From Kappaphycus alvarezii (Eukaryota > Rhodophyta > Florideophyceae > Gigartinales > Solieriaceae): a DNA stretch of 64,000 nucleotides. The notes under the pieces were generated by a model that saw only the letters and a list, made by a program, of their open reading frames with translations, searched no databases and had not been told where the DNA came from. The position numbers were made by a program, and so were the translations under genes. The DNA is taken from positions 248,001-312,000 of the forward strand of contig NADL03000099.1 of assembly GCA_002205965.3 (NCBI GenBank), given 5' to 3'. Positions within the stretch are counted from its first letter, which is position 1. The number at the start of each line of letters is the position of its first letter. This document shows, piece after piece, positions 1-64,000 of this stretch.

Positions 1-2830
1 CTCTAGAAAGTAAAGTTCACATCTATGAGATATACTTTGGGGGGATCTTGACCTTGTTCTTGAGAAAACATTGTAATTACTCACTGCTGGGCTGAAACAG
101 TCATATAGGGAAAGGAGAATGGACGCATTCTCAGATGTATTTTTGCAATAATTGAAGCATTTCTGAACTATTTTGGATTCATAGACAGGAAATGTACTGT
201 AATTTCAAGGCCTAAAGATAACAAGCTTCAAAAAGTAGCTCATAATGGTAATATTAAAAATAATCTATCAAGTTTCGGCTTTTTCAACACCTGATGGAAT
301 TCTTGTGCTCGTATTCAGTCACACTGAAGTTCGAAGGCAAAATTGGACGCTCTACATAAGATCTGAACTGGACAATTGGCTGTATTTTGTACTAAGCGTT
401 GTTGTGAATCAATATTGTATCTATGGAGATCTTCTGTATAACCAGAGGTCCTTTTTTGAAAATTCATTTTAAGTATCGTCCCTTACCATCGCACAGAAGC
501 ACTTGAACAAGGCAATGTCTATAAGTAGAGTAACTATGGAACGGATGTTCAAGGATGTCAAAATATACCGCCCTATAGGTGATTTCAGGAGGAAGCTTCA
601 AATCAAGTAGTCGTCAGTTGAGGTACTTTACTTCTCTGCAATTTTTCCTGTCAACGTACGAAACTATTTCTACCTTAATCAAACATCATAATTATTCAAC
701 TGTAGTCCTGCATCAGTAGAACCGTGAAAGTTTTTAATTTATTTTATAGACCAAAGCGCTTGGAATGGAGGGCAAAATCCGTAGCGGAAGTCGCGAGGAA
801 AGACCGGCCAGAGAAGTAATTTGTCAGAAGTCCCGGATGAAGCCACCAAAAGAAACTGACATTTCTCCCTAGAAAAATATAATTGAGATGACAGAGAGGA
901 TACTATCATCAATGCATTTAATTGGGCTTAAACAACTGCACCATTACTTTAAATTTTTCCAACTCAAGCTTGCTTCGACTCGCCCTTTCTTTTTTTCGCT
1001 GTGTGTGGCCCATTTCATCCTTCTTCTTCTCCTGTTCGAAGCGAGAAAGATTCAGACCTAGTTACTTCTTTTCATTCATCCACGCGTCATCGGACGCCTA
1101 TAATGTGGCCAAGAATAATTCCGTATCAACCTGCAACGCATTACTCGCAGTCTCTCCAGTGCGTCGCTTAGGCGTTTTCTGAATGCATGTTGATTGAAAC
1201 CCTCTCCCTCGCTAGTTATTTCAGAGCCCGTAGCTTTCATAGCACGAGCACAAATAACAGCTCCTAACCTCGTCTTCTCCTCTTCCACTTCTTCCATCTC
1301 TTTACGCTTCGCGCATTTCTTGTCAATGAAATTATTGAATTGTTCCCTCATAATACTAAACAGTTCTTTCAGCTACCTTACCTCTCCTCAAATACCACTC
1401 ATCCTGCTGTCTACGTTGTCGCCCTCGTCGAATCGCTGTTAAATACGCGTATCCCAATCCTGAATTGACTTCCACTTCACATTGCAGGAGAGTTTTTTTG
1501 TCGCGTTCGCTCCCTTCACCGCAACGTTAACATCTTTCTGGTCGCCCCATTTGACTGGATTTGCGCCTTGGCAGATGAAACGCCTTGGTAGCTGAAATTT
1601 CGCGAACGATTATTAAATCATCAGCTAATGTGGCCTGTGACCCATACGCGCAATAGTTGATGTCGATCTTTTCTCATTTTTATTTTCGGTGAGTTCAATG
1701 GTAAAGGAATATAATTGGGGCTTCGGGAAGGGGGAATTGTGTGCGTCAAAACCAATCACATCTGCATTCGATTCGAGGGCAGGGTTGGCCATATGGAAAC
1801 ACTTTTTGGTTGTTGATGTGTAAAGGGGCAATAGAGTATGGAATACATAGACGGATGGGAGTTTTGTCACGTGAACTTGATAATTTGTTGAGAGAAAACG
1901 CTCAAATTTTATAGAAGCGTTGTATTCGCATGACGGAATTCTTGCAGTTTTCACTTTATTAAAGGCTCAAATTTCTGAAAATTCGCTCATATAAAACAGC
2001 ATAAATCTGTAATCATTTTCTAGTACTTTAATTTAGCTATAGTTTCTTTCCAGTCTAACGGTAATTTTTTGCGTAAAATCTCTAATTTGTTGAAAATAAC
2101 ACGACTATCAAGATTTCCTGGCTTAACCTTGAAGAAAGAGCATTAATTTAATTAGATACATAGCCATTGGTGCGCCAATGCTCTCAGTACAAATTTCGGT
2201 TGCTCTTATCTCACTCTCAAAATCGCTATTAATTAGAATATCATTCAAGTAAATTATCAAAAGTAACAATTTTTATTTTAGTAATTTTTGGACCTTAAAA
2301 GGCTTATAGATTACAATCAGGAAGATGAAAATGTAACAGTCTGTAACTCGCTCTGAGTCTTATTGCTCGTAATGCACTGCATCCTTATATTCTATTTCAT
2401 ATTTTCTTTCTTAAAACTTAGAAATAAGTACGCCTCCGCCAGGATATAAAAAGTATCATCAAAATAAAACTATATACTGTATATATATATATTGAAGGTT
2501 CTCCTTAATTGAGGATATTAGAAAAATGGGTACCTTCCTTTGTATCTTTCCTTTATTTCAGTAAAATAGCTTTAGTCGATCGCGCGACTGAATATGCGTA
2601 AGTTTCCATCAGAAAAAATATATCTAACCCGTTTGCTCATTTAGTCGAGCTCAGACGAATAATTTTGTAAATATAATCGATGAGGTAACAATTCTAATTA
2701 TGCAGCAGTATTACAGTAGATGTGCCTCAGAAATTTCTGAACTGTGCAGATTTACTCATTTGTTCGCTTCATTAATTTTTCGGGCAAGACTCACTAACGG
2801 GTTTGAGCTTACATTTAGGTAGCTGAGTGT
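1..2830. other. AT-rich stretch, nothing recognised
   Basis: No reading frame here shows a recognisable domain, and the short open frames on both strands overlap one another. I see no tRNA, rRNA or clear terminal repeat. A short TA run lies near 2476-2492. Probably intergenic or decayed mobile DNA. Confidence 0.5.
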
Positions 2831-2836
2831 TTCATG

Positions 2837-3363
2837 TCAGTTACGTGCCCTGAATGGTGAGTAGTTATCTCTACTGCAGCAGCAGACCAACTGAAATCGA
2901 TGAAAGGCTTGTAAGGGCACCGGCGAAAAACCTGTGTGGAGATATGGTGGTGTCAGTAAATAGATGGGAAGAGCCCGTGAAAGTATTTGTGCAACTCGCC
3001 AATTTGCTGTTGAAGTCTTAAACCTTGTACCGTTGAGCTCAGTCTGCTTCGCCATATGCTATCTGTGAGGCCTTAATGCAGGTGTCTTTTTTGATTGGCG
3101 AAACGAATAGTTATGTCACAGGCGAGTGGGTGAGAATGCGGAGGTATGGCGGTAGCCGTGGGAAGTACTAAGATATTCGCGGGACCTAAGCCAATCCCAT
3201 GGAAAAGGAGCGGGGTTTTAAGCTCACATTCGTGGTCAGCAGGGCGTATAGCATGCGAGATTAGGGTGTTGCGAGTAGAGCTGTCTTCGTGGAGGCAGCC
3301 TAATCCATTAGGGCAAATGTCTGCAGTGTCGTGGCCAAGATTGTTGGAATATGATTTATTCAT
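2837..3363 (-). pseudogene. LINE endonuclease-domain remnant
   Basis: The minus strand encodes a degenerate piece resembling the zinc-knuckle plus restriction-like endonuclease (RLE) end of a site-specific-type LINE. A GHDTADICP segment matches the usual GDHxLxC knuckle. It is followed by GPANILVL and LACDITIRF, which fit the two endonuclease motifs (P-A-D-I-L and A-x-D-V-T) seen in better copies elsewhere in the window. The frame is lost near 3073, and a second frame continues to about 2837. No start, tail or target duplication is visible. It is more diverged than families A and B, so it is probably another lineage. The similarity is judged by eye only. Confidence 0.4.
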
Positions 3364-3370
3364 TGAGTAG

Positions 3371-4840
3371 GGGGTGGCTCATTTACAAAATAAGGGGCGC
3401 ACGGGAGGTTCATTTACTGTACTTAATAAGCTGGCTAATAACTAGTCAACTTGTATGGTGGTAGTGACCATGTACCTGAAAGGCTGCGGCAGGTGGTGGT
3501 GGCGCTTTACTCGATTACTTCTCTTTATTTCATTCTCTAATCAGAAATATTTCGATGATAACTTTATGGCATTGGTATAACGGGTGGGCGCTGCAGGATA
3601 TGACTTTATTTCTATCGTCTATCCTTCATAGCCTTCTCCTCATATGAGTCACACTTTGTCCCTATATGAGGGCAAATTTTTGGCCGTACGGTACTCTAGT
3701 TGTCAAAAAAATTTTAGGCCCATTACTTTGTAGTAAAACGTAACTCTTTAAATTATTAATGACAGTAGACATCTATCCCCCAGTTTCCACCCTTTTCAAT
3801 AAGATGCAGTGGCATCCAACTTTAAATACTCCATGACAATTTCTCTCATCCATCACTACGACGGTGATCCATGATGCGAATTGCAGGTTAATGGCCCAGA
3901 TATTGTGGGTTCAGTGCTCGCTGGGTCTCTATCAGAGGCCATAAAAATCCTTTGGGAACTAAACTGGTTGTGAAAAAGCTGCTGTCTCAGTGCGTCATAA
4001 GGTATCCACTTGACTATGAGACAGAATAAGGTGAAAACTCACAAAGGGATAATTCAGTAAGCAATAGGCAGAAGCTACCTTCGCAACACATATAACGCAA
4101 GTAACACTAGTAGGGAGTTATAGAAATAGAACTCAACAATTTTTACTTTAATTTCAGTAAGCTGCACTGGTTCGCTTTACCTTCAAATCCTATTTAAGAT
4201 CCATGTGGTGCTTTACGAGCAAATTTTCCATAAATCAACACCTTTTTGTGCTCGCGAAACAGATATAACTATCGCCAAGGCCATTTTCACGGCAAGCAGA
4301 GCAAGAAAATTTTGACTTGTTGACCTTGCAGACCCGAAAGAGATCCTGGTAAGATTAATGGTTTACTCACCGCTACCTTCAATCCTTTTCTTTTTTGTAA
4401 CTGGCAAGTTGGGTTCCAATACCTGCAACAGGATTCAATAACGTTTCATCATACTCTTCTCCTACGCCAGTAGATGATCGTAGAGATATGGAATCAAACT
4501 TGTTTTCAATGAGTTATTCAGCGATAATCTCATAAAAATTACACTATGATGACGAGAATCATGTTCCGAAAGAAAGTTTGTGAGGTAACCATGGATCAAA
4601 TACTATGATCGAAAGAGGAGAGGAATTGACCCTGAGCGACCAATCTTTCAATTCCAATTTCTTCGCAATTCCAATTTTTCATTGCCTGCATCATTTGTGA
4701 AGTTGACTTTGAGAGCACTTGTTATAAGTAGCCCTCCAGAACATCTGTAACAGCAGTATAGAATTCCAATTTCTTCTCAATTCCAATTTTATCTTGCCTG
4801 CATCTTTCGTGACAATCAATTTGAGAACACTTGTCTTAGT
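3371..4840. other. No gene recognised
   Basis: Unassigned, mostly AT-rich sequence. A short partial direct repeat ('gaattccaatttcttc...') recurs near 4650-4680 and 4762-4790, each followed by related text. This suggests a local duplication of about 110 bp. Confidence 0.4.
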
Positions 4841-4849
4841 ACCTCTCTA

Positions 4850-5720
4850 CATCATCTGAAACAGCAGTATAGATTTCCACACCTTCACAGATCTCCATTT
4901 TCCCCTGAAAATTGGAGTCCCTTGATTGGTTGTGTTGCAACTGTTTATGAAATATTTTAGTTCTCTATGCATCCACAAAACAGCTATTGACACTTCTTTG
5001 GTATTAAAATTCTTAGAGACCATGGAGAAATGATCTCTGCGCTCCGTGAGCTCCTGTAAGGACATATATTGCATCGTAAATTCCCTGACCGAATTTTTGA
5101 CCACACCAATAATGCTCGTACCATATCTCATCAAGGCTTCTGCAACTGACATCGATGCAAAATATGAGTCCCCATATACGAGTCAATCTCTCTTCAGCCA
5201 CAGTTGGGCAAGATGGAGCGTAAGAGCGGTAGTATGAAAGAATACTTCTGTGAAGTAACGCCAAAGGCCACCCGTTTTTCCAATGACAAGCTCCATCCTC
5301 AACATATTTTTCAGACTTGCCACATGCCAAAGCCTTCAATTATCGTCCATTATGGGAGCTTCTGTCATATGCAACATAATGTCGAAGTCCTTTCTTGATC
5401 TAATCCCCGCCAGGACCGTAGCACCTGGTGATGACCTCATCTACGTAGATATGAGAAGATAGAGTGACATATTTCCCACGGTGGTCATCGATGGCCTTCA
5501 GAAATCCACGCACCAGAGATCATCTTGTGTAATCCAAGGGTCTTTGTTCTCTTTCATAAGTGTGGCATTCAACAGCTCATTTGCAAGCTCGAGCATGGCG
5601 TTGAGGTGAAGTAGCGAAAAATGCTCCATAAGCATTCAAATGGTGTTAAATCTCGAAGAGCAACACGACAACAACATGACCATAGGTAGAAGTACTACCA
5701 GAGTAGCCCATTATCTTGCA
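4850..5720 (-). pseudogene. PiggyBac-type transposase pseudogene
   Basis: Read on the minus strand through several frame changes, this encodes the DDE_Tnp_1_7 (PiggyBac) core. From high to low coordinate I see a VDE motif near 5450 (YVDEVITRC), a GLRHYVAYDR segment, ACGKS, then GDSYFAS followed by a GTSIIGVVKN-like stretch near 5120-5160. After that comes the hydrophobic LWMHRELKYFI segment near 4950. The order and words match PiggyBac-like proteins such as those of oomycetes and fungi (family knowledge, not a search). A TGA lies just before GDSYFAS and at least two frameshifts are present, so it is dead. No terminal repeats with TTAA were found. Confidence 0.6.
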
Positions 5721-5729
5721 GCTTTTTTC

Positions 5730-6455
5730 GGAAACAATTTCACTATTAGTTTTGAATACCTCCTGATTAGTCCATGATCGCTCAAGATCCATTGCAGTTG
5801 CAACTAATTGATGCACCGTTTACTGATCCAAATTTTCATCTAAGGCGGATAGAGACGAAGCCGAAGCATGTAAATCTTGATTTTCGCGTTTATCTGGCAA
5901 TTGAGCGGGTTTAATCTCCATCAAAACTTCTATTGGGGGTAATCACGTTCTAATGTTGAAAATCCTCAGCGTGACGTTCTGAGATGGCCACGTATCTTTT
6001 ATTTTTCTTCCACTTCTTTTCTCCTTCGCCCTCTTACAATGTTAATATGGACTGCAATGACGGTTCCAGAGACCTATTTCGTCTTCGAAGCCGACCCATA
6101 CAAGCTCTTATATTCTATCGCTGACGGTACAAGGGAAGCATGTAAGTGATTTGTACTTCTTGGAACGGCTCGTGGATCCTCTTTTGCTAAGAAGAGGGGA
6201 AATCGAGGGTTTCCGCATAAATGAAAGTGGTTCCTGCGCTGAACAGAATTTTAATTGTCGAAAAGTTTTGATCGAGCATCCCTATGTCTTAATGAACACA
6301 AGAGTTCGAAAAAAGGCGGCTGAAAGAGTTTTGTATTTGAAAATGTCCTCGTACGGTTTGAGGACAAACATCTTATAGATATCAACTAAGATCTAACGGG
6401 GTGGTGTGCTTTATCAACAGACTAGGGAAGTGCAGCGTACCGGGCCACCAAAACT
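5730..6455. other. No gene recognised
   Basis: Contains only short open frames. The longest (6151-6378, plus) has no recognisable motif. The PiggyBac remnant may extend into the lower part. Confidence 0.35.
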
Positions 6456-6463
6456 GACTAGAT

Positions 6464-6855
6464 TCAAAAGGGGAGGCTAACATCTGCGTGTTGTGGACTA
6501 CGACCAATCACTGAAGCTGCACACGTGGATAAAATGGCGTAGCTCAGCTTTTGATGAAGCTGTAGTGAAACCTTCGCCCTAGAGCTTCGGATACGGGCCG
6601 TTATGACAGCCACATATTCTTCAACCACCTTAGATGTGGTCACCGACAGGCATCCCAGGGAGTCAAAGGCTAGCGGCACAAGCTGCCAATCGATTTACGG
6701 GCATTCAGGTGAAGTTTGGCCAGGGATGGCGGCGATTTTGGTCGCAAAGTCCATCAGTTTCCGTCGTTCCACAGCATTGGCGGCAGCGCGCGCTACCCGG
6801 GCTGCCTTGGAAAGGAAGCACTGTCGGGAAGGTGAGGAGACTGTGACGTCATAAG
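6464..6855 (-). pseudogene. LINE family A, endonuclease and C-terminus
   Basis: Minus-strand remnant of the 3' coding end of a LINE that uses a restriction-like endonuclease. It begins with YDVTVSSP, the second endonuclease motif, and runs through an Ala/Arg-rich helix and IAAIPG. It then gives the family A signature LVPLAFDSLG, and ends STCAASVIGRSPQHA. One in-frame TAA interrupts it between the last two blocks. The same C-terminus occurs at 12.1 kb (minus) and 27.4 kb (plus), which defines the family. Directly beyond 6855 a LINE family B tail in the same orientation abuts it, so the upstream part of this copy is missing. Confidence 0.7.
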
Positions 6856-6925
6856 GGGGTGAAGTGTTTGGGTGCTCTAATGTTTGAATGAAGTGGTCGG
6901 TTGGGGCCCGGAATATCTTAGAGGG
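6856..6925 (-). mobile_element. LINE family B 3' tail
   Basis: On the minus strand this reads as the family B 3' untranslated end: a GGGCC...AACCGACCA block, then TTCAAACATTA, then a C-rich terminus at 6856. The same arrangement closes the better copy at 36250. No poly(A) is present; the C-rich tail takes that place. Confidence 0.5.
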
Positions 6926-7023
6926 TTAGTGGTGATGGGAATCCCTATTTGCCAACAAAGTTGCCTGATATCTTGTTTGAAGCAAAGTGCTTTGAGCATA
7001 CCACGATGCATGCCCGCCCCTTA

Positions 7024-7836
7024 TTCATCCTTCTCCCCACCAATTTCTAACCCCTCCAGATCGGCAGCGACATCACCGAGGTCCTTGCTGTCCGAAGAGT
7101 TGAGATCAGACCAGTCCGTCCAGCGAGCAGGCACCCACAAATGCTCCGTGCCGTAGGGTCCCATCACAGGCAGGTTATTATCCTTGTCCGTGGCCGTAAT
7201 AATCCCACTCTCGCGGCATGAAGTCTGCCCGTAGACGCCTTTGGGTGTTGTTTGGTAATCGGCGGCTTCCACCAAGGTGGAAGATTGGAGCTTCCCGGCA
7301 CTAGGTGGCGGGCGCGGGGTGTTCGGTACCACAGGGTAGCTCACTATGGGTCTGTTTGTTTGGGGGACAGACGGAGCCGAATGAGAATCCTACCTTAAGC
7401 CGTCAAATATTGCGAAGAAAAGGTCCCTCACGGAGCCTGTTCAAACCACGCTTTGCTAACTTGGACGCTTTCACACGAGGTAGCAGATCATATATGATTG
7501 CCGCCACCACTTGACCTATCCAGTAGTCACGCCACACTGCTACACTGTGCAGACGGGTGAACCGTTGGAGTTCAGACACGAGGTGCTTGACCTGTGCATG
7601 TAACCGGTTAAGGTCTTTTCCGGTTCACAGAGCAGGGAACGGACGTAGCATTCTAGAGTGAAGTAGACCAGTCGCAAATAGAGGAAAGATTCTCCGGGCG
7701 GATTAATCTTCTGCGGGACGTCCGACCAAGCGGCCTCCGTTCTCGCAAAAGTTGTGGCAAGATCCTCCGGGATGTCCAAATGCCAGTATCCTTCGTTCTC
7801 GCCTTCCTCTCCGCAATCGTCTGACAAGTTGAACAT
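7024..7836 (-). pseudogene. Unknown frameshifted gene
   Basis: I do not recognise this protein. The minus strand opens at 7836 with an acidic N-terminus (MFNLSDDCGEEGENEGYW) and stays open to about residue 75. One frame change near 7610 then gives a further ~70-residue coding-like stretch rich in Val, Arg and Leu, including a VAVWRDYWIGQVVAAIIYDLL segment shape. A third frame from about 7344 to 7024 encodes a hydrophilic C-terminus ending in EIGGEKDE. It lies between two family B LINE 3' ends and may be a stranded host gene or the ORF1 of another element. At least one indel is required, so it is unlikely to be functional. Confidence 0.35.
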
Positions 7837-8065
7837 CGGGATGGTAGCGACGGGAAAATCGATTTAGTTCTTTAATGTTTGAAAAGTGCGGTTCGGCTAA
7901 CCCCGTTGTATGCTAGACGTGTTCAGGATAATGGGTAGTATCACTCGTGTGCCTACATGGCTGGCTCAAAGCCTGTCAGCAGGCATGATGCATTGGACAT
8001 CACTGCTTCTGCCGTATGCCTCTGGGTTAAAACCACTCGAACCGTCCCGTATGTCTCCATTGCCC

Positions 8066-8149
8066 TTTTTGAGTCGATTGTGGTTGTCTGGAAAACTATG
8101 GGATAGATTGGATATATCTTCCAAAAGTAAAACACCCAAAACTTTCCCC
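8066..8149 (+). mobile_element. Short LINE-tailed retroposon
   Basis: An 84-bp insertion interrupts the LINE family B C-terminus between codons that are adjacent in the copy at 36.4 kb. It starts TTTTTGAGTCGATTG and ends AAAACACCCAAAACTTTCCCC, the terminus shared with the LINE tails. The flanks share only CCCT. Its length happens to keep the LINE frame open. Related copies lie at 14553, 27261, 28992 and (reversed) 38954. Confidence 0.6.
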
Positions 8150-8915
8150 TAACAGCCACGTTCCGCGCCACATCTGTTAGCATTGCGTAGGCGTCTGGGT
8201 GCCAGGCCCCGAGGGCGGATACAGTGATAGGCGTGAGCCTGTTTCAGGCGGCGTTCGCAATAAAAAATGCATATCTTCTATATTTTGCAGCCTTTGCCGC
8301 GTTGAGGGATGTTAGCGGGTTAAAGGTGCGCCCTCTCCTGTTGGATGGCGCGAGTAGGTTAGCAAAAGTGACATCGAAGAAATCCATGCCTCCAGTGCTT
8401 CATATTTCCCTGATGTCCGGCCTTGTACGATGAAGGTCATCCCTCGGGTCGATGGCAGGGTGACGAGCAGCTTTCTGCAGGTCCTGGGCAAGCAAGTGAA
8501 CTTGGCGGTCATGTCTTCGAATTCTGTGGCCTCCGTGAACGCAGTGCAGGAGATGATCCCCGAAGCAGTCCAGTGTTTCCGGACAATTTCTCCTAGGGCA
8601 CGGTGTGTGTTAGCGGTAAATCGTCGGGAGAAGAGATACTCAGACCCAACTACCCCAAGAAGGAGGTGTTGCAAGCGACAAAAGTGCTACCGTGGTATAG
8701 TCGAACGAACAAAAGGGAGTGTCTTTGGAAGAGAGTTGAGAGGTCTGCAAGCAAGTATGGAAAGGGCAGGGTCTACCACTAATGCTCTGTGACCAGCGTC
8801 GGAAAAAGTTTTTCTTGGGTCGGGAGTTGACTCTCTACTTCCTACTACTCGGGACTTGGCTTGAAGTTGTCTGCCAACTTGCTTGACCTCTCCACGAGGA
8901 AGCAGTTTACGCAGC

Positions 8916-8922
8916 TTATATA
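8916..8922 (-). promoter_or_regulatory. LTR TATA box in the Gypsy-shared segment
   Basis: TATATAA in the context AGTCTATATAAGC. The same box is found in all five copies of this segment (8916, 51136, 53438, 60174, 63686), about 300 nt before the LTR end. It is probably the retroelement promoter, which puts the acidic ORF upstream of it, in U3. Confidence 0.5.
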
Positions 8923-9050
8923 GACTTTTGGCTACCCCTAAAATCCGAACAAAACTACAGAAGGTACCAGGAAATGCATAAAAACGATTTGTGTGGACGA
9001 TATACTCTAAAAAAAAGATACTGAAGAAACAAACAATCACTGAGGTCCTC

Positions 9051-9656
9051 TCATTTTCCATTCTCTAAATCAGATCCAAACAACTCCTCGAAAATATCCA
9101 TGCTGCCCAAGCAGTCCCCATAAATATCTGCGAACGGCTCATAGCTCTCTATTTCCTCCTGGGAGATATCTAAACTACTAAAGATATCTCCATCCGTTTC
9201 CAGCGTCGGCGCTACTTGTTCCATACTCTCCAGTCCAGGCCCCACCACTCCAACACTTTCCATGTCCCCATTTTCCTCATGCACCTCGTCCTCGTCCTCA
9301 TCATCCTCCTCTTCCTCCTCTTCCTTCTCCTCCTTCTCTTCCTTCTCTTCCTCCTCTTCCTTCTCTTCCTCCTCATCATCCTCCCCGTTGTTAACCTCGT
9401 AGACCAATTCAGGGGCTACCCACTCCTCGAAGGTCTCCCCAGCTCCCTCCTCAATGTCCCACTCCCGCCCCTTACCTACCTCCTCCGCCTCATCCTCAAT
9501 AAAAAGGCGACGCACTAATTCGATCACCTTCTTTTTGGTTTGCCGGCGCAGGTAGTCATCATGGTCAGTAGGTCCGAAAGGGAGTAAGGGAATATAGTTT
9601 AGGGGGTTGGGATGGCGATTTTTGGAAAAGACTTTCGAGGGGCATAGATTGTTCAT
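9051..9656 (-). CDS. Acidic LTR-encoded protein, copy 1
   Basis: A 201-residue open frame of unknown function. The N-terminal ~75 residues are mixed and carry a basic-amphipathic stretch (YLRRQTKKKVIELVRRLFI). Residues ~95-130 are almost pure Glu/Asp. The C-terminal ~70 residues are conserved between copies (VGVVGPGLESMEQV, SSLDISQEEIE, ELFGSDLEN). I see no signal peptide, membrane segment or catalytic motif. The acid-rich centre and hydrophobic-acidic C-terminus suggest a nuclear or protein-binding role such as activation, but that is inference. The start is chosen because the paralogue at 50428 starts at the matching position and both lie about 108 nt downstream of TATTTAAA. The frame is intact, unlike nearly all other element ORFs here. 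Confidence 0.75.
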   Translation of the reverse strand: MNNLCPSKVFSKNRHPNPLNYIPLLPFGPTDHDDYLRRQTKKKVIELVRRLFIEDEAEEVGKGREWDIEEGAGETFEEWVAPELVYEVNNGEDDEEEEKEEEEEKEEKEEKEEEEEEDDEDEDEVHEENGDMESVGVVGPGLESMEQVAPTLETDGDIFSSLDISQEEIESYEPFADIYGDCLGSMDIFEELFGSDLENGK

Positions 9657-9764
9657 TTTGGTAGTCTCTGGGGAATGGGAGGCAATAGAGGGTGTTTTGG
9701 GTGTGTGGGGGGAGAGGGATGATGGGTAAATGATCGGGGACGTTTGAAACTTGGAATAAAGGGG

Positions 9765-9772
9765 TTTAAATA
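9765..9772 (-). promoter_or_regulatory. TATA-like box for the acidic gene
   Basis: TATTTAAA on the minus strand, 108 nt before the ATG at 9656. The paralogous gene at 50428 has the same octamer (50313-50320) with 107 nt between, although much of the sequence around it has diverged. Conserved spacing supports a core promoter. Confidence 0.5.
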
Positions 9773-10570
9773 GGCTCCCGGGGCAGGTTCTATAGATTAG
9801 GAATATGTAAAATAAATCTGCAAGGGATTTTGTAGTAGTGAATTTGTGCCATTTTTCTCAAAAAAGCGAATTTGGAGGAGGAGGTAAGCAAAAAGGGGAA
9901 AAGGACTTGACTCGGGATCGATTCAGAGCGGTAAATACAATATAAAATTATCTAGGTAGAATAGATGTAAATTTGGAGAGGACCGCGGTAATGATAAGCA
10001 AGGCTCTCGGAGGACGAGAGAAGACCGGAACTATAAGCAATTTTGGACAAGGGGAGGTAGTACAGTAAACTCAAAGTCTGTAGATGACGGCGACAAAAAA
10101 TCCGTTCCTATCAGCACGCGCCTAACAGTGTGTCCGGAGCGAAAAGAGGAACTTGAGAGTAGTATTGAAGCCAAGTCGAGAATTCGCGGGCGTCGATAAT
10201 AGTCTTCAGACTCGGGCACGGGGATCAGTACGCCCATTCCTTGGCCCCTGGTAGCGCCATCGAAGCACGAAAAGACTGCCTCCTTGCGTCTCCGAGAGGT
10301 ATGCCGTCTTGCACAGCCTCGTGGACTGCTTCCGAGAGTGTCTTTTGCGAAGGTGTTTTGTTTGAGCAAAAGGCACTGAACGGAAGAGACCTTGACTGTA
10401 AGCAGGATTGAGACCAAAGCCGGTGAGCCTCGAGGGCGTCTTCATATGTTGTGCAGTAGCGACGGGTGAAGCGTCGTAAGCGACCAGTCATCAGCTTTCC
10501 AGAAGAGTTTTGCGGACGACTCGCACCATGCCTGGCTAACGAGGTGGTCCACGCCGGCCACGTGCTGCGA

Positions 10571-11515
10571 CCTCTTGAAGGGGTCCCACCCACCTCAAGC
10601 ATATAACTTTCTTCTAATTTTGACTTAACTTCTTTTTCGGTCCACCTGTGTCCGTACGATAAAATAAAGTGAGTTCCTCCTGAAATTACAGAACCATACA
10701 AAAGATTACTGGGTTGCTCATACTAAGGAAGGACTCTCATAATGTGAGACGAGATGCGAGCTAAAATGGGAGGAAAGCTGCGATTCTGGACCAGATAGCA
10801 AAACTTTTCAGTTGCCACAGTTGGGCCCTGACGATGGAGTATCGACAGGAACAGAAGAAAAGGACATTTTTAGCGTTTTCATCGAGGATACGTCGAGAAT
10901 GAGCATGTAGAGCGCCGAGGGGTATTAGCTGGATGGATGGTAACACTGTAGGAATAAACAGATAAACTCAGGTGTGTGATCCCCCTCCATGGACAGTGAG
11001 GACATAATTTATTCATCTATTTATGCAAAGAGGAAAGGTTTGCAAGCACCGTACAGTTTTTAAAAGTGTTCCGTTATATGTGCGGCATTTCCTGAATTAT
11101 GGTTTCGAGTTCATAAGATTCTGAACCTCCTCACCATTCGCAGTAAACCAAGCCATCTCTGTAATTTTTAGCTCAGCCTCAGCTCCCAATGCCCCGTCAT
11201 TTATCCTTCTCAATAAAAAAACATTCAGCGTACTTACTCCATGCGGTGAATGGTGTCTCTCGCCTCATTATGTTGATTTTAACATTAACGGAAACATAAA
11301 ACGCTTCCGTTGTCAACAGGCAGTTGGGGATCATCCAAAGCGTTTACATGCGGCCCAAACCTTCATACGGGGGGAAATATTTCGGTTTACTTAATTTTTC
11401 TGATAACAGGGGTAGGATAGTGGAGTTACTTGAATGGGTTTTCAGTCGTTTATCACTGGTGTAACAGTCCAAATGTGCACCGTTGCAAAGTACTTAAAAT
11501 TAAGTTGGCATTGGG
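10571..11515. other. No gene recognised
   Basis: Short unassigned frames only. Near 10470-10580 the minus strand has a QAWCESSAKLFWKADDW segment like the family A LINE at 12.9 kb, so the left edge is LINE-derived. The rest is AT-rich. Confidence 0.4.
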
Positions 11516-12075
11516 TGCAAAATAATTGGGATAAGTAGATCCAAAAAATAAATAGTTCCAACTTGAATAAATAAATAAATGTCACAATTGGACTTAGAAT
11601 GAATAATGAAAAAGAAAACCGAATTTAATGATAGCTGATCGAGGGGAATATTTCGATGGCCCAGGGATATAAAAAAGTATTGCTAATAACCTAGGACTAT
11701 TTTATACTCTACACCAGGTTGGGCCTGCTACCAAAATCAGGTGGGCCGTACAATAATTTTGGTAGACATGATTCATGATCAGCAATAATTATTGCAGTTT
11801 TTTCCAGGTAATCACTCATCCAGATAATAATTTTTTGGGAGCATAAATGCAATAATTTTAGCCTGTATAATATAAAAACCCAACTGTAGGACCTAGAAAT
11901 TATTTCACACTGAATTCAGCATAAAATAAGTCCAGTATAAAATAGATAAAATTATTCCTTGATGATTCACAATAAATATAAATCGTAGGCCTCAATAACA
12001 AATATTGCTCCACAATTCAGCATAACTGTAGGACACCGGGATAGAGATTAAAATATTTGGTCAATTTATTTCACA
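11516..12075 (-). mobile_element. Copia solo LTR with target duplication
   Basis: A 560-bp sequence that is the reverse complement of the Copia LTR at 31100-31654, moderately diverged. It begins TGCAAAATAATTGGGAT, ends TTTCACA, and is flanked by a perfect TTGGG duplication (11511-11515 and 12076-12080). No internal region remains, as expected after LTR-LTR recombination. It sits just past the C-terminal coding end of the family A LINE at 12.1 kb. Confidence 0.87.
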
Positions 12076-12080
12076 TTGGG

Positions 12081-13016
12081 TGACTAAGCTCTGCGTGTTG
12101 CGGTGCGCGACAAATTACGGATGCTGCACATGTTGACCAGATTAAGTAGCTGAACTTCTGATACAGGCGAGTTTTCATTCCTCCCGTCGAGCATCCGCTA
12201 CGGGACGCTACTGCTGCCGCACATGTCTCTATAACCTTGGATGATTCTAAAGAAGGTGACCCTAACTAGTCGAAGGCTAGTGGTACAAAATCCCATCCTA
12301 GCTTTGATCGTCCCGGCATTTCCTCGCCTGGAATCGCTGCCACCTTCGTAGCTAATTCCCTCTTCTTCCGCTTTTCTGCTGCGTTTGCAACAGCTCGCGC
12401 TTCCCGTGCTGCCATTGACTTATAGCTCTCTTGGAACGGGGATGATACAGTCACGTCATACGCCACTAGGAGAGGGGACTGGGTGTTTGTTGCATCAGAC
12501 CTTGGGTGCAACAGAATGTCTGCGGGTCGCGCATTCAGTCCAGGAAGTAAGTACTTCACTTCGTATTGAACGCTGACTCCTGCTGTCTTGAACAGCTCTC
12601 GGCCAATTATCTTAACCACCGCTGTGTGACGGTTGGTCCATCCGAGACCTTTGTTGCATAAGTCTACTGTATGGTCTCCTAAAACGTCCACGGGCCTGTG
12701 GCACTCCGCGCACCGCAGCGGAGCAATGTCATCAAACACGGGCACTCCCAGATAGCGACGGAGCATTACAGTCCACATTTCGTCGTACGTTCGGTTGACC
12801 GCAGACTGATGCGCAGTGAGGAACGCTGCTGCAGGCGTTTCCATGTATGCTTTGGGCCAATCCTTCGCCGAATATCTTCTTCCGAGTGCGTTGGGGGATT
12901 GGGGAATCTTGCCCATTCATCATCCTTCCAGAAGGACTTTGCTGCCGACTCGCCCCAGGCTCGATATAGAACGTTTTGTGGATTATCGGGCTTGGCAGCA
13001 AATGAATGTGTTTGTA
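12081..13016 (-). pseudogene. LINE family A: zinc knuckle, endonuclease, C-terminus
   Basis: The best family A copy. The minus strand encodes SLSGKW-type and RAWGESAAKSFWKDDEW linker blocks near 12.9-13.0 kb. After a frame change, an open stretch 12916-12266 contains a zinc knuckle (CAECHRPVDVLGDHTVDLC...NRH) and RLE motifs (LLPGLNARPADILLHP and AYDVTVSSP), and ends DFVPLAFD. A TAG then interrupts the LGSPS...STCAASVI C-terminus (12266-12095). The role in an active element is second- and first-strand target cleavage at integration. The frame upstream is open across the Tc1 insertion at 13017 and resumes at 13908-13945. The stop and frameshift make it inactive. Confidence 0.75.
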
Positions 13017-13905
13017 CAGTGCACGAAATTGTTATAAATACACCATCGGTGGGGGCCAAAACCTGTCCTTCAGTGAGGCTGCATTACTAGTCAACTGAAT
13101 TTTTGAAATAAAATAAGGCGCTGAATCCGAATATGGACTCGAAGTAAAGGTAGATCGAATAGAAACGGTTTTTCTTTAAAAAATCGAAAGAAATTCGTTT
13201 AATTACACGAAATTGTATAAGGCACAAGTTATTCAAAAGTATACGGATGGCGGGAAAAGGGGATACGTGCGAAACTTTTTGCGCAAACAAATAGTTTAAA
13301 TCCAGACCTTACCCTCCCAAATGCCCAAAGCTCATTTCATAGCATCAATATGCCTCCGGGAAAGTTACTCACCCAATTTGAAAAAGGCCAGATCTTGGCC
13401 TTGCGCCATGAGTGCGTGACCGTCAGAGAAATTGCTCGTCGTTTGAATCTGTCCCTAGGAGCAGTCGAAGAATTTCTCAAGCGCCCGGGGGTAGTTGACT
13501 CCCGCAAGTCGTCACGGAACGCAAAAAGAATTCCGAAACTTCAAGTTCGTCGACTACTGCAAGTGGCCGCCAAGGGTGAAAAGTCAGCGAGGGAGCTCCA
13601 AAGCGCTCTTGATTTACCGGTCGGAATTCGAAGGGTACAGCAGATATTGAATGAAGCGCCGAATTTGAAGTACAAAAAAATGTTGAAGCGTCCATCAATG
13701 TTACAAAGGCATAAAGACACAAGACTTGGCTGGGCAAAGGAGATGCTGCAGAAAGGGCAGGAATTTTGGCGTTCTGTGGTCTTCTCGGATGAGAAAAAAT
13801 ACAACTTGGACGGGCCACATGGTTTATCAAGTTACTGGCATGACCTCAGGACAGATGAGCGTATGTTTTCTACACGGCACCACTGTATAACCATTTCGTG
13901 CACTG
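13017..13905 (+). mobile_element. Tc1/mariner element, internally deleted
   Basis: An 889-bp unit bounded by inverted repeats matching CAGTGCACGAAATNGTTATA (19/20 between the ends) and by TA on both sides (13015-13016 and 13906-13907), the Tc1/mariner target. It lies inside the family A LINE, whose frame is open across the site. Its transposase gene is present only as an N-terminal half, so the element is non-autonomous. Confidence 0.82.
13350..13905 (+). pseudogene. Tc1-like transposase, truncated
   Basis: The ORF opens at 13350 with LTQFEKGQILALRHE and two helix-turn-helix blocks (REIARRLNLSLGAV; KSARELQSAL...RRVQQIL). It then continues with the catalytic-core start VVFSDEKKYNLDGPHG and YWHDLR. 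The first catalytic Asp is in FSDE. The second Asp and final Glu of the DDE triad are absent, because the frame runs from the ...MFST segment straight into the right inverted repeat and stops at 13958. An internal deletion removed roughly the C-terminal half (Tc1 transposases are usually ~340 residues). The word set NLDGPxG...YWHDLR is, from memory, typical of oomycete and some fungal elements. Confidence 0.75.
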
Positions 13906-13945
13906 TATGCTCCATTTTCCTGATAAGAGCAATCGCAGACGAGGA

Positions 13946-14835
13946 CTACTGTAAGTAGGGTACCCACTTACTGTACATACCCTGAGAATGGAGGTTCTCT
14001 GGAATATACACAATTTCAAGTTGTGGCCTTATGTGTCGCTCTAAACTCCTTCCAACAAACAGTTGGCGTTATTCTGGACGAGCCTCGTCGCGTGACGAGC
14101 GAACAACTTTTGTTGCGCATCAGCAATCGGAACGGCAGCCCGTGCGGCAATGCCAGTCGCCACCCGGTTGGCGAAGTCCCGAGCGGTGGGGCGCCAGCCC
14201 CCCAACGTGGAGAGTGGAAGGGCAATGAAGCGATGCCCAGGACCCTTGGAACGTATCAACTCGGCAAAGCGAGTGTCCTTGCCAAGGCGAGCATGGTTAA
14301 GGGGCTTGAGTGGGCATCGCGCCAGGGAGGGGAGGCGGGCGGGGGGTCAAGGGATGGATGACGGTTGCGTCATAATAGTCCGTGCCCCCGTTCTCTCCAA
14401 GCGCCTTGATGTCCGGGCGAACTGCATGGCCGGGTTGTGGGGGCTCGAGGGCAGGGTGTCGGGCGGCTTTGGAGAGGTCTGCGACAAACAACCGTTTTTG
14501 CGAGTCGTGCCGCCACCCACGGGTGGATCCATAGCCACAGCACATCTCGTGGCGGTATACCCTTTTTGAGTTGATTGCGGTTGTCTGGAAAACCATGGGA
14601 TAGATCGGATATATCTTCCAAGAGTAAAACACCCATACCTTCCCATCTCGTGGTTACCGTACTGGTCCATGAGTGCCGTACATCCCCCCTTGTGGCATTT
14701 TGAAGCTGGAGGAAACAGTGGTACCCGGCAATAGAACTGCAACCACGTCTGGAAATGTTTGGGTGTTGTATGGGTTTACTTGAATGGGTTGGTACACTTA
14801 ATTTTCCTGATAACAGCAATCGCAGACGAGGAAAT
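13946..14835 (-). pseudogene. Diverged LINE fragments
   Basis: The minus strand carries a diverged family B-like C-terminus near 14041-14259 (LPLSTLGGWRP...NANCLLEG) and RLE-like pieces in shifted frames between 14300 and 14500. Near 14.7-14.83 kb it carries a second copy of the LLLSGKxS...THS linker block that also occurs at 13.9 kb. A short retroposon is inserted at 14553. The pieces are too broken for a single gene model. Confidence 0.5.
14553..14643 (+). mobile_element. Short LINE-tailed retroposon
   Basis: A 91-bp insertion bounded by CATCTCGTGG on both sides (14543-14552 and 14644-14653). It starts CGGTATACCC, continues with the TTTTTGAGT...GGTTGTCTGGAAAACC core and ends ACACCCATACCTTCC. 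It is one of the longest copies of the family and helps define the 5' extent. Confidence 0.68.
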
Positions 14836-15069
14836 GTTTGGGTTAGTTTACTGCGAGTGGAACATAGGGTGAAATACCCATTAGCCTGTGCGGTGTGGCT
14901 GCGGCGGAGAAAAAAACTGCGGTGAAAGTGGACGTGCTATGGAACGGCGACTAAAAAGTTGCTGCGAGCCCTGTCGGCAGACATGCGGCGTTCGAAGCAA
15001 CCACTAATGCAGAATGCCGCTGCAGGAGTGTGTGCCTGACCTTGGGGAATTGGTCCTTGGCACGATTGG

Positions 15070-15457
15070 CTACGGAAGAGTGCCATCTCCGTCATGAGGG
15101 AAAAGGCGTCTGGGTGCCAGCCGCCGAGGGTGGGGATTGTGACGGGAAGCAGTCAATTCCTGCCCAGCAATCGAGCAATAATCTCCGGGTATTTTTGGAG
15201 CTTTTCCACATGAGCGACGTTCAAGCTGGTGAGGGGGTCGAAGGTCCCCGTCCTCCGATGAGAGGGTGCCAAGGGGTTGACAAATGTGACATCGAAGGAA
15301 TCGGTGCCCCCGGTAGCACAAGTCGCCCTGATGTCTGGTCTGGCTTTGTGTTCTCCTGGTGGTCTTGGCTCGAGGGTGGGGTGCCTTGCGGCAAGGGCGA
15401 GGTTGCTCAACACTCATAAGTCAGTAAACTTGTCAGGTCGCTCCTTTATTCTCAGCC
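15070..15457 (-). pseudogene. LINE family B endonuclease fragment
   Basis: The minus strand encodes an RLE segment: an ARPDI-type motif, TGGTDSFDVTFVNPLAPSH, then FDPLTSLNVAHVEK and LLGRN, leading into a stop and the TIPTLGGWHPDAF block. The DVT aspartate is kept. The C-terminus after 15100 is diverged. Its right edge is the target site of the 15469 insertion. Confidence 0.62.
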
Positions 15458-15468
15458 CTGTACAGAGA

Positions 15469-15730
15469 ATGCTGACAGACGTGGCTAGGCACGCCGCACG
15501 AGCCATGGAGACCTTTGGGCGGGTGCGATCTGTTCTTATACAAAGACACGCTGCGGCGACGGTTTCGTCCAACGCGAGTATGGCTTATGGCTGGCCTCAA
15601 ACCAGCCCTGTGAGGTCGCATCTGATGACTCTGCCTCATTTTCACACACTCTAATACCCAGACCTGCACCTTTAGTCTTCGGGAAACAGCCGTCCCACAT
15701 TCCTAATCAGTAAAGCACCCCAATTCCCCC
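15469..15730 (+). mobile_element. 5'-truncated LINE family B insertion
   Basis: A 262-bp insertion flanked by CTGTACAGAGA (15458-15468 and 15731-15741). It begins inside the C-terminal coding region (MLTDVARHAARAMETFG...SNAS in the plus frame) and ends with a C-rich tail (AAAGCACCCCAATTCCCCC). This is the classic 5'-truncated LINE structure with an 11-bp duplication. Confidence 0.77.
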
Positions 15731-15741
15731 CTGTACAGAGA

Positions 15742-16261
15742 GAGTTGCAACGCCGTGGTGACCGAGTTGTTGATCGAAAGAGATTGTTATTCGTCAAGAG
15801 TCGAAGTTGGGACGCGACACAGAGGGCTGGCTTTGTTCCAAATTTCGGCTTGGTAAAGAACAGCGGGTTTTTCAAGGGCTATTGGTACAGTTTACGGGGC
15901 GCTTTCCAGAGGCTGGATGTGGCTGGCTTTACAATGGCGAAGAACTGTGAAGAGGGAAATTCATCCAGAGGTACAGTGTAAGAGCAGTTCATCTCGGATA
16001 TTTCGAGGACAGTAAACGTGCATCGTACGCGTTGCGTACAGTTCGATGCGGGATGAAGACATACGTACATATCGAGTATCAGGTACTACAGGAACGAGGC
16101 AGCAGGATGGGCTGATTGACGGGTATGAAGAATTTGGACAAAGTTATGTGTACTGAGAAAATAATCGTAACGCAGCATCTATAATCTAAGAGTGACGTCC
16201 CTCCCCCGACAAGGTTGCAGTTGCCACGACAGTTGAGAGGAGACAGCAGTACAGTATACAA
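15742..16261. other. Intergenic, TACTGTAC-type motif
   Basis: No gene recognised. A GTACAGTATAC motif lies just past the stop of the gene at 16262, in its presumed 3' flank. Confidence 0.4.
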
Positions 16262-16756
16262 TTAAGCGACGAGGACCAACCAGAAGCAAAAAGCGACCAT
16301 CTCGATTCTCATAGTATCGCTGAATGCGATATTCCAAAGGCCATCATCCTCATAAACAAAGCGGCCAACCTCACCACCAGCCTTTCTCTTCACCAAAACG
16401 CCACCCTCACCCCACTTGATATCGACCTTGCTACCGCCCAAAGCGACGCGAATAACGCCACCCTCTTCTTCTTCCTCGACACGTGCCATGCCCTTGTCGA
16501 CGCCGTCGGGAGTGGTGAGAAGCCATGAGCGTTTCGAATCGCCCGGGGTGATGACGAGATGTGTATCGGAGTTTAACATGAGGAGTGTGCCGGAGGAGGG
16601 CTGGACGTTGCGAGCACGCTTTGCGGGGGGTGGAGGGAGGGAGAGAACGACGTTGAGGGGTTGGCCGATGAGGGAGTGAGGAGGGAGGGAGGCGAGGGTG
16701 GCTAGTGGAGTGCGGGTTTGCAAGTGCCTGCCGCGGAAGAAGTGAGTAGTGTTCAT
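16262..16756 (-). CDS. Hypothetical intronless gene
   Basis: A 164-residue frame I cannot name with confidence. The N-terminus is Thr/Pro-rich. Residues ~60-155 look like alternating beta strands (TLLMLNSDTHLVITP, VIRVALGGSKVDIKW, GGVLVKRKAGGEVGRFVY) with a short Glu run. It closes with a hydrophobic segment (MVAFCFWLVLVA) that ends the protein. The pattern of a beta-rich domain finishing in a hydrophobic helix recalls tubby-C-terminal-like/DUF6593 proteins of fungi; that is a shape resemblance only. The ATG is in good context (AAACCATGAAC) after a long pyrimidine-rich leader. It is likely a real host gene: GC-rich, single frame, no stops. Confidence 0.5.
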   Translation of the reverse strand: MNTTHFFRGRHLQTRTPLATLASLPPHSLIGQPLNVVLSLPPPPAKRARNVQPSSGTLLMLNSDTHLVITPGDSKRSWLLTTPDGVDKGMARVEEEEEGGVIRVALGGSKVDIKWGEGGVLVKRKAGGEVGRFVYEDDGLWNIAFSDTMRIEMVAFCFWLVLVA

Positions 16757-17135
16757 GGTTTGATTGGAGGGGTTGGAAGTGAAGAATCAAGTTGAGGAGG
16801 AATGTTAGTGCTGGGTTGTGATGGCTTGGGGAGAAGAAGGTTGAACACGAGGAGTTGTGGGGAATTTATAGATGTGTTTGTCGGGGGAGGCGAGGGGGCC
16901 GAGACAGGTGATGATCGGGGTGGTGGGGGGTTGTGAAAGAGAATAGATGTAAAATGGTGACAGCACGACAGATTGATTAATTGATTTGTTGTTTGTGAGC
17001 GGAAAGAGTAGGTTGAGTGGGTGAGGGGGAGAGAGTCGGGCCAGATTGGCGGTTTGTTTGTGATGGGAGATAAAGGGAGCGGGGGTGATTCCGCCGGAAC
17101 GACGAGTTTCTGTGCTGGGAAGATGAGGATCAAAT
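16757..17135 (-). promoter_or_regulatory. Pyrimidine-rich upstream region
   Basis: On the minus strand this region is C/T-rich and directly precedes the ATG at 16756. It is open in one frame, but the translation is low-complexity Pro/Ser/Thr. I read it as 5' leader and promoter, not coding. Confidence 0.35.
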
Positions 17136-18770
17136 CGGGTGATGTAACATGAGATTCAGTATGATCGGGGTTAAACGGCTGAAAGGCATCAAACAGACTG
17201 GAATTTTTGTATCAAATGGTTTACAATAATTGAAGAAACGTCATCGATTTCGGGGACGTAGTGGCCACCGGCAAAAGTCCACGCGGTATTGCCCTGGCTG
17301 CTCTTGTGGATAATTAAAAAGTGTACTGTACTGTTGCAAAAATTGGGTGCAATCCTGTACGGGTGACCTTGGAGCGGCAGCCGTCCTTGCCAGCAACGTT
17401 CTCCCACTACTGTCCGTCATCGTATTGACCAATCATGCTTATATGCAGCTCGGCAGCCCACCTCTCGAGGGCGCACCAATGCAGGCCAGCATGTTGCCTG
17501 CCACCAATCGAATAAATGTTGACCACGCCACTTGTTCCATTTGCTACTTGCGACATTTTTAGTGCCTATTGGCCGTTTGCAACTATTCTTTACAGCAAGG
17601 TGACTATGAGTATTGGCATTCAAACATACTGTACAGTACAAACCGCATGTCAACCTAATCAACAAGCTGTCACAAAATATTTCCAAGTGCTTTTCCAACG
17701 CTGCCTTTTTTTATTACGCAACAGCAGCCCACATGAATCTTTTACGTGCTCATCATGGCACTATGCTGACGAGATATGCACTTGTTTGATCAGCACCAAA
17801 GGCACAATCAGCACTACCCTCAAATCACATTCGTCCAACGACATACGCATCACCAAGCCTCGTACAAGACCCATTCTACAACTCTACCCACTCGGCCGCA
17901 TATTCAGTCATACCAATTGCACTATGACCCCATCTTTGCCACCTCATACACATTGCCAAGCTTGTACTGAACAGTACAAAATTGCATCCTTTTCAAAACC
18001 AATTCCACAAACCGCCTCCAATTCCTGCATTCCTGCACCTGTACCCACATCTACAAAGTCGCCATGCTGTAAACACCCGTCAAGTCATCTATTCTTCGCC
18101 ATGTCGTCCCCGACACGAAGAAATCTACCCAACCCCTCCGAACCGCCACTCACCACCGCCCTTCCATTCCCATCTCATAATTTACCCTGTGCCCATACCC
18201 AAATGATCTGTTGTCAATATCTACCATCCCCATAATATGGCTATATTATACTGTACTGTACTGTGCCCCCACGCACAATGCTGCACTGCCGACCCATTCC
18301 TAGCACAACCATAATTTTCTCTACCTACCCCTCACACACACCACCTGTGTCTCCTTGCTGCGACTCACACCACCAATGTCTCGAAACCGCCCCCCTGAAA
18401 AAGTGCCCCCTCCCGCCTCACGACCCAACCGTTACTTTCTACGGGACAGTCCAAGTCGCATGCGTTGACACCTGCCACGCACATAACCCCCACCCTTGTA
18501 CTACATGATCCACATCCACGTTGGTGGGTAAACCCCACTGCACGGCCATGATCCTACAACCTGTGGTGACCGGAGAGAGGCTGACCCCCGAGGCAAATCA
18601 CCTTGTCACACCACTTGCCTTCACATCTTTCTCCCATGCACTAGATTTTTAGCGTGCACTCGCTGCTGACGTCCCTGCACGCCTGCGTCGGTTTGTTTGG
18701 ACGCCATCTTTGCTGCATGATGCGATATTTGTTCGGGGCGAGTTTCCGCAACAATGTATACTGTAGTGAT
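17136..18770. other. C-rich intergenic region with TACTGTAC motifs
   Basis: A plus frame stays open from 17516 to 18235, but the translation is Ser/Thr/Pro/His/Cys-rich without a domain and looks like a by-product of C-rich DNA. TACTGTAC or GTACAGTA occurs near 17325, 17630 and 18248 (in tandem). Confidence 0.4.
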
Positions 18771-19950
18771 CAGTGGCTCACGTTGACGGTGGTGTTACCA
18801 ATGTGTGGTTGGTGATGTGTGGGGATGGATTTTTTGGGGGAATTACAGTGCAGTTGGGGACGGTGATGGTTGTGCTGGCATGGGCTTGTAGTATCTTGCC
18901 TCTTTGGCATTGGGTATACGCGTGGTTCGGGCAGGGCCGGCTGTTCAGTGGCCACTTGGTGCATTCAGCGTCAAGGATGCTACGCTTGTTGTGCTGCTGT
19001 CACTTCATCGCCGATTGCTTGCAGGGCATTCTAATGTTGGGGAAGTGGTTCCCAGGATGCAGGAAGGCTGTTGTTTGAATTGCGGACGTTATCTGGTGGA
19101 TTAACAGTTGTGACCGCGCTGCAGTTTGGTCGTGTCTGGTGTTCGTTCTGCATGCACAGCGTTTGGGGTCATCTACGATCTGAGGTGATGGTGGAATTGT
19201 CGAGAGCTGGAAAGGGGTCTTTGGCATTGCGTAATACCCTTTGCAATTTTACGTGGGCACTCTCCGGTGAGAAAATATCGCGGGTCTTGAGAGTATGAAT
19301 ACCGACGCGGTCCATACCTCTGCTGCGCATTGGAAAGGTGTACAGTACACCGACATTTTCCCGCTTGAGTAAAGGCATGCCCGCGGCTGCATCTTACGCC
19401 GAGTGGACGGGCACAGGGTCCAGGTACACATGATTTGTGTTTAGTGTGCACCGACTGATCGACTACTCAGGAAAGAGCTCACTGGATGGACCAAATCGGT
19501 CACGTGCAGTGGGGCTCGCGATATGATGGCCACAGCTGCCGATGACCGCAAGGCGCATCTGATACGCTGGTAGATGCGCGTCCAAATAGTAACGTCCTAG
19601 GTTTGGCATTTCCTGGCAACACGGGGTACAATACAAACTCCTCGATAATGAACACATTCTCCGTGTAAGAGGCACTAAGGAAGTCAAAAAATGGGGGCTG
19701 GGATCGAAACCCCGGGTCGCGGAAGGGTTCGGAGAGGGGCATCAGGCGCCCTGACAGCTTGTTGTAGGTTCTGGACTCTGCAGTGGTACCTGAGGGCGGC
19801 AGCTCTCGCGGCAAAGTGTTTTGTAATTGTGAGTAAGGACTATTTAAATGGGTGGTAATAGTGCTATTTTTCTGTTAAGCACTGGAAGGGGTTCTGTTTT
19901 TCTTTCGCACCTCTATTTGAGGGCTTCTAATTTTATTTTGTTTGTTTGTT
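18771..19950. other. No gene recognised
   Basis: Several short overlapping frames. The best is 19500-19814 on the minus strand (104 residues, no domain), which flows into a second frame to 19463. It could be a small broken gene. TGTACAGTACA lies near 19338. Confidence 0.35.
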
Positions 19951-19951
19951 G

Positions 19952-20007
19952 TCTTTTTTTTTTGTTTTCTTTTTTTTTGTTTTCTTTTTTTTTCTGTTGT
20001 TTTTTTA
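19952..20007 (+). repeat. Poly-T low-complexity tract
   Basis: A run dominated by T with regular G/C interruptions. On the minus strand it is an A-rich 3' flank just after the zinc-finger gene stop (20023), where AATAAAA/TATTGAA-like words could serve polyadenylation. Confidence 0.7.
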
Positions 20008-20022
20008 GTTCAATAAAATACT

Positions 20023-20676
20023 CTAATTACGTCTCTTCTCGCCGAGAAAGGAAGCTCTCCTACGGTGCTTGTTACTGCGCAGATGAGTCTCTAGGTCGAT
20101 CTCCTGGGCGAAGGCAATGTCGCAATCAGTACACAGCGGAGGGTCCTTGCTTTCCCTTAACCTTTGTTCTGCCCTTTGGTGCCTCCCACCAGCCTCGTGC
20201 ACAGCTTTTTGTCCGGAACTGACGAACTCGATGTCGCAGATGCGACAGTGAAACTTAGGCTTTTTGCCTTTCTTATTCCTCTCCCTTCTCTCCCTGTCTG
20301 TTGCGACTTTAAAAGCTGTGGTACAGACAAGGTCAATGCGGGCCTGGGCCCGGGAGGAAGTAGCCACGGAAGAGGACCCAAGGGCGGTTGTACGGTGCGA
20401 CGGACGGGACGAAGGCTGTGCAGAGCGAGGGGGTTGTCTTGAGTAGCTAGAGGCTTGGGAAGGAGACCCGTTCCGGATGGAGACCTGTTCGGATTCTTCG
20501 GACCCCTCCTCGGCCTCGTCGTCAATAAGGGGATGCCTAGGGTAAGCTGTGATGGCAGAGCTCTCCCCTTCGGTAGATCTGTTGACGAGGCCTTCCCTTT
20601 CTTCCCTCCGACGGAGTTCCTGATACCTTTGATGATCCTTCGGGGTGCGTAGTGGCTTCCTTAACCCTCCAACCAT
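20023..20676 (-). CDS. C2H2 zinc-finger protein
   Basis: A 217-residue intronless frame. The N-terminal ~120 residues are hydrophilic and Ser/Arg/Glu-rich, hence probably disordered. They are followed by two C2H2 fingers of the long-linker (U1/matrin-like, often dsRNA-binding) type. The first is CRICDIEF...H...H at about residues 145-168. The second is CTDCDIAF...HLRSNKHRRR at about 183-207. Basic residues follow each finger (RRASFLGEKRR at the end). This suggests a nuclear nucleic-acid-binding protein. The start is the first ATG of the frame. A 71-bp tandem repeat lies 45 bp upstream in the likely promoter, and a T-rich tract follows the stop. No frameshifts, so it is a good host-gene candidate. 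Confidence 0.65.
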   Translation of the reverse strand: MVGGLRKPLRTPKDHQRYQELRRREEREGLVNRSTEGESSAITAYPRHPLIDDEAEEGSEESEQVSIRNGSPSQASSYSRQPPRSAQPSSRPSHRTTALGSSSVATSSRAQARIDLVCTTAFKVATDRERRERNKKGKKPKFHCRICDIEFVSSGQKAVHEAGGRHQRAEQRLRESKDPPLCTDCDIAFAQEIDLETHLRSNKHRRRASFLGEKRRN

Positions 20677-20720
20677 TCCTCGAAGTTCCAGGAAGGTTTT
20701 TAGAGTATAGCAGTCACTGA

Positions 20721-20851
20721 GGGTATTGCCCCCTTGAACTTCGAGCTAAGCACCGAAAGTCCAAAGAGACAAGGGACACCTGCAGTATAATGGGTATTGC
20801 CCCCTTGAACTTCGGTATGCACACCGTAAGTCCAAGGAGACAAGGGACACC
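20721..20851. repeat. 71-bp tandem repeat upstream of the zinc-finger gene
   Basis: Two units: 20721-20791 and 20792-20851 (the second lacks the last 11 bp). Both begin GGGTATTGCCCCCTTGAACT and end GACAAGGGACACC. They differ at several internal positions. Placed just upstream of the gene starting at 20676, they may be promoter elements. Confidence 0.8.
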
Positions 20852-20894
20852 ACTGCCTAAAGGACAACAAGGAGTCGGACGGAACGTTTGGAGC

Positions 20895-20985
20895 GGGGTT
20901 TTTGGATGTGAGGTTTTGGGTGTGGGGGTTTTGGAGTGTGGAGGTTTTGGAGTGTGGAGGTTTTGGGTGGGGGTTTCGGATGTGG
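20895..20985. repeat. G/T-rich minisatellite
   Basis: Irregular iterations of GGTTTTGG(A/G)GTGTGGA and GGTTTTGGGTG. The minus strand translates as a TPKPPHSKTPTPKT-like repeat, but a coding role is unsupported. G-quadruplex formation is conceivable. Confidence 0.6.
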
Positions 20986-21136
20986 TACTGGCTTGTTCTT
21001 GTCGGTCGAGGCTCACACCCCGGTCGACCAGCCTTTATATAGAGATTCGCAAATTACTAAAACGCACAAATTGCTACTAAATTCCTAGCAAAACATAAAA
21101 AATAGCCCTTAGACCCCCCTATTCGCCTTTTTTTGA

Positions 21137-21290
21137 GGCGCCTCTACTGTACTGTTGCGCAGTACACGCCATTTGTGGCTCAGAGCCATGCACAGTACTG
21201 TACATGGCTCTCGTATCCCGAATTTGTGGCCATGTACGGTACTGTACATGGCTCTCGGGACCATAATTTGTGGCCACAGGACACCGGCCA
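21137..21290. repeat. 44-bp tandem repeat with GTAC palindromes
   Basis: Units at 21185-21228 and 21229-21272, with the start of a third at 21273. Each opens GCCATG(C/T)AC, contains AGTACTGTACATGGCTCTCG or its near match, and ends AATTTGTG. The second unit holds the near-palindrome CCATGTAC-GGTACT-GTACATGG. TACTGTACTG also occurs at 21140. Confidence 0.75.
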
Positions 21291-21469
21291 CTGTGAGCCA
21301 CAACAGGTGGCAAATATAGATGGCGTTCGTGTGGGTCTACAAAATTAGCATTTTTTGTCAATAATTATTTCCTTTTCTATTGTTATGACGCAATAAAAAA
21401 TTAAACGTCAGATTGCTGTAATGCAAAAAGGCTTGAGTTCGCAGTCTACCGTTTTCGTGAACGTTACTG

Positions 21470-21560
21470 TAACTACTGTAGCGCTCACAATTGGTGAAAT
21501 GTAGCAACTGTTACTGTACATATTGTACTGTACATATTGTACAGTACTATAAAGTATAGT
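21470..21560. repeat. TACTGTAC cluster
   Basis: TACTGTACATATTGTACTGTACATATTGTACAGTACT-type sequence (two TACTGTAC plus one GTACAGTA within ~40 bp, with further TACTGTA words) immediately left of the Harbinger-type element. Confidence 0.65.
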
Positions 21561-21629
21561 ATAATGTTTCGCTGTACGTTCAGGACCTTTCTGTAATAAT
21601 TGTCTCTTTGCTCTTGATCCATCCAGTTA

Positions 21630-22835
21630 GAGCATCCCCACCGGTTGAGGCAAACGATCAAATATATATCAAATATGCTCTTCTCTCATTGGTGGATGTA
21701 ATTTGTTTTTTTTTTAGCTCTTTGCCCCTACATTTTCCCCTCATCGGTTCATCACTTCCCGTGGTCCTGCACATTCTCCTACTCAGACAATTTACATTCC
21801 CATTCCTGCCAGCCATAAACTTAGGATGATCTCGTAAAAGTTTCCATGCATCGAAGAACTTAAAGCGACGCCCGCAATTCTCGGTCGGAACAGAGATTGC
21901 AATGCCGTTGTATAGAGCAGTTGCCATTCTATAGATGTCGACATCCGAAACGACTGTCGGCTTACTGCTCTTAGCTCGTGCAACGCAGCCAGAATACTTC
22001 ACAAACTCCTTATTCAGGAGTTTAATACGCGCTTTAGTGGATTCGATAGTTAGTCCTTCTGCTGATGGTGGCTTAAAGCGAGAAAATAGCCCGGCAATAC
22101 GTTGGAACATCAGTAAATATTTCTGCTCAGACCCGATGATAGGGTCCTTGGAGTCCCGCAACCAGGCCCTTGCTCGCGCCTAATCATCCAATACGGTGTA
22201 ATTGGTACCTCTTTATCTTGCGCTACGAGTAGAGGTGACAGTAGGTATAGTAGGACATGACTGCACCGCCGTATGTATTTCAGGTCAAGGGGAAGAGACG
22301 GCAGGTTGTTTAGATGCAGGATGAATCACTTCCGGATGGCTAGACATCGAAGCAACTTGTTTGGTAGGATCGATAGTAGGATGAGCGGTTTAGGCAGGAG
22401 CGGATGCTCGCGTAGTCGTTACGGGGGCTTGAAAGGAAGCGATAAGAACTCTAGAAGGTGCAGATAATGGTATTATGTCTCATTCATGGAAGTCTTCCAT
22501 TATTTCGGAGCTATTCTTGAAAGGGACGGCTTGAGGGACAAGTTGGTCTGTGTTGGGGTAGGGCTGTTGGGAAGAGATTGTCGAATGTTGGCACTGTACT
22601 TGATGCGATGATGACCCCTGATGTTTGGCGGGAAACGGGTTAGAAGACCAATCATATCAAGAAAACTAGATACACACCGAGAGTTGCAAATTTCGGAGTC
22701 AAACTGATACCGATTTGACTTTTTTTGCCCATTTGCAAAAATTTGCCTTTTTATACTGACGTTGGGAGTGTTCAATCTGAGACCAAATCAGAAAAATATA
22801 AATTTGATCATTTGCATCAACCGGTGGGGATGCTC
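21630..22835 (-). mobile_element. PIF/Harbinger-type element, non-autonomous
   Basis: A 1206-bp unit with ~39-bp terminal inverted repeats (36/39 matching) beginning GAGCATCCCCACCGGTTGA. It is flanked by TTA on both sides (21627-21629 and 22836-22838), the 3-bp TWA duplication of PIF/Harbinger elements. The only coding signal is a Myb/SANT-like accessory protein on the minus strand. No DDE transposase is present, so it would depend on a partner element. Confidence 0.83.
21658..22161 (-). pseudogene. Harbinger Myb/SANT-like (NAM-associated) protein
   Basis: The second ORF of PIF/Harbinger elements encodes a Myb/SANT-like DNA-binding protein that helps bring transposase to the ends. This frame reads ARAWLRDSKDPIIGSEQ near its start, then STKARIKLLNKEFVKYSGCV. 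It follows with a VVSDVDIYRMATALY helix and RRFKFFDAWKLLRDHPKF, matching the 'F-x-F-x-H-C-W-x-L-L-x-x-x-P-K-W' end of that family. A basic tail follows. The matching N-terminus (RGTNYTVLDD and a Pro/Thr-rich leader) continues upstream to about 22450 in the same frame but with four stops (TAG, TAA, TGA, TAA). The full gene is therefore dead unless translation starts internally. Confidence 0.65.
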
Positions 22836-22859
22836 TTAGCTCTTGACTAAAAAACTTGT

Positions 22860-23330
22860 ACCTTCATTTAAAGATTTAAGCGGGCTTGCTAAACAAAAAC
22901 AACCCCGCAAGGGCTCAACCGGTGCCTACTCCAGCAAATAGGACGAAAGAAAGTTCCCCCGATGATTCTCCGCAAGCCGAGAGAAAACTCGGCAGGCCGA
23001 GAAAGCATCAAGTTGGAAAACTCCAGTTGTAAGTTATGTGCTTAAGAAGGCGATAATTACAGCGAAAAATTCTCGCAATGGACTATCTTGAGTATCACCA
23101 ACAGTACAGAAACAGCTGGGACCCCTCGCTTGCTTTGACAAAGACAACACTGATTGAGTATGGCATGGTAAACTGGACAATGCTGAGATCCATCTACGAG
23201 GGCGTTACTCCTTACAAGCCTTTCTCAGATCAACCTATCGTGCAGTCGGGGCGAGGAGCAGTAATCCAACCAAAACGACCAAAACCAAAATCAACACAGC
23301 AAGGACTCCGATGCGAGGACGAATGATCCA
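22860..23330 (+). other. Possible two-part ORF with an AT-hook-like motif
   Basis: From about 22892 a plus frame encodes a Pro/Ser-rich stretch ending ERKLGRPRKHQVGK, an AT-hook-like GRPRK. It stops at a GTAAGT (23030) that could be a 5' splice site, with ACAG at 23063. A second frame (23078-23326) encodes 82 residues from MDYLEYHQQYRN. The phases do not join simply, so a 34-nt intron is only a guess. No domain recognised. Confidence 0.22.
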
Positions 23331-25780
23331 TAAGACGCGCTTGGTCTTCATTCCTCGGCGCCAGAGCTCAGTCTAGTATAGCTACTGTGTGATGTGAAAC
23401 AAGTATTGAAAGATATCAAGCGTAGATTTTGAAAGAGTTGGAAAGTTGTAGGATTTCGAAGGTAATGTTGATTGAATAGACGGTCACTCGGTAAAAACTC
23501 GAGTATGTCTTTGATCATTTTAAACTTACCAGGAAAAACTTTTTAAATAAAAAATTCTTTTTCTGTTGCTTTTTTGTTGATCTATACTTTCAAAAGTAGT
23601 CAATGTCGATCAAAACAAACATTTTGGTATTTTCAACACTTGAAAGGGTATGAAATACTCTATTCCACATGACAGACTTCGATTCTAGTGCCAATTTGCC
23701 ACTTTAATTGTAGTAGAATGGGCTCCAAATTCCACTCTCCAGGTGGGGTTTCAGAAGCACAGCTTCTCCGGGAGACCAGACTACTTGGGCTAGATAGCTA
23801 CAGTAGTGGCAGGGTAGAGCTACCGTAATCCGCGCTCGTAAGGAATAGGAGGATGCCCTAGGTTCCTCCAGAAATACCTGAAGTAGTACTCAAAGGAGTA
23901 AAGGGGAAGAAATGGTTAGTTAGGGTAGGCGGTTCTGCCTAGAGGAACACCCAATGGGGTTAGTAAAGGTGACTACTACGGTGATTGTGTATAATACGAA
24001 CACAAGTAGCGCCGCCTACTCCGGACGCACGCTAGAGGGGGTTCTAACTGTAGTGATCTTGTGCAGAGCTAGGTTTGCCGGTCACACAACTAGGCAACAC
24101 CTAGACAAACTACACCGAGACTACTCCGGTCTTCGGGGGTGCTGGTCAGGGAAACGGAAAGGAGTTTTTGTTGTTGTTGATCTTCGTTTCTCATGTCTAC
24201 TGGTAGGGCTCCCAAGGCTGAAGGCTGAAGGGCCTAAGTAGTAACGGTGCCACCTACTGTGGCACTTTCAGCTAGGTAGTACTACAGTACTTACTAAAAT
24301 AAAATGATAATTAAAGAGATAAAAGTAATTGCCATCGACCTTACACGGGAGCCTTAAACGTGGTAACTATATGTGGAACTGGACAGGACAGCCTGTCCAT
24401 ACTTTGGTAGATACAGTATGCGCGCGAAAAGTAAAGGCCACGTTCCCACATTTATCCTTTAAGTACTTGTAGGTTAATGCTTTAGGAGAAGAGGTATATG
24501 GTTGAAGCTACCGAGCTTCCCTGTACTTTAATTCTGTATTTTAAAGCAAAATGTTAGTAAATATTTACCGGCTCCCAAAATTGTTTGTTAGATACTGTAC
24601 ATTTTTGTATGGTAAAGAGTTTTGCCCCAGTGGGAGGACAAAGTGTGCCAAATGTGAGGACAACGCAATCGCGGATAGACAATATATAAGCACCCAGAAA
24701 ATGTCTCTCTCATTCTTACCCTGGAGAGGGAAAACCAAACTGTTATGTACTGCAGATGGAGTACCATAGAGTTTTGTACAGTATATAATGACTATAATAA
24801 AAATTATTTTTTATTTTGGGCAAAAAATTCGGGCCTTGACTCTCAGGCATCAGAGAATATGAGAGTGAGGCCCAGGTGGTAGTAGTCTTTGGCTTTGAGT
24901 TGCATAAAAATGAACGAGAGGGTCGTAACTAGTTAATGATACTCGCTGGGAGCGATTGTGCCCCATCGGGTAGAGAAGAGTGAGGCAAAATTTCCGAGTG
25001 CTTCTCGGGCTTTCTTCTTATTCCTCCATGTTTGTCGAAACCAACGGGGAATAATTTGGCGCATATGGCGGCGCAGAAGTCAGGGTAGTATGTCCTCTTC
25101 TGGGAATTTATGGGCAGGGTGGCATCCATTGGGGCATTCAATGATCTTGGGAGGGCCTTCGATGTGTAGGGACTTACGAAGAACAAATTAATTGCGTATG
25201 GTAGGAGAGAGAACCCTCGATTCTAAATCACGATGTCAATTATGCGGAAGCCCTGCGAAAGGCGATTGGCTTTAAAGAGAAAAAAGAACTCCGGCTTTGA
25301 GTTGACCAGGATGGAAGGGTGTCGCAGAAATGCGAATAATTTGTCTCGAATGAGGCTGTGACGTCTTAAAGAGGCCTCCATCTATGGGCATTGTGTTGGA
25401 GGACTCCTAGGGGGTCCAGAAGGTTTTAAGAACGTACTAGAAAGAGGGCATGTAGTGGAAATTCGACATGGCTTCTGAAGACAGGGTTGCCCCGGAGGAG
25501 AGAGATCATTTAAGATCATATTTTTGGGACGACATGAGTATTCTCTTGGACATACTGTAAAGTGCTGTAATGTTTCCACCATACACTGGTTGCTCCACGG
25601 TGTGCGAAATAGACAAAAGTACAGTTCCCGAAATTCCCTACCGCTGATTACGTATCAGTTGACCTTTTTCAGTTAAGTTAGAACATTTTCAAGGACTCCC
25701 TCATCCAGAGCTTCGATTGCATCCCCTACAGTTAGCAAAGTTTCTGCGATATGCGATAAGTGCACGAAATAAGATATGAC
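23331..25780. other. No gene recognised
   Basis: Mostly unassigned. Around 24930-25170 the minus strand has a coding-like stretch (ECPNGCHPAHKFPEED...LLRRHMR) in a frame with two stops, reminiscent of a Cys/His motif but unassigned. Tandem-like ACTACT/GTACTAC words occur near 24270-24290. Confidence 0.4.
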
Positions 25781-25789
25781 CCACGTTAG

Positions 25790-26825
25790 GTCTACACAGC
25801 ACTGAAGCACTGTAGCAGAATTTTCTTATTGATATAGTACTTGGTCACACCACTCTTTCGCTTCACGACTGAAATTATACGTCTAGGAATGTATTGATAC
25901 AGATACTGATTTTTTCCTAGTCCAATATCAGTCCAAGCCTCGTTCACCACAGGACAGAGCTTTTCTACCGAGCGAAACTGCCTTTCACCGCCGTAAACGC
26001 GATGTGCGAGAATTCCCCATAGATTTTCTATAATATTGAGATAAAATCTCTTGGCAGGCCCGGGTAGAACAGATGTATTATTCTCTTCCAGCCAGTTAAA
26101 CGTGTGCTTAGATTGTGAACTGCGACATTACCTTGTTGATATATCCATTTCTCTTCTAGATTAACAGCTGCAAACGGGTTCAGCTGTTCACCTGATAAAC
26201 AGAAGTACATCTTATAGTTCATTCTACCATTAAAAATACATAAATTGGAAACTTCGTAGAATGACGTCGAGCCCCGTAACATCAACGACCCACCTTTCAT
26301 CTGGCACGGAGAAAAATTCCTTTCTCCTTGCGTATATTGTGCCACATGCTTGCAAAACCATCAAAACCATCTAAATTGAGCCTCTTCACATCGTTGAACA
26401 CAAATTTTTCCACTACGACATGTCCCATGTGAGATGAATTTTTGCGAAATATGGGCTGGTAATTTTGTGACGTTCAACCAAAAAAGGAGCTGCCTTAATT
26501 CGCTGTTACTTTATATCATCTGAAAAGGAAAGAATATGCAGTAAACGACGAAAAGATATACCTAGACACATCTGAGTTTTCAGCTCCCTTGCGCTACGTT
26601 CCCCTTTAGAAGCATCCCGGAGGAGATGACGGTGCTCGCATTCTGTCAAGTTGCGGGGTCTGAACCGGCTTTGGGAATCGGTTTGAGGTCAAATAGCCCT
26701 GTATTGCATCCTTGGGGCGTCCAAGTGCCGCGAGATTCTCCCGCAATTACATTTGGGTTTCAGAGTAGGCATCAATTCGCCCCTTTTCGAATTCGGTTAA
26801 TGCAGGTTCTCGTGCTTTGACTGAG
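25790..26825 (-). pseudogene. Tc1/mariner transposase pseudogene
   Basis: A second Tc1 copy, close to full length but decayed. From high coordinate: LTEFEKGRIDAYSE and a first HTH (26.8-26.7 kb), a weak middle, LNLDGFDG...MWHNIR at ~26.36 kb, then KGGSLMLRG (26345-26028 frame). After that come QQGNVAVH and, after a frame change, IIENLWGILAHRVYGG and PRRIISVVKRKSG, with a stop near 25797. The second catalytic Asp (normally QQDNAPVH) is Gly here, so the DDE triad is broken, while the final Glu (IENLWG) is kept. A degenerate left end (AGTGCACGAAAT at 25759) resembles the TIR of the 13017 element; the right end was not found. Confidence 0.75.
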
Positions 26826-27095
26826 AATTTTTAGGGCATGAGGGGCTCGAGGTGGATACATTGCACAGCGTACAGCGTTTATATTCTGCAGGGTTCCATT
26901 TGAAATGACGGGAATTGGTCGATGAAGGTTATGAGTCATATAGGATTTAGCGTACTTCCTGTACTTCGCACCAAACTTTCATTCTATGGCTTTCACCATT
27001 CATTGGTCGGCCAAATAAACATTACAGTTGCATTTGCGGTTCTTCAATGTATTTACTGACTGCCATTCCTATTCGGAGACCACACCTTGCTACCA
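26826..27095. other. No gene recognised
   Basis: Short interval between the Tc1 pseudogene and the LINE fragment. No motif or clear TIR seen. Confidence 0.4.
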
Positions 27096-27099
27096 CTAC

Positions 27100-27660
27100 A
27101 AGAAAAATTGTTGCTGTACAGAACTTATCCCAGTTTCGCATACTGCACAGTATTCACGACCATCTGTTAGTACAGGAGTTGGCGCCCAAGTGATGCCACT
27201 GTAATGGCATCGCACTCGCTGGGTGTGCCGATGCTGGGGCGGTACTACCCCTTCCGTCTCGGTTGTCTGGAAAACCATGGGATAGACCGGATATATCTTC
27301 CAAGAGTAAAACACCCAAACCTTTCCCCTTCCGTCTCTCTCTCGGTACTCCGCATACAAAAATAGGGAGTTTGCCAGCAAAGTAACAGCCATCCCCGGTG
27401 CAGCCCTCCCAGGACGATCGAAATTGGGATCGACGTTTGTGCCGCTAGCCTTCGACTCGCTTGGATCGCCGTCTGCGACGACGTCGAAGATAATCGACGA
27501 ATACGCGGCCGCTGTCGCAACCCGCAGTGGATGCTCGACGGGGGGAGTGAAGACTCGGCATTATCAGCAGCTTAGTTACGCGATTTGGTCCACGTGCGCC
27601 GCGTCTGTAATATGTCGCGCGCCACAACATGCAGAGTTTAGCCACCCTATTCAAATCTAA
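27100..27660 (+). pseudogene. LINE family A endonuclease/C-terminal fragment
   Basis: In the plus frame the segment reads RYSAYKNREFASKVTAIPG, GRSKLG, then FVPLAFDSLGSPSATTSKIIDEYAAAV and STCAASVICRAPQHA with a stop at 27660. The C-terminal block (27424-27660) is the cleanest family A end in the window. A short retroposon is inserted at 27261-27324. The upstream RLE part is too degraded to read cleanly. Confidence 0.66.
27261..27324 (+). mobile_element. Short LINE-tailed retroposon, 64 bp
   Basis: Starts GGTTGTCTGGAAAACCATGG and ends AAAACACCCAAACCTTT. It is flanked by CCCCTTCCGTCTC on both sides (27248-27260 and 27325-27337). It lacks the TTTTTGAGTCGATTGC start of the longer copies, showing that the 5' end is variable and the 3' end constant. 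Confidence 0.72.
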
Positions 27661-27732
27661 TTGTTGTAGGTTTGTTACAGTGGAGTATTCAGGAATTTGA
27701 ATGTTGCACCTGCATCATATGCTTAGACATAA

Positions 27733-28255
27733 AGGGGGGAATGGGGGGTTAATTTACTGTGGTAGATATGTGGGTTGGTACCCAGTAAATATGTACCGGA
27801 GCGTAGATATCGTATCATGGTCAAGCCAATTGTGAAACCGTACAATGCGTCGAAAACTATAGATGACACTCCAATCTACCAGAAGGTGGAAGGGAGGCCA
27901 GCCAGCAAACAAGCGGCGTTGGAGGTTACTGTCAATGCGGAGTGCCGCTGTAAAAGAATGCCTCTAACCTTCGAAAACCGTTCCATTGCGCGGGTGGCAA
28001 TAGTTCTCGCGAGTTCCTTGACGACGGAGAACGCCGCCGGATGCCATCCTCCAAGCGTTGAGATGGGAACAGGAACCAGCCTGTTTCTCCCAGGCAGCTC
28101 AGCAAGGAACCCTTGGTATTTCCGCTGCTTCTCTGCGTGAGCTGCGTTGAGGCTTGTGAGTGGGTTGAAAGCCCTGGCTCTGGCGTGAGAGGGAGCGAGC
28201 GGGTTGACAAAGGTTACGTCGAAATAATCCGTGCCACCGGCGGCTCCCATCGCCC
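27733..28255 (-). mobile_element. 5'-truncated LINE family B insertion
   Basis: A 523-bp minus-strand insertion flanked by TAGACATAA (27724-27732 and 28256-28264). It begins in the endonuclease (GGTDYFDVTFVNPLAPSH) and runs through FNPLTSLNAAHAEK, PVPISTLGGWHPAAF, and SNAACLLAGL to a stop near 27876. It ends with a tail of ATTAACCCCCCATTCCCCCC. The coding part is open throughout (about 125 residues), so this is a young or well-preserved insertion. Confidence 0.78.
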
Positions 28256-28264
28256 TAGACATAA

Positions 28265-28660
28265 TAGACATATTATGTCTGTGGTAAAGAAAACATAATA
28301 ACCATCATTGCGAATTACAGCAACTTTGACTAAGAAATTCTGTTGCATTGCTGAGGCGCCTACCCCGGCCCTTCTCAATGATAGGCCCGGTTGCGGGCCG
28401 TGCGTGGTAACGACATCTTGCATGTCTTTGTCCGCGGGAAGAATTCTGGTCGACATAATCACGTGGAAGGCGACGACGCGGCCCAGAAGACAGGGATCGT
28501 TGGGAAGGGTGTGTAGGAGCGGCTCAGCCATCTCGGAATTCTTGAACCGCAGGGGTCCGAAGGCGGTGCCGTGCGTGTGCGGGGTGCAAAACGCCTGGGA
28601 CGGCGTGGGGCGATTGGGTCTGCGGTCGTTACGGTTGCGGACACTTGGAAGGGGGTTCAA
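28265..28660 (-). other. Unassigned ORF cut by a LINE
   Basis: A minus frame from 28660 encodes ~130 residues with coding-like composition (GPLRFKNSEMAEPLLH, VVAFHVIMSTRILPADKD, DGYYVFFTTDII) before running into the LINE target duplication at 28264. No domain recognised. The original downstream part would lie below 27724, but the frame does not clearly continue. Confidence 0.25.
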
Positions 28661-28759
28661 AGGGGGCGGGCACGTCGAAGGCTATGACAACGGCGTGGTG
28701 ATAAATCTTTACGAGTTGTGTACAGTATGGCACAGAAGCGTGCGGAGGGTATTCATATG

Positions 28760-28950
28760 CTAACTACGAATGCAGGCGGCGGGTGGAGCAATAGGTGGGA
28801 CAGGGCCGCGTGCGACGGGGACATGGATCTCGGTGACTTGCGCAGGAGCGGGCTTGTTGTCGGCACGGACAGCTGCGGGGATAACCGGAGGCGAGGCACG
28901 CTGCAGCAGCCGTCATGTCCAATGCGGCCTGCTTGATGGCTGGCCTGAAG
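28760..28950 (+). pseudogene. LINE family B C-terminal scrap
   Basis: The plus frame near 28890-28946 reads RHAAAAVMSNAACLMAGLKVAF followed by a stop, the family B C-terminus. Upstream the homology fades. Confidence 0.5.
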
Positions 28951-28991
28951 GTAGCATTTTAGGAAGCGTAGTTCCTTCCCCATTACGCTGT

Positions 28992-29085
28992 AGGTATACC
29001 CTTTTTGAGTCGATTGCGGTTGTCTGGAAAACCATGGGATAGGTCGGAAATATCTTCCAACAGTAAAACACCCAAACGTTTCCCC
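28992..29085 (+). mobile_element. Short LINE-tailed retroposon
   Basis: Begins AGGTATACCCTTTTTGAG and ends AAAACACCCAAACGTTTCCCC. It follows the LINE B C-terminal scrap by about 45 bp, and a target duplication is not clear (TTCCCC on both sides at most). It shares GGTATACCC with the copy at 14553, which makes that the likely full 5' end. Confidence 0.6.
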
Positions 29086-30383
29086 TTGTGGAGCGGCCTT
29101 TTCAGCGGGCTGTCGGTCGGGGCGCGGCCACGCGGGGAGAGCGGCAGCTTGCTCAGATAGAAGGTCTGCCATTACGTGGCGGAAGACTTCAGAGACGGTG
29201 CAACGTAGACTGGGCCTAAGGGATTTGGGTTCGTTCAGAATCCTGCGGCGGACTGTTTCGCAGGTGTAGGACGAGAGGGGGACCGCGAGCTCAGAGAGCG
29301 GGACTGAGCTTATTTTCATGGTGTGTTGAACACTTTATTTACTCTTTACGGCTCTCTCCCGACGAAGAGCCGTCCGTGTAAGGCTATGTTATCGGGGAAA
29401 ACTAAGATGGTGACCATAGAGTTTCCGGTGCGAGGTCGAGTGTGATTCATGAGATCGGTCGGGTCCATGCGCAGGCCCAAAAAAACCCAGTAGGAAAAAC
29501 AACAGGCCATGAACTCGATACCGATCCTCCTCGTTTAGTGCTTTTCTTCGCGGAATTCTTGGAGTGTGAGGTAGTCATTGTCCGAGAGTAAGTGCTTGAG
29601 CTTGTGTTTGATCTTGTCCGTTCTTGTTTTGCTTGAGTTAGTGCTTTTGCGTTCGTGGATGAGTTTTACGCCTTCCTATGGTGGCTTGAACATTTATTGA
29701 GAAGAAGAGTATTATTGAGAAAAACGTTTATTGAAGAAGGGCCTCTCAACAAGGGGCCGACGTGGGCCATAGCATTGGGGGTGCCCCTAAGGACTCAGCG
29801 ACTAAGTCGTTAATAGGTAACGAAGGGAGTGAGGACGGTGTAAAGCGTTTGGAGTTGCCGACTGGAGAGCGTTGAATGGCGAAACAGTTTGAGAGAGTTG
29901 TGTAGGTGATGGGGGTCGTCTTGTGGGTGCTGGAGCGACGGTAGTAGAACGGAAACCAGAGCAGGAATCAGCAAAGAAGAAGTCTTCTACGGTGGCCATG
30001 AAGCAAATGAGAGGTTAAGAAGGTGGGAGAGTCGCCGATGGTAGATACGGGCGGCGAATGGCACGAAGCAAGCTGGAGTGGGAGGGAGAGAGGAGGCGGG
30101 CTCCAGGATTGACGTAAGTATGTCGGCAGGGTGGTCTGGTCGAGCTGGATGTTCATGGCACGGTGGACACTGGTACCAGCCCCGAAGGTGGAGAGGTGCT
30201 GGAACTTCCGAGCTCTTTTTCATTGACCCTGTTATCTCGCGATCAGCAGAGATCTGTGTTTAATTCAAAGTTCTAATTCCTAGCACAAGTAAAACAATCC
30301 TTAATCATCCCGTTTTTACATCCTGCCTGGTGTAAACAGTACTCTCAGCATCGAACTTGAGATGACAGTATTTTTATTGAGCA
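29086..30383. other. No gene recognised
   Basis: Contains a minus frame 29319-29086 (about 79 residues, no domain) that runs into the retroposon, and short Pro-rich frames. Nothing assignable. AAAACG/TTTATTGAGAAG words repeat near 29690-29735. Confidence 0.4.
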
Positions 30384-30395
30384 CTTTGACAACTT

Positions 30396-30458
30396 ATTAG
30401 CCGCGTGGATGTAACCGACCACATCTTCCAGGCATTAAAATTACCCTAAAATTCCCCC
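30396..30458 (+). mobile_element. Very short LINE-tail insertion, 63 bp
   Basis: A 63-bp insertion flanked by CTTTGACAACTT (30384-30395 and 30459-30470). The insert ends ATTAAAATTACCCTAAAATTCCCCC, which is the LINE tail type, and has GTAACCGACCACATCTTCC before it, matching the family B 3' region. Confidence 0.7.
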
Positions 30459-30676
30459 CTTTGACAACTTGTCAGATGCTAACATTGTATGTGTTCCTAT
30501 TGGACAGTTCTGCACTGCCGAACTGTCTGATCATGTAACATCTTGTCATGTACGCATATGCAATTAAACCATGGTAGAACATCCCACAATGTTACAAACG
30601 ATAGTCTTTTGCCCGACACATGCCTGTGCTGATCTGAACACTCGAATGTTGATTCCTCGTGACAATGTGTAAATCA

Positions 30677-31094
30677 TCACCTTGGTCTGAACATAGCAGA
30701 GTGGTGATGGTGGCGAGTTCCGCACACGTGCTCGTTCAACTCTGGAGGGAGCGAACGGCTAGGTGGCGACGGGGGCTGTGAGGAGAGGTGCTCAACTGGC
30801 GGAGTTTGGTGGTGAAGCGATGGGCGTGGTAGATTGTGGGCGGACGGCGGAGAGGGCGATGGTGACGGATGGCAGGTGGTGTGTGGGGAAGTACATAACC
30901 ATTCAGCCGCCCACGCGGACAATAACATGAGGCTGGAGGTCGAGTAGGCAGTGTCTGTGCTGGGGCGGAGAAGCCCTTGTACGTCCCTGTAGGACGTGAA
31001 CGCGAGGATGTGGTCGGCATACGAGTTGATGGCGACGGAGGAGAACGTCGCTTAGGGCAGGTCGATGCGGCCATTGGGCGGGTTGAGGGGTCGT
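30677..31094 (-). pseudogene. Unknown ORF interrupted by Copia (distal part)
   Basis: Minus-strand frame that continues directly from the one ending at 38395 when the Copia element and one ACTGG are removed. After the junction it reads RPLNPPNGRIDLP, a TAA, then a coding-like ATFSSVAINSYADHILAF and SYRDVQGLLRPSTDTA stretch and a Pro/Ser-rich end. Unrecognised. See the partner at 38395. Confidence 0.35.
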
Positions 31095-31099
31095 ACTGG

Positions 31100-31654
31100 T
31101 GTGAAAATTGATCAAATATTTCAATATCTATCCCGGTGTCCTTCAGTGATGCTGAATTGTGGAGCAATATTTTTATTGAGGCCCACGATTTATATTTATT
31201 ATGAATCATCAAGGAATAACTTTATCTATTTTACACTGGCACTATTTTATGCTGAATTCAGTGTGAAATAATTTTTATGTCCTACAGTTGGGTGTTTATA
31301 TTATACAGGCTATAATTATTGGCATTTATGCTACCAACAAATTATTATCTGGATGATTGCTTACCTGGGAAATACTGCAATAATTATTGCTGAGCCTGAA
31401 TTATGTCTACCAAAATTATTGAACGGCTCACCTGATTTTTGTAGCAGGTTCACCCTGGTGTAGAGTATAAGTAGTCTAGGTTGTTAGAAATATTTTTACA
31501 TCCTCGGGCTATCGAAATATTCCCCTCGATCAGATATTATTAAATTTGGTTTTCTATTCATTATTCATTCTAAGTCCGATTGTGGCATTTATTTATTTAT
31601 TCAAGTTGGAACTATTTATTATTATTTGGATCTACCTATCCCAATTATTTTGCA
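31100..31654 (+). repeat. Copia 5' LTR
   Basis: 555 bp, begins TGTGAAAATTGATC and ends CCCAATTATTTTGCA. Solo or diverged relatives occur at 11516-12075, 40605-40955 and 46490-46960. Confidence 0.9.
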
Positions 31655-31657
31655 GTT

Positions 31658-32383
31658 ATGGGCCCAGATCGCCCCGAAATTCCTTCAAGGCCGAAATTTT
31701 CATGGGATCTTCGCACGGCTCCTTGGACGGATAGTAAAGGACCTCAAGAAAAATATTTTGATGCTGTTCAAAAATGGAAATCTGTTCATGATTTATTACC
31801 AGCATCAAATTCTAATAAGGTTCCTAAGGCAGTACAAGGTCTTGTCTTACAATCACAATTATTTGGACGAGCTCTTGATATTTGTAAGAAAATTCCAGAC
31901 ACAGAAATTCAGTCTGAAAATGGTGCATTAGCGATTGCTAACGCTATTCATAAGGTGGATCCTCTATCATCTATATCAGATACATTTCAAAAATTCTTAG
32001 ATCTATTGCACACTACTCGTGGTGATAGTGAGTCTTTCAAAAATTTTGAATCACGGTTTGATGCTCAAATTGCCCGATTTCATTCATCTACTGGTACTTC
32101 GAAATTACCTGAAGCACTGGTATCATTTTTGCTCCTGGCTAATTCCAAAATTGATTCAAACCAGCGAGTATCTATTTTGGCTGCTGCTTCTCCGAAGCAT
32201 GAAGAAGCCGATTTGGAAAAAGGAAAAATCCTAGAATTAATCAAATATTCAGAAATATCATCTATTATTCGTGCATGTGATAAACCAAAAAATACAAATC
32301 AAATATATGGAAATGCTCAAAAATATATCTCTTCAAGTCAATCAAATATTTCATACGGAAAAAAAAAATTTCAAGAAAAATAA
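31658..32383 (+). pseudogene. Copia gag
   Basis: Starts 3 nt after the LTR (ATGGGCCCAGATCGC) and stays open for ~240 residues: MGPDRPEIPSRPKFSWDLR, KYFDAVQKWKSVHDLLP, then helical segments typical of Copia gag. The frame stops at 32383, where an A-rich run suggests an indel. The knuckle follows in another frame. The same N-terminus is recognisable in the decayed copy at 46490. Confidence 0.7.
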
Positions 32384-32790
32384 TAAGCAAAGATTATCTC
32401 CTGAAGACTTTGCTGCGCTCAAGGCAAAATCAACTTGTGACCGATGTGGAGAAATTGGCCATTGGGCCTATGAAAAAGATAAATGCAAGAGTGCTAAAAA
32501 TTATCATAAAGGTTCATCATCTAGAATGGGAAATGCAGAAAATATCAAAGACAAAAATGATTCTGGTTCTGTAACATTTCATATGGTAAAAACGGTGCTT
32601 GATTCTCCGTCAAATACGTTATACCCAGGCCCGTTACTTGATGATGGAGCACCGTATAGTGGAATGGGATTGTTGAATTACGAGCACTTTCGAAATTTAT
32701 TTTACCGAATGGAATGGAATTCTTGATGAACTTCCTGAATGTATCAAGGACACGCCCTTCTGGCAATACGGAAATGGCGACCACTCAAGC
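32384..32790 (+). pseudogene. Copia zinc knuckle and protease start
   Basis: Frame-shifted continuation. A CCHC-like knuckle (CDRCGEIGHWAYEKDKC) binds RNA in gag proteins. FHMVKTVLDS and LLDDGAPYSGMG follow, where D-D-G-A replaces the protease D-S/T-G-A. A stop at 32726 breaks the frame. Confidence 0.6.
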
Positions 32791-33011
32791 GAAAAAAGAA
32801 AAATGATCGGTTCAATATTTTTATCAGCTATTTCAGACAATGGAAATCAGGTTAAAATAAGGCATCTAATAATCAGTGGATCATCTCAATGGGTTATTGG
32901 AAGAAATATCACAAGAAAATCAAATATTATTCATATGACGGACAATCGCATCGAGTTCGAGTCCGCAAATAATTCAATCGATTCTATAACATTGGTGGAT
33001 CATGGTCATCA

Positions 33012-33979
33012 TTGTTATGTACCGGAAATATATTTATACAATCATCCGAACCTATTGAAAACTCATTTCTATCAGCAATTTGTTCCAACAATATCAATAC
33101 ATCAAAAAATATATCTTGGGCTGAAAAGAAGAAAATAATTAATAAGGTTCACAAACATGTATGTGGTCACTCAAATTATGATGATATAAAACTATTGTTA
33201 CAAAGAAATTTTATATGGGACGATGAATGCAAAAAATATTTATCAAGCATAATTGACTCCTGCAAATTTTGTGATGTCACAAAAAAACCATCTCATCCTC
33301 GTGCAGTATCTTTAAGCTCTATATCTCGCGGATTTAATGAATTGGTTTGTGTGGATCATTTTTTTGTGGAAAACTTGGATATTTTTCACATTATGGACTC
33401 AGTTACCAGGTATTCAACTGGTTCAATAGTGCCCTCTTTAAGGATGGAAAATTGCATTGATTGTATTGAGACTCTCTGGTTAACACCATTTTGGGACCCT
33501 AAAATTTAATGGGAGATCAGGCGTTTGACAATGATAATTTTAGAAGCTATCTTGAGGAAAGAGGAATTTCGTTTTGTCCTATTGGTTCCCGCCGCCATAA
33601 CAAAAATTATATTGAGTCAAAACATAAAATATTGAGAGACATTTATATCCGTTTAAAAATATCCGATTCTTCTGCAAGTAATACGGTTCGTATTGCTCGA
33701 ATGTTTCAAATATCGAATGATTTATATGGAAATGATGTTGTTTCTTCATACGAGCTTGCCACTGGTCACACTCGACCCATCGATAATTCTGGTCCTCGAA
33801 GTCTACCAAATGATTTAAGAGAAGCTCATAATGAGCTAATAGCCAAGAGGAAATTAAATCTTATTCTAAAATCAAAGTCTGTGACCGATATTCCAATTAA
33901 TGTTGGCGATATTGTGGAAATTTTTATTCATCTACCAAATCAGAAAAAGGATCTTGGTCATCGCCCAAACCAGTATTGA
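33012..33979 (+). pseudogene. Copia integrase
   Basis: An H-H-C-C zinc domain (VHKHVCGHSNYDDI ... SCKFC) is followed by the catalytic core: LVCVDHFF with the first Asp, GDQAFDNDNF with the second, and NKNYIESKHK with the final Glu. A stop at 33509 splits the core after the first part, and the second frame starts at the next nucleotide. The C-terminal region runs to 33979. Confidence 0.7.
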
Positions 33980-35110
33980 AATTCGACAAAAAATCTCTTA
34001 TCGTCACAGTACCTGGATCCAATGGAAAATTTATACATGCTGCAATTGAAGATGTCCGACATTCCGTTTCATCTAATGAACTAGCATACCAAATTCAAAA
34101 GGCAAATGATTTATTGAATCAGTCTATTGAATATTCTGTGGAAGATATTTCTGATGAAACAAATATTACCGAAGTGAAGAATGTGGGCGAAAACAATTTT
34201 GACGATCATTCTGATGATGGTAATTTTAACCCAAATATGAATACTGATGTCGAAAAATATAATGAATCAGAAATTGATGGAAATTTATCAGAATCTAAAA
34301 ACATATTATCTCTCGAACATGTTCCGATTGAATCTGAACTTAGTTCCCTGCACCCTGAAAATTTAATTCATATCCCTATTGATGAAAACGATGGAATTGA
34401 TGCGCATGAAATTGAGTTGTTACCTGGAACGGAATTGAAATCATCTGAACAAAAAGATCTGAGTTTTTATCATAAAAGGTTTGGATCTAAAGAATTTTTA
34501 CTTCATCAAGCATCTGGACTTCCATCTCATATTATTTCAAATGCGTACAATACGGAAGAAAATAATTTTCTCACTACTGTTCAAAAATTCATGTTTCAAA
34601 AATTCCTCCCGACTCGAATGTAATATCCAGTCACGTTTTATACAAAATAAAAATTTTGGATGATGGAACATATTATTGCAAGGCTCGAATTGCTCCGCAT
34701 GGAAATGAGGACAAGGAGAATAATAATTTGAGAACTGATTCGGAATCTTGTTCTCCGATGGCAATTAGAATTCTCTTATCAATTGCTACAATTTTTAAAT
34801 GGAATTTATCAAAGGTTGATGTGAAGTCTGCATTTTTACAATCTGGATCAGCATTACGAGATGTTTATGTGAGACCTCCTCGGGAATGCTCGAAAAATCC
34901 TTCTATTGGTTATTACTGTCTGCTTCATATGGGTTAGTCAACGCGAATGCAAAATGGCAAATACACTCTGATAATACTTTCTTTGACCTCAGTTGAAATC
35001 AGTCGTTTATATACCCCAATTATTTTTCATGAGTTTAAAAGGATCATTAATTCTGCTTGTTGTTAAATTGGTCGATGATATACTTATTACTGGACAAAAA
35101 AATTAAGAAG
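33976..35110 (+). pseudogene. Copia linker and reverse transcriptase
   Basis: A 215-residue acidic linker (33976-34623) precedes RT in shifted frames. KARIAPHGNEDKE, then KVDVKSAFLQSG and DVYVRPPRE (catalytic Asp in DVKSAF) lie at 34656-34937. KLVDDILITG (the YVDD-box equivalent) lies near 35065-35095. Stops and shifts lie between them. Confidence 0.7.
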
Positions 35111-36066
35111 CAATTTATCCAAGATCTTGGGAAAGTATATAAGCTTGGTACAATCGTACATAGTCCTGGATCTTTTTATTTCAATGGAGTTAAAATCATG
35201 CAGTTTGATGACTATAAAATTAATGTCTCAGCTGATGAAAAGCTAAATGGACTGGAACCCCATTCAATATCAAGAAATCGTCGAAAACAACCTGATGAAG
35301 AAATGAACTCATTTGAAAACTTTGCTTTTAATTCGTTAAACGGATCAATTGTCTATTTGGGTATGGTTGCATCTCCAGTGTCTGCCTTTACAGCAAGTTA
35401 TTTACAACAGAAAAGGTCAAATCCATTGGTTCGTGATTTATCTATCCAATCTTCTATGCTTCGGAATTTAAAATCTTTTGGTTCTACAAGCACGTATCGG
35501 CGCCCGGAAGTTTCTGGAAATTTCAATTTATCAGTTGTTGTTTTTTCTGATGCAGGAAAACCAGCCGGATCGACAAATGGCAACTTGGATGTATTGGTGG
35601 GTTGCTAATTGGCTCCTTAAATTGTAATTCAATATTTCATACAATTTATTGGCATTCACATCTATCTCGGCGTCCTGTTAAATCTATTGCATCTGGTGAA
35701 ATATTGGCTGCTGGTGAAGCTATCGAGGAAGGAAAAATTATTGCAGCAGCATACAGTACACTTCTAAATATCAATATTCCTCTTCATGTTGCTGTTGATT
35801 CAAAAGATCTATTGAGCTCTCTATCTACTTGTCGTGTGCCTGAAGACAAATCTATTAGAGGGGATATTCAATTAATTCGATATAATTTCGAAACGAACAA
35901 AATCAAGAAAATGCTATGGATACCTGGTTCAATTAATCCCTCCGACCCGCTCACAAAAAAGGACAGTCCTGTATCTGACATGCTCAAGCTCCTTTTATTT
36001 GATGGATCTATACCTATGGATATGAGTAATAATTTATCTCGGGATTCATCTCAGTCAACAGGATAA
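35111..36066 (+). pseudogene. Copia RT thumb and RNase H
   Basis: Two frames (35057-35608 and 35602-36066) encode the connection and RNase H: VFSDAGKPAG (first Asp), SIASGEILAAGEAIEEG (Glu), VAVDSKDLL (Asp), and a SINPSDPLTK end typical of Copia. Stop 31 nt before the 3' LTR. Confidence 0.7.
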
Positions 36067-36096
36067 ATTTAGTTCAATATTTCAAAGGGGAAGTGG

Positions 36097-36249
36097 TTTG
36101 AAAATTGATCAAATATTTTAATCTCTATCCCGGTGTCCTACAGTGATGCTGAATTGTGGAGAAATAGTTTTATTGAGGCCCACAATTTATATTTATTATG
36201 AATCATCAAGGAATCATTTTATCTATTTTAGACTGGCACTATTTTATGC
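36097..36249 (+). repeat. Copia 3' LTR, first part
   Basis: First 153 bp of the 3' LTR, ending with CTATTTTATGC, the LINE target duplication. About ten mismatches to the 5' LTR over this stretch. Confidence 0.88.
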
Positions 36250-37981
36250 GGGGTAAATGTGGGGTGATTTAATATTTGAAAAATATGGTCGGTTGTGGCC
36301 CGGAATATCCTACAGGGTGCCGAGTAATACCTCTTAAATTACTCTAAAAAGCTGGCTCAAGGCCCCCCAGCAGACAGGCTGCGTTGGACATTACGGCCGC
36401 GGCAGCGTGTCTCTGAGTGAGTACCGCACGGACCTTACCATATGCCTCCATCGCCCTAACGCCCACGTTCCGCGCGACGTCGGTTAACACCCTATATGCG
36501 TCCGGGTGCCACCCTCCGAGAGTAGATATGGGAATAGGCACGAGCCTACTTCTCACAGAGGTTGCAATAAAAGAATCATATCATCTATGCTTCGCGGAGG
36601 CGGCCGCATTGAGAGAGGTGAGCGGATTAAACGTTTGGGCTCTCCTGTGGGAAGGCGCCAGCGGGTTGACAAACGTCACGTCAAAGAAGTCCGTACCTCC
36701 ACTGCTTCCCATCGCCCGGATGTCTGGCCTCGTGCGATGAACGCCGTCCCGCGGTTCGACGGCGGGTGACGTGCCGCTTTCTGCAAGTCTTGCGCAAAGA
36801 GGGTCACTTGATTGTCATGCCGTCGAGTCCTGTGCGCACCATGTCTGCAGTGAAGGAGGTGATCCCCGAAGGAGTCGAGGGTTTCGGGGCAGTTACGTCT
36901 TGGGCACGGCACGTCCGAAGGGAACAGCCGGACTTGGCAGAAGTATTGGAACCACACCGCGAATTCGCGGGGGTCAATACTCGTCTTGAGGCCGGGGCAC
37001 GGAGCGCAATACAACCATTCCTTGGCGCCCGGGAGGGCCATGGAGGCGCGGAATGCCTGCCTTCTTTGATCACCGGGGGAGATGCTTTCCTGCACGGCTG
37101 CATGGATTGCGTCTGTTAGTTTCTTTTGCGATGGTGTATTGCTTGAGCAAAAGGCACTAATAGGTAGAATCCTTGACTGCAGACAGGAAAGAGACCAATT
37201 CCGGTGGGCGTCCAAAGCGTCGTTGTAGGTGGCGAGGCTCCTGATAGGAGCGGGCAGAACAACTTTGCACATCCTGTTGGCGGCCGCGCTGGAGGCGAGG
37301 AAGGCGGCCGCGGCGATATTTTTGGCTGAAGTGAATCCGACCCCAAGGGAGGGCCGCTTCGCATCCAGTGGTTTCACGGAAAACCTCTGAATCCAAAACC
37401 CCCCCCCGCTAGTGTGCGGACGCAGCGCTCCATCATATCGTCAAACATGGCAGCGCCCTCGGCGGTGGACGACGTCGGGACTACGCGCAGTAGATAGCCG
37501 AGTTTGCAGACTCCGAAGCAATTTCGGAGCAGCTGGAACGCTATTTGCGTATCCTCGAGGTCAATGATGGCCTCAAGGAACGGTTCGAGAGACTTCACGT
37601 GCGTGGAGAAAGTTCTCTTTGGTGAAGGTCTCTGTGCCAATTGGAGCGTTGAGGACGAGTGTTCCCTCACTATACTCTTGTTTGAGGACGTTCGGGTAGA
37701 GGCGCTGCACGGACTCTGGAGGGGCCGTCGGCCACCAGACCTTGCATTTTGGCAAAGAGAGGTGCAGACCTCTGCTAGTGGCGTCCAGCGAAGAAAGGAT
37801 ATCGACGGCTCGGAGAGGTTGTTCGTGACGCGCGATAATGTACCCGTCATCATGATACCATAGTTGGAGCAAGAGTTGGCCCATGGTCTCGTCTTCCCCA
37901 GAACCAGAGCCCAAGAGTTCCTGGATTTTGAGTATGAGGGGGTGCAGAACTAAGTCGAAAAGAAGCGCACCAAGATTGTCG
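36250..37981 (-). mobile_element. LINE family B, 5'-truncated, nested in the Copia LTR
   Basis: A 1732-bp minus-strand insertion flanked by CTATTTTATGC (36239-36249 and 37982-37992). It begins inside the reverse transcriptase (DNLGALLFDLVLHPLI, then LWYHDDG, the catalytic box). It continues through the thumb, a zinc knuckle CPRRNCPETLDSFGDHLLHCRHG...RRHD, and an RLE (ARGQTSGRW, TFVNPLAPSH-type). The C-terminus is VPIPISTLGGWHPDAY...SNAACLLGGLEPAF, with a stop near 36344 and then a ~95-bp 3' tail ending CCCCACATTTACCCC. Frameshifts near 37610 and at a C9 run (37400) disrupt it. It is the reference copy for family B. Confidence 0.87.
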
Positions 37982-37992
37982 CTATTTTATGC

Positions 37993-38394
37993 TGAATTCA
38001 GTGTGAAATAATTTTTATGTCCTACAGTTGGGTGTTTATATTATACAGGCTATAATTATTGCATTTATGCTACCAACAAATTATTATCTGGATGATTGCT
38101 TACCTGGAAAATACTGCAATAATTATTGCTGAGCCTGAATTATGTCTACCAAAATTATTGAACGACTCACCCTGATTTTTGTAGCAGGTTCACCCTGGTG
38201 TAGAGTATAAGTAGTCTAGGTTGTTAGAAATATTTTTACATCCTCGGGCTATCGAAATATTCCCCTCGATCAGATATTATTAAATTTGGTTTTCTATTCA
38301 TTATTCATTCTAAGTCCGATTGTGGCATTTATTTATTTATTCAAGTTGGAACTATTTATTATTATTTGGATCTACCTATCCCAATTATTTTGCA
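37993..38394 (+). repeat. Copia 3' LTR, second part
   Basis: Remaining 402 bp of the 3' LTR after the LINE and its duplicated target. Only about four differences from the 5' LTR, unlike the first part. Ends TTTTGCA followed by ACTGG. Confidence 0.9.
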
Positions 38395-38828
38395 ACTGGC
38401 CCTACTCCAGTGCGTATCACACGGAGGAGGGCCGGGGCTGCTGGGGTATGGAAGGCAGGAGCAGGGGCGTTGAGGAGCGCGATCTGGCGAGGGTTCGCCA
38501 GGATAGGCACCGGGAGGGGTGGAGCATCAGGGGCCGGTGGGAGGGACATGGCGACCAAGGCCGCCCAGTTGCGCGGAGGGGGCGTGTCTTTGCACGGGAT
38601 CCGCGCAAGCGCAGTTGCGGGAGGATAAATAATGAGGGGGTTTGCACAGGGGGAATGATGGGGTAGTTTACTTCGTCGTCTGACACTTCTAATAGGCGAC
38701 CACAGTGTCCAAATTGTGCGCTGATAAGGGCTGCTGGGGATCACCCTTGTGTTTATGTCAAACTTCTCTGCGATACGCGGGATGTAACCCGCGATGAACA
38801 GAATGGAGACAAGGGATGGGGCACCCAA
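38395..38828 (-). pseudogene. Unknown ORF interrupted by Copia (proximal part)
   Basis: Minus frame open from 38828 to the Copia boundary: a hydrophobic N-terminus (SLVSILFIAGYIPRIAEKF), then a Pro/Ala-rich part (RNWAALVAMSLPPAP, ALLRVIRTGVGPV). The frame carries on across the empty site into 31094. I cannot name it. Pro/Ala-rich composition and a NWAAL word shared with the 52.7 kb region hint at an element gag or ORF1 and not a host gene. Confidence 0.35.
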
Positions 38829-38877
38829 GGAATAATGGGAATGATGGGGTAGTTTACTTCGTCGTCTGGCACTTCCA
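38651..38877. repeat. 42-bp direct repeat pair
   Basis: GGGAATGATGGGGTAGTTTA begins at about 38651 and again at about 38836. About 42 bp match with two or three differences, 185 bp apart. The interval contains a small palindrome (CGCGGGATGTAACCCGCG). Confidence 0.7.
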
Positions 38878-38879
38878 AT

Positions 38880-39481
38880 GAGGTGAATCTAAAGAAATCG
38901 AAAGCCAGGGGCTGAAATTTGAAGTTTGGTGTCTGGAAGGTGTCTTCCGAAGGGGGAAGTATTGAGTGCTTTTACTGTTGCAAGATATATTCGATCAATC
39001 GTAAACTTTTTCAAACAACCACAATCGACTCAAAAAGATGGCTCCGAAGGTTGCGGGAGGCTGCGTGGCAGTTTGAGCTCCAAGTCCTTGACTTTGTTTT
39101 GGTGAGCGATATCGGCGGCGGCGACCATTTGTGCAGCCCTTACACGCGCGCCTTGTTTGAACGGTGAGACAAAGGTAAGGTAACAGGCGATGGAGCGGAC
39201 GTTTTAGCCATTGAAGAGGGGCGAGGTTGAACAAGAATATCCGCAGGGCGGATATTAGCTCCTGGGACAAGGAATAGTACCTCAAATTGGAAGTCCAGGC
39301 CCGCTGCGCGATCAACGTGGTCGGCAAAGGCGTATGAGCTCCGAGTTGAGGCAATGCGGGCTTTCGAAGCCGGCAGGGCAGAGGTCGAGTGGTCTCTGAG
39401 TGCTTCCATAGTTTGGATGCAGCAGGGAAAGGTAAGCGGGGAGTCATCGTACACGGGGAGGCCGAAATTCCTGCGGAGCAT
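38880..39481 (-). pseudogene. LINE family A fragment
   Basis: The minus strand reads MLRRNFGLPVYDD, then a degraded knuckle, then FLVPGANIRPADILVQP (first RLE motif) in one frame. QGARVRAAQMVAAADIA and FKFQPLAFDF follow in others. The blocks line up in order with the copy at 12.1-12.9 kb. A short retroposon in the same orientation interrupts it at 38954-39042. Confidence 0.65.
38954..39042 (-). mobile_element. Short LINE-tailed retroposon, reversed
   Basis: An 89-bp insertion flanked by TCCGAAGG (38946-38953 and 39043-39050). On the minus strand it reads CTTTTTGAGTCGATTGTGGT and ends with a tail corresponding to CAATACTTCCCC. The most diverged copy. Confidence 0.66.
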
Positions 39482-39775
39482 GGTATGTCAGTGGGAAGCT
39501 GATACCACCGACATCTCACGCAAAATCGCTACGAGGACAAGAGAGACCCACGCAAAGGTCAAACAAGCCTTAACGCAGAGTCATGCCGCAGCGGCGGCGA
39601 TGTCCAATGCGGCGTACCTGTTGGCTGGCCAGCCAGTTTTTCCAGCGTTTTGACGGCTTCCCGCCAATCCTTTACATTGTAGGCTTTTACCCACATCACG
39701 ACATCCCTCAGGGAACAGCTGACCACATTTTTCATAGATTAAAAACACCCCAAATTTCCCACCGCAGTCGTCATG
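39482..39775 (+). pseudogene. LINE family B-like C-terminus with tail
   Basis: The plus frame encodes EADTTDISRKIATRTRETHAKVKQAL and HAAAAAMSNAAYLLAGQ, a family B-type C-terminus with a stop at 39653. The 3' region (CCTTTACATTGTAGGCTTTTA ... AACACCCCAAATTTCCC) is shared with the tail at 52085-52190 and marks a subfamily. Confidence 0.6.
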
Positions 39776-40319
39776 GGATAGCTGAGAAATTTGAAAAAAA
39801 TTTTTACATTTATGGAAAACTATTTGATTTGTTTTGCATTTCGACTACAGTGGTGAAAAATTGTGAAACAAAATCCTATCGCCGTTAGAGCGATGGAGGC
39901 ATATGGTAAGGTCCGAGCGGTACTTACTCAGAGGCAGGCTGTTGTATTTTACTTCACAGACCTTACAGCTTTACACGAATTCACAGCATCTACAGCACTG
40001 TACTGTACTGTAGAATCAAACAACTGGTAACCTCACAAACAGGGCTACTAGGCACATTGCTGTCATTAAACTTTCCTTACAGTTCTGAAGACAGCGTTTG
40101 ACCGTTGCACGCTGGGATATTATATAATTGCTTTACCAATCAAAAGTCGCCTTGCTATCCCATGCCACCCGGACTAATGTACTTCTTACATCTTGTCAGA
40201 GTATGTCACTCGTGCCGACTACAATTCTGAAAGCGCTACTTACAATACTGTCAGGGCTGTTTTACGGGAACACCTTTGAATCCGCTTCTGTTAGACTGCA
40301 TTTTCTTTAATTTGTTGCT
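39776..40319. other. No gene recognised
   Basis: AT-rich, with CACTGTACTGTACTGTAG near 40000. Nothing assignable. Confidence 0.4.
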
Positions 40320-40598
40320 ATTTTCAGCTCTATATAAACCCTGGTCTGGAGTGGCCGGCTTAACCCCGCCAGCCTCAACCAAAGTTTCAACCACAGTTCT
40401 ACCTTGATCTGCTCGTGTGCGCTTAACACCCCACACACGCTGCCGCATCCGTAATGTCCAACACAGCTTGTCTGCTGGGCGACCTTGAGCCGGCTTTTTA
40501 GGGAAATTTAAGAGCTACTACTGGTCACCTTGTAGGATATTCTAGACCAAAACCGACGACATCCTTCAAATATTAAAGCAACCTACATTCCCCCCTTT
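40320..40598 (+). pseudogene. LINE family B C-terminus with tail
   Basis: Degraded plus-strand C-terminus ending SNTACLLGDLEPAF (stop ~40500), then the family B 3' region (GATATTCTAGACC...CCGACGACATCC) and tail TTAAAGCAACCTACATTCCCCCC. No duplication found. Confidence 0.58.
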
Positions 40599-40604
40599 TA
40601 TCAC

Positions 40605-40955
40605 GGACCCACAAACTTTTATTGCGAATCATCGAAAATAATTGCATATATTTTCACTGGTCCATATTTTATACTTATTACTCGTGAAACAATTTTTATG
40701 CCTGTCAGTTGGGCTTTAAATTCTACTGTTATAGTTGCTGTAGTTATATTTACAGCAAATTATTATTTGGATTGATCCTCACTTGCAGAAATATTATATA
40801 GTTATTACTAAGCATGGTTTTGGTCTACAAAAACTATTAAACTGCCGGAATCATCTTGCAGCTTTTCTACTCTGATCTACAATATAAATAGCCTTAGGCT
40901 GATAGAAAAGTTTAGATAACCTTGGGCCATCGAAATATCTCCGTCGTTTTAATTG
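40605..40955 (+). repeat. Diverged Copia LTR
   Basis: Aligns by eye along much of the Copia LTR (TTTTATTG, GAATCATC, TATTTT...CACTGG, CAGTTGGG, CAAATTATTATTTGGATTGAT, CCATCGAAATATC) with many changes. Its 3' end was not located. Confidence 0.55.
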
Positions 40956-41310
40956 CCTCCCTCTGGAGAAAAAAGTCAAAATTTATTACGGAAACAGCCT
41001 TCAGGTGTCCCATCGAGGTAGGGAGACGGCAAAGAGCATTAAATCTCCTCAATCAAAATCTTACAATTCGCCGTGTCATACAACAATCTGGCATATCGAT
41101 TAGGACTATAATGCGCATGAAAATCTCGAGAGATTCAAAAGATTCTGCGACATTCCACCTCCTTCTTGGCACCTTAAAATTTCCCCTCCTTCTTAATCGA
41201 GTCAATAGTCCCGTCGCTACCAAGCGCTAGGTGTAACTGGCAGCTGAGAACAGCGTTGCAGATTATTTACTTCACACATCCAAGCGAGTGTTGGAAATTG
41301 AAAAAATTCA
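40956..41310. other. Possible HTH remnant, otherwise unassigned
   Basis: A plus frame (40922-41230) contains GRRQRALNLLNQNLTIRRVI and QQSGISIRTIMRMK, a helix-turn-helix-like pattern as in transposase N-termini. No core follows, so it is not called. Confidence 0.25.
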
Positions 41311-41826
41311 TTGGTCACAGTGGCAACGTTAGTGGCGAGGGAAGAACTTAATATGATCGCTAGCATCGACTTTTCGAACGTTCGGGTTAGATCTTTCAGA
41401 TCGAAGCACCGGAAAATCAATTATCGGAAGCAAGAGAATAACGACCTAGCGAATTCAAACGAAGAGAACTTTCAGGATGTGTTCTCTCTCAGGATTGCGT
41501 TGAAAAAAGTTTTTTCGAGGTACCACATCTTGAAAAAGGAGTCACGACTGCTTTGGAACCTTGAAAAGACAGAAATTAGTGGACATGGAGGCTTGAAGGC
41601 GAAGGTTTTTGCAGACTTGGACGGAAAAAAGCTTGGCTTCAAGTTATCTGTGGTAAATGGAAAAGAAAAAAAATCAACTGAAATAAACAAAGCGCAATCA
41701 GCTGGACATTTGTTGCTTCCTTTCTTTATTTTCGAAGTGAGGTACATAATGGAAAATTTGTTTAATCAGTTGAGTGAAAATATTTGGAAAGATGCTTCCC
41801 GGACCCCGCAGTGGTTTATGCAGTAA
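41311..41826 (+). CDS. Hypothetical protein
   Basis: A 171-residue frame of unknown function: Arg/Lys/Asn-rich N-terminus (RVRSFRSKHRKINYRKQEN), helical middle (LRIALKKVFSRYHILKKESRLLW), then a coding-like C-terminal half (AKVFADLDGKKLGFKLSVVNGKEKK). No domain recognised. It is followed by a hairpin at 41976 and a further 82-residue frame (42114-42362). It may be a relic of an element. Confidence 0.3.
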   Translation: MVTVATLVAREELNMIASIDFSNVRVRSFRSKHRKINYRKQENNDLANSNEENFQDVFSLRIALKKVFSRYHILKKESRLLWNLEKTEISGHGGLKAKVFADLDGKKLGFKLSVVNGKEKKSTEINKAQSAGHLLLPFFIFEVRYIMENLFNQLSENIWKDASRTPQWFMQ

Positions 41827-41975
41827 GGATGGTTCGATAGAAAGAGCTTCGTCTTGGGTACGGAGAAGGAGTCTAGAGAGTCCGGGAAAGAAGCTTTTGT
41901 AATTTATCATATCAAGCATCAAACAGAGGATATTTTACAGGAAATAAATCCTATTCTTCTGCCTCTAGATGAACC

Positions 41976-42043
41976 CAAGTCCCCCTCTAGATGAGAATGG
42001 CTCGATAGGTCTTTCGAGCCATTCTTATCTAGAGGGGGACTTG
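41976..42043. repeat. Hairpin with 30-bp arms
   Basis: Arms 41976-42005 and 42014-42043 match at 29 of 30 positions; the loop is TAGGTCTT. The left arm reads CAAGTCCCCCTCTAGATGAG then AATGGCTCGA. A partial third copy of the CCTCTAGATGA word lies just left at 41962. As RNA it would fold into one uninterrupted stem with a single G-U or A-C type mismatch. Confidence 0.92.
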
Positions 42044-42362
42044 ATGTGGAAGTTATTAAGCTTCCGGATGGCACAACTTATTTCTTGCCGCCTTGCGAAA
42101 ACCCCATCAATAAGTGTTCCCAGACTATTTTCGGGATTCCCTTAACCTGATTGTTCAGAAAAGTAGCATTAATTTCTCAATTATGAACATTAAGCTAATT
42201 GTATGGATTGCTGGTTACCGTGCATTGACAAAAGAGGTAATACTAGAATCATTACTTAATGTGAAAATTTGGCCGACGAGCTTAAAGTTTTTGGAACAAA
42301 TAAAGGATTTCGAAAAAGACCAGGCCATTTCCTCAAGTTCATGTCTAAGACGCGCTCTATAA

Positions 42363-44764
42363 CAAATTAGAAACGCATTTTATTTAAAATATCTGCGTCA
42401 ATTATATTTAACCATTTTAAGGTGATCTGCGAGATGGAAAACAGAAGCATGGCTGCCTTAAACCAGTGGCAGAGGGAGGATGAGAGGAGAATGAAGACCC
42501 CATAACATGCATAAGAAGCCGAAAGATTGCAGGAATTAAGGTAAGTTAGGAATTGACCGTCTTTTTATTGTAGTTTGGGGAGCCTTAGAGGATTTAGAAG
42601 ATGCAACATGCATCTTTTTGAATCTATAATTAAAAAATTTAGCAGCTCCAAGCAAAGTATTGTTCTCTTTATCTGTGGTTATATCACAGTCGTTCTCCTA
42701 GCTCTCAGTTCTTTTATGTCTGATGTGATGCTCTGATTTTCCCTTCACCTTTAGAAAAGACTTAATCTCTTTCTATCTTTGTATTTTTCATTCAAAAATA
42801 TTCAGTATAAGTTGATATATGCCTTTTTTTGTACTGAGATGTGCTCCAAATAGAGCCCCGTTGGAAGAGAAAGTCAAAGCATTGTGATGAGCTGTTGTGA
42901 ATATGTATTTGCTTGAACCAGTACGAAGATTGTGCGAATAAATGCGTACTGCGAAATGTTTCTGGCAAGCAACAGTCAAGCATACCAATTCATCGTACTG
43001 GACTAGAAAGTACCATCTGGATGGATAGCTGGATTGGTTGGGATGCCATCTAGAATGCATGCGGCCTCTCCAAGGAGTGTAAAGGGCAGAGAATGTGTCC
43101 GAAGCTCCCGTACATGACGCATCACCAGGAGGTTGTGACTAAAGAGAATGAATTTGGCCTCAGCTGACCAGAGAATATGGACGAGGCGAATCCTAGAAGT
43201 CGAGAGTGCAGATACTGTACTGCAGTGGACCTTGACATGCTACTACTTGGAATGAAGTGAGGTATTCCAGACATGTAAGGGTAAACGGAATACAAAGAAA
43301 ATAGAAAGTTAGTAGGAATCTCTGATCGATAGGGGCGAAAATTTGAATTAGTCACGACTGTTTGTCTGCAAATCTTTCCGGGCGTGGAAGTGAGTCAGTC
43401 TATATCAGCTGTGAAATGGTAATATAACGTTCTCCCATGGATTCTTTTGGACATTTAGGTTCGCTGCCGATGGGGATCGCAACTGCAGACTAGTGTAAAA
43501 CAGTGGCACACCCCAACATTTTGTATATCCTATCAAGAAACTGTGCTGATCTGACTGGCTCTTCCTTAAAATGTGGTAACTACCAGCTTTCTCCGACTCA
43601 AGGGGGTCCAATTATCGGTATACTGTAGAAGCGGCCGGTACAATACTGTATATACACTCTGAAATATCTTTACGCCCCACAATCTCGACCTTTCGCCCCC
43701 TCTTTGGCTCCAGACTGGCCCCCACCACATGCTACTGAGGCTGCTGTGGCAAATGAAATCGCGTTTAGTCTCACACTTCTTTACGGACTGATAGTACATA
43801 CTCACGATAGTTTTCACTTGATCTCTATGGCCTCTACTAATCACAGAGTAGATGCTATGTAGCTCTAGGCCCTCACTAATCTTTTCAGAAGAATCGCTTC
43901 TGGTGTTGTCCCTGATCTGTTACTTCTTCTCATCGCTGTTGGAATGCTCCTAACCTCCAATCGCGACAGTTAAAGATCGAAATAGCCGTAATAGTTAGTA
44001 CTAGGAGCATCACTGGGTAAAAATATGATGAATTACAGGATAAAAACAAACGAGGCTTTCGATTAGGGACTTGTTAGGATACTTCGAAAAGTACTACTTG
44101 TCATCGGAGATCGCTATGGAGTCATGAAGTGAGACTTTCGCCCAACTCTTGAGAGAGGATACCGAGAATGCGGGAGGTGAGCTAAAAAAATTTGAAGCAG
44201 GGAGGAGATAATAACGGAAAATACCACCCATTAACCCGGCGGTCACGATCCATGGGTATTGAACCATCAAAAAAGTTACTTGAGGGTATCTGATAATAAC
44301 GCGAAAAAAGTTTTTAGAAGGTTTGAATGATTTAATCGACCCATGACTCCCACATCCCTGTCATATCTTTTGTGTTAAAATAATAATTTATTATCTAAAA
44401 AAATCAGAGCAGCAAAAGAGAAAATTCCAAATGAGTTCATATTTCTATCCGAATTTTATGTTATCCTCTCTATATTGAAAAAGTTTTCAGTTCATGTAGT
44501 TTTGAATCAGCCGGTTAACTAATTTTGGCTTCAAAGGTGTGTATTACTAGCTCCAAGGAACTATTAAAGTATATTTCATATATTTCCATGCTTAAAGTGT
44601 TTGCAAGTTCATTACAAATATTTTCCAATTTGATTCAATTCATAAATAGAACTTCTCTCAAAATTAGAATGATACGAAGTATAATGATTGAAATGAATAC
44701 AAAAATAGTAAGTGAAGTGTATCACTAATTGGATTTATATCATTAAAAAAGAAATTATGATCAA
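42363..44764. other. Mostly unassigned; possible Tc1-like scrap
   Basis: No gene called. Near 43100-43210 the minus strand reads LVHILWSAEAKFILF, which resembles the start of the Tc1 catalytic core (WSDEAKFILF) with Asp replaced by Ala. The following sequence does not match well. TACTGTAC occurs near 43214. Confidence 0.3.
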
Positions 44765-44942
44765 AGTATAATTTTATATTACGCTTTCTCATTCAATAAA
44801 TCGCACGAAGCTGCTAATAGTAGACAATGAAAAAAGTTTCCCATAATTCCATTAGTATAATTTTATATTATGCTTTCTCATTCAATAAATCGCACGAAGC
44901 TGCTAATAGCAAACAATGAAAAAATTTCCCATAATTCCATTA
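44765..44942. repeat. 89-bp tandem duplication
   Basis: Units 44765-44853 and 44854-44942, both starting AGTATAATTTTATATTA and ending CCATAATTCCATT. Four or five differences separate them. It lies within AT-rich decayed DNA. Confidence 0.87.
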
Positions 44943-45465
44943 GCTTTATACGATTAACATTCTTTAGTACAGATACAGATTTCAAAAATGCGTATTATCT
45001 CCACGCTTGGATAGATTCAAAATATTTATATATTGCAAATATGAGCAGAAGAATTCTAAATGCAATAAGATAACGTTAATTTGAACCACATTCTCAAATA
45101 TAGCTTTCTACATATTTATCTCCATACGTATCAGGGAGAGCACTCCTACAATATTTTCACTCATTAAAAATATTTCTTTTGCACCGAAAATGGCTAGATA
45201 TGATAGGAAAAGTTTTATAAATATTAAAATTTGAACAAGTTCTCTGAAACTCAATTTATGCAGTACTGCAGTTATTTGAAATAATACAAAATGGATTTAT
45301 AAAGGATAAATTGAGTAAAATGTACTTGAATTCAACCCTATCATTCAAAAAAATCAAACTGTTTTGTTACAGAAGTATTGGTCCAATTACAGGCGACATA
45401 TCAATTTAGTATCTTTAGAATGTATTAAATGTGGATAAAATTTTCTTGTTTGGTATAAAAATAAT

Positions 45466-46489
45466 TTAAATTTCGGAATTACCTGGATATGTCCCAGTTA
45501 AGATAATGTGCGGTGCTCCAACGTTAAGTAGTGCGCCCACATCGATTTGGCTTGATGAGAAATAAGTTACATTTTTAGCCATATGAAATTTTACAGGAAT
45601 AATGTTTTTGTCTTTGACAAATTTAAGAAATCTCCATCTTGGGTGGTAATACTTTATGATAATTTTTAACCCCCTTGCAATTATCTTTTTCAAAGGCCCA
45701 ATGTACACTTCCTCCATAGGCATCAAATTTTGACTTTTCTTTAAGGGCAGTGAAATTTTCAAGGGATAATATATGCTTGTAATTTTTGTTAACTTTTTTC
45801 TTCTATTGAAAATATTTGATTTATTCGAGAAAGGATTTTTTGTGAATATCCAAACTTTTGGATTAATTTTTCTGATTACCGCATGCATAGATTTTATTTT
45901 CGGATACTTTACTCATACTGGAACGTTTCCTTTCCTTAAGTCAGCATCTTCATACTTCGGAGAGACTGGAGCCAGAACAGGTGCTCGTTGATTTGAACAA
46001 ATTTTAGAATTATTTATCAGTAAAAAGGATAGGAGTGCTTCAGGTTATTTTGATAAACCAAAAGAAGAATGAAATTTGGCAGTCTGAGGATCAAAACTAA
46101 ATTCAAACTTTCCATGGCTCACTATCACCACAGGTAGTATACAGGACATCTACAAAATCTTCGAATGTATCTGATATTGATGATAGAGGATCCATTTTAT
46201 GAACACATTAGAAATAGCCAATGCACAATTTTCAGACTAAGTTAGAGTGCTTGAAAGTTTTTTGTATATATCAAGAACTCTTCGAAGTAATTTGTATTGT
46301 GATTCAAAAAATGCACTGACTTTGCATATTTATTGTAATTGGATGCTATAAATATATAATGGACAGATTTTCAATGGAATTAAGCATCAAATGTCCGCCC
46401 TGATGTTTTTAATATCTACTTATAGGAGTTTGTGGAGATCCTATGAGAATTTTGGCTTTGAAAAAAGATCGCAGTGTTCCGGGCCCATA
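45466..46489 (-). pseudogene. Decayed Copia gag region
   Basis: The minus strand begins next to an LTR relic with MGPEHCDLFSKPKFS (compare MGPDRPEIPSRPKFSWDLR in the 31 kb element). Much further on, an open frame 45888-45466 contains VKFHMAKNVTYFSSSQIDVGALLNVGAP, aligning with the knuckle-protease junction of the 31 kb element. Intervening sequence is decayed. The rest of this copy may extend below 45400, but I cannot follow it. Confidence 0.5.
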
Positions 46490-46960
46490 AATGAGAAATT
46501 ATTAGAATTGTTAATCCAAAAATAAATAGTTTAAACAATAAAATCTCCTAAAGTCGGACTTCATATAGTATTGCGTTAAACCAATCTTAAGTAATGGAAG
46601 ATCGGTGGGGATATGTTTATGGCCTAAAAAGAGTAAATTAAGTATCAAACTTCAGGTGCACAGTACAATATTGTTGTAGACACAACTCCTGCGCAGCAAT
46701 GATTATATAATTATTTTCTTGATAAGCATAAATCTAGATAGTAATTAGTTGACAATATAATTCCAATTATTATGGCCTGCAAAATACTAAAATACAACGA
46801 AATGCTATACAAATTATTATAGTCTGAGTGAATTGAAAATAAAGCCAATAAAAATATGAAAAAATTATTCTTCGATTATGTGGATTAATTATAAATTCTA
46901 GGCCTCGAAAAAGTATTGCTACAAGACTTAGCATCACCGTAGGAAACATTACTGTGTACT
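46490..46960 (-). repeat. Decayed Copia LTR
   Basis: Matches in order the reverse complement of the Copia LTR: CCAAAAATAAATAGTT, AAAGTCGGACTTCATAT, GATCGGTGGGGATATGTTTA, ATTATAAATTCTAGGCCTC and TTAGCATCACCGTAGGA. Ends not resolved. Confidence 0.55.
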
Positions 46961-47505
46961 GCAACTACCTCTTGCATTTCTTCCACGGCGCTGAAATGAC
47001 CCATCTCCGAGATAACTTAGTTGAGTTAATCGCTAGGGACTTGTCCAGAGCAGCTCTCCGCCCCATTACCGAGCCTGGTGAAGGACTTCACCATTAAAGG
47101 CGGGATATGTCGGAGATGGGAAGCCGCGGTGGGGCTAAAGTTTTTGACATCACCTTCTTCAGTTCTTTCGTACCATCATATCGGGGGTAAAAGCGGTCTT
47201 TGTTTTTATTTCTTCTCTTAAGCTCCCTCATCCACCTACACCTCGCCCTCCCTCGTCCGACGTTCGCGCTCGCTCCCGCGGTCCTTTTGCAGTTGGCCTC
47301 TGCCGCGCGACGACGGTGCTTTTGCCCTCATCTTCCCTCTTCTCCCGGTTTTTTCCTTTTCTCTTCTTTGCTTCTCCCGATCTTCGCCAGATTCGTTTTT
47401 CCACAGCGCTATCTTATTGGCTACTTCTTGATTTTTTGTCTATTGTGATCTTTTTATTGGCTTTTCCCTTTCCTGTGATCTCCCGACCCCACAGTTTCTG
47501 CCACC
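46961..47505 (+). other. Upstream region of the 47.5 kb LINE
   Basis: Contains an imperfect inverted pair (CCCATCTCCGA near 47000, TCGGAGATGGG near 47110) and a pyrimidine-rich stretch leading to the ATG at 47506. It may be the LINE 5' leader. Confidence 0.35.
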
Positions 47506-48640
47506 ATGCCTTCCCGACCTTCTTCTCAGCATTCTGACACTGTTGTCTCGCTAACCCATGCGTCGATGGTTTACCTGGTCAAATGAGTCTCCATATTTGA
47601 TGGGGCCGTCTACTTCTCCGACCCCGCAGCCACACCTACATTCTGTTCTGCCGTCCAGAACTCCCCCGTGGCGACCGCTCTGGCCCCTTCTCTGCAAAAC
47701 GACCCTCAGTTTCGTTCCGTTCTGCAGATCTTGACCTTTCTATCGGCCCCTTCCCCGCCAACTTCTCCTGCCACTGAATCGGACCAATCTCCCAATCATG
47801 CTCCTCTGCCTCCCGCCCAATCCTACCTACGCGCGGCGACCATGCCCCCGGCGGCCCCAAAACCCCTCCGCCGTCTCCTTTTCCCGGGCTGGCAAGGCCT
47901 CACCCAACATGGTGACCTTTCAGCTGTTCGAATCTCCGCCAAGTTTGCGGGCCGCGTCCGCCGAGCTACTCGCGGGCTTTTTGGCGGCAACACCAAGCGA
48001 GTTGTCGTCGTCACTTCTTCTCCGGACTTTCCTGTACACGATCCGTTCGCTTTCCGCAGAGCCATCACACAAGGTGGTTTTCCCGGCTCCTGTTCCATTA
48101 TTCGCTCCTCTTCCCCTCATGTCTTCATGGTGTGCGCTGTCGAGCGGGATTTGGCGTCTTTGCCTCCCGCCTATACCGCCTTCCGAAACTTGGCGAGGAC
48201 ATCGGACAACTACGACCCTCCCGAACGCGTGTCTTCCGAAATCATGGACATCTCTTCAGACCTGTCTCCTGCCCAGCTCCGCGGCGTCCTTCCTGGCCTT
48301 CGACTGGAAATCGAACGCCTGGAATCTCCGTCCTGCCAGTGGTATCTGGCTCCCGCTTTTGCCCAATCCCTCCGCGAAATGGAATCCGCAGTTTACCAGA
48401 ATCTTTCTGCCGATCCCACCTTTGCCCGGGACATGCCTCCCCTTGACCCCCTTCGGTTCCCGCTGTCCACTGTAAGCGCCGTCGCGCCCGTCCAGAAGTG
48501 ACCGATACGGACGGTTTTACCCTGGTTGCCCGTCGCGGCCCTGGGCCCGCGGACTCTTCTGCTCCTAGCTCCCCCGTTCCCCTGCAGGCTGACGGTCAGT
48601 TCTCTGTCCTCGAATACGTCCCAGTTCCGGAATCAATGAC
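47506..48640 (+). pseudogene. LINE ORF1 (gag-like)
   Basis: The frame starts at an ATG in excellent context (GCCACCATGCC) and is open but for one TGA at codon 27. It then runs to 48501 (over 300 residues) with no recognised fold: Ser/Pro-rich first third, then a mixed domain (FAGRVRRATRGLFGGNTKRV, VFMVCAVERDLASLPPAY). One frame change gives the end TDTDGFTLVARRGPGP ... FSVLEYVPVPE, a DGFTLV-type ending common in LINE ORF1 proteins. ORF1 products usually coat the RNA. The first ATG downstream of the TGA is not obviously a start. Confidence 0.55.
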
Positions 48641-48645
48641 CGATA

Positions 48646-50015
48646 ATGACCAGTGGGATTGCTTCTGTCCCTCCTACTGCCCTTACCTTCCCTGCTCTTT
48701 TCAGGGCTTCGATACCCGTTCTTCCGTACATCCCTCGCCCAGTTCAAACAGCGGCCTACGACCTCTATTTTGCCTCCCTGAGCCGTGTCATCGCTGCTCC
48801 GTCTGAACATCGTCATCGTGCCCTTCTCGAACTTGTCGCCCTCTCCGAACTCGTATTTCGACGCAATCATCCTCGCTTCCATCGCTCGATCCGTTCTGAA
48901 AACTGCTTCAATCTTGCTGACCGCATTCGTATCGCATCTTCCGGTCTCTTCGATGACCTCTTCATTGAAGTCCTCTCCCTCTTCAGGGCCTCCCACCCCC
49001 TTCATACTCATGCCGACGCCTCTCCTTCCCCATCTACGCTCCAGCACAGCCGCCGCCTACTGCACCGTGGCAGTCCTTCCCGCGCCACAGCAGCCTTTTT
49101 GCACGATACCACACCTTTTGTGCCCTCGGAAGACAATCTCCGCAGACTCAAATCCCTTCACCCCACGCCCGCGTCCCCCGTTCAGCCCCTTCCTAGCTCT
49201 CGTCTTCCCCTTGCCGTCAAGTTTTCCGTTTCGGATGTTCGTAGAGCCATCCATAGCCTCGACCCGTCCACCGCCCCTGGATCCGATGGCCTTTCCCCGG
49301 TCTTTCTCCGTATATTGCTTCGACCTGCGGGGGGAGTGCATCCCGCCCGTGACTGTCTTTATGTGCTGACCAAGTTGTTAACATGTGTTCCAATGGCGAA
49401 CTACCGGACTCGTGCCGGGCCTACTTCTGCGGGGGCCAGCTCACAGCCCTCCACAAGCCCAACGGTGGACTTCGCCCTATAGCTGTTGGTCTCCTCCTCC
49501 GCCGACTTATTGCCCGCCTCCTCGCTCACAAGGCTTGCTCGACTGCAGCTTCCTATCTCTTGCCTCATCAACTCGGCGTGGGCGTTAAAAGTGGGGCTGA
49601 GGCTATTGTTCATGCCGTCCGTCGCCTGACGCAAAACACCAAATTCCAGGACCACATATTGATCCAAGTCAATGCCCACAATGCTTTCAACAGAATTTCT
49701 CGACAACACATTCTTGATGCCGTTCTGGACTTTGCACCTGGCATCGCGTGATGGGTTCACTACTGCTATTGGGGTACCTATTTTCTCTCATTCGGTTCAT
49801 TCTCCATACTAAGCGCCGATGGCACTCAACAGGGGGATCCGTTGGGAGCTCTGATTTTCGCTCTCGCTCTCCATCCTCTCGTTCTCAAGTTCCAGGAGAA
49901 ATTCCGACCTCCGCTCAACGCTTGGTATGCAGACGATGGGAACTTGGTCGTTCCACGCTCGCAGGCCCTAGAGGCTTTGCAATTTGTCGGAACGAAAAAG
50001 GTCATCTTCGCATCT
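48646..50015 (+). pseudogene. LINE reverse transcriptase (N-terminal part)
   Basis: Frame 48646-49482 holds the N-terminal region and the motif KFSVSDVRRAIHSLDPSTAPGSDGLSP. Frame 49383-49751 has GGLRPIAVGLLLRRLIAR, QLGVGVKSGAEAIVHA and HILIQVNAHNAFNRIS (Asn in place of the first catalytic Asp of D-x-x-x-A-F). Frame 49820-50010 has DGTQQGDPLGALIFALALHP and WYADDGNLVV, the catalytic YADD. RPIAVG and QLGVG are typical of the endonuclease-bearing LINE group. Frameshifts and the Asp-to-Asn change suggest it is inactive. Confidence 0.7.
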
Positions 50016-50312
50016 TGAAATCCGCCCTTGACCAATCGTCCTACCTTTGTCTTCCCAAAACAAATTCTGAATATCTTTTTCCTTTATGAATCCAAATTCA
50101 CTGTACAACCCCATTTTCTATTTTATGTTTGAATATTTGGTCCTCCCCCTTCAAAGAGACGCCTTTCAATTCGTGGTCACTTCGCCTCCCAAATTCAGTT
50201 CCGATATTTTATCACGCATATTTTTATGATGCCCCCGAATTCATGCAAATCCAAGGCCGCAGTATCGCCTTTTTTTTGATCAAGACCATGATGATTACTA
50301 AAGACATGCCCC

Positions 50313-50320
50313 TATTTAAA
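50313..50320 (+). promoter_or_regulatory. TATA-like box for acidic gene copy 2
   Basis: TATTTAAA, 107 nt before the ATG at 50428, matching the 108-nt spacing of copy 1. Confidence 0.5.
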
Positions 50321-50427
50321 GTGCTATAGCATTGTTGCTGAAGCATCACTCCTACCACCGACAATTTGATAAGCTGATTACCCTTTCTGTCAACAACCGC
50401 AACCCCGCTCACCCCTTTTCCAGAAAT

Positions 50428-51006
50428 ATGACGTCAAATCGCCCCTCTGTCTCTATCTCCAAAAACCGCCCTTCCCGTCCCATAAATGGCCTCCGTCTCG
50501 CCGCCTACGGGCCAACCGATGCCGACGACTACATCCGGCGTCAAACTAAGAAGAAAATCATCGAGTTCGTTCGCAGCCTCTTCATAGAAGAAGAGGCGAG
50601 GGAGGTAAGTGAGGATGAGACTGAGAAAGTCGAGGAGGAGAGCGGGGAGTCCTTCGAGGAATGGTTAGCCCCTGAGCTAGTGTACGAGACTCAGGAGAAG
50701 GAAGACGAGGAAGACGAGGAAGAGGAGGAGGAGGAAGAGGAGGAGAAGGAGGATGATGAGGACGAGGACGAGGTGGATGAGGAAAAAGGGGACAAGGAAA
50801 GTGTTGGAGTGGTGGGGCCTGGACTGGAGAGTATGGAACAAGTGGTGCCGACGCTGGAACCGGATGGAGATATTTTTAGTAGTTTAGATATCTCCCAGGA
50901 GGAAATAGAGAGATATGAGGGGCTCGCAGATATTTGTGGGGACTGCTTGGGCAGCATGGATATTTTGGAGGAGTTGTTTGGATCTGATTTAGAGAATGAG
51001 AAATAA
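50428..51006 (+). CDS. Acidic LTR-encoded protein, copy 2
   Basis: A 192-residue intact frame, paralogue of the 9051-9656 gene. Both share GPTD(A/H)DDY(I/L)RRQTKKK, SFEEW(L/V)APELVYE, a long Glu/Asp tract and a nearly identical last ~70 residues (VGVVGPGLESMEQV ... LFGSDLEN). The N-terminal 45 residues differ strongly. An in-frame ATG at 50332 would add 32 residues. I prefer 50428 because it matches the paralogue start and the TATA spacing. The stop at 51004-51006 is followed at once by the LTR-related segment. Function unknown; an acidic nuclear or chaperone-like partner is possible. Confidence 0.75.
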   Translation: MTSNRPSVSISKNRPSRPINGLRLAAYGPTDADDYIRRQTKKKIIEFVRSLFIEEEAREVSEDETEKVEEESGESFEEWLAPELVYETQEKEDEEDEEEEEEEEEEKEDDEDEDEVDEEKGDKESVGVVGPGLESMEQVVPTLEPDGDIFSSLDISQEEIERYEGLADICGDCLGSMDILEELFGSDLENEK

Positions 51007-51449
51007 GAGGACCTCATTGATTGTTAGTTTCTAAAGTATCTTTTGTTTAGAGTATATCGTCCGCACAAATCGTTTTTATGCCTTTTTGTGGTACCTTCTG
51101 TAGTTTTGTTCGGACTTTAGGGGTAGCCAAAAGTCTATATAAGCTGAGTAAACTGCTTCCTCATGGAGAGGTCAAGCAAGTTGGCAGACAACTTCAGGTC
51201 AAGTCCCAAGTAGTAGGAAGTTGAGATTCAACTCCGGACCCAAGAAACATTTTTCCTACGCTGGTCGCAGAGCATCAGTGGTCGACCGTTCCCCTTCCAT
51301 ACTTGCTTGCAGCCCTCTCGACTCCCTTCCCTATACACTCCTTTTTGTTCGTTCAACTACACCACGGTAGCACTTTTGTCGCTTGCAACACCTCCTTTTT
51401 GGGGTAGCTGGTTCTGAGTATCTCTTATCCCGACGATTTACCCCTATCA
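51007..51449 (+). repeat. LTR 3' segment shared with Gypsy
   Basis: About 93% like the matching part of copy 1 by eye. The last ~370 bp also match the Gypsy LTR 3' part, including TATATAA (51136-51142) and the terminal CCCCTATCA. Confidence 0.8.
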
Positions 51450-52190
51450 GGCTCCTTTTTGATATTGCGCTGCACCCTGTTATCCTCAAAATCCAACGGT
51501 TACTGACATGAGGGGATGACGAAAAGCAGCAACTCGGCAACCGGCAACCTTCTGTTTCAACTTTGGTACAATGATGATGGGTACACCATTGCAAAACACG
51601 ATCAGCTCCGTAAGGCACTGGACATCTTGTCATCTCCAGGGGCCACAGCTTGGGGACTGCATCAAGCATTGCCGAAATGCCGAATCCGGTGGCCAACTCC
51701 ACCACAGGAGTCAGTGCAACGACTCTATCCAAGAGAACTCGTACAGGAGTACAGCGAGGGCACAGTGGTGCTGAATGCTCCAGTTGGCACCAATGGCTTC
51801 ACCCAGCAGCACTTCACGGGCCATGTGAAGTCCCTGAAGCCATTCCTCGACCGTCATAGCCTTGTAAAACACACAAATCGCGTTCCACCTCCTGCGCAAC
51901 TGTTTCGGGGTCTGCAAGCTCGGATACCTGTTATGAGTGGTGGCACCAGCTTACACTGCGGAAGGCGCTGCAATGTTTGATGCAACGATGATGAACTGTG
52001 TGCGGACATACACCGGCGGCGTTCTCGACCTCGAAATATTCCGAGAACTGCAGTTGCCTGTGCCTGTTGCTGACAGGCTCTGAGCCTTTACATTGTAAGC
52101 TTTTATCCACATCACAACATCCCTCAGGGAACAGCTGAACTCGTTTTACACGGATTAAAACCACCCCAAATTTCCCCCACATTCCCCACT
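51450..52190 (+). pseudogene. LINE RT fragment with tail
   Basis: Starts mid-RT (LLFDIALHPVILKIQRLL), then a shifted frame 51516-51980 with LFQLWYNDDGYTIAKHDQL (catalytic box) and a ...CRIRWPTPPQESVQRLYP thumb close to family B at 37.7 kb. It then jumps to a 3' region (CCTTTACATTGTAAGCTTTTA ... ACCACCCCAAATTTCCCCC) like that at 39.7 kb. The middle (knuckle and endonuclease) is deleted. Confidence 0.65.
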
Positions 52191-52716
52191 GCCACCCAAC
52201 CGCATTCCTCAAAACGCAAAATTTCGTGCATTTTTCCAAAACTTCGTGCATTTTCCAAAACGCTACTCCCGCTGCACGAGCATTCCGATTGCTCCAAATT
52301 TTTCCTGTGCTCTGTTCAATCGTACTCATCGCCTGTAAATACTGTAGGCCACCCCATCCCCCCCTCCACCGGCGTCGGCCGTTCCTCCTTATCTCTCTTC
52401 TCACCTCCACTCTCCACCGGCGTCGGCCGTTCCTCCTTACCTCTATTCTCACTTGCACTATCGAACTGCACCCCATACACACTGATCCTCCCTTTTTCGT
52501 CTTCATCCTTCCTCATCCTTCCTCAAAGAAACCTCCTACCTTATCCTTCCTCCAAGACACCCTCCTCCCTTTTCCTTTCTGCCCTCCACCTCCATCTCCA
52601 CCCCCCCCACCTTTAAATCCTCTTGTCCGATTCCGCCTCTCACAACCCCATCCTAGGTCCCTAAACATCCTTGCCTCTATGCTCACTCCCTCCCCTCTCG
52701 TGCCCGCACAAACTAA
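52191..52716 (+). other. C-rich region, no gene called
   Basis: Pyrimidine-rich, with a direct repeat of CTCCACCGGCGTCGGCCGTT (near 52364 and 52413, about 49 bp apart). A plus frame (52226-52903) stays open across it but reads as low-complexity Pro/Ser/Leu. Confidence 0.4.
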
Positions 52717-53033
52717 TTGGGCAGCGCTTGCAAGCCGAGTTGCGCAGAAGCAAAGCCAAGTGTCAAAGGCTCCTCACTCACATCGAAGCAAGACCGCGTC
52801 CCAATCGCGGGACAAAGCGCCATTGCAGCGTGGCGGAATTGCAGCGCGGTGGAATAGCGCTTGGTCCCGCGATTGGGACGCGGTCTGGCTTCGATGTGAC
52901 TGAGGAGCCTTTGATACTTGGCTTTGCTTCTGCTCACCCCGGCTTTCAAGCGCTGCAACGTTTCATTGGCCTTGCGTTCCTTTTTCTGGAGGTCGAGTTT
53001 TTCCCTGCGAATGGTTGACCTATTCCCGTTCAT
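52713..53033 (-). other. ORF start with coiled-coil-like N-terminus
   Basis: The minus frame from 53033 reads MNGNRSTIRREKLDLQKKER, then KANETLQRLKAGVSRSKAKYQRLLSHIEARPRP. It is basic and heptad-like, and then runs into the inverted repeat where it becomes its own antisense. It could be the first part of an element gag or ORF1 truncated by the rearrangement. Confidence 0.3.
52717..52958. repeat. Long inverted repeat, ~103-bp arms
   Basis: Arms 52717-52820 and 52857-52958 are about 90% complementary, separated by ~36 bp that itself contains two ATTGCAGCG(T/C)GG(C/T)GGAAT units. Both arms encode the same peptide outward-in (AELRRSKAK-type / GVSRSKAK, then HIEARPRPNRGTKR), so a coding piece was duplicated in inverted orientation. 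Confidence 0.92.
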
Positions 53034-53059
53034 GGTAATTTTTTCACAGAAAGCACCAT

Positions 53060-53134
53060 TGAAAAGGAGATCGATTTGGTTCGTTAATGTTTGAAAAGTG
53101 TGGTTCGGCTATCCCCCGGTGTATGCTAGACGTG
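53060..53134 (-). mobile_element. LINE family B 3' end, cut by Gypsy
   Basis: Matches 7860-7920 closely (TTAATGTTTGAAAAGTG, GGTTCGGCTA, GTATGCTAGACGTG), i.e. a family B 3' region on the minus strand. It stops at 53134 where the Gypsy LTR begins. The continuation expected from 7914 onward is not found beyond the other LTR at 60583. Confidence 0.6.
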
Positions 53135-53846
53135 TGATAGGGGTAAATCGTCGGGAGAAGAGATACTTAGAACCAACTACCCCAAGACGGAGGTGTTGCG
53201 AGCGACAAAAGTGCTACCGTGGTATAGTTGAACAAATAAAAAGCAGTGTATATGGGAGAGAGTTGAGAGGGCTACAAGCAAGTATAAAAGGGGCAGGGTC
53301 TACCACTGATCTCTGCGTTGCTTAGGAAAAAGTTTTCTTGGGTTGAAGTTGACTCTCAACTTCCTACTACTCGGAGCTTGACCTGAAGTTGTCTGCCAAC
53401 TTGCTTGACCTCTCAAGGAGGAAGCACTTTACTCAGCTTATATAGACTTTCGGCTAATCCTAAAGTCTCAATCAAACATACTAATAACCATAAAACGCAT
53501 TCACGGGAATCGTGTGAACCAGAGAGACCATTAGAAGATATTTCCTCAAGGTAAATATCTAGGTGCCATACCCATGCCAGCCACCCATCGGCCAGGGGTG
53601 GGAATTGATGTGGCCATTATATAGACCTTTCAGAGTCACTCGTAGTATCACCCACAACCTAGAACTGTACTGACATCCACTATGACAGCGTGTCCTAAAA
53701 TAAAAAATCAACCGATGAATTTGCCACACTCACCCAAATTAAAAATATCTTGCAAATTCAAAAACTGTAAAAATATCTTCCCAGTTCCAATACTGTATAC
53801 AATTATGGTCCTCATCTAAATTTTTTCGTGTGCGAATTTGCGCACA
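53135..53846 (-). repeat. Gypsy 3' LTR
   Basis: 712 bp, TG...CA. About ten differences or small indels from the other LTR, all in the part nearest the shared acidic-unit segment; the last ~380 bp (plus-strand order) are identical. Confidence 0.92.
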
Positions 53847-53882
53847 TCACGCCCTCCCGCTCAAGACGAACGTCCCGGCTCG

Positions 53883-55000
53883 TCACTGCTCTTGTTGTTC
53901 TTGTGGGAGTTCTATCCATTCATCAGGGAGAGTATAGGGTTCACTATAAGGATATGGTAGTAGCTCATTTCCAATATGATGAGAGAGTGTGTACCGTGCG
54001 ATGACCGGCTCATCTCCTTGGTCAAGAGTTTCGTAGATTCGGCGTATGGTTTCATAGTGTTCTCTAATGAGCTCCTCCCGTTTCACTTCTCCAAACCTTC
54101 CAAATGTGAGGTAGTAAACGTAGTATGCAAACTTTTCTGGCAACGGGTCCAGAAACGGGTATCTGAAGGAGAAAAAAACTCGCAACATAAGGACTGAGTC
54201 CTCACGAGTAAGGTGCGCCCCGTGAATGGTCTGGAAGCACATGCAAATACTAATGCAAAAAAGGAAATTACTTCTGCTTCTCGAGGGTCCTCTGTCATTT
54301 CGCGAAGCCAACGTCTAATTGGTAGCCGTCCAATAATTAAGGATGCATAGTTTCCCCCTGGGAGACTAGGCGGTGTTTGAGGCGATCTTCTTGGCGATCT
54401 TCCTCGCTGCTCCCGACGCCTTGCCCTCTTCGATGATCCGCCCCGATCACTTGATGGTCCAGCTCGTATCATCATCACGGCCTCGGGAGGATCCTGGTCT
54501 TCGGCTGAGGTTGTATTTCTGAGCGGAGCAACGTAAGGTTCCCATAGAGGATATGGGACCAGTCGATATTCCATATCAGGGGGCAAGCTGTAACCTCTCA
54601 GTCGCACATCTTGGTTGTTCTTGAGAAATACGTAAACTGGACGGATAATGTTCAGATATGTTTGCGACAAGTCTCCGATAGCTACCATTCCATACCTCCT
54701 ATAGAGTAATGATATATGACTTCCACAAACTCTGGACCTGCTTCCGTGAACCTTCCGTTTTGGAATGAGAATAGAACTCTGATCAATAGTCGGAAATCTT
54801 CTTGAGGTAGCAATGGTCCGTTCAACGTACGAAAACATAGGCATATATTAATGTAGAAATGGATGATTACGTGGAGTTCGTAGTAGTCACGCGTAATCGA
54901 GATGATCCATTCCCAGGCCCTTTTTCCTCCCATAGGAATCATTCTATAGTTAAAGATGAGTATGCCTCGTGGTTGCGCATAGTCCTGTGTGAGAAGGAAT
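53883..55000 (-). pseudogene. Gypsy extra 3' domain, duplicated
   Basis: Downstream of the integrase the minus strand encodes two related modules. Module 1 (~54950-54540) has WIISITRDYYE, then FYINICLCFRTLNGPLLPQED, LLIRVLFSF and a LVPYPLWEPYVAP end. Module 2 (~54310-53890) has WLREMTEDPREAEVI, then ISICMCFQTIHGAHLTRED, LMLRVFFSF and a LLPYPYSEPYTLP end. An Arg/Ser-rich, Pro-rich linker (RARRREQRGRSPRRSP) joins them. The function is unknown; position after integrase is where accessory or env-like ORFs occur, but no signal peptide or transmembrane helix is evident. Frames shift between blocks. Confidence 0.6.
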
Positions 55001-56266
55001 TCTTCAGGCCTCTGATGGTAAGGGACCAGACGACGTGCATGGATTGCCCTCCTTGATCTCTTCCCTGAGCTTGAACAGAGCTTATAATGCGGGTGTCTTT
55101 CCTCCGTGACGATGCAAGGGTTCGAGTACTTTGTTTGGAAAGCCGGCCACTTCACAGCCTGTTGCATTGCTTTTCCGTGTGCTACAAGTACTTTAGAGCC
55201 GACTGAGAAAGTTTGGACTGGAGGCTCTTCATCCTTATTTCTTGTCTGTGTTAGCGCGCGGTGTGATCTCCAGCTTTCGGTGGCCATAGTTCGACCTCTC
55301 TACTCTCTTCATCGATAACATTTGTTTCCATATCTCTCTGTAACATTCTAGGAGCTCTTCCGTACATTAGCTCAAACGGTGACCGTCCACTTCTTCCTCT
55401 TCTTCGCCGATAGCCGTATAACACTTTTGGTAAGGCATCTTCCCACTGGATTTCATTCTCGACATAGTTTTCGATATTGATCGTTTGATGGTTCCAACCA
55501 TCCTCTCCGCTTTCCCGTTTGACATAGGAGCATATGCGAGAACTGTCTTTAGCTGAATACCTTTTCTTCCAAGAAACGAAGCAGTGAAGTTGCAGTAAAA
55601 CAAAGTGCGTTATCCGAGATGATCCTTTTTGGAAGACCAAACGGTTCAATTATTTCTTTTTCGATGAATCTCAGGACCACTTCAGCATTGGCCTCCTCAA
55701 CTGCAACTGCTATTGGCCATCCAGTAAGATGTTCCACCCCTATAAGGAGATATTTGTTTCCGGAAGAGGTTTCCTTGAATGGGCCGGCAAAGTCAATTGA
55801 AAGGTTTCAAAGAGACCGGAAACTGGAAAGCCTAGAGTTGTCTTATACTTTCGTATTGGCGTGAATTTTTGACAGTTGTCGCAGCTTTTCACGAATTATA
55901 GACGTCCTTATGGATACTGGGCCACCAGAATCTCTCAGTAACGAATTTTTGGTTGTTTCGAGATCCCAATGCCCTAACTCATCATGAAAAGTCCTCAAGA
56001 TCTTCATTCTTTCTTTCAAAGGGGCCACTAGTCGAGGACCGGCTTTCGTGTGTCGGAAGAGTTTCCCATTCCAATGTAAAAGCCTTTTGATTCCTGCGTA
56101 CCCAATTTCTGTGTTCAATATCAACCTTTCTCATTTCTAGTCCATCCAGGAATTTAATTAGTCCGTGAATATTAGCTTCGTACTCGTTATTGTTCGGCAC
56201 TTGCACCTCGGCAACTCCGACGATGTTCTCGGAAGCTTTTTCATTTGGAATCAGTGGATCCCTCAA
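55001..56266 (-). pseudogene. Gypsy integrase
   Basis: Minus-strand blocks in several frames: FHDELGHWDLETTKNSLL and SCDNCQKF (HHCC zinc region, 56050-55870), then IDFAGPF (first catalytic Asp, ~55800). GVEHLTGWPIAVAVEE and IISDNALCF (second Asp, ~55630) come next, followed by YAPMSNGKAERMVG (catalytic Glu, ~55540) and LMYGRAPRM. A C-terminal SVGSKVLVAHGK...TEERHPHYKL part lies at 55210-55080. All catalytic residues are present, but the frames are broken at least four times. Confidence 0.75.
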
Positions 56267-56886
56267 GCGGGATAGGTATCGGCAGGCTGATTATTGCGTC
56301 CGGGCCTATACACAATTTCAAACCGATATTCTGCGAAAATGTCGAGCCATCGGGCCAAGCGGTGATGTACATCTTTCTTTTGGAATGCTGTCTTAAGTGC
56401 CTGGTGATCAGTTATCAAGACAAATTTCTCGAGTGATAAAAGGTATACGCGAAACTTTTTCAGTGCGAAGACAACAGCGAGCGCTTCTTTTTCGCAGACT
56501 GAGTATCTCCTTTCCGCATCATTCAGAGTGCGACTTGCGAATTGAACCGGGTGTAGTCTTCCGTTTTCATCTTTTTGGGACAAAACGGCACCCAAAGACC
56601 GTTCTGAGGCATCTGTCTCCACAACAAATGGTCTCTTGAAATCTGGATACATGAGCACTGGGGGGACACATAGCTTATCTTTAAGCTCTTCAAATGCGGT
56701 TTGCATTTCCTTGTTCCATAAAAATTTTCCGTTCTTTGTTGTGCTGGCATGTAACGGTGCTGCAGTCTTGGCGAAATCTTTGATAAATCTCCTGTAATAT
56801 GAGGCCAGTCCTAAGAAGCTTCGAACCTCCGTCTTTGAAGCGGGCCTTGGTGCCAACTTGATTTTTTTCGTTTTCTCTGGATCCAC
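56263..56886 (-). pseudogene. Gypsy RNase H
   Basis: A 207-residue open stretch: an ASYYRRFIKDFAKTAAPL connection, then RNase H with VVETDASERSLGAVLSQ (Asp), VCEKEALAVVFALKKFR (Glu), LITDHQAL (Asp) and an IVYRPGRNNQPADTYPA end. It ends at 56263, and the integrase side continues in another frame. Domain complete by motif. Confidence 0.78.
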
Positions 56887-56981
56887 TTTAATTCCCTCTT
56901 GATCGACGATATGACCGAGTAATTGGATAGACGTTTTCGCAAAGAAGCATTTGCTTAACTTAATTTTCAGGCTGTACGCAG

Positions 56982-57734
56982 CTATTTCTCCACCACAGTC
57001 TTGACATGCGATATGTGCTGATCCAAGGTTTTTGAGAATATCACTACATCATCGATATAAACTCTTGCAAATGGAAGTCCTTTCAAAACCTCGTTCATCA
57101 TTCTTTGGAATGTAGCTGGGGCATTCATGAGACCAAAAGGCATCACTTCGAACCTGAATGTACCGGCTTTGCTGGTAAAAGTTGTTTTTTCCTTGCATTT
57201 TTCATCCAATGGAATCTGCCAATAACCAGTGTAAAGATCAATTGAGGTGAAGTATCTCCCGTCCTTCAAGTCCTCGAGGATTTCCTCCATATTCGGAATC
57301 GGAAATCGATCGGGTATCATTCTCTGGTTCAGTTGTCGGTAATCGACGCAAAAACGCAGCTTTCCATCCTTCTTTGGTGCGACCACAACTGGAAATGACC
57401 ATGGGGATGAAACTGGCCGAATGATATCATTTTCCAGCATACTTGTAACATTCTCTGAGATAAATTGGTCATATTTTGGCGGTTGACGTCTAGGCCTGTG
57501 GTAAATTGGTTGAGTATCGGTAAGTTCAAATGAGTGAGTGACCGGTACACTTGCTTGTCTTAAATCTGATACACTCCATGCAATTACTTCGGAAGATGTT
57601 AACATGTCGGATATTATCATTGAGGCGGGGGCTGGAAGGTGCTGTACTTTTTCTTGAATTTCTCCAATTTGGCGCTGGTCCTTTTCTTGATCCTCACCCT
57701 CCAAATTTTGAAGGACCTCTTCCGGCGTGCTCAC
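56982..57734 (-). pseudogene. Gypsy reverse transcriptase
   Basis: A 250-residue open stretch: FELTDTQPIYHRPRR and MLENDIIRPVSSPWSFPVVV leader motifs, CVDYRQLNQ, SIDLYTGYWQIPLDE (first catalytic Asp), MPFGLMNAPATFQR and ARVYIDDVVIFS (YIDD box). All core residues are intact. The frame is lost at 56982 before the connection to RNase H at 56886, which an indel would explain. Confidence 0.82.
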
Positions 57735-57791
57735 ATCTTCAGATATGGAATTCGATATATTCCTTGTTTTCCGTGCAATTGTAATCTTCTT

Positions 57792-58768
57792 TCATGCCCG
57801 AATTCCGTCCTTTGATTCGATATTATCGCAAAAAGAAACACATTCAGGTGTCAAACCTACCCTAGAATTCCATTCTTCATCTGTTTCAAACCCAGAATCA
57901 TAATCGTCCCATGTCATGTTCATTGTCCCCCGAGCGTACCCTTTCTCACTTCCGAAAGTGTTAGTTGGTTCGGAATCTTCGCTGTCATAGCTAGAAGTGA
58001 AATCTTCACTGTCCGTCTCTCTTAGATCTTCCGGATGTGTGCTTTTGTCGAAATCCAGGGGCATCTTCACGTTTCTGCCGTCAACATTAACTGAAACGAT
58101 TTGGTTGCCCAAGTCAATGCAGGTCCCTAGTCTTTCCATGGTAGGACAGCCAATGATTGCATCGAAAGGGAGCTCCGGCATGACGAGAAAGTCTACATCA
58201 ACTTTAGAGTCCCCAAAGAACACGGAAACCTTGTAACAGTGCCCATGCATTTTGAGACGGTTCCATCCGCCACAGTTATTCTTCGAGTAGTTGGAATAAT
58301 TTCAAGACCTAATCTGTCACCAAAGTTTCTGAATAAGGTTTGGAACAGCGCCCGAATCGAAAAGAGCTTGGGTTTGCATTCCCAATACTTTGACTGGTAC
58401 TAGTTTAAGACGTCTTGGTGCTGTCGAGGCCGATTGAAGAAACAGTTTCTTACCCTTAGCGGACTTATTAGACCTGATAATTTTTTTGAGTTCTTTCTCG
58501 CGTCCTCTGCGTCGCCCCTCAAAAGTTGACCAAACGTTATCCCAGTTGGGGCGATGCAAGCTCAGCCACCAAATTGTACTTCTTCACATATTCTAGTACG
58601 TCCTTGGGATACTCTTAAATTTCTTACTCTTTCGTCTTCTTGGCCGAAGTGACTCCCACCCTGGAACAACTTGATCAGCCTCTTGGTTCGAGGAGGTACA
58701 GGTGCTGGGATATGTTCCAGCATTCCATAATCTAGCCTAGGTTTTTCGATAAAAGTTCCCTTCCCCAT
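57792..58768 (-). pseudogene. Gypsy protease region
   Basis: Three frames. 58559-58317 has ALFDSGAVPNLI, the aspartic-protease D-S/T-G-A motif. 58250-57792 has the following VSVFFGDSKVDVDFLVMPEL and IIGCPTMERLG, typical of retropepsin C-termini, then an acidic linker (TDSEDFTSSYDSEDSE). Confidence 0.68.
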
Positions 58769-58828
58769 CCCTTTTTGTCACATTAACTTGACTGATTTCT
58801 TCAGCGATGGATACGTTACCGGCATCCG

Positions 58829-59780
58829 TCAACTTTGATCCTTCTGTTTTGTAAGATTTTCATCTCTGGTCCTGACTCGCTCCTGCGTCCGATAAATTTG
58901 CTCTTCTGTTGTCTTTAGACCAGCAGTTACTTTCATGATGCCCGTACGACCGCACTTTCCACAACGAGTGTTTCTATGTGGATTATCAGGACACCTATTT
59001 GCAAAGTGTCCAGGCTTGTGACAGTAGGAACAGACTTCTGCGGCCTTGGGGGCCCCAGACTGGTTCTTCTTAATGGTAAGAGTAAGGCTTTCCAACTGCG
59101 AGGTTATCATGTCAAGTCGATTATCGAATCGGGTTTCCAACCTTTCTTCCAAGTTTTTGACATCGCTCCTGACTGATTCCAATGCTGCTGCGCTAGTCGC
59201 TGGCCTTTGATAATTCTTTTCAGGATGTACGATAGCAGATGTACGGGTTTCCCTCGGTATTTCACAGTGACTGAAACGTCTCCGAATTTTTGACAAATTC
59301 TACTATGGTACCCTTCAGTTCATTAAAAGTGTGAGGGCCCTTGATGAGGAGGAAATCGGAGAGCCGCTTATCCCCCATCGCCGCCTTACGCAGCATTCCG
59401 TACTTGGCTTGGGCGTTGAACCCAGCCTTTTCATAGAGATCACACAAGTATACCAATGAGCTTAACAAATCGTCGAAGTTGAGCCGGGCCTCTATGGCGG
59501 TACGAATCATCTCATCTGGTTCTACCTCCTTAGCATATTCTTTCACAAGCCACTCACATACCTCACCGAAGTTACGCCCATTCCCGTTAAGAGACCACCC
59601 GTTGATAAACTTGGCCTTATATTTGTGCTTTGCGTCACCATGAAGATAGGCGAAGATACTTTCGGCCTTCTCTTCATCGCTCTTCTCACGCATCACAACG
59701 TTGACATATGTATAGAGAAACTCCTCAACGTCTTCATTCTTGCCCCCTGTGAACGTTATACGAGCAGCGTTGAGATCCAT
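58829..59780 (-). pseudogene. Gypsy gag with CCHC knuckle
   Basis: Starts at an ATG 90 nt inside the 5' LTR (59780): MDLNAARITFTGGKNEDVEE, then a capsid-like helical region (IFAYLHGDAKHKYKAKFING, LLSSLVYLCDLYEKAGF). It is open to 59262. One frame change leads to 59296-58829 with a coiled-coil-like piece, the CSYCHKPGHFANRC knuckle and a second Cys pair (CGKCGRTG). Gag packages element RNA. Confidence 0.75.
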
Positions 59781-59869
59781 GATTACAGAAAAGAAATCCC
59801 CTCGAATGGTTCCCTAAGACTGCTCAACTCGAATACCTCGGGTGCAACCCCCTCCACAAGAGTACCAAA

Positions 59870-60582
59870 TGATAGGGGTAAATCGTCGGGAGAAGAGATA
59901 CTTAGAACCAACTACCCCAAGACGGAGGTGTTGCGAGCGACAAAAGTGCTACCGTGGTATAGTTGAACAAATAAAAAGGAGTGTATATGGGAGAGAGTTG
60001 AGAGGGCTACAAGCAAGTATAAAAGGGGCGTCTACCACTGATGCTCTGCGACAGCTTAGGAAAAAGTTTTCTGGGTCTGAAGTTGACTCTCAACTTCCTA
60101 CTACTCGGAGCTTGACCTGAAGTTGTCTGCCAACTTGCTTGACTCCTCTCAAGGAGGAAGCACTTTACTCAGCTTATATAGACTTTCGGCTAATCCTAAA
60201 GTCTCAATCAAACATACTAAATACCATAAAACGCATTCACGGGAATCGTGTGAACCAGAGAGACCATTAGAAGATATTTCCTCAAGGTAAATATCTAGGT
60301 GCCATACCCATGCCAGCCACCCATCGGCCAGGGGTGGGAATTGATGTGGCCATTATATAGACCTTTCAGAGTCACTCGTAGTATCACCCACAACCTAGAA
60401 CTGTACTGACATCCACTATGACAGCGTGTCCTAAAATAAAAAATCAACCGATGAATTTGCCACACTCACCCAAATTAAAAATATCTTGCAAATTCAAAAA
60501 CTGTAAAAATATCTTCCCAGTTCCAATACTGTATACAATTATGGTCCTCATCTAAATTTTTTCGTGTGCGAATTTGCGCACA
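59870..60582 (-). repeat. Gypsy 5' LTR
   Basis: 713 bp, partner of 53135-53846. Contains two TATATAA-type boxes on the minus strand (near 60354 and at 60174-60180). Confidence 0.92.
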
Positions 60583-60739
60583 TTCAACTGGTGTTGACAG
60601 CAAATCTGGTAAGTTATACATGCAGTGGCAATGTACACATTCAAGAACAGCGTGACTTTTTATCATTGCGTTATCATTTCTGTGAACTCTTTGAGATTGC
60701 TGAAGTTCGGAGTATTTTTAATGTTTAATCTTTTAATTT

Positions 60740-61600
60740 AATCATTTAACGACTTTAGCCTGATCAAGAAGGGCGATGGGGTCGTAGATGGCGGGGCAGT
60801 GATAAGGGTTGTAATAAGGGCTAATGATTGTCATGTCGAAGCTTTGGAGGCCCGGTGCGAGCTTAGAGTCATCAATGGCGAGTTATAGACTTCGATGGAT
60901 CGAAGGAGAGAGATGAGCGTCCTGCAGTAATTCACATTCCCGTATTGGTAGGAGAGCGATCCCGAGAGAAGTGAGCTCGGAGAAAAGGCGATCACGAAGC
61001 ATGTTATGACCGCGAACAGAGCGGTCAGCACGGGGACAAACGTTGGCATAATGATCAAGGATGTCAAGGACGTGTGCCACTGGACAGTGAGAGGTGAGAC
61101 AGAACGAGCATTTTTTCGGAGTTAGACAACATTGAACAGTCGATGCGAAGGAAAAAGTAGTATGCTATATCTCGGGTGACACATTGCCTCCCAAGTAACT
61201 CTGAGGGAGGGCATATGTAGAGCGAGGTGGGGCTTAGGGATAAAATTGATGTCAAAATTTTCAGAAATCGATGGCTTTCGAAGGAAGATTAGTGGGAGGT
61301 ATCAAAGATGCTTGGGTGTTGCCCATGAAGGCGTTCGAGACAAGTTGTCGATAATCGCTAGACCACGTGGCGGAAAGAAGGCGGGAGACCAAGTACTGTA
61401 GAGCAGGGTGCTGGAGGCGAAACGGGACTCCGTTTTAGTCGGATGTGTTTTGCACGGATGGGGTCCGCTTTGGGAAAGTTAGTAGGAGGGAAGATATCTT
61501 GAATCCGTGGAAGGATAGAGAGAATAGAAGGGACGTAGCAGACGTTGCCCAGTATTGATATAGAGGCGAACCCAGTGCCGCCAATGAGGAGAAGTAATTA
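60740..61600 (-). pseudogene. RLE-type LINE remnant, separate lineage
   Basis: The minus strand encodes KKCSFCLTSHCPVAHVLDIL, DHYANVCPRADRSVRGHNML and RDRLFSELTSLGIALLP (zinc knuckle with C-x2-C and D-H-x-x-x-x-C ... R-x-H-N). After a TAA it encodes DDSKLAPGLQSFDMTIISPYYN (the D-x-T-x-x-x-P endonuclease motif), ending at a TGA near 60748. Upstream to ~61600 the homology continues weakly (FRLQHPALQYLVSRLL). This differs from families A and B at nearly every variable position. Confidence 0.52.
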
Positions 61601-62505
61601 GTGAGCATCCAGCAACGTTGCAGTAAATGTTCCCGTCGTGTTCTCTCTGTACGTCAGAGGTTTGACATTATTGTCCATTAGTATTTTATTCCTAGAATTC
61701 CTCCCATGCTCGTGCATGGATCCTTAAATATGTTTTGACAGCAAGTTCGTATGAACTTGCAACCTTCGCAACTCCCGCTGCAAGCTTAACTTTTTAACCG
61801 TTTCCAAGCAATAAACGACCCAACAGTTCCGCACCTTTAGCTTGGAATCATCATGCATTGGAATGTAATCTTCATGCAACCACTTTAATGATATTATCAG
61901 CTCTTATTGCGACAACCATGTTCCACTAGTGCCTCGCACTTGACCTGTGTAATTCAGTCACTCTTTTCCCGTTCTGTCTCTAAGAGATGCAAGCCGCCAA
62001 GCGAGCCCCCCTAGATTACTTGAGTAATTTTTTATCCATTATGCCTATGCACACGTAGGTTCCCGTTCTGTCACATAAAGATGCTCATATTAAAGACAAA
62101 TTGCGAGTAAAGTTTGTAATGTGAATGATGTTAGCAATAATGTCAGTTCCTAAATAGGATTAAATTACCGTTTTCTTTTCCGTCTCGTTATCGTCATCGG
62201 TATATGCAACAGAGTTTCTTATAATCTGCATTATACAATAACTATCCAGTTTTCTAATGCAGCAAAATTAACAAATTGCCGGGGAGACGCAAAATATACG
62301 AATATGACATGCCGACTATTCTGTTCAAGTGATTAGTAGGTTTTCTACTGCCAATAGTGCAAGGGTTACGATATAACCATATAAACTGACATCCAAACAT
62401 AATTCCTCACACTTTATTCATTATCAAGGGAGATCTGCTGAGAGACAGATCCATATTGCAGAATTCGAATACTTTAAGAGTCTCAAGTACACACTAACGG
62501 CTACT
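61601..62505. other. No gene recognised
   Basis: AT-rich, unassigned. No repeats or motif of note. Confidence 0.4.
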
Positions 62506-62511
62506 TAATTG

Positions 62512-63197
62512 ACAACTAGACATGTAAGACAAGTAAGGAGCTGGTTGAACTCCACTGCAGGAAATATACCGCGCTTCAAAAGAGTAATTTTAGTGACTTT
62601 CTCAACATAACCGCGAATACCCGCCCCAATGCAGCCGTGGATATCCAATCCGTGGAGTGAAGACCAATACTACGTTATTTGCAGAGAAACTGGTAGTGGA
62701 AGGGTATTTTCACGTCTCTTAAAAACAATATAGAAATAAGCGGATCGCCATGAGTGCACTTCGTAGCCACTGAAATGAGGATTGATAACGTATATGGAGC
62801 CCTGAGGACGAAGTTCAACTTCGGGGTCATGGATGACGAGATCAAGATTTAATTGTTCCTTTAATAGATAAAAATGAGCAATGCGTACATTATCACCTGC
62901 ATTTTCAACAAGACATCATGGAGAGACGGCTATGGAAATAGTACGACCGGGGGAGCTCAGGATCTTCAAATCGTTTCTAAACGTGGACAAGTACACCGTA
63001 ATTCCGTTCATTGACGCTAATAGCTGTGGCAAGCGTATCCCACAGGCAGTCAAAGCGACGAAAATTTCAAGTGCATACCGGCACACCGTATGGAAATAAC
63101 TAAACACATCTAAAATCGTATCAGGGACAGCAAAGTGGCGATAGTAGGAGAAACCGCTAAAAATAGGAATACCAAGAGGTTGCTTAACCATTTTCAC
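62512..63197 (-). pseudogene. Unknown ~225-residue gene with in-frame stops
   Basis: One minus-strand frame is coding-like for ~225 codons from the ATG at 63197, broken only by a TGA (near 62916) and a TAG (near 62674). N-terminal part: MVKQPLGIPIFSGFSYYRHF, then a hydrophobic stretch (VFSYFHTVCRYALEIFVALTACG). Middle: NAGDNVRIAHFYLLKEQLNLD, HDPEVELRPQGSIYVINPHF, HSWRSAYFYIVFKRR. End: GLDIHGCIGAGIRGYVEKVT. I recognise no family. No frameshift is needed, which suggests either a recently killed gene, stops removed by introns I cannot place, or stop readthrough. Confidence 0.4.
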
Positions 63198-63417
63198 CCA
63201 GACGGTCGGATCGGCTCGAGATCAAAGTGAAGAGAACATGAGGGCAGTAAAAGCAGTGCAGGACGCGGATTATCTACAAACTAAAACAGATTGAGTTAAA
63301 GGGATTCTTTTGCAAAGGGCGCCTCAGCAAGTAACTGGTCCCTGGTGCATTTATGAAGAAGACGGTTAACCCCAGCTTGAGGACCCATGGAGCAATTGCA
63401 GGAGATTTCTGGACCAA

Positions 63418-64000
63418 AGCGAGAAGGGATTCTTAGAACCAATTACCCAACAAGGAGGTGTCGCAAGCGACAAAAGTTCTATTTTGTTGGGTAAAAAGAC
63501 GACAGTTAAGAGGACTACAAAGCAAGTTTAGAAGGGGCACGGTCTATTTGTGATGCTCTGTGACCAGCGTAAGAAAAATAGTTCTTAGGCCTGAAGTTGA
63601 CTCTCAACTTCCTACTACTCGGGACTTGACCTGAATTTTTCTGCCATCTTGCTTTACCTCTAGAAGAGGGAGCAGTTTACCCAGATTATATAGACTTTTT
63701 TCCTAACCTTAAGTCTCAAATAAATATACTGAGTACTACAAAATGCATCAAATGGAATCGTGTGAACGAGAAAGACAGAAGATAATATCAGGATAAATAA
63801 CTAGATTTATTTCCTAATGTCTTTATCATCGAGATCAGAGCCAAACAACTCCTCCGAATATCTATTTCACCCAATAAGTCCCCATAAATATCAGGGAACG
63901 GTTCATAATTCCCCGTTGCCTCCTGAGAAATATTAAAACCACTGAGGATTCTCCCATCCGGTTCCAAAGTCAGGACCACCTGGTCCATACTTTCCGGCCC
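63418..64000 (-). mobile_element. Acidic-protein LTR-type unit, copy 3 (partial)
   Basis: The shared LTR segment (from about 63418; TTATATA at 63686-63692) is followed, in minus-strand sense preceded, by the C-terminal end of the acidic ORF, and runs off the window. The LTR part resembles the Gypsy LTR more closely than copies 1 and 2 do, extending into GGAATCGTGTGAAC and AGGATAAATAACTAGAT. The terminal ~17 bp of the LTR are missing or diverged. Confidence 0.7.
63788..64000 (-). pseudogene. Acidic LTR-encoded protein, copy 3 (C-terminal part)
   Basis: Encodes MDQVVLTLEPDGRILSGFN, ISQEATGNYEPFPDIYGD and, after a small deletion that shifts the frame, EELFGSDLDD-like residues ending near 63815. 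The rest of the gene lies beyond the window. The frame break indicates that this copy is not functional. Confidence 0.6.

Follow-up and report, generated by a model that had tools for sequence, protein, structure and literature searches.

An ORF of 201 codons inside a solo LTR of Kappaphycus alvarezii (copy A in Table 1) is almost certainly a protein gene of a Ty3/gypsy element, encoded in U3 and maintained by selection. The LTR lies in a window of 64,000 nt, the whole stretch of DNA analysed here. We propose that a Ty3/gypsy element left the LTR behind and that its U3 would form a complete small gene, in which a TATTTAAA box is followed by the ORF and then by TATATAAG and R/U5.

Copy A has the termini TGTTAG...CTAACA, is flanked by a perfect 5-bp duplication (GTGTG) and interrupts a LINE. 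When copy A was removed, both LINE flanks aligned gap-free across the junction to a LINE copy without the insertion, and a minus-strand frame of 99 codons was found to span the junction. The earlier note had described the unit as a solo LTR with these ends and this duplication, and had claimed that the LINE reading frame is restored on its removal. All of this was confirmed, and the unit is an LTR of a Ty3/gypsy family. Since the full element in the window (LTRs C and D) is on the minus strand, copy A is taken as an LTR read on the minus strand. In this sense the ORF precedes TATATAAG and therefore lies in U3; the U3/R border is presumed to be downstream of TATATAAG. In LTR coordinates of copy A, TATTTAAA is at position 356, the ORF at 472-1077 and TATATAAG at 1206.

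Table 1. Features of the window (positions of the whole stretch; strand as read)
Feature	Position	Strand	Basis or remark
Copy A, ORF-bearing solo LTR of Ty3/gypsy element, 1520 bp	8608..10127	-	TG...CA ends and 5-bp duplication; homologous LTRs elsewhere adjoin primer-binding site (PBS) or G-run
Target-site duplication GTGTG, left of copy A	8603..8607	.	Sequence
Target-site duplication GTGTG, right of copy A	10128..10132	.	Sequence
LINE flank broken by copy A	8147..8602	-	LINE halves align to empty paralogue
LINE flank broken by copy A	10133..10440	-	LINE halves align to empty paralogue
TATTTAAA box, 116 bp upstream of ORF start	9765..9772	-	Same word in 37 of 41 aligned copies
201-aa ORF in U3 (protein P0001)	9051..9656	-	Open frame; purifying selection
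N-terminal part of ORF, residues 1-88	9393..9656	-	Most of segment swapped between subfamilies
Acidic run of variable length, about residues 89-131	9264..9392	-	Comparison of copies
Conserved acidic-hydrophobic C-terminal part, about residues 132-201	9054..9263	-	Comparison of intact proteins
TATATAAG, presumed promoter of the element's main transcript	8915..8922	-	33 of 41 aligned copies
LINE paralogue without insertion (empty site)	36441..37240	-	Alignment
Copy B, divergent ORF-bearing LTR	50313..51449	+	TATTTAAA at 50313; LTR 3' end at 51449
Copy B ORF, intact, 192 aa	50428..51006	+	Open frame
LTR C, 3' LTR of ORF-less full element	53135..53847	-	Homology to copy A
Internal region of ORF-less element	53883..59813	-	gag frames with zinc knuckle, RT, RNase H, further frames; frame breaks
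LTR D, 5' LTR of ORF-less full element	59870..60583	-	Homology to copy A
U3 of LTR D, recently amplified type	60245..60583	-	Genome copies identical
Copy E, divergent LTR with degenerate ORF, runs past window (L029)	63401..64000	-	Homology

The K. alvarezii assembly (336 Mb, 884 contigs) was searched with copy A. Matches were found at 40 or more places including copy A itself (41 rows, with the best 40 of 5412 first-look candidates scored). The match on C786 came in two pieces (L048), which accounts for the extra row. The duplication count excludes it, together with copy B, copy E and a second L025 fragment, and covers 39 near-complete copies: copy A and, of the 39 other places, 38. The alignment of 41 rows consists of these 39 plus L048 and copy B. 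An exact 5-bp duplication beside the TG start and after the 3' end is present in 22 of the 39 copies, and a duplication with at most one mismatch in 30. In a shuffled control in which the 3' flanks were swapped among the copies, the mean was 0.275 for exact duplications (maximum 2) and 3.3 when one mismatch was allowed (maximum 8). Seven of the nine copies lacking even a one-mismatch duplication adjoin a PBS or a G-run: L011, L021, L023 and L046 adjoin TTTGGTACTC or a close variant of it, which is the primer-binding side, and L010, L037 and L043 adjoin a run of at least five G. Neither a duplication, a PBS nor a G-run was found at the ends of L012 and L047. Four of the 39 copies have the PBS directly after the LTR, and so do L049, L053 and L054. 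In L042 a one-mismatch duplication and a G-run occur together. The one-mismatch duplication of L019 lies off the expected end and is probably a chance match. The 5' end of copy B was also sought and not found: among 24 TG sites, a single candidate with one mismatch came up, at 49978, where 0.4 such sites are expected, which is about chance.

Two full elements with the ORF region in paired LTRs, C595 and C549, were examined. C595 has two ORF-bearing LTRs in the same direction, 7.6 kb apart, which differ at 5 of 1519 sites (0.33%); its outer flanks are ACATC and ACAAC (one mismatch). The LTRs of C549 differ at 3 of 1474 sites (0.20%), with GATTG on both outer sides and the PBS and G-run on the inner sides. 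Both elements have TTTGGTACTC after the 5' LTR and a G-run before the 3' LTR. The ORFs carry damage, with a net loss of two bases in both LTR ORFs of C595 and a shifted ORF start region in C549, where 188 codons are still open. The coding region between the LTRs was read in C595. The identity of its internal proteins to those of the C-D element in the window is 96% in gag (167 residues), 90% around RT (265 residues) and 57% over another 261 residues. The C595 frame after RNase H matches Integrase_H2C2 above the Pfam cut-off and the rve core just below it (30.9 vs 32.6). The C-D element matches RVT_1, RT_RNaseH and RT_RNaseH_2 above the cut-off and the zinc knuckle below it; two frames of its post-RNase H region gave no Pfam integrase match. 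Judged by these RT, RNase H and integrase frames, the family of the ORF-bearing unit is a Ty3/gypsy LTR retrotransposon. Three further LTR pairs, on C78, C734 and C325 (same strand, 7.5-7.6 kb apart), are inferred from spacing alone. The first LTR of the C78 pair is L054.

Two other identities of the unit were considered and rejected. A DNA transposon or MITE, with short inverted ends and a 5-bp duplication, does not agree with the paired LTRs and their adjoining PBS and G-run. Alternative, shifted ends that would give duplications of 6 or 8 bp were ruled out by the TGTTAG start and the 5-bp duplications that the copies have in common.

The ORF occurs in well over a hundred dispersed copies across the genome. 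A protein search of the genome, in which the best 150 of 10773 candidates were scored, gave 171 matches, of which 150 were listed, with identities of 66 to 100% among those listed. By hand count, 78 of the 150 listed matches have no stop in the matched stretch (frameshifts are still possible in these). The whole frame is open from ATG to stop in nine of the 41 aligned copies (A, B, L013, L025, L027, L032, L038, L041 and L046) and in three of six further loci, L051 (212 aa), L053 (199 aa, ending in a short different tail) and L054 (224 aa). The intact ORFs of L053 and L054 are in LTRs directly before a PBS, and that of L051 is beside a G-run. L031, which is full-length only through offsetting indels, and L030, in which the stop is lost, were not scored as intact; some of the frameshifts within the repetitive acidic run may be assembly errors. 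Matches to residues 1-124 only had suggested a second protein with a different C-terminus. This was rejected: in the two such loci that were read, L051 and L054, the C-terminus is the normal one and the acidic run is longer, and the partial match is taken as split there. The L054 match in the genome search covered residues 1-131.

The TATTTAAA box occupies LTR position 356 in 37 of the 41 aligned copies, and lies 115 bp before the ATG in copy B and 117 to 119 bp before it in L051, L053 and L054. The U3 of copy B before the ORF is only 42 to 61% identical to that of copy A (in 76-base steps), with many gaps. Thus the spacing of TATTTAAA stays at 115-119 bp although the rest of the pre-ORF U3 of copy B has strongly diverged. 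The earlier note had reported an intact 201-residue ORF with its own TATA-like box, located upstream of the TATATAAG of the LTR, and had suggested a genome search for full elements with the ORF in LTRs of about 1.5 kb. The ORF and box are as reported, full elements with the ORF region in both LTRs were found, copies elsewhere do have TG...CA ends and 5-bp duplications, and the genome-wide matches show that the ORF is dispersed and is not a host gene at one fixed place.

Selection was examined by comparing copies outside the acidic run. Between copies A and B, dS is 0.665 and dN 0.202, giving dN/dS of 0.30 (Fisher p 2e-7). In the two remaining sense frames the ratio is 0.82 and 1.50, and in the antisense frames 1.02, 0.49 and 1.64; the value of 0.49 comes from the antisense frame that shares its third codon positions with the sense frame. 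Among intact copies, pairs whose dS exceeds 0.12 have dN/dS of 0.29 to 0.56. The ratios of less diverged pairs vary widely and reach 1.24, and pairs that include L031, a copy with frame shifts inside the ORF, range from 0.44 to 0.83. In the N-terminal half, dS and dN are 2.18 and 0.344 for A/B, 1.37 and 0.200 for A/L051 and 1.60 and 0.225 for B/L051. Over all listed pairs with dS above 1 in this half (16 intact-protein pairs plus A/B), dN/dS is 0.14 to 0.28, with dS near saturation; these pairs represent three old variants. The C-terminal half has dS below 0.3 and ratios of 0.25 to 1.5, with little selection signal. From these dS values we read the C-terminal half as recently shared and the N-terminal half as old. 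Changes private to one copy (193 nonsynonymous, 75 synonymous and 11 stop) are close to the neutral expectation of 193.4, 74.0 and 11.6, as is expected of dead copies. Variants common to at least three copies include 22 synonymous changes vs 16.2 expected; the difference between the private and shared classes is not significant (p 0.075). Judged by the ratios of the diverged pairs, the ORF is under purifying selection in the lineages that transposed.

L051 was aligned with L032. Outside the acidic run the two are 94 to 100% identical over LTR positions 1-380 and 685-1292, and 60 to 82% identical over 381-684, a span taking in the leader and roughly the first 70 codons. This drop in identity indicates that the N-terminal segment was replaced by a diverged one. 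Copy B has a third N-terminal version together with a different upstream U3. The N-terminal segment has thus been swapped between LTR subfamilies, the replaced part lying after the TATTTAAA box and before the acidic run.

The protein of copy A starts with a basic part (residues 1-55, pI 9.7), followed by residues 56-130 with 43 acidic residues out of 75. Its last 72 residues have a net charge of -18 and include 20 residues from F, W, Y, L, I and M. The same charge layout, from basic to acidic to acidic-hydrophobic, is found in the three proteins computed (A, B and L032). All 12 intact proteins have a 39-residue C-terminal stretch with a net charge of -10 to -14 and seven to eight W/F/Y/L; it is the best stretch picked in each protein, without a control set. 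Acidic activation domains are known for an acidic-hydrophobic composition, and the C-terminus resembles them in composition only. Acidic low-complexity proteins serve many roles. All Pfam matches of the protein were below the cut-off, and the Pfam search showed no Gag domain in it. No homologue was found for the whole protein in a protein search of the 8000 candidates sharing most words, nor for residues 1-92 (7 candidates) or residues 126-201 (3 candidates), and comparison with two gag frames of the element in the window gave no significant match (E 14 and 2.8). With no homologue found in these searches, the functional proposal is drawn from composition.

The other full element in the window belongs to a branch of the family without the ORF. 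Its LTRs C and D are 713-714 bp long. In a search with its U3, 40 of 40 scored copies were 100% identical over 339 bp (the best 40 of 1054 first-look candidates), and the 40 include 11 pairs (22 copies) on the same strand at a distance of 6.6-6.8 kb. For the ORF-bearing LTR, the best other copies among those scored are 92-93% identical to copy A and 95% identical to L054. By the identity of its copies, the ORF-less LTR is recently amplified. Between LTRs C and D there are eight substitutions and some indels; only two of these sites lie outside the R-U5 half, and no difference was found within the U3 query region. The C/D divergence gives no clean age because the differences crowd in the R-U5 half. 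Copy E and another LTR (L025:7500-8845) start with the ORF-less type of U3, continue with a degenerate ORF and end with R/U5. The C-terminal part of the degenerate ORF in both is 58-64% identical to the A and B proteins; the N-terminal part is 45-46% identical in L025 and was not matched in copy E. Positions 1-188 and 286-714 of the ORF-less LTR match L025, and positions 1-194 and 286-694 match copy E. Homology of copy E to copy A runs from 63421 on. The simplest reading of this layout is an ancestral ORF that one branch lost from its U3 before it multiplied; the reverse order is less likely. The recent amplification of a form lacking the ORF speaks against the protein being required in cis. 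The young elements C595 and C549 with their damaged ORFs likewise indicate that it is not needed in cis. The ORF-less burst fits use of the protein in trans, later independence from it, or escape from a self-limiting factor.

The LTR protein may regulate its own LTRs in trans, probably as an activator; we give this reading about even weight. The mRNA would start at TATTTAAA and end in R/U5, so that a single LTR, even a solo one, would suffice to express the protein. Its site of action would be the nucleus, where the protein would target LTRs of its own family in trans. Its exchangeable basic N-terminal segment may serve as the targeting part and its acidic-hydrophobic C-terminus as the activation part, by which it would raise transcription of the element. 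The ORF-less branch would have spread by means of the protein in trans or through independence from it. The ORF damage in C595 and C549, the ORF-less amplification and the weak selection signal in the C-terminal half are points against this reading. More tentatively, the LTR may be a free-standing gene for its own regulator, with every solo LTR a further dose. The targeting segment would be a cassette swapped between subfamilies and the activation part would be shared, so that the subfamilies recognise different U3 types; the branch that shed the gene would be a superspreader that parasitises or escapes the protein.

It is possible, if rather doubtful, that the protein limits its own element. 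Each new or solo LTR would then add inhibitor, and the ORF-less branch would have escaped and spread. The recent amplification of the ORF-less LTR, apparently from an ORF-bearing layout, would be expected in that case, and the young elements with damaged ORFs did transpose. Self-encoded restriction has a precedent in Ty1, where the sections of PMC8458377 consulted describe copy number control by p22/p18 from a transcript that starts within gag; there, as would be the case here, the element encodes a trans-acting protein. However, Ty1 p22/p18 is derived from Gag, whereas the LTR protein is a separate U3 ORF with no significant similarity to the gag frames of its family. Selection for a self-inhibitor may also be harder to maintain than selection for an activator, and an activator supplied in trans accounts for the same burst.

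We consider it unlikely that the ORF is a captured host gene carried in U3 as a passenger, with no role in the cycle of the element. Dispensability in cis would suit a passenger, as would the lack of a homologue outside the family in the three protein searches. Purifying selection over dS above 1 is unexpected for such a gene, though, and no distant single host gene stands out among the 150 listed of the 171 matches (the surroundings of part of them were read). A role in the particle or integration complex rather than in transcription, such as an acidic tract acting on Gag, integrase or histones, is somewhat less probable still. Acidic runs also occur in histone chaperones and the conserved C-terminus belongs to no recognised DNA-binding family, but the box of its own and the location in U3 suit an early regulator better. 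That the open frame is a mere by-product of a purine-rich tract is hardly credible: the Glu and Asp codons of the acidic run do leave the frame open and many copies are broken (nine of the 41 aligned are intact), but selection is frame-specific outside the acidic run, the 12 intact proteins keep the frame across runs of different length, and the spacing of the TATTTAAA box is constant.

A regulator encoded in the LTR would have parallels among retroviruses. Genes in or overlapping U3 include MMTV sag, lentiviral nef and foamy virus tas/bet, and foamy virus Tas is a transactivator of its own promoters. Like the LTR ORF, these genes are present at both ends of the provirus by virtue of their place in U3. 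They belong to vertebrate retroviruses, whereas the LTR ORF belongs to a Ty3/gypsy element, lies wholly inside U3, has its own TATA-like box and occurs in more than 100 dispersed copies. The LTR protein may work like the U3-encoded retroviral accessory genes; it is not classed with them because no relative was found in the three protein searches or in Pfam.

Among LTR retrotransposons, the nearest parallel for the exchange of U3 is crapaud of Podospora. As described in the sections of PMC10787394 consulted, its LTR subfamilies differ in U3 before the TATA box and have a conserved 3' half, and the subfamilies recombine, with full copies having two LTRs from different subfamilies. Exchange of the U3 part before the TATA box is thus common to crapaud and the ORF-bearing family. 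The crapaud LTRs are 339-443 bp long with a variable U3 part of less than 200 bp, the elements have gag and pol ORFs, and no LTR ORF is described in those sections. Extra ORFs are reported for plant aORF elements (PMC7264820), for Retrosat2, where ORF0 is upstream of the gag-pol ORF (PMC3485330), and for bdelloid retrotransposons, where they are described as ORF3 (PMC5408684). In the parts of these sources consulted, the elements resemble the ORF-bearing family in having a protein beyond Gag and Pol, often of unknown function and lost in some relatives; unlike the ORF studied here, the extra ORF is not described inside an LTR. Among the matches listed in a search of the open-licence literature (mostly titles and abstracts), no protein gene inside a Ty3/gypsy LTR was described.

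LTRs are usually seen as non-coding regulatory sequence, and solo LTRs as inert relics. If our reading is correct, solo LTRs could be intact small genes which still supply an element protein after the element itself is gone. ORF-bearing, cassette-swapped and ORF-less LTRs occur together in one genome, and this would allow a direct test of whether a retrotransposon benefits or suffers from a self-encoded regulator. It should also be kept in mind in LTR comparisons that LTRs of this kind do not evolve neutrally between subfamilies.

Two ORF-bearing LTRs on contig C78, L054 (C78:159762; intact ORF of 224 aa directly before the primer-binding site) and a second at C78:167381, lie 7.6 kb apart on the same strand. 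They are only ~93% alike, which suggests that one element may carry different LTR subfamilies at its two ends. Such an arrangement within one element is described for the LTR retrotransposon crapaud of Podospora (PMC10787394).

LTR-to-LTR comparison of the ORF-less Ty3/gypsy element showed no difference across the U3 query region. Eight substitutions together with several small indels separate LTR C from LTR D, and almost all of these changes fall in the R-U5 half. No 5-bp duplication was seen at the outer flanks of this element (53135-60583). A long inverted repeat lies upstream of LTR C, and the window also holds a direct tandem repeat. Two other coding frames were found in the window, of which the zinc-finger frame is possibly a host gene.

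Features in the window
Feature	Position	Observation
Tc1/mariner-type transposase frame	13350-13955	HTH_Tnp_Tc3_1 above cut-off
C2H2 zinc-finger frame	20023-20673	zf-met and zf-C2H2_jaz above cut-off
Tandem repeat	44765-44943	~90-base unit, 96% alike
Inverted repeat	52721-52956	236 bases, 87% match to own reverse complement
LTR C (3')	53135-53847	
LTR D (5')	59870-60583	
U3 query region (U3 of D)	60245-60583
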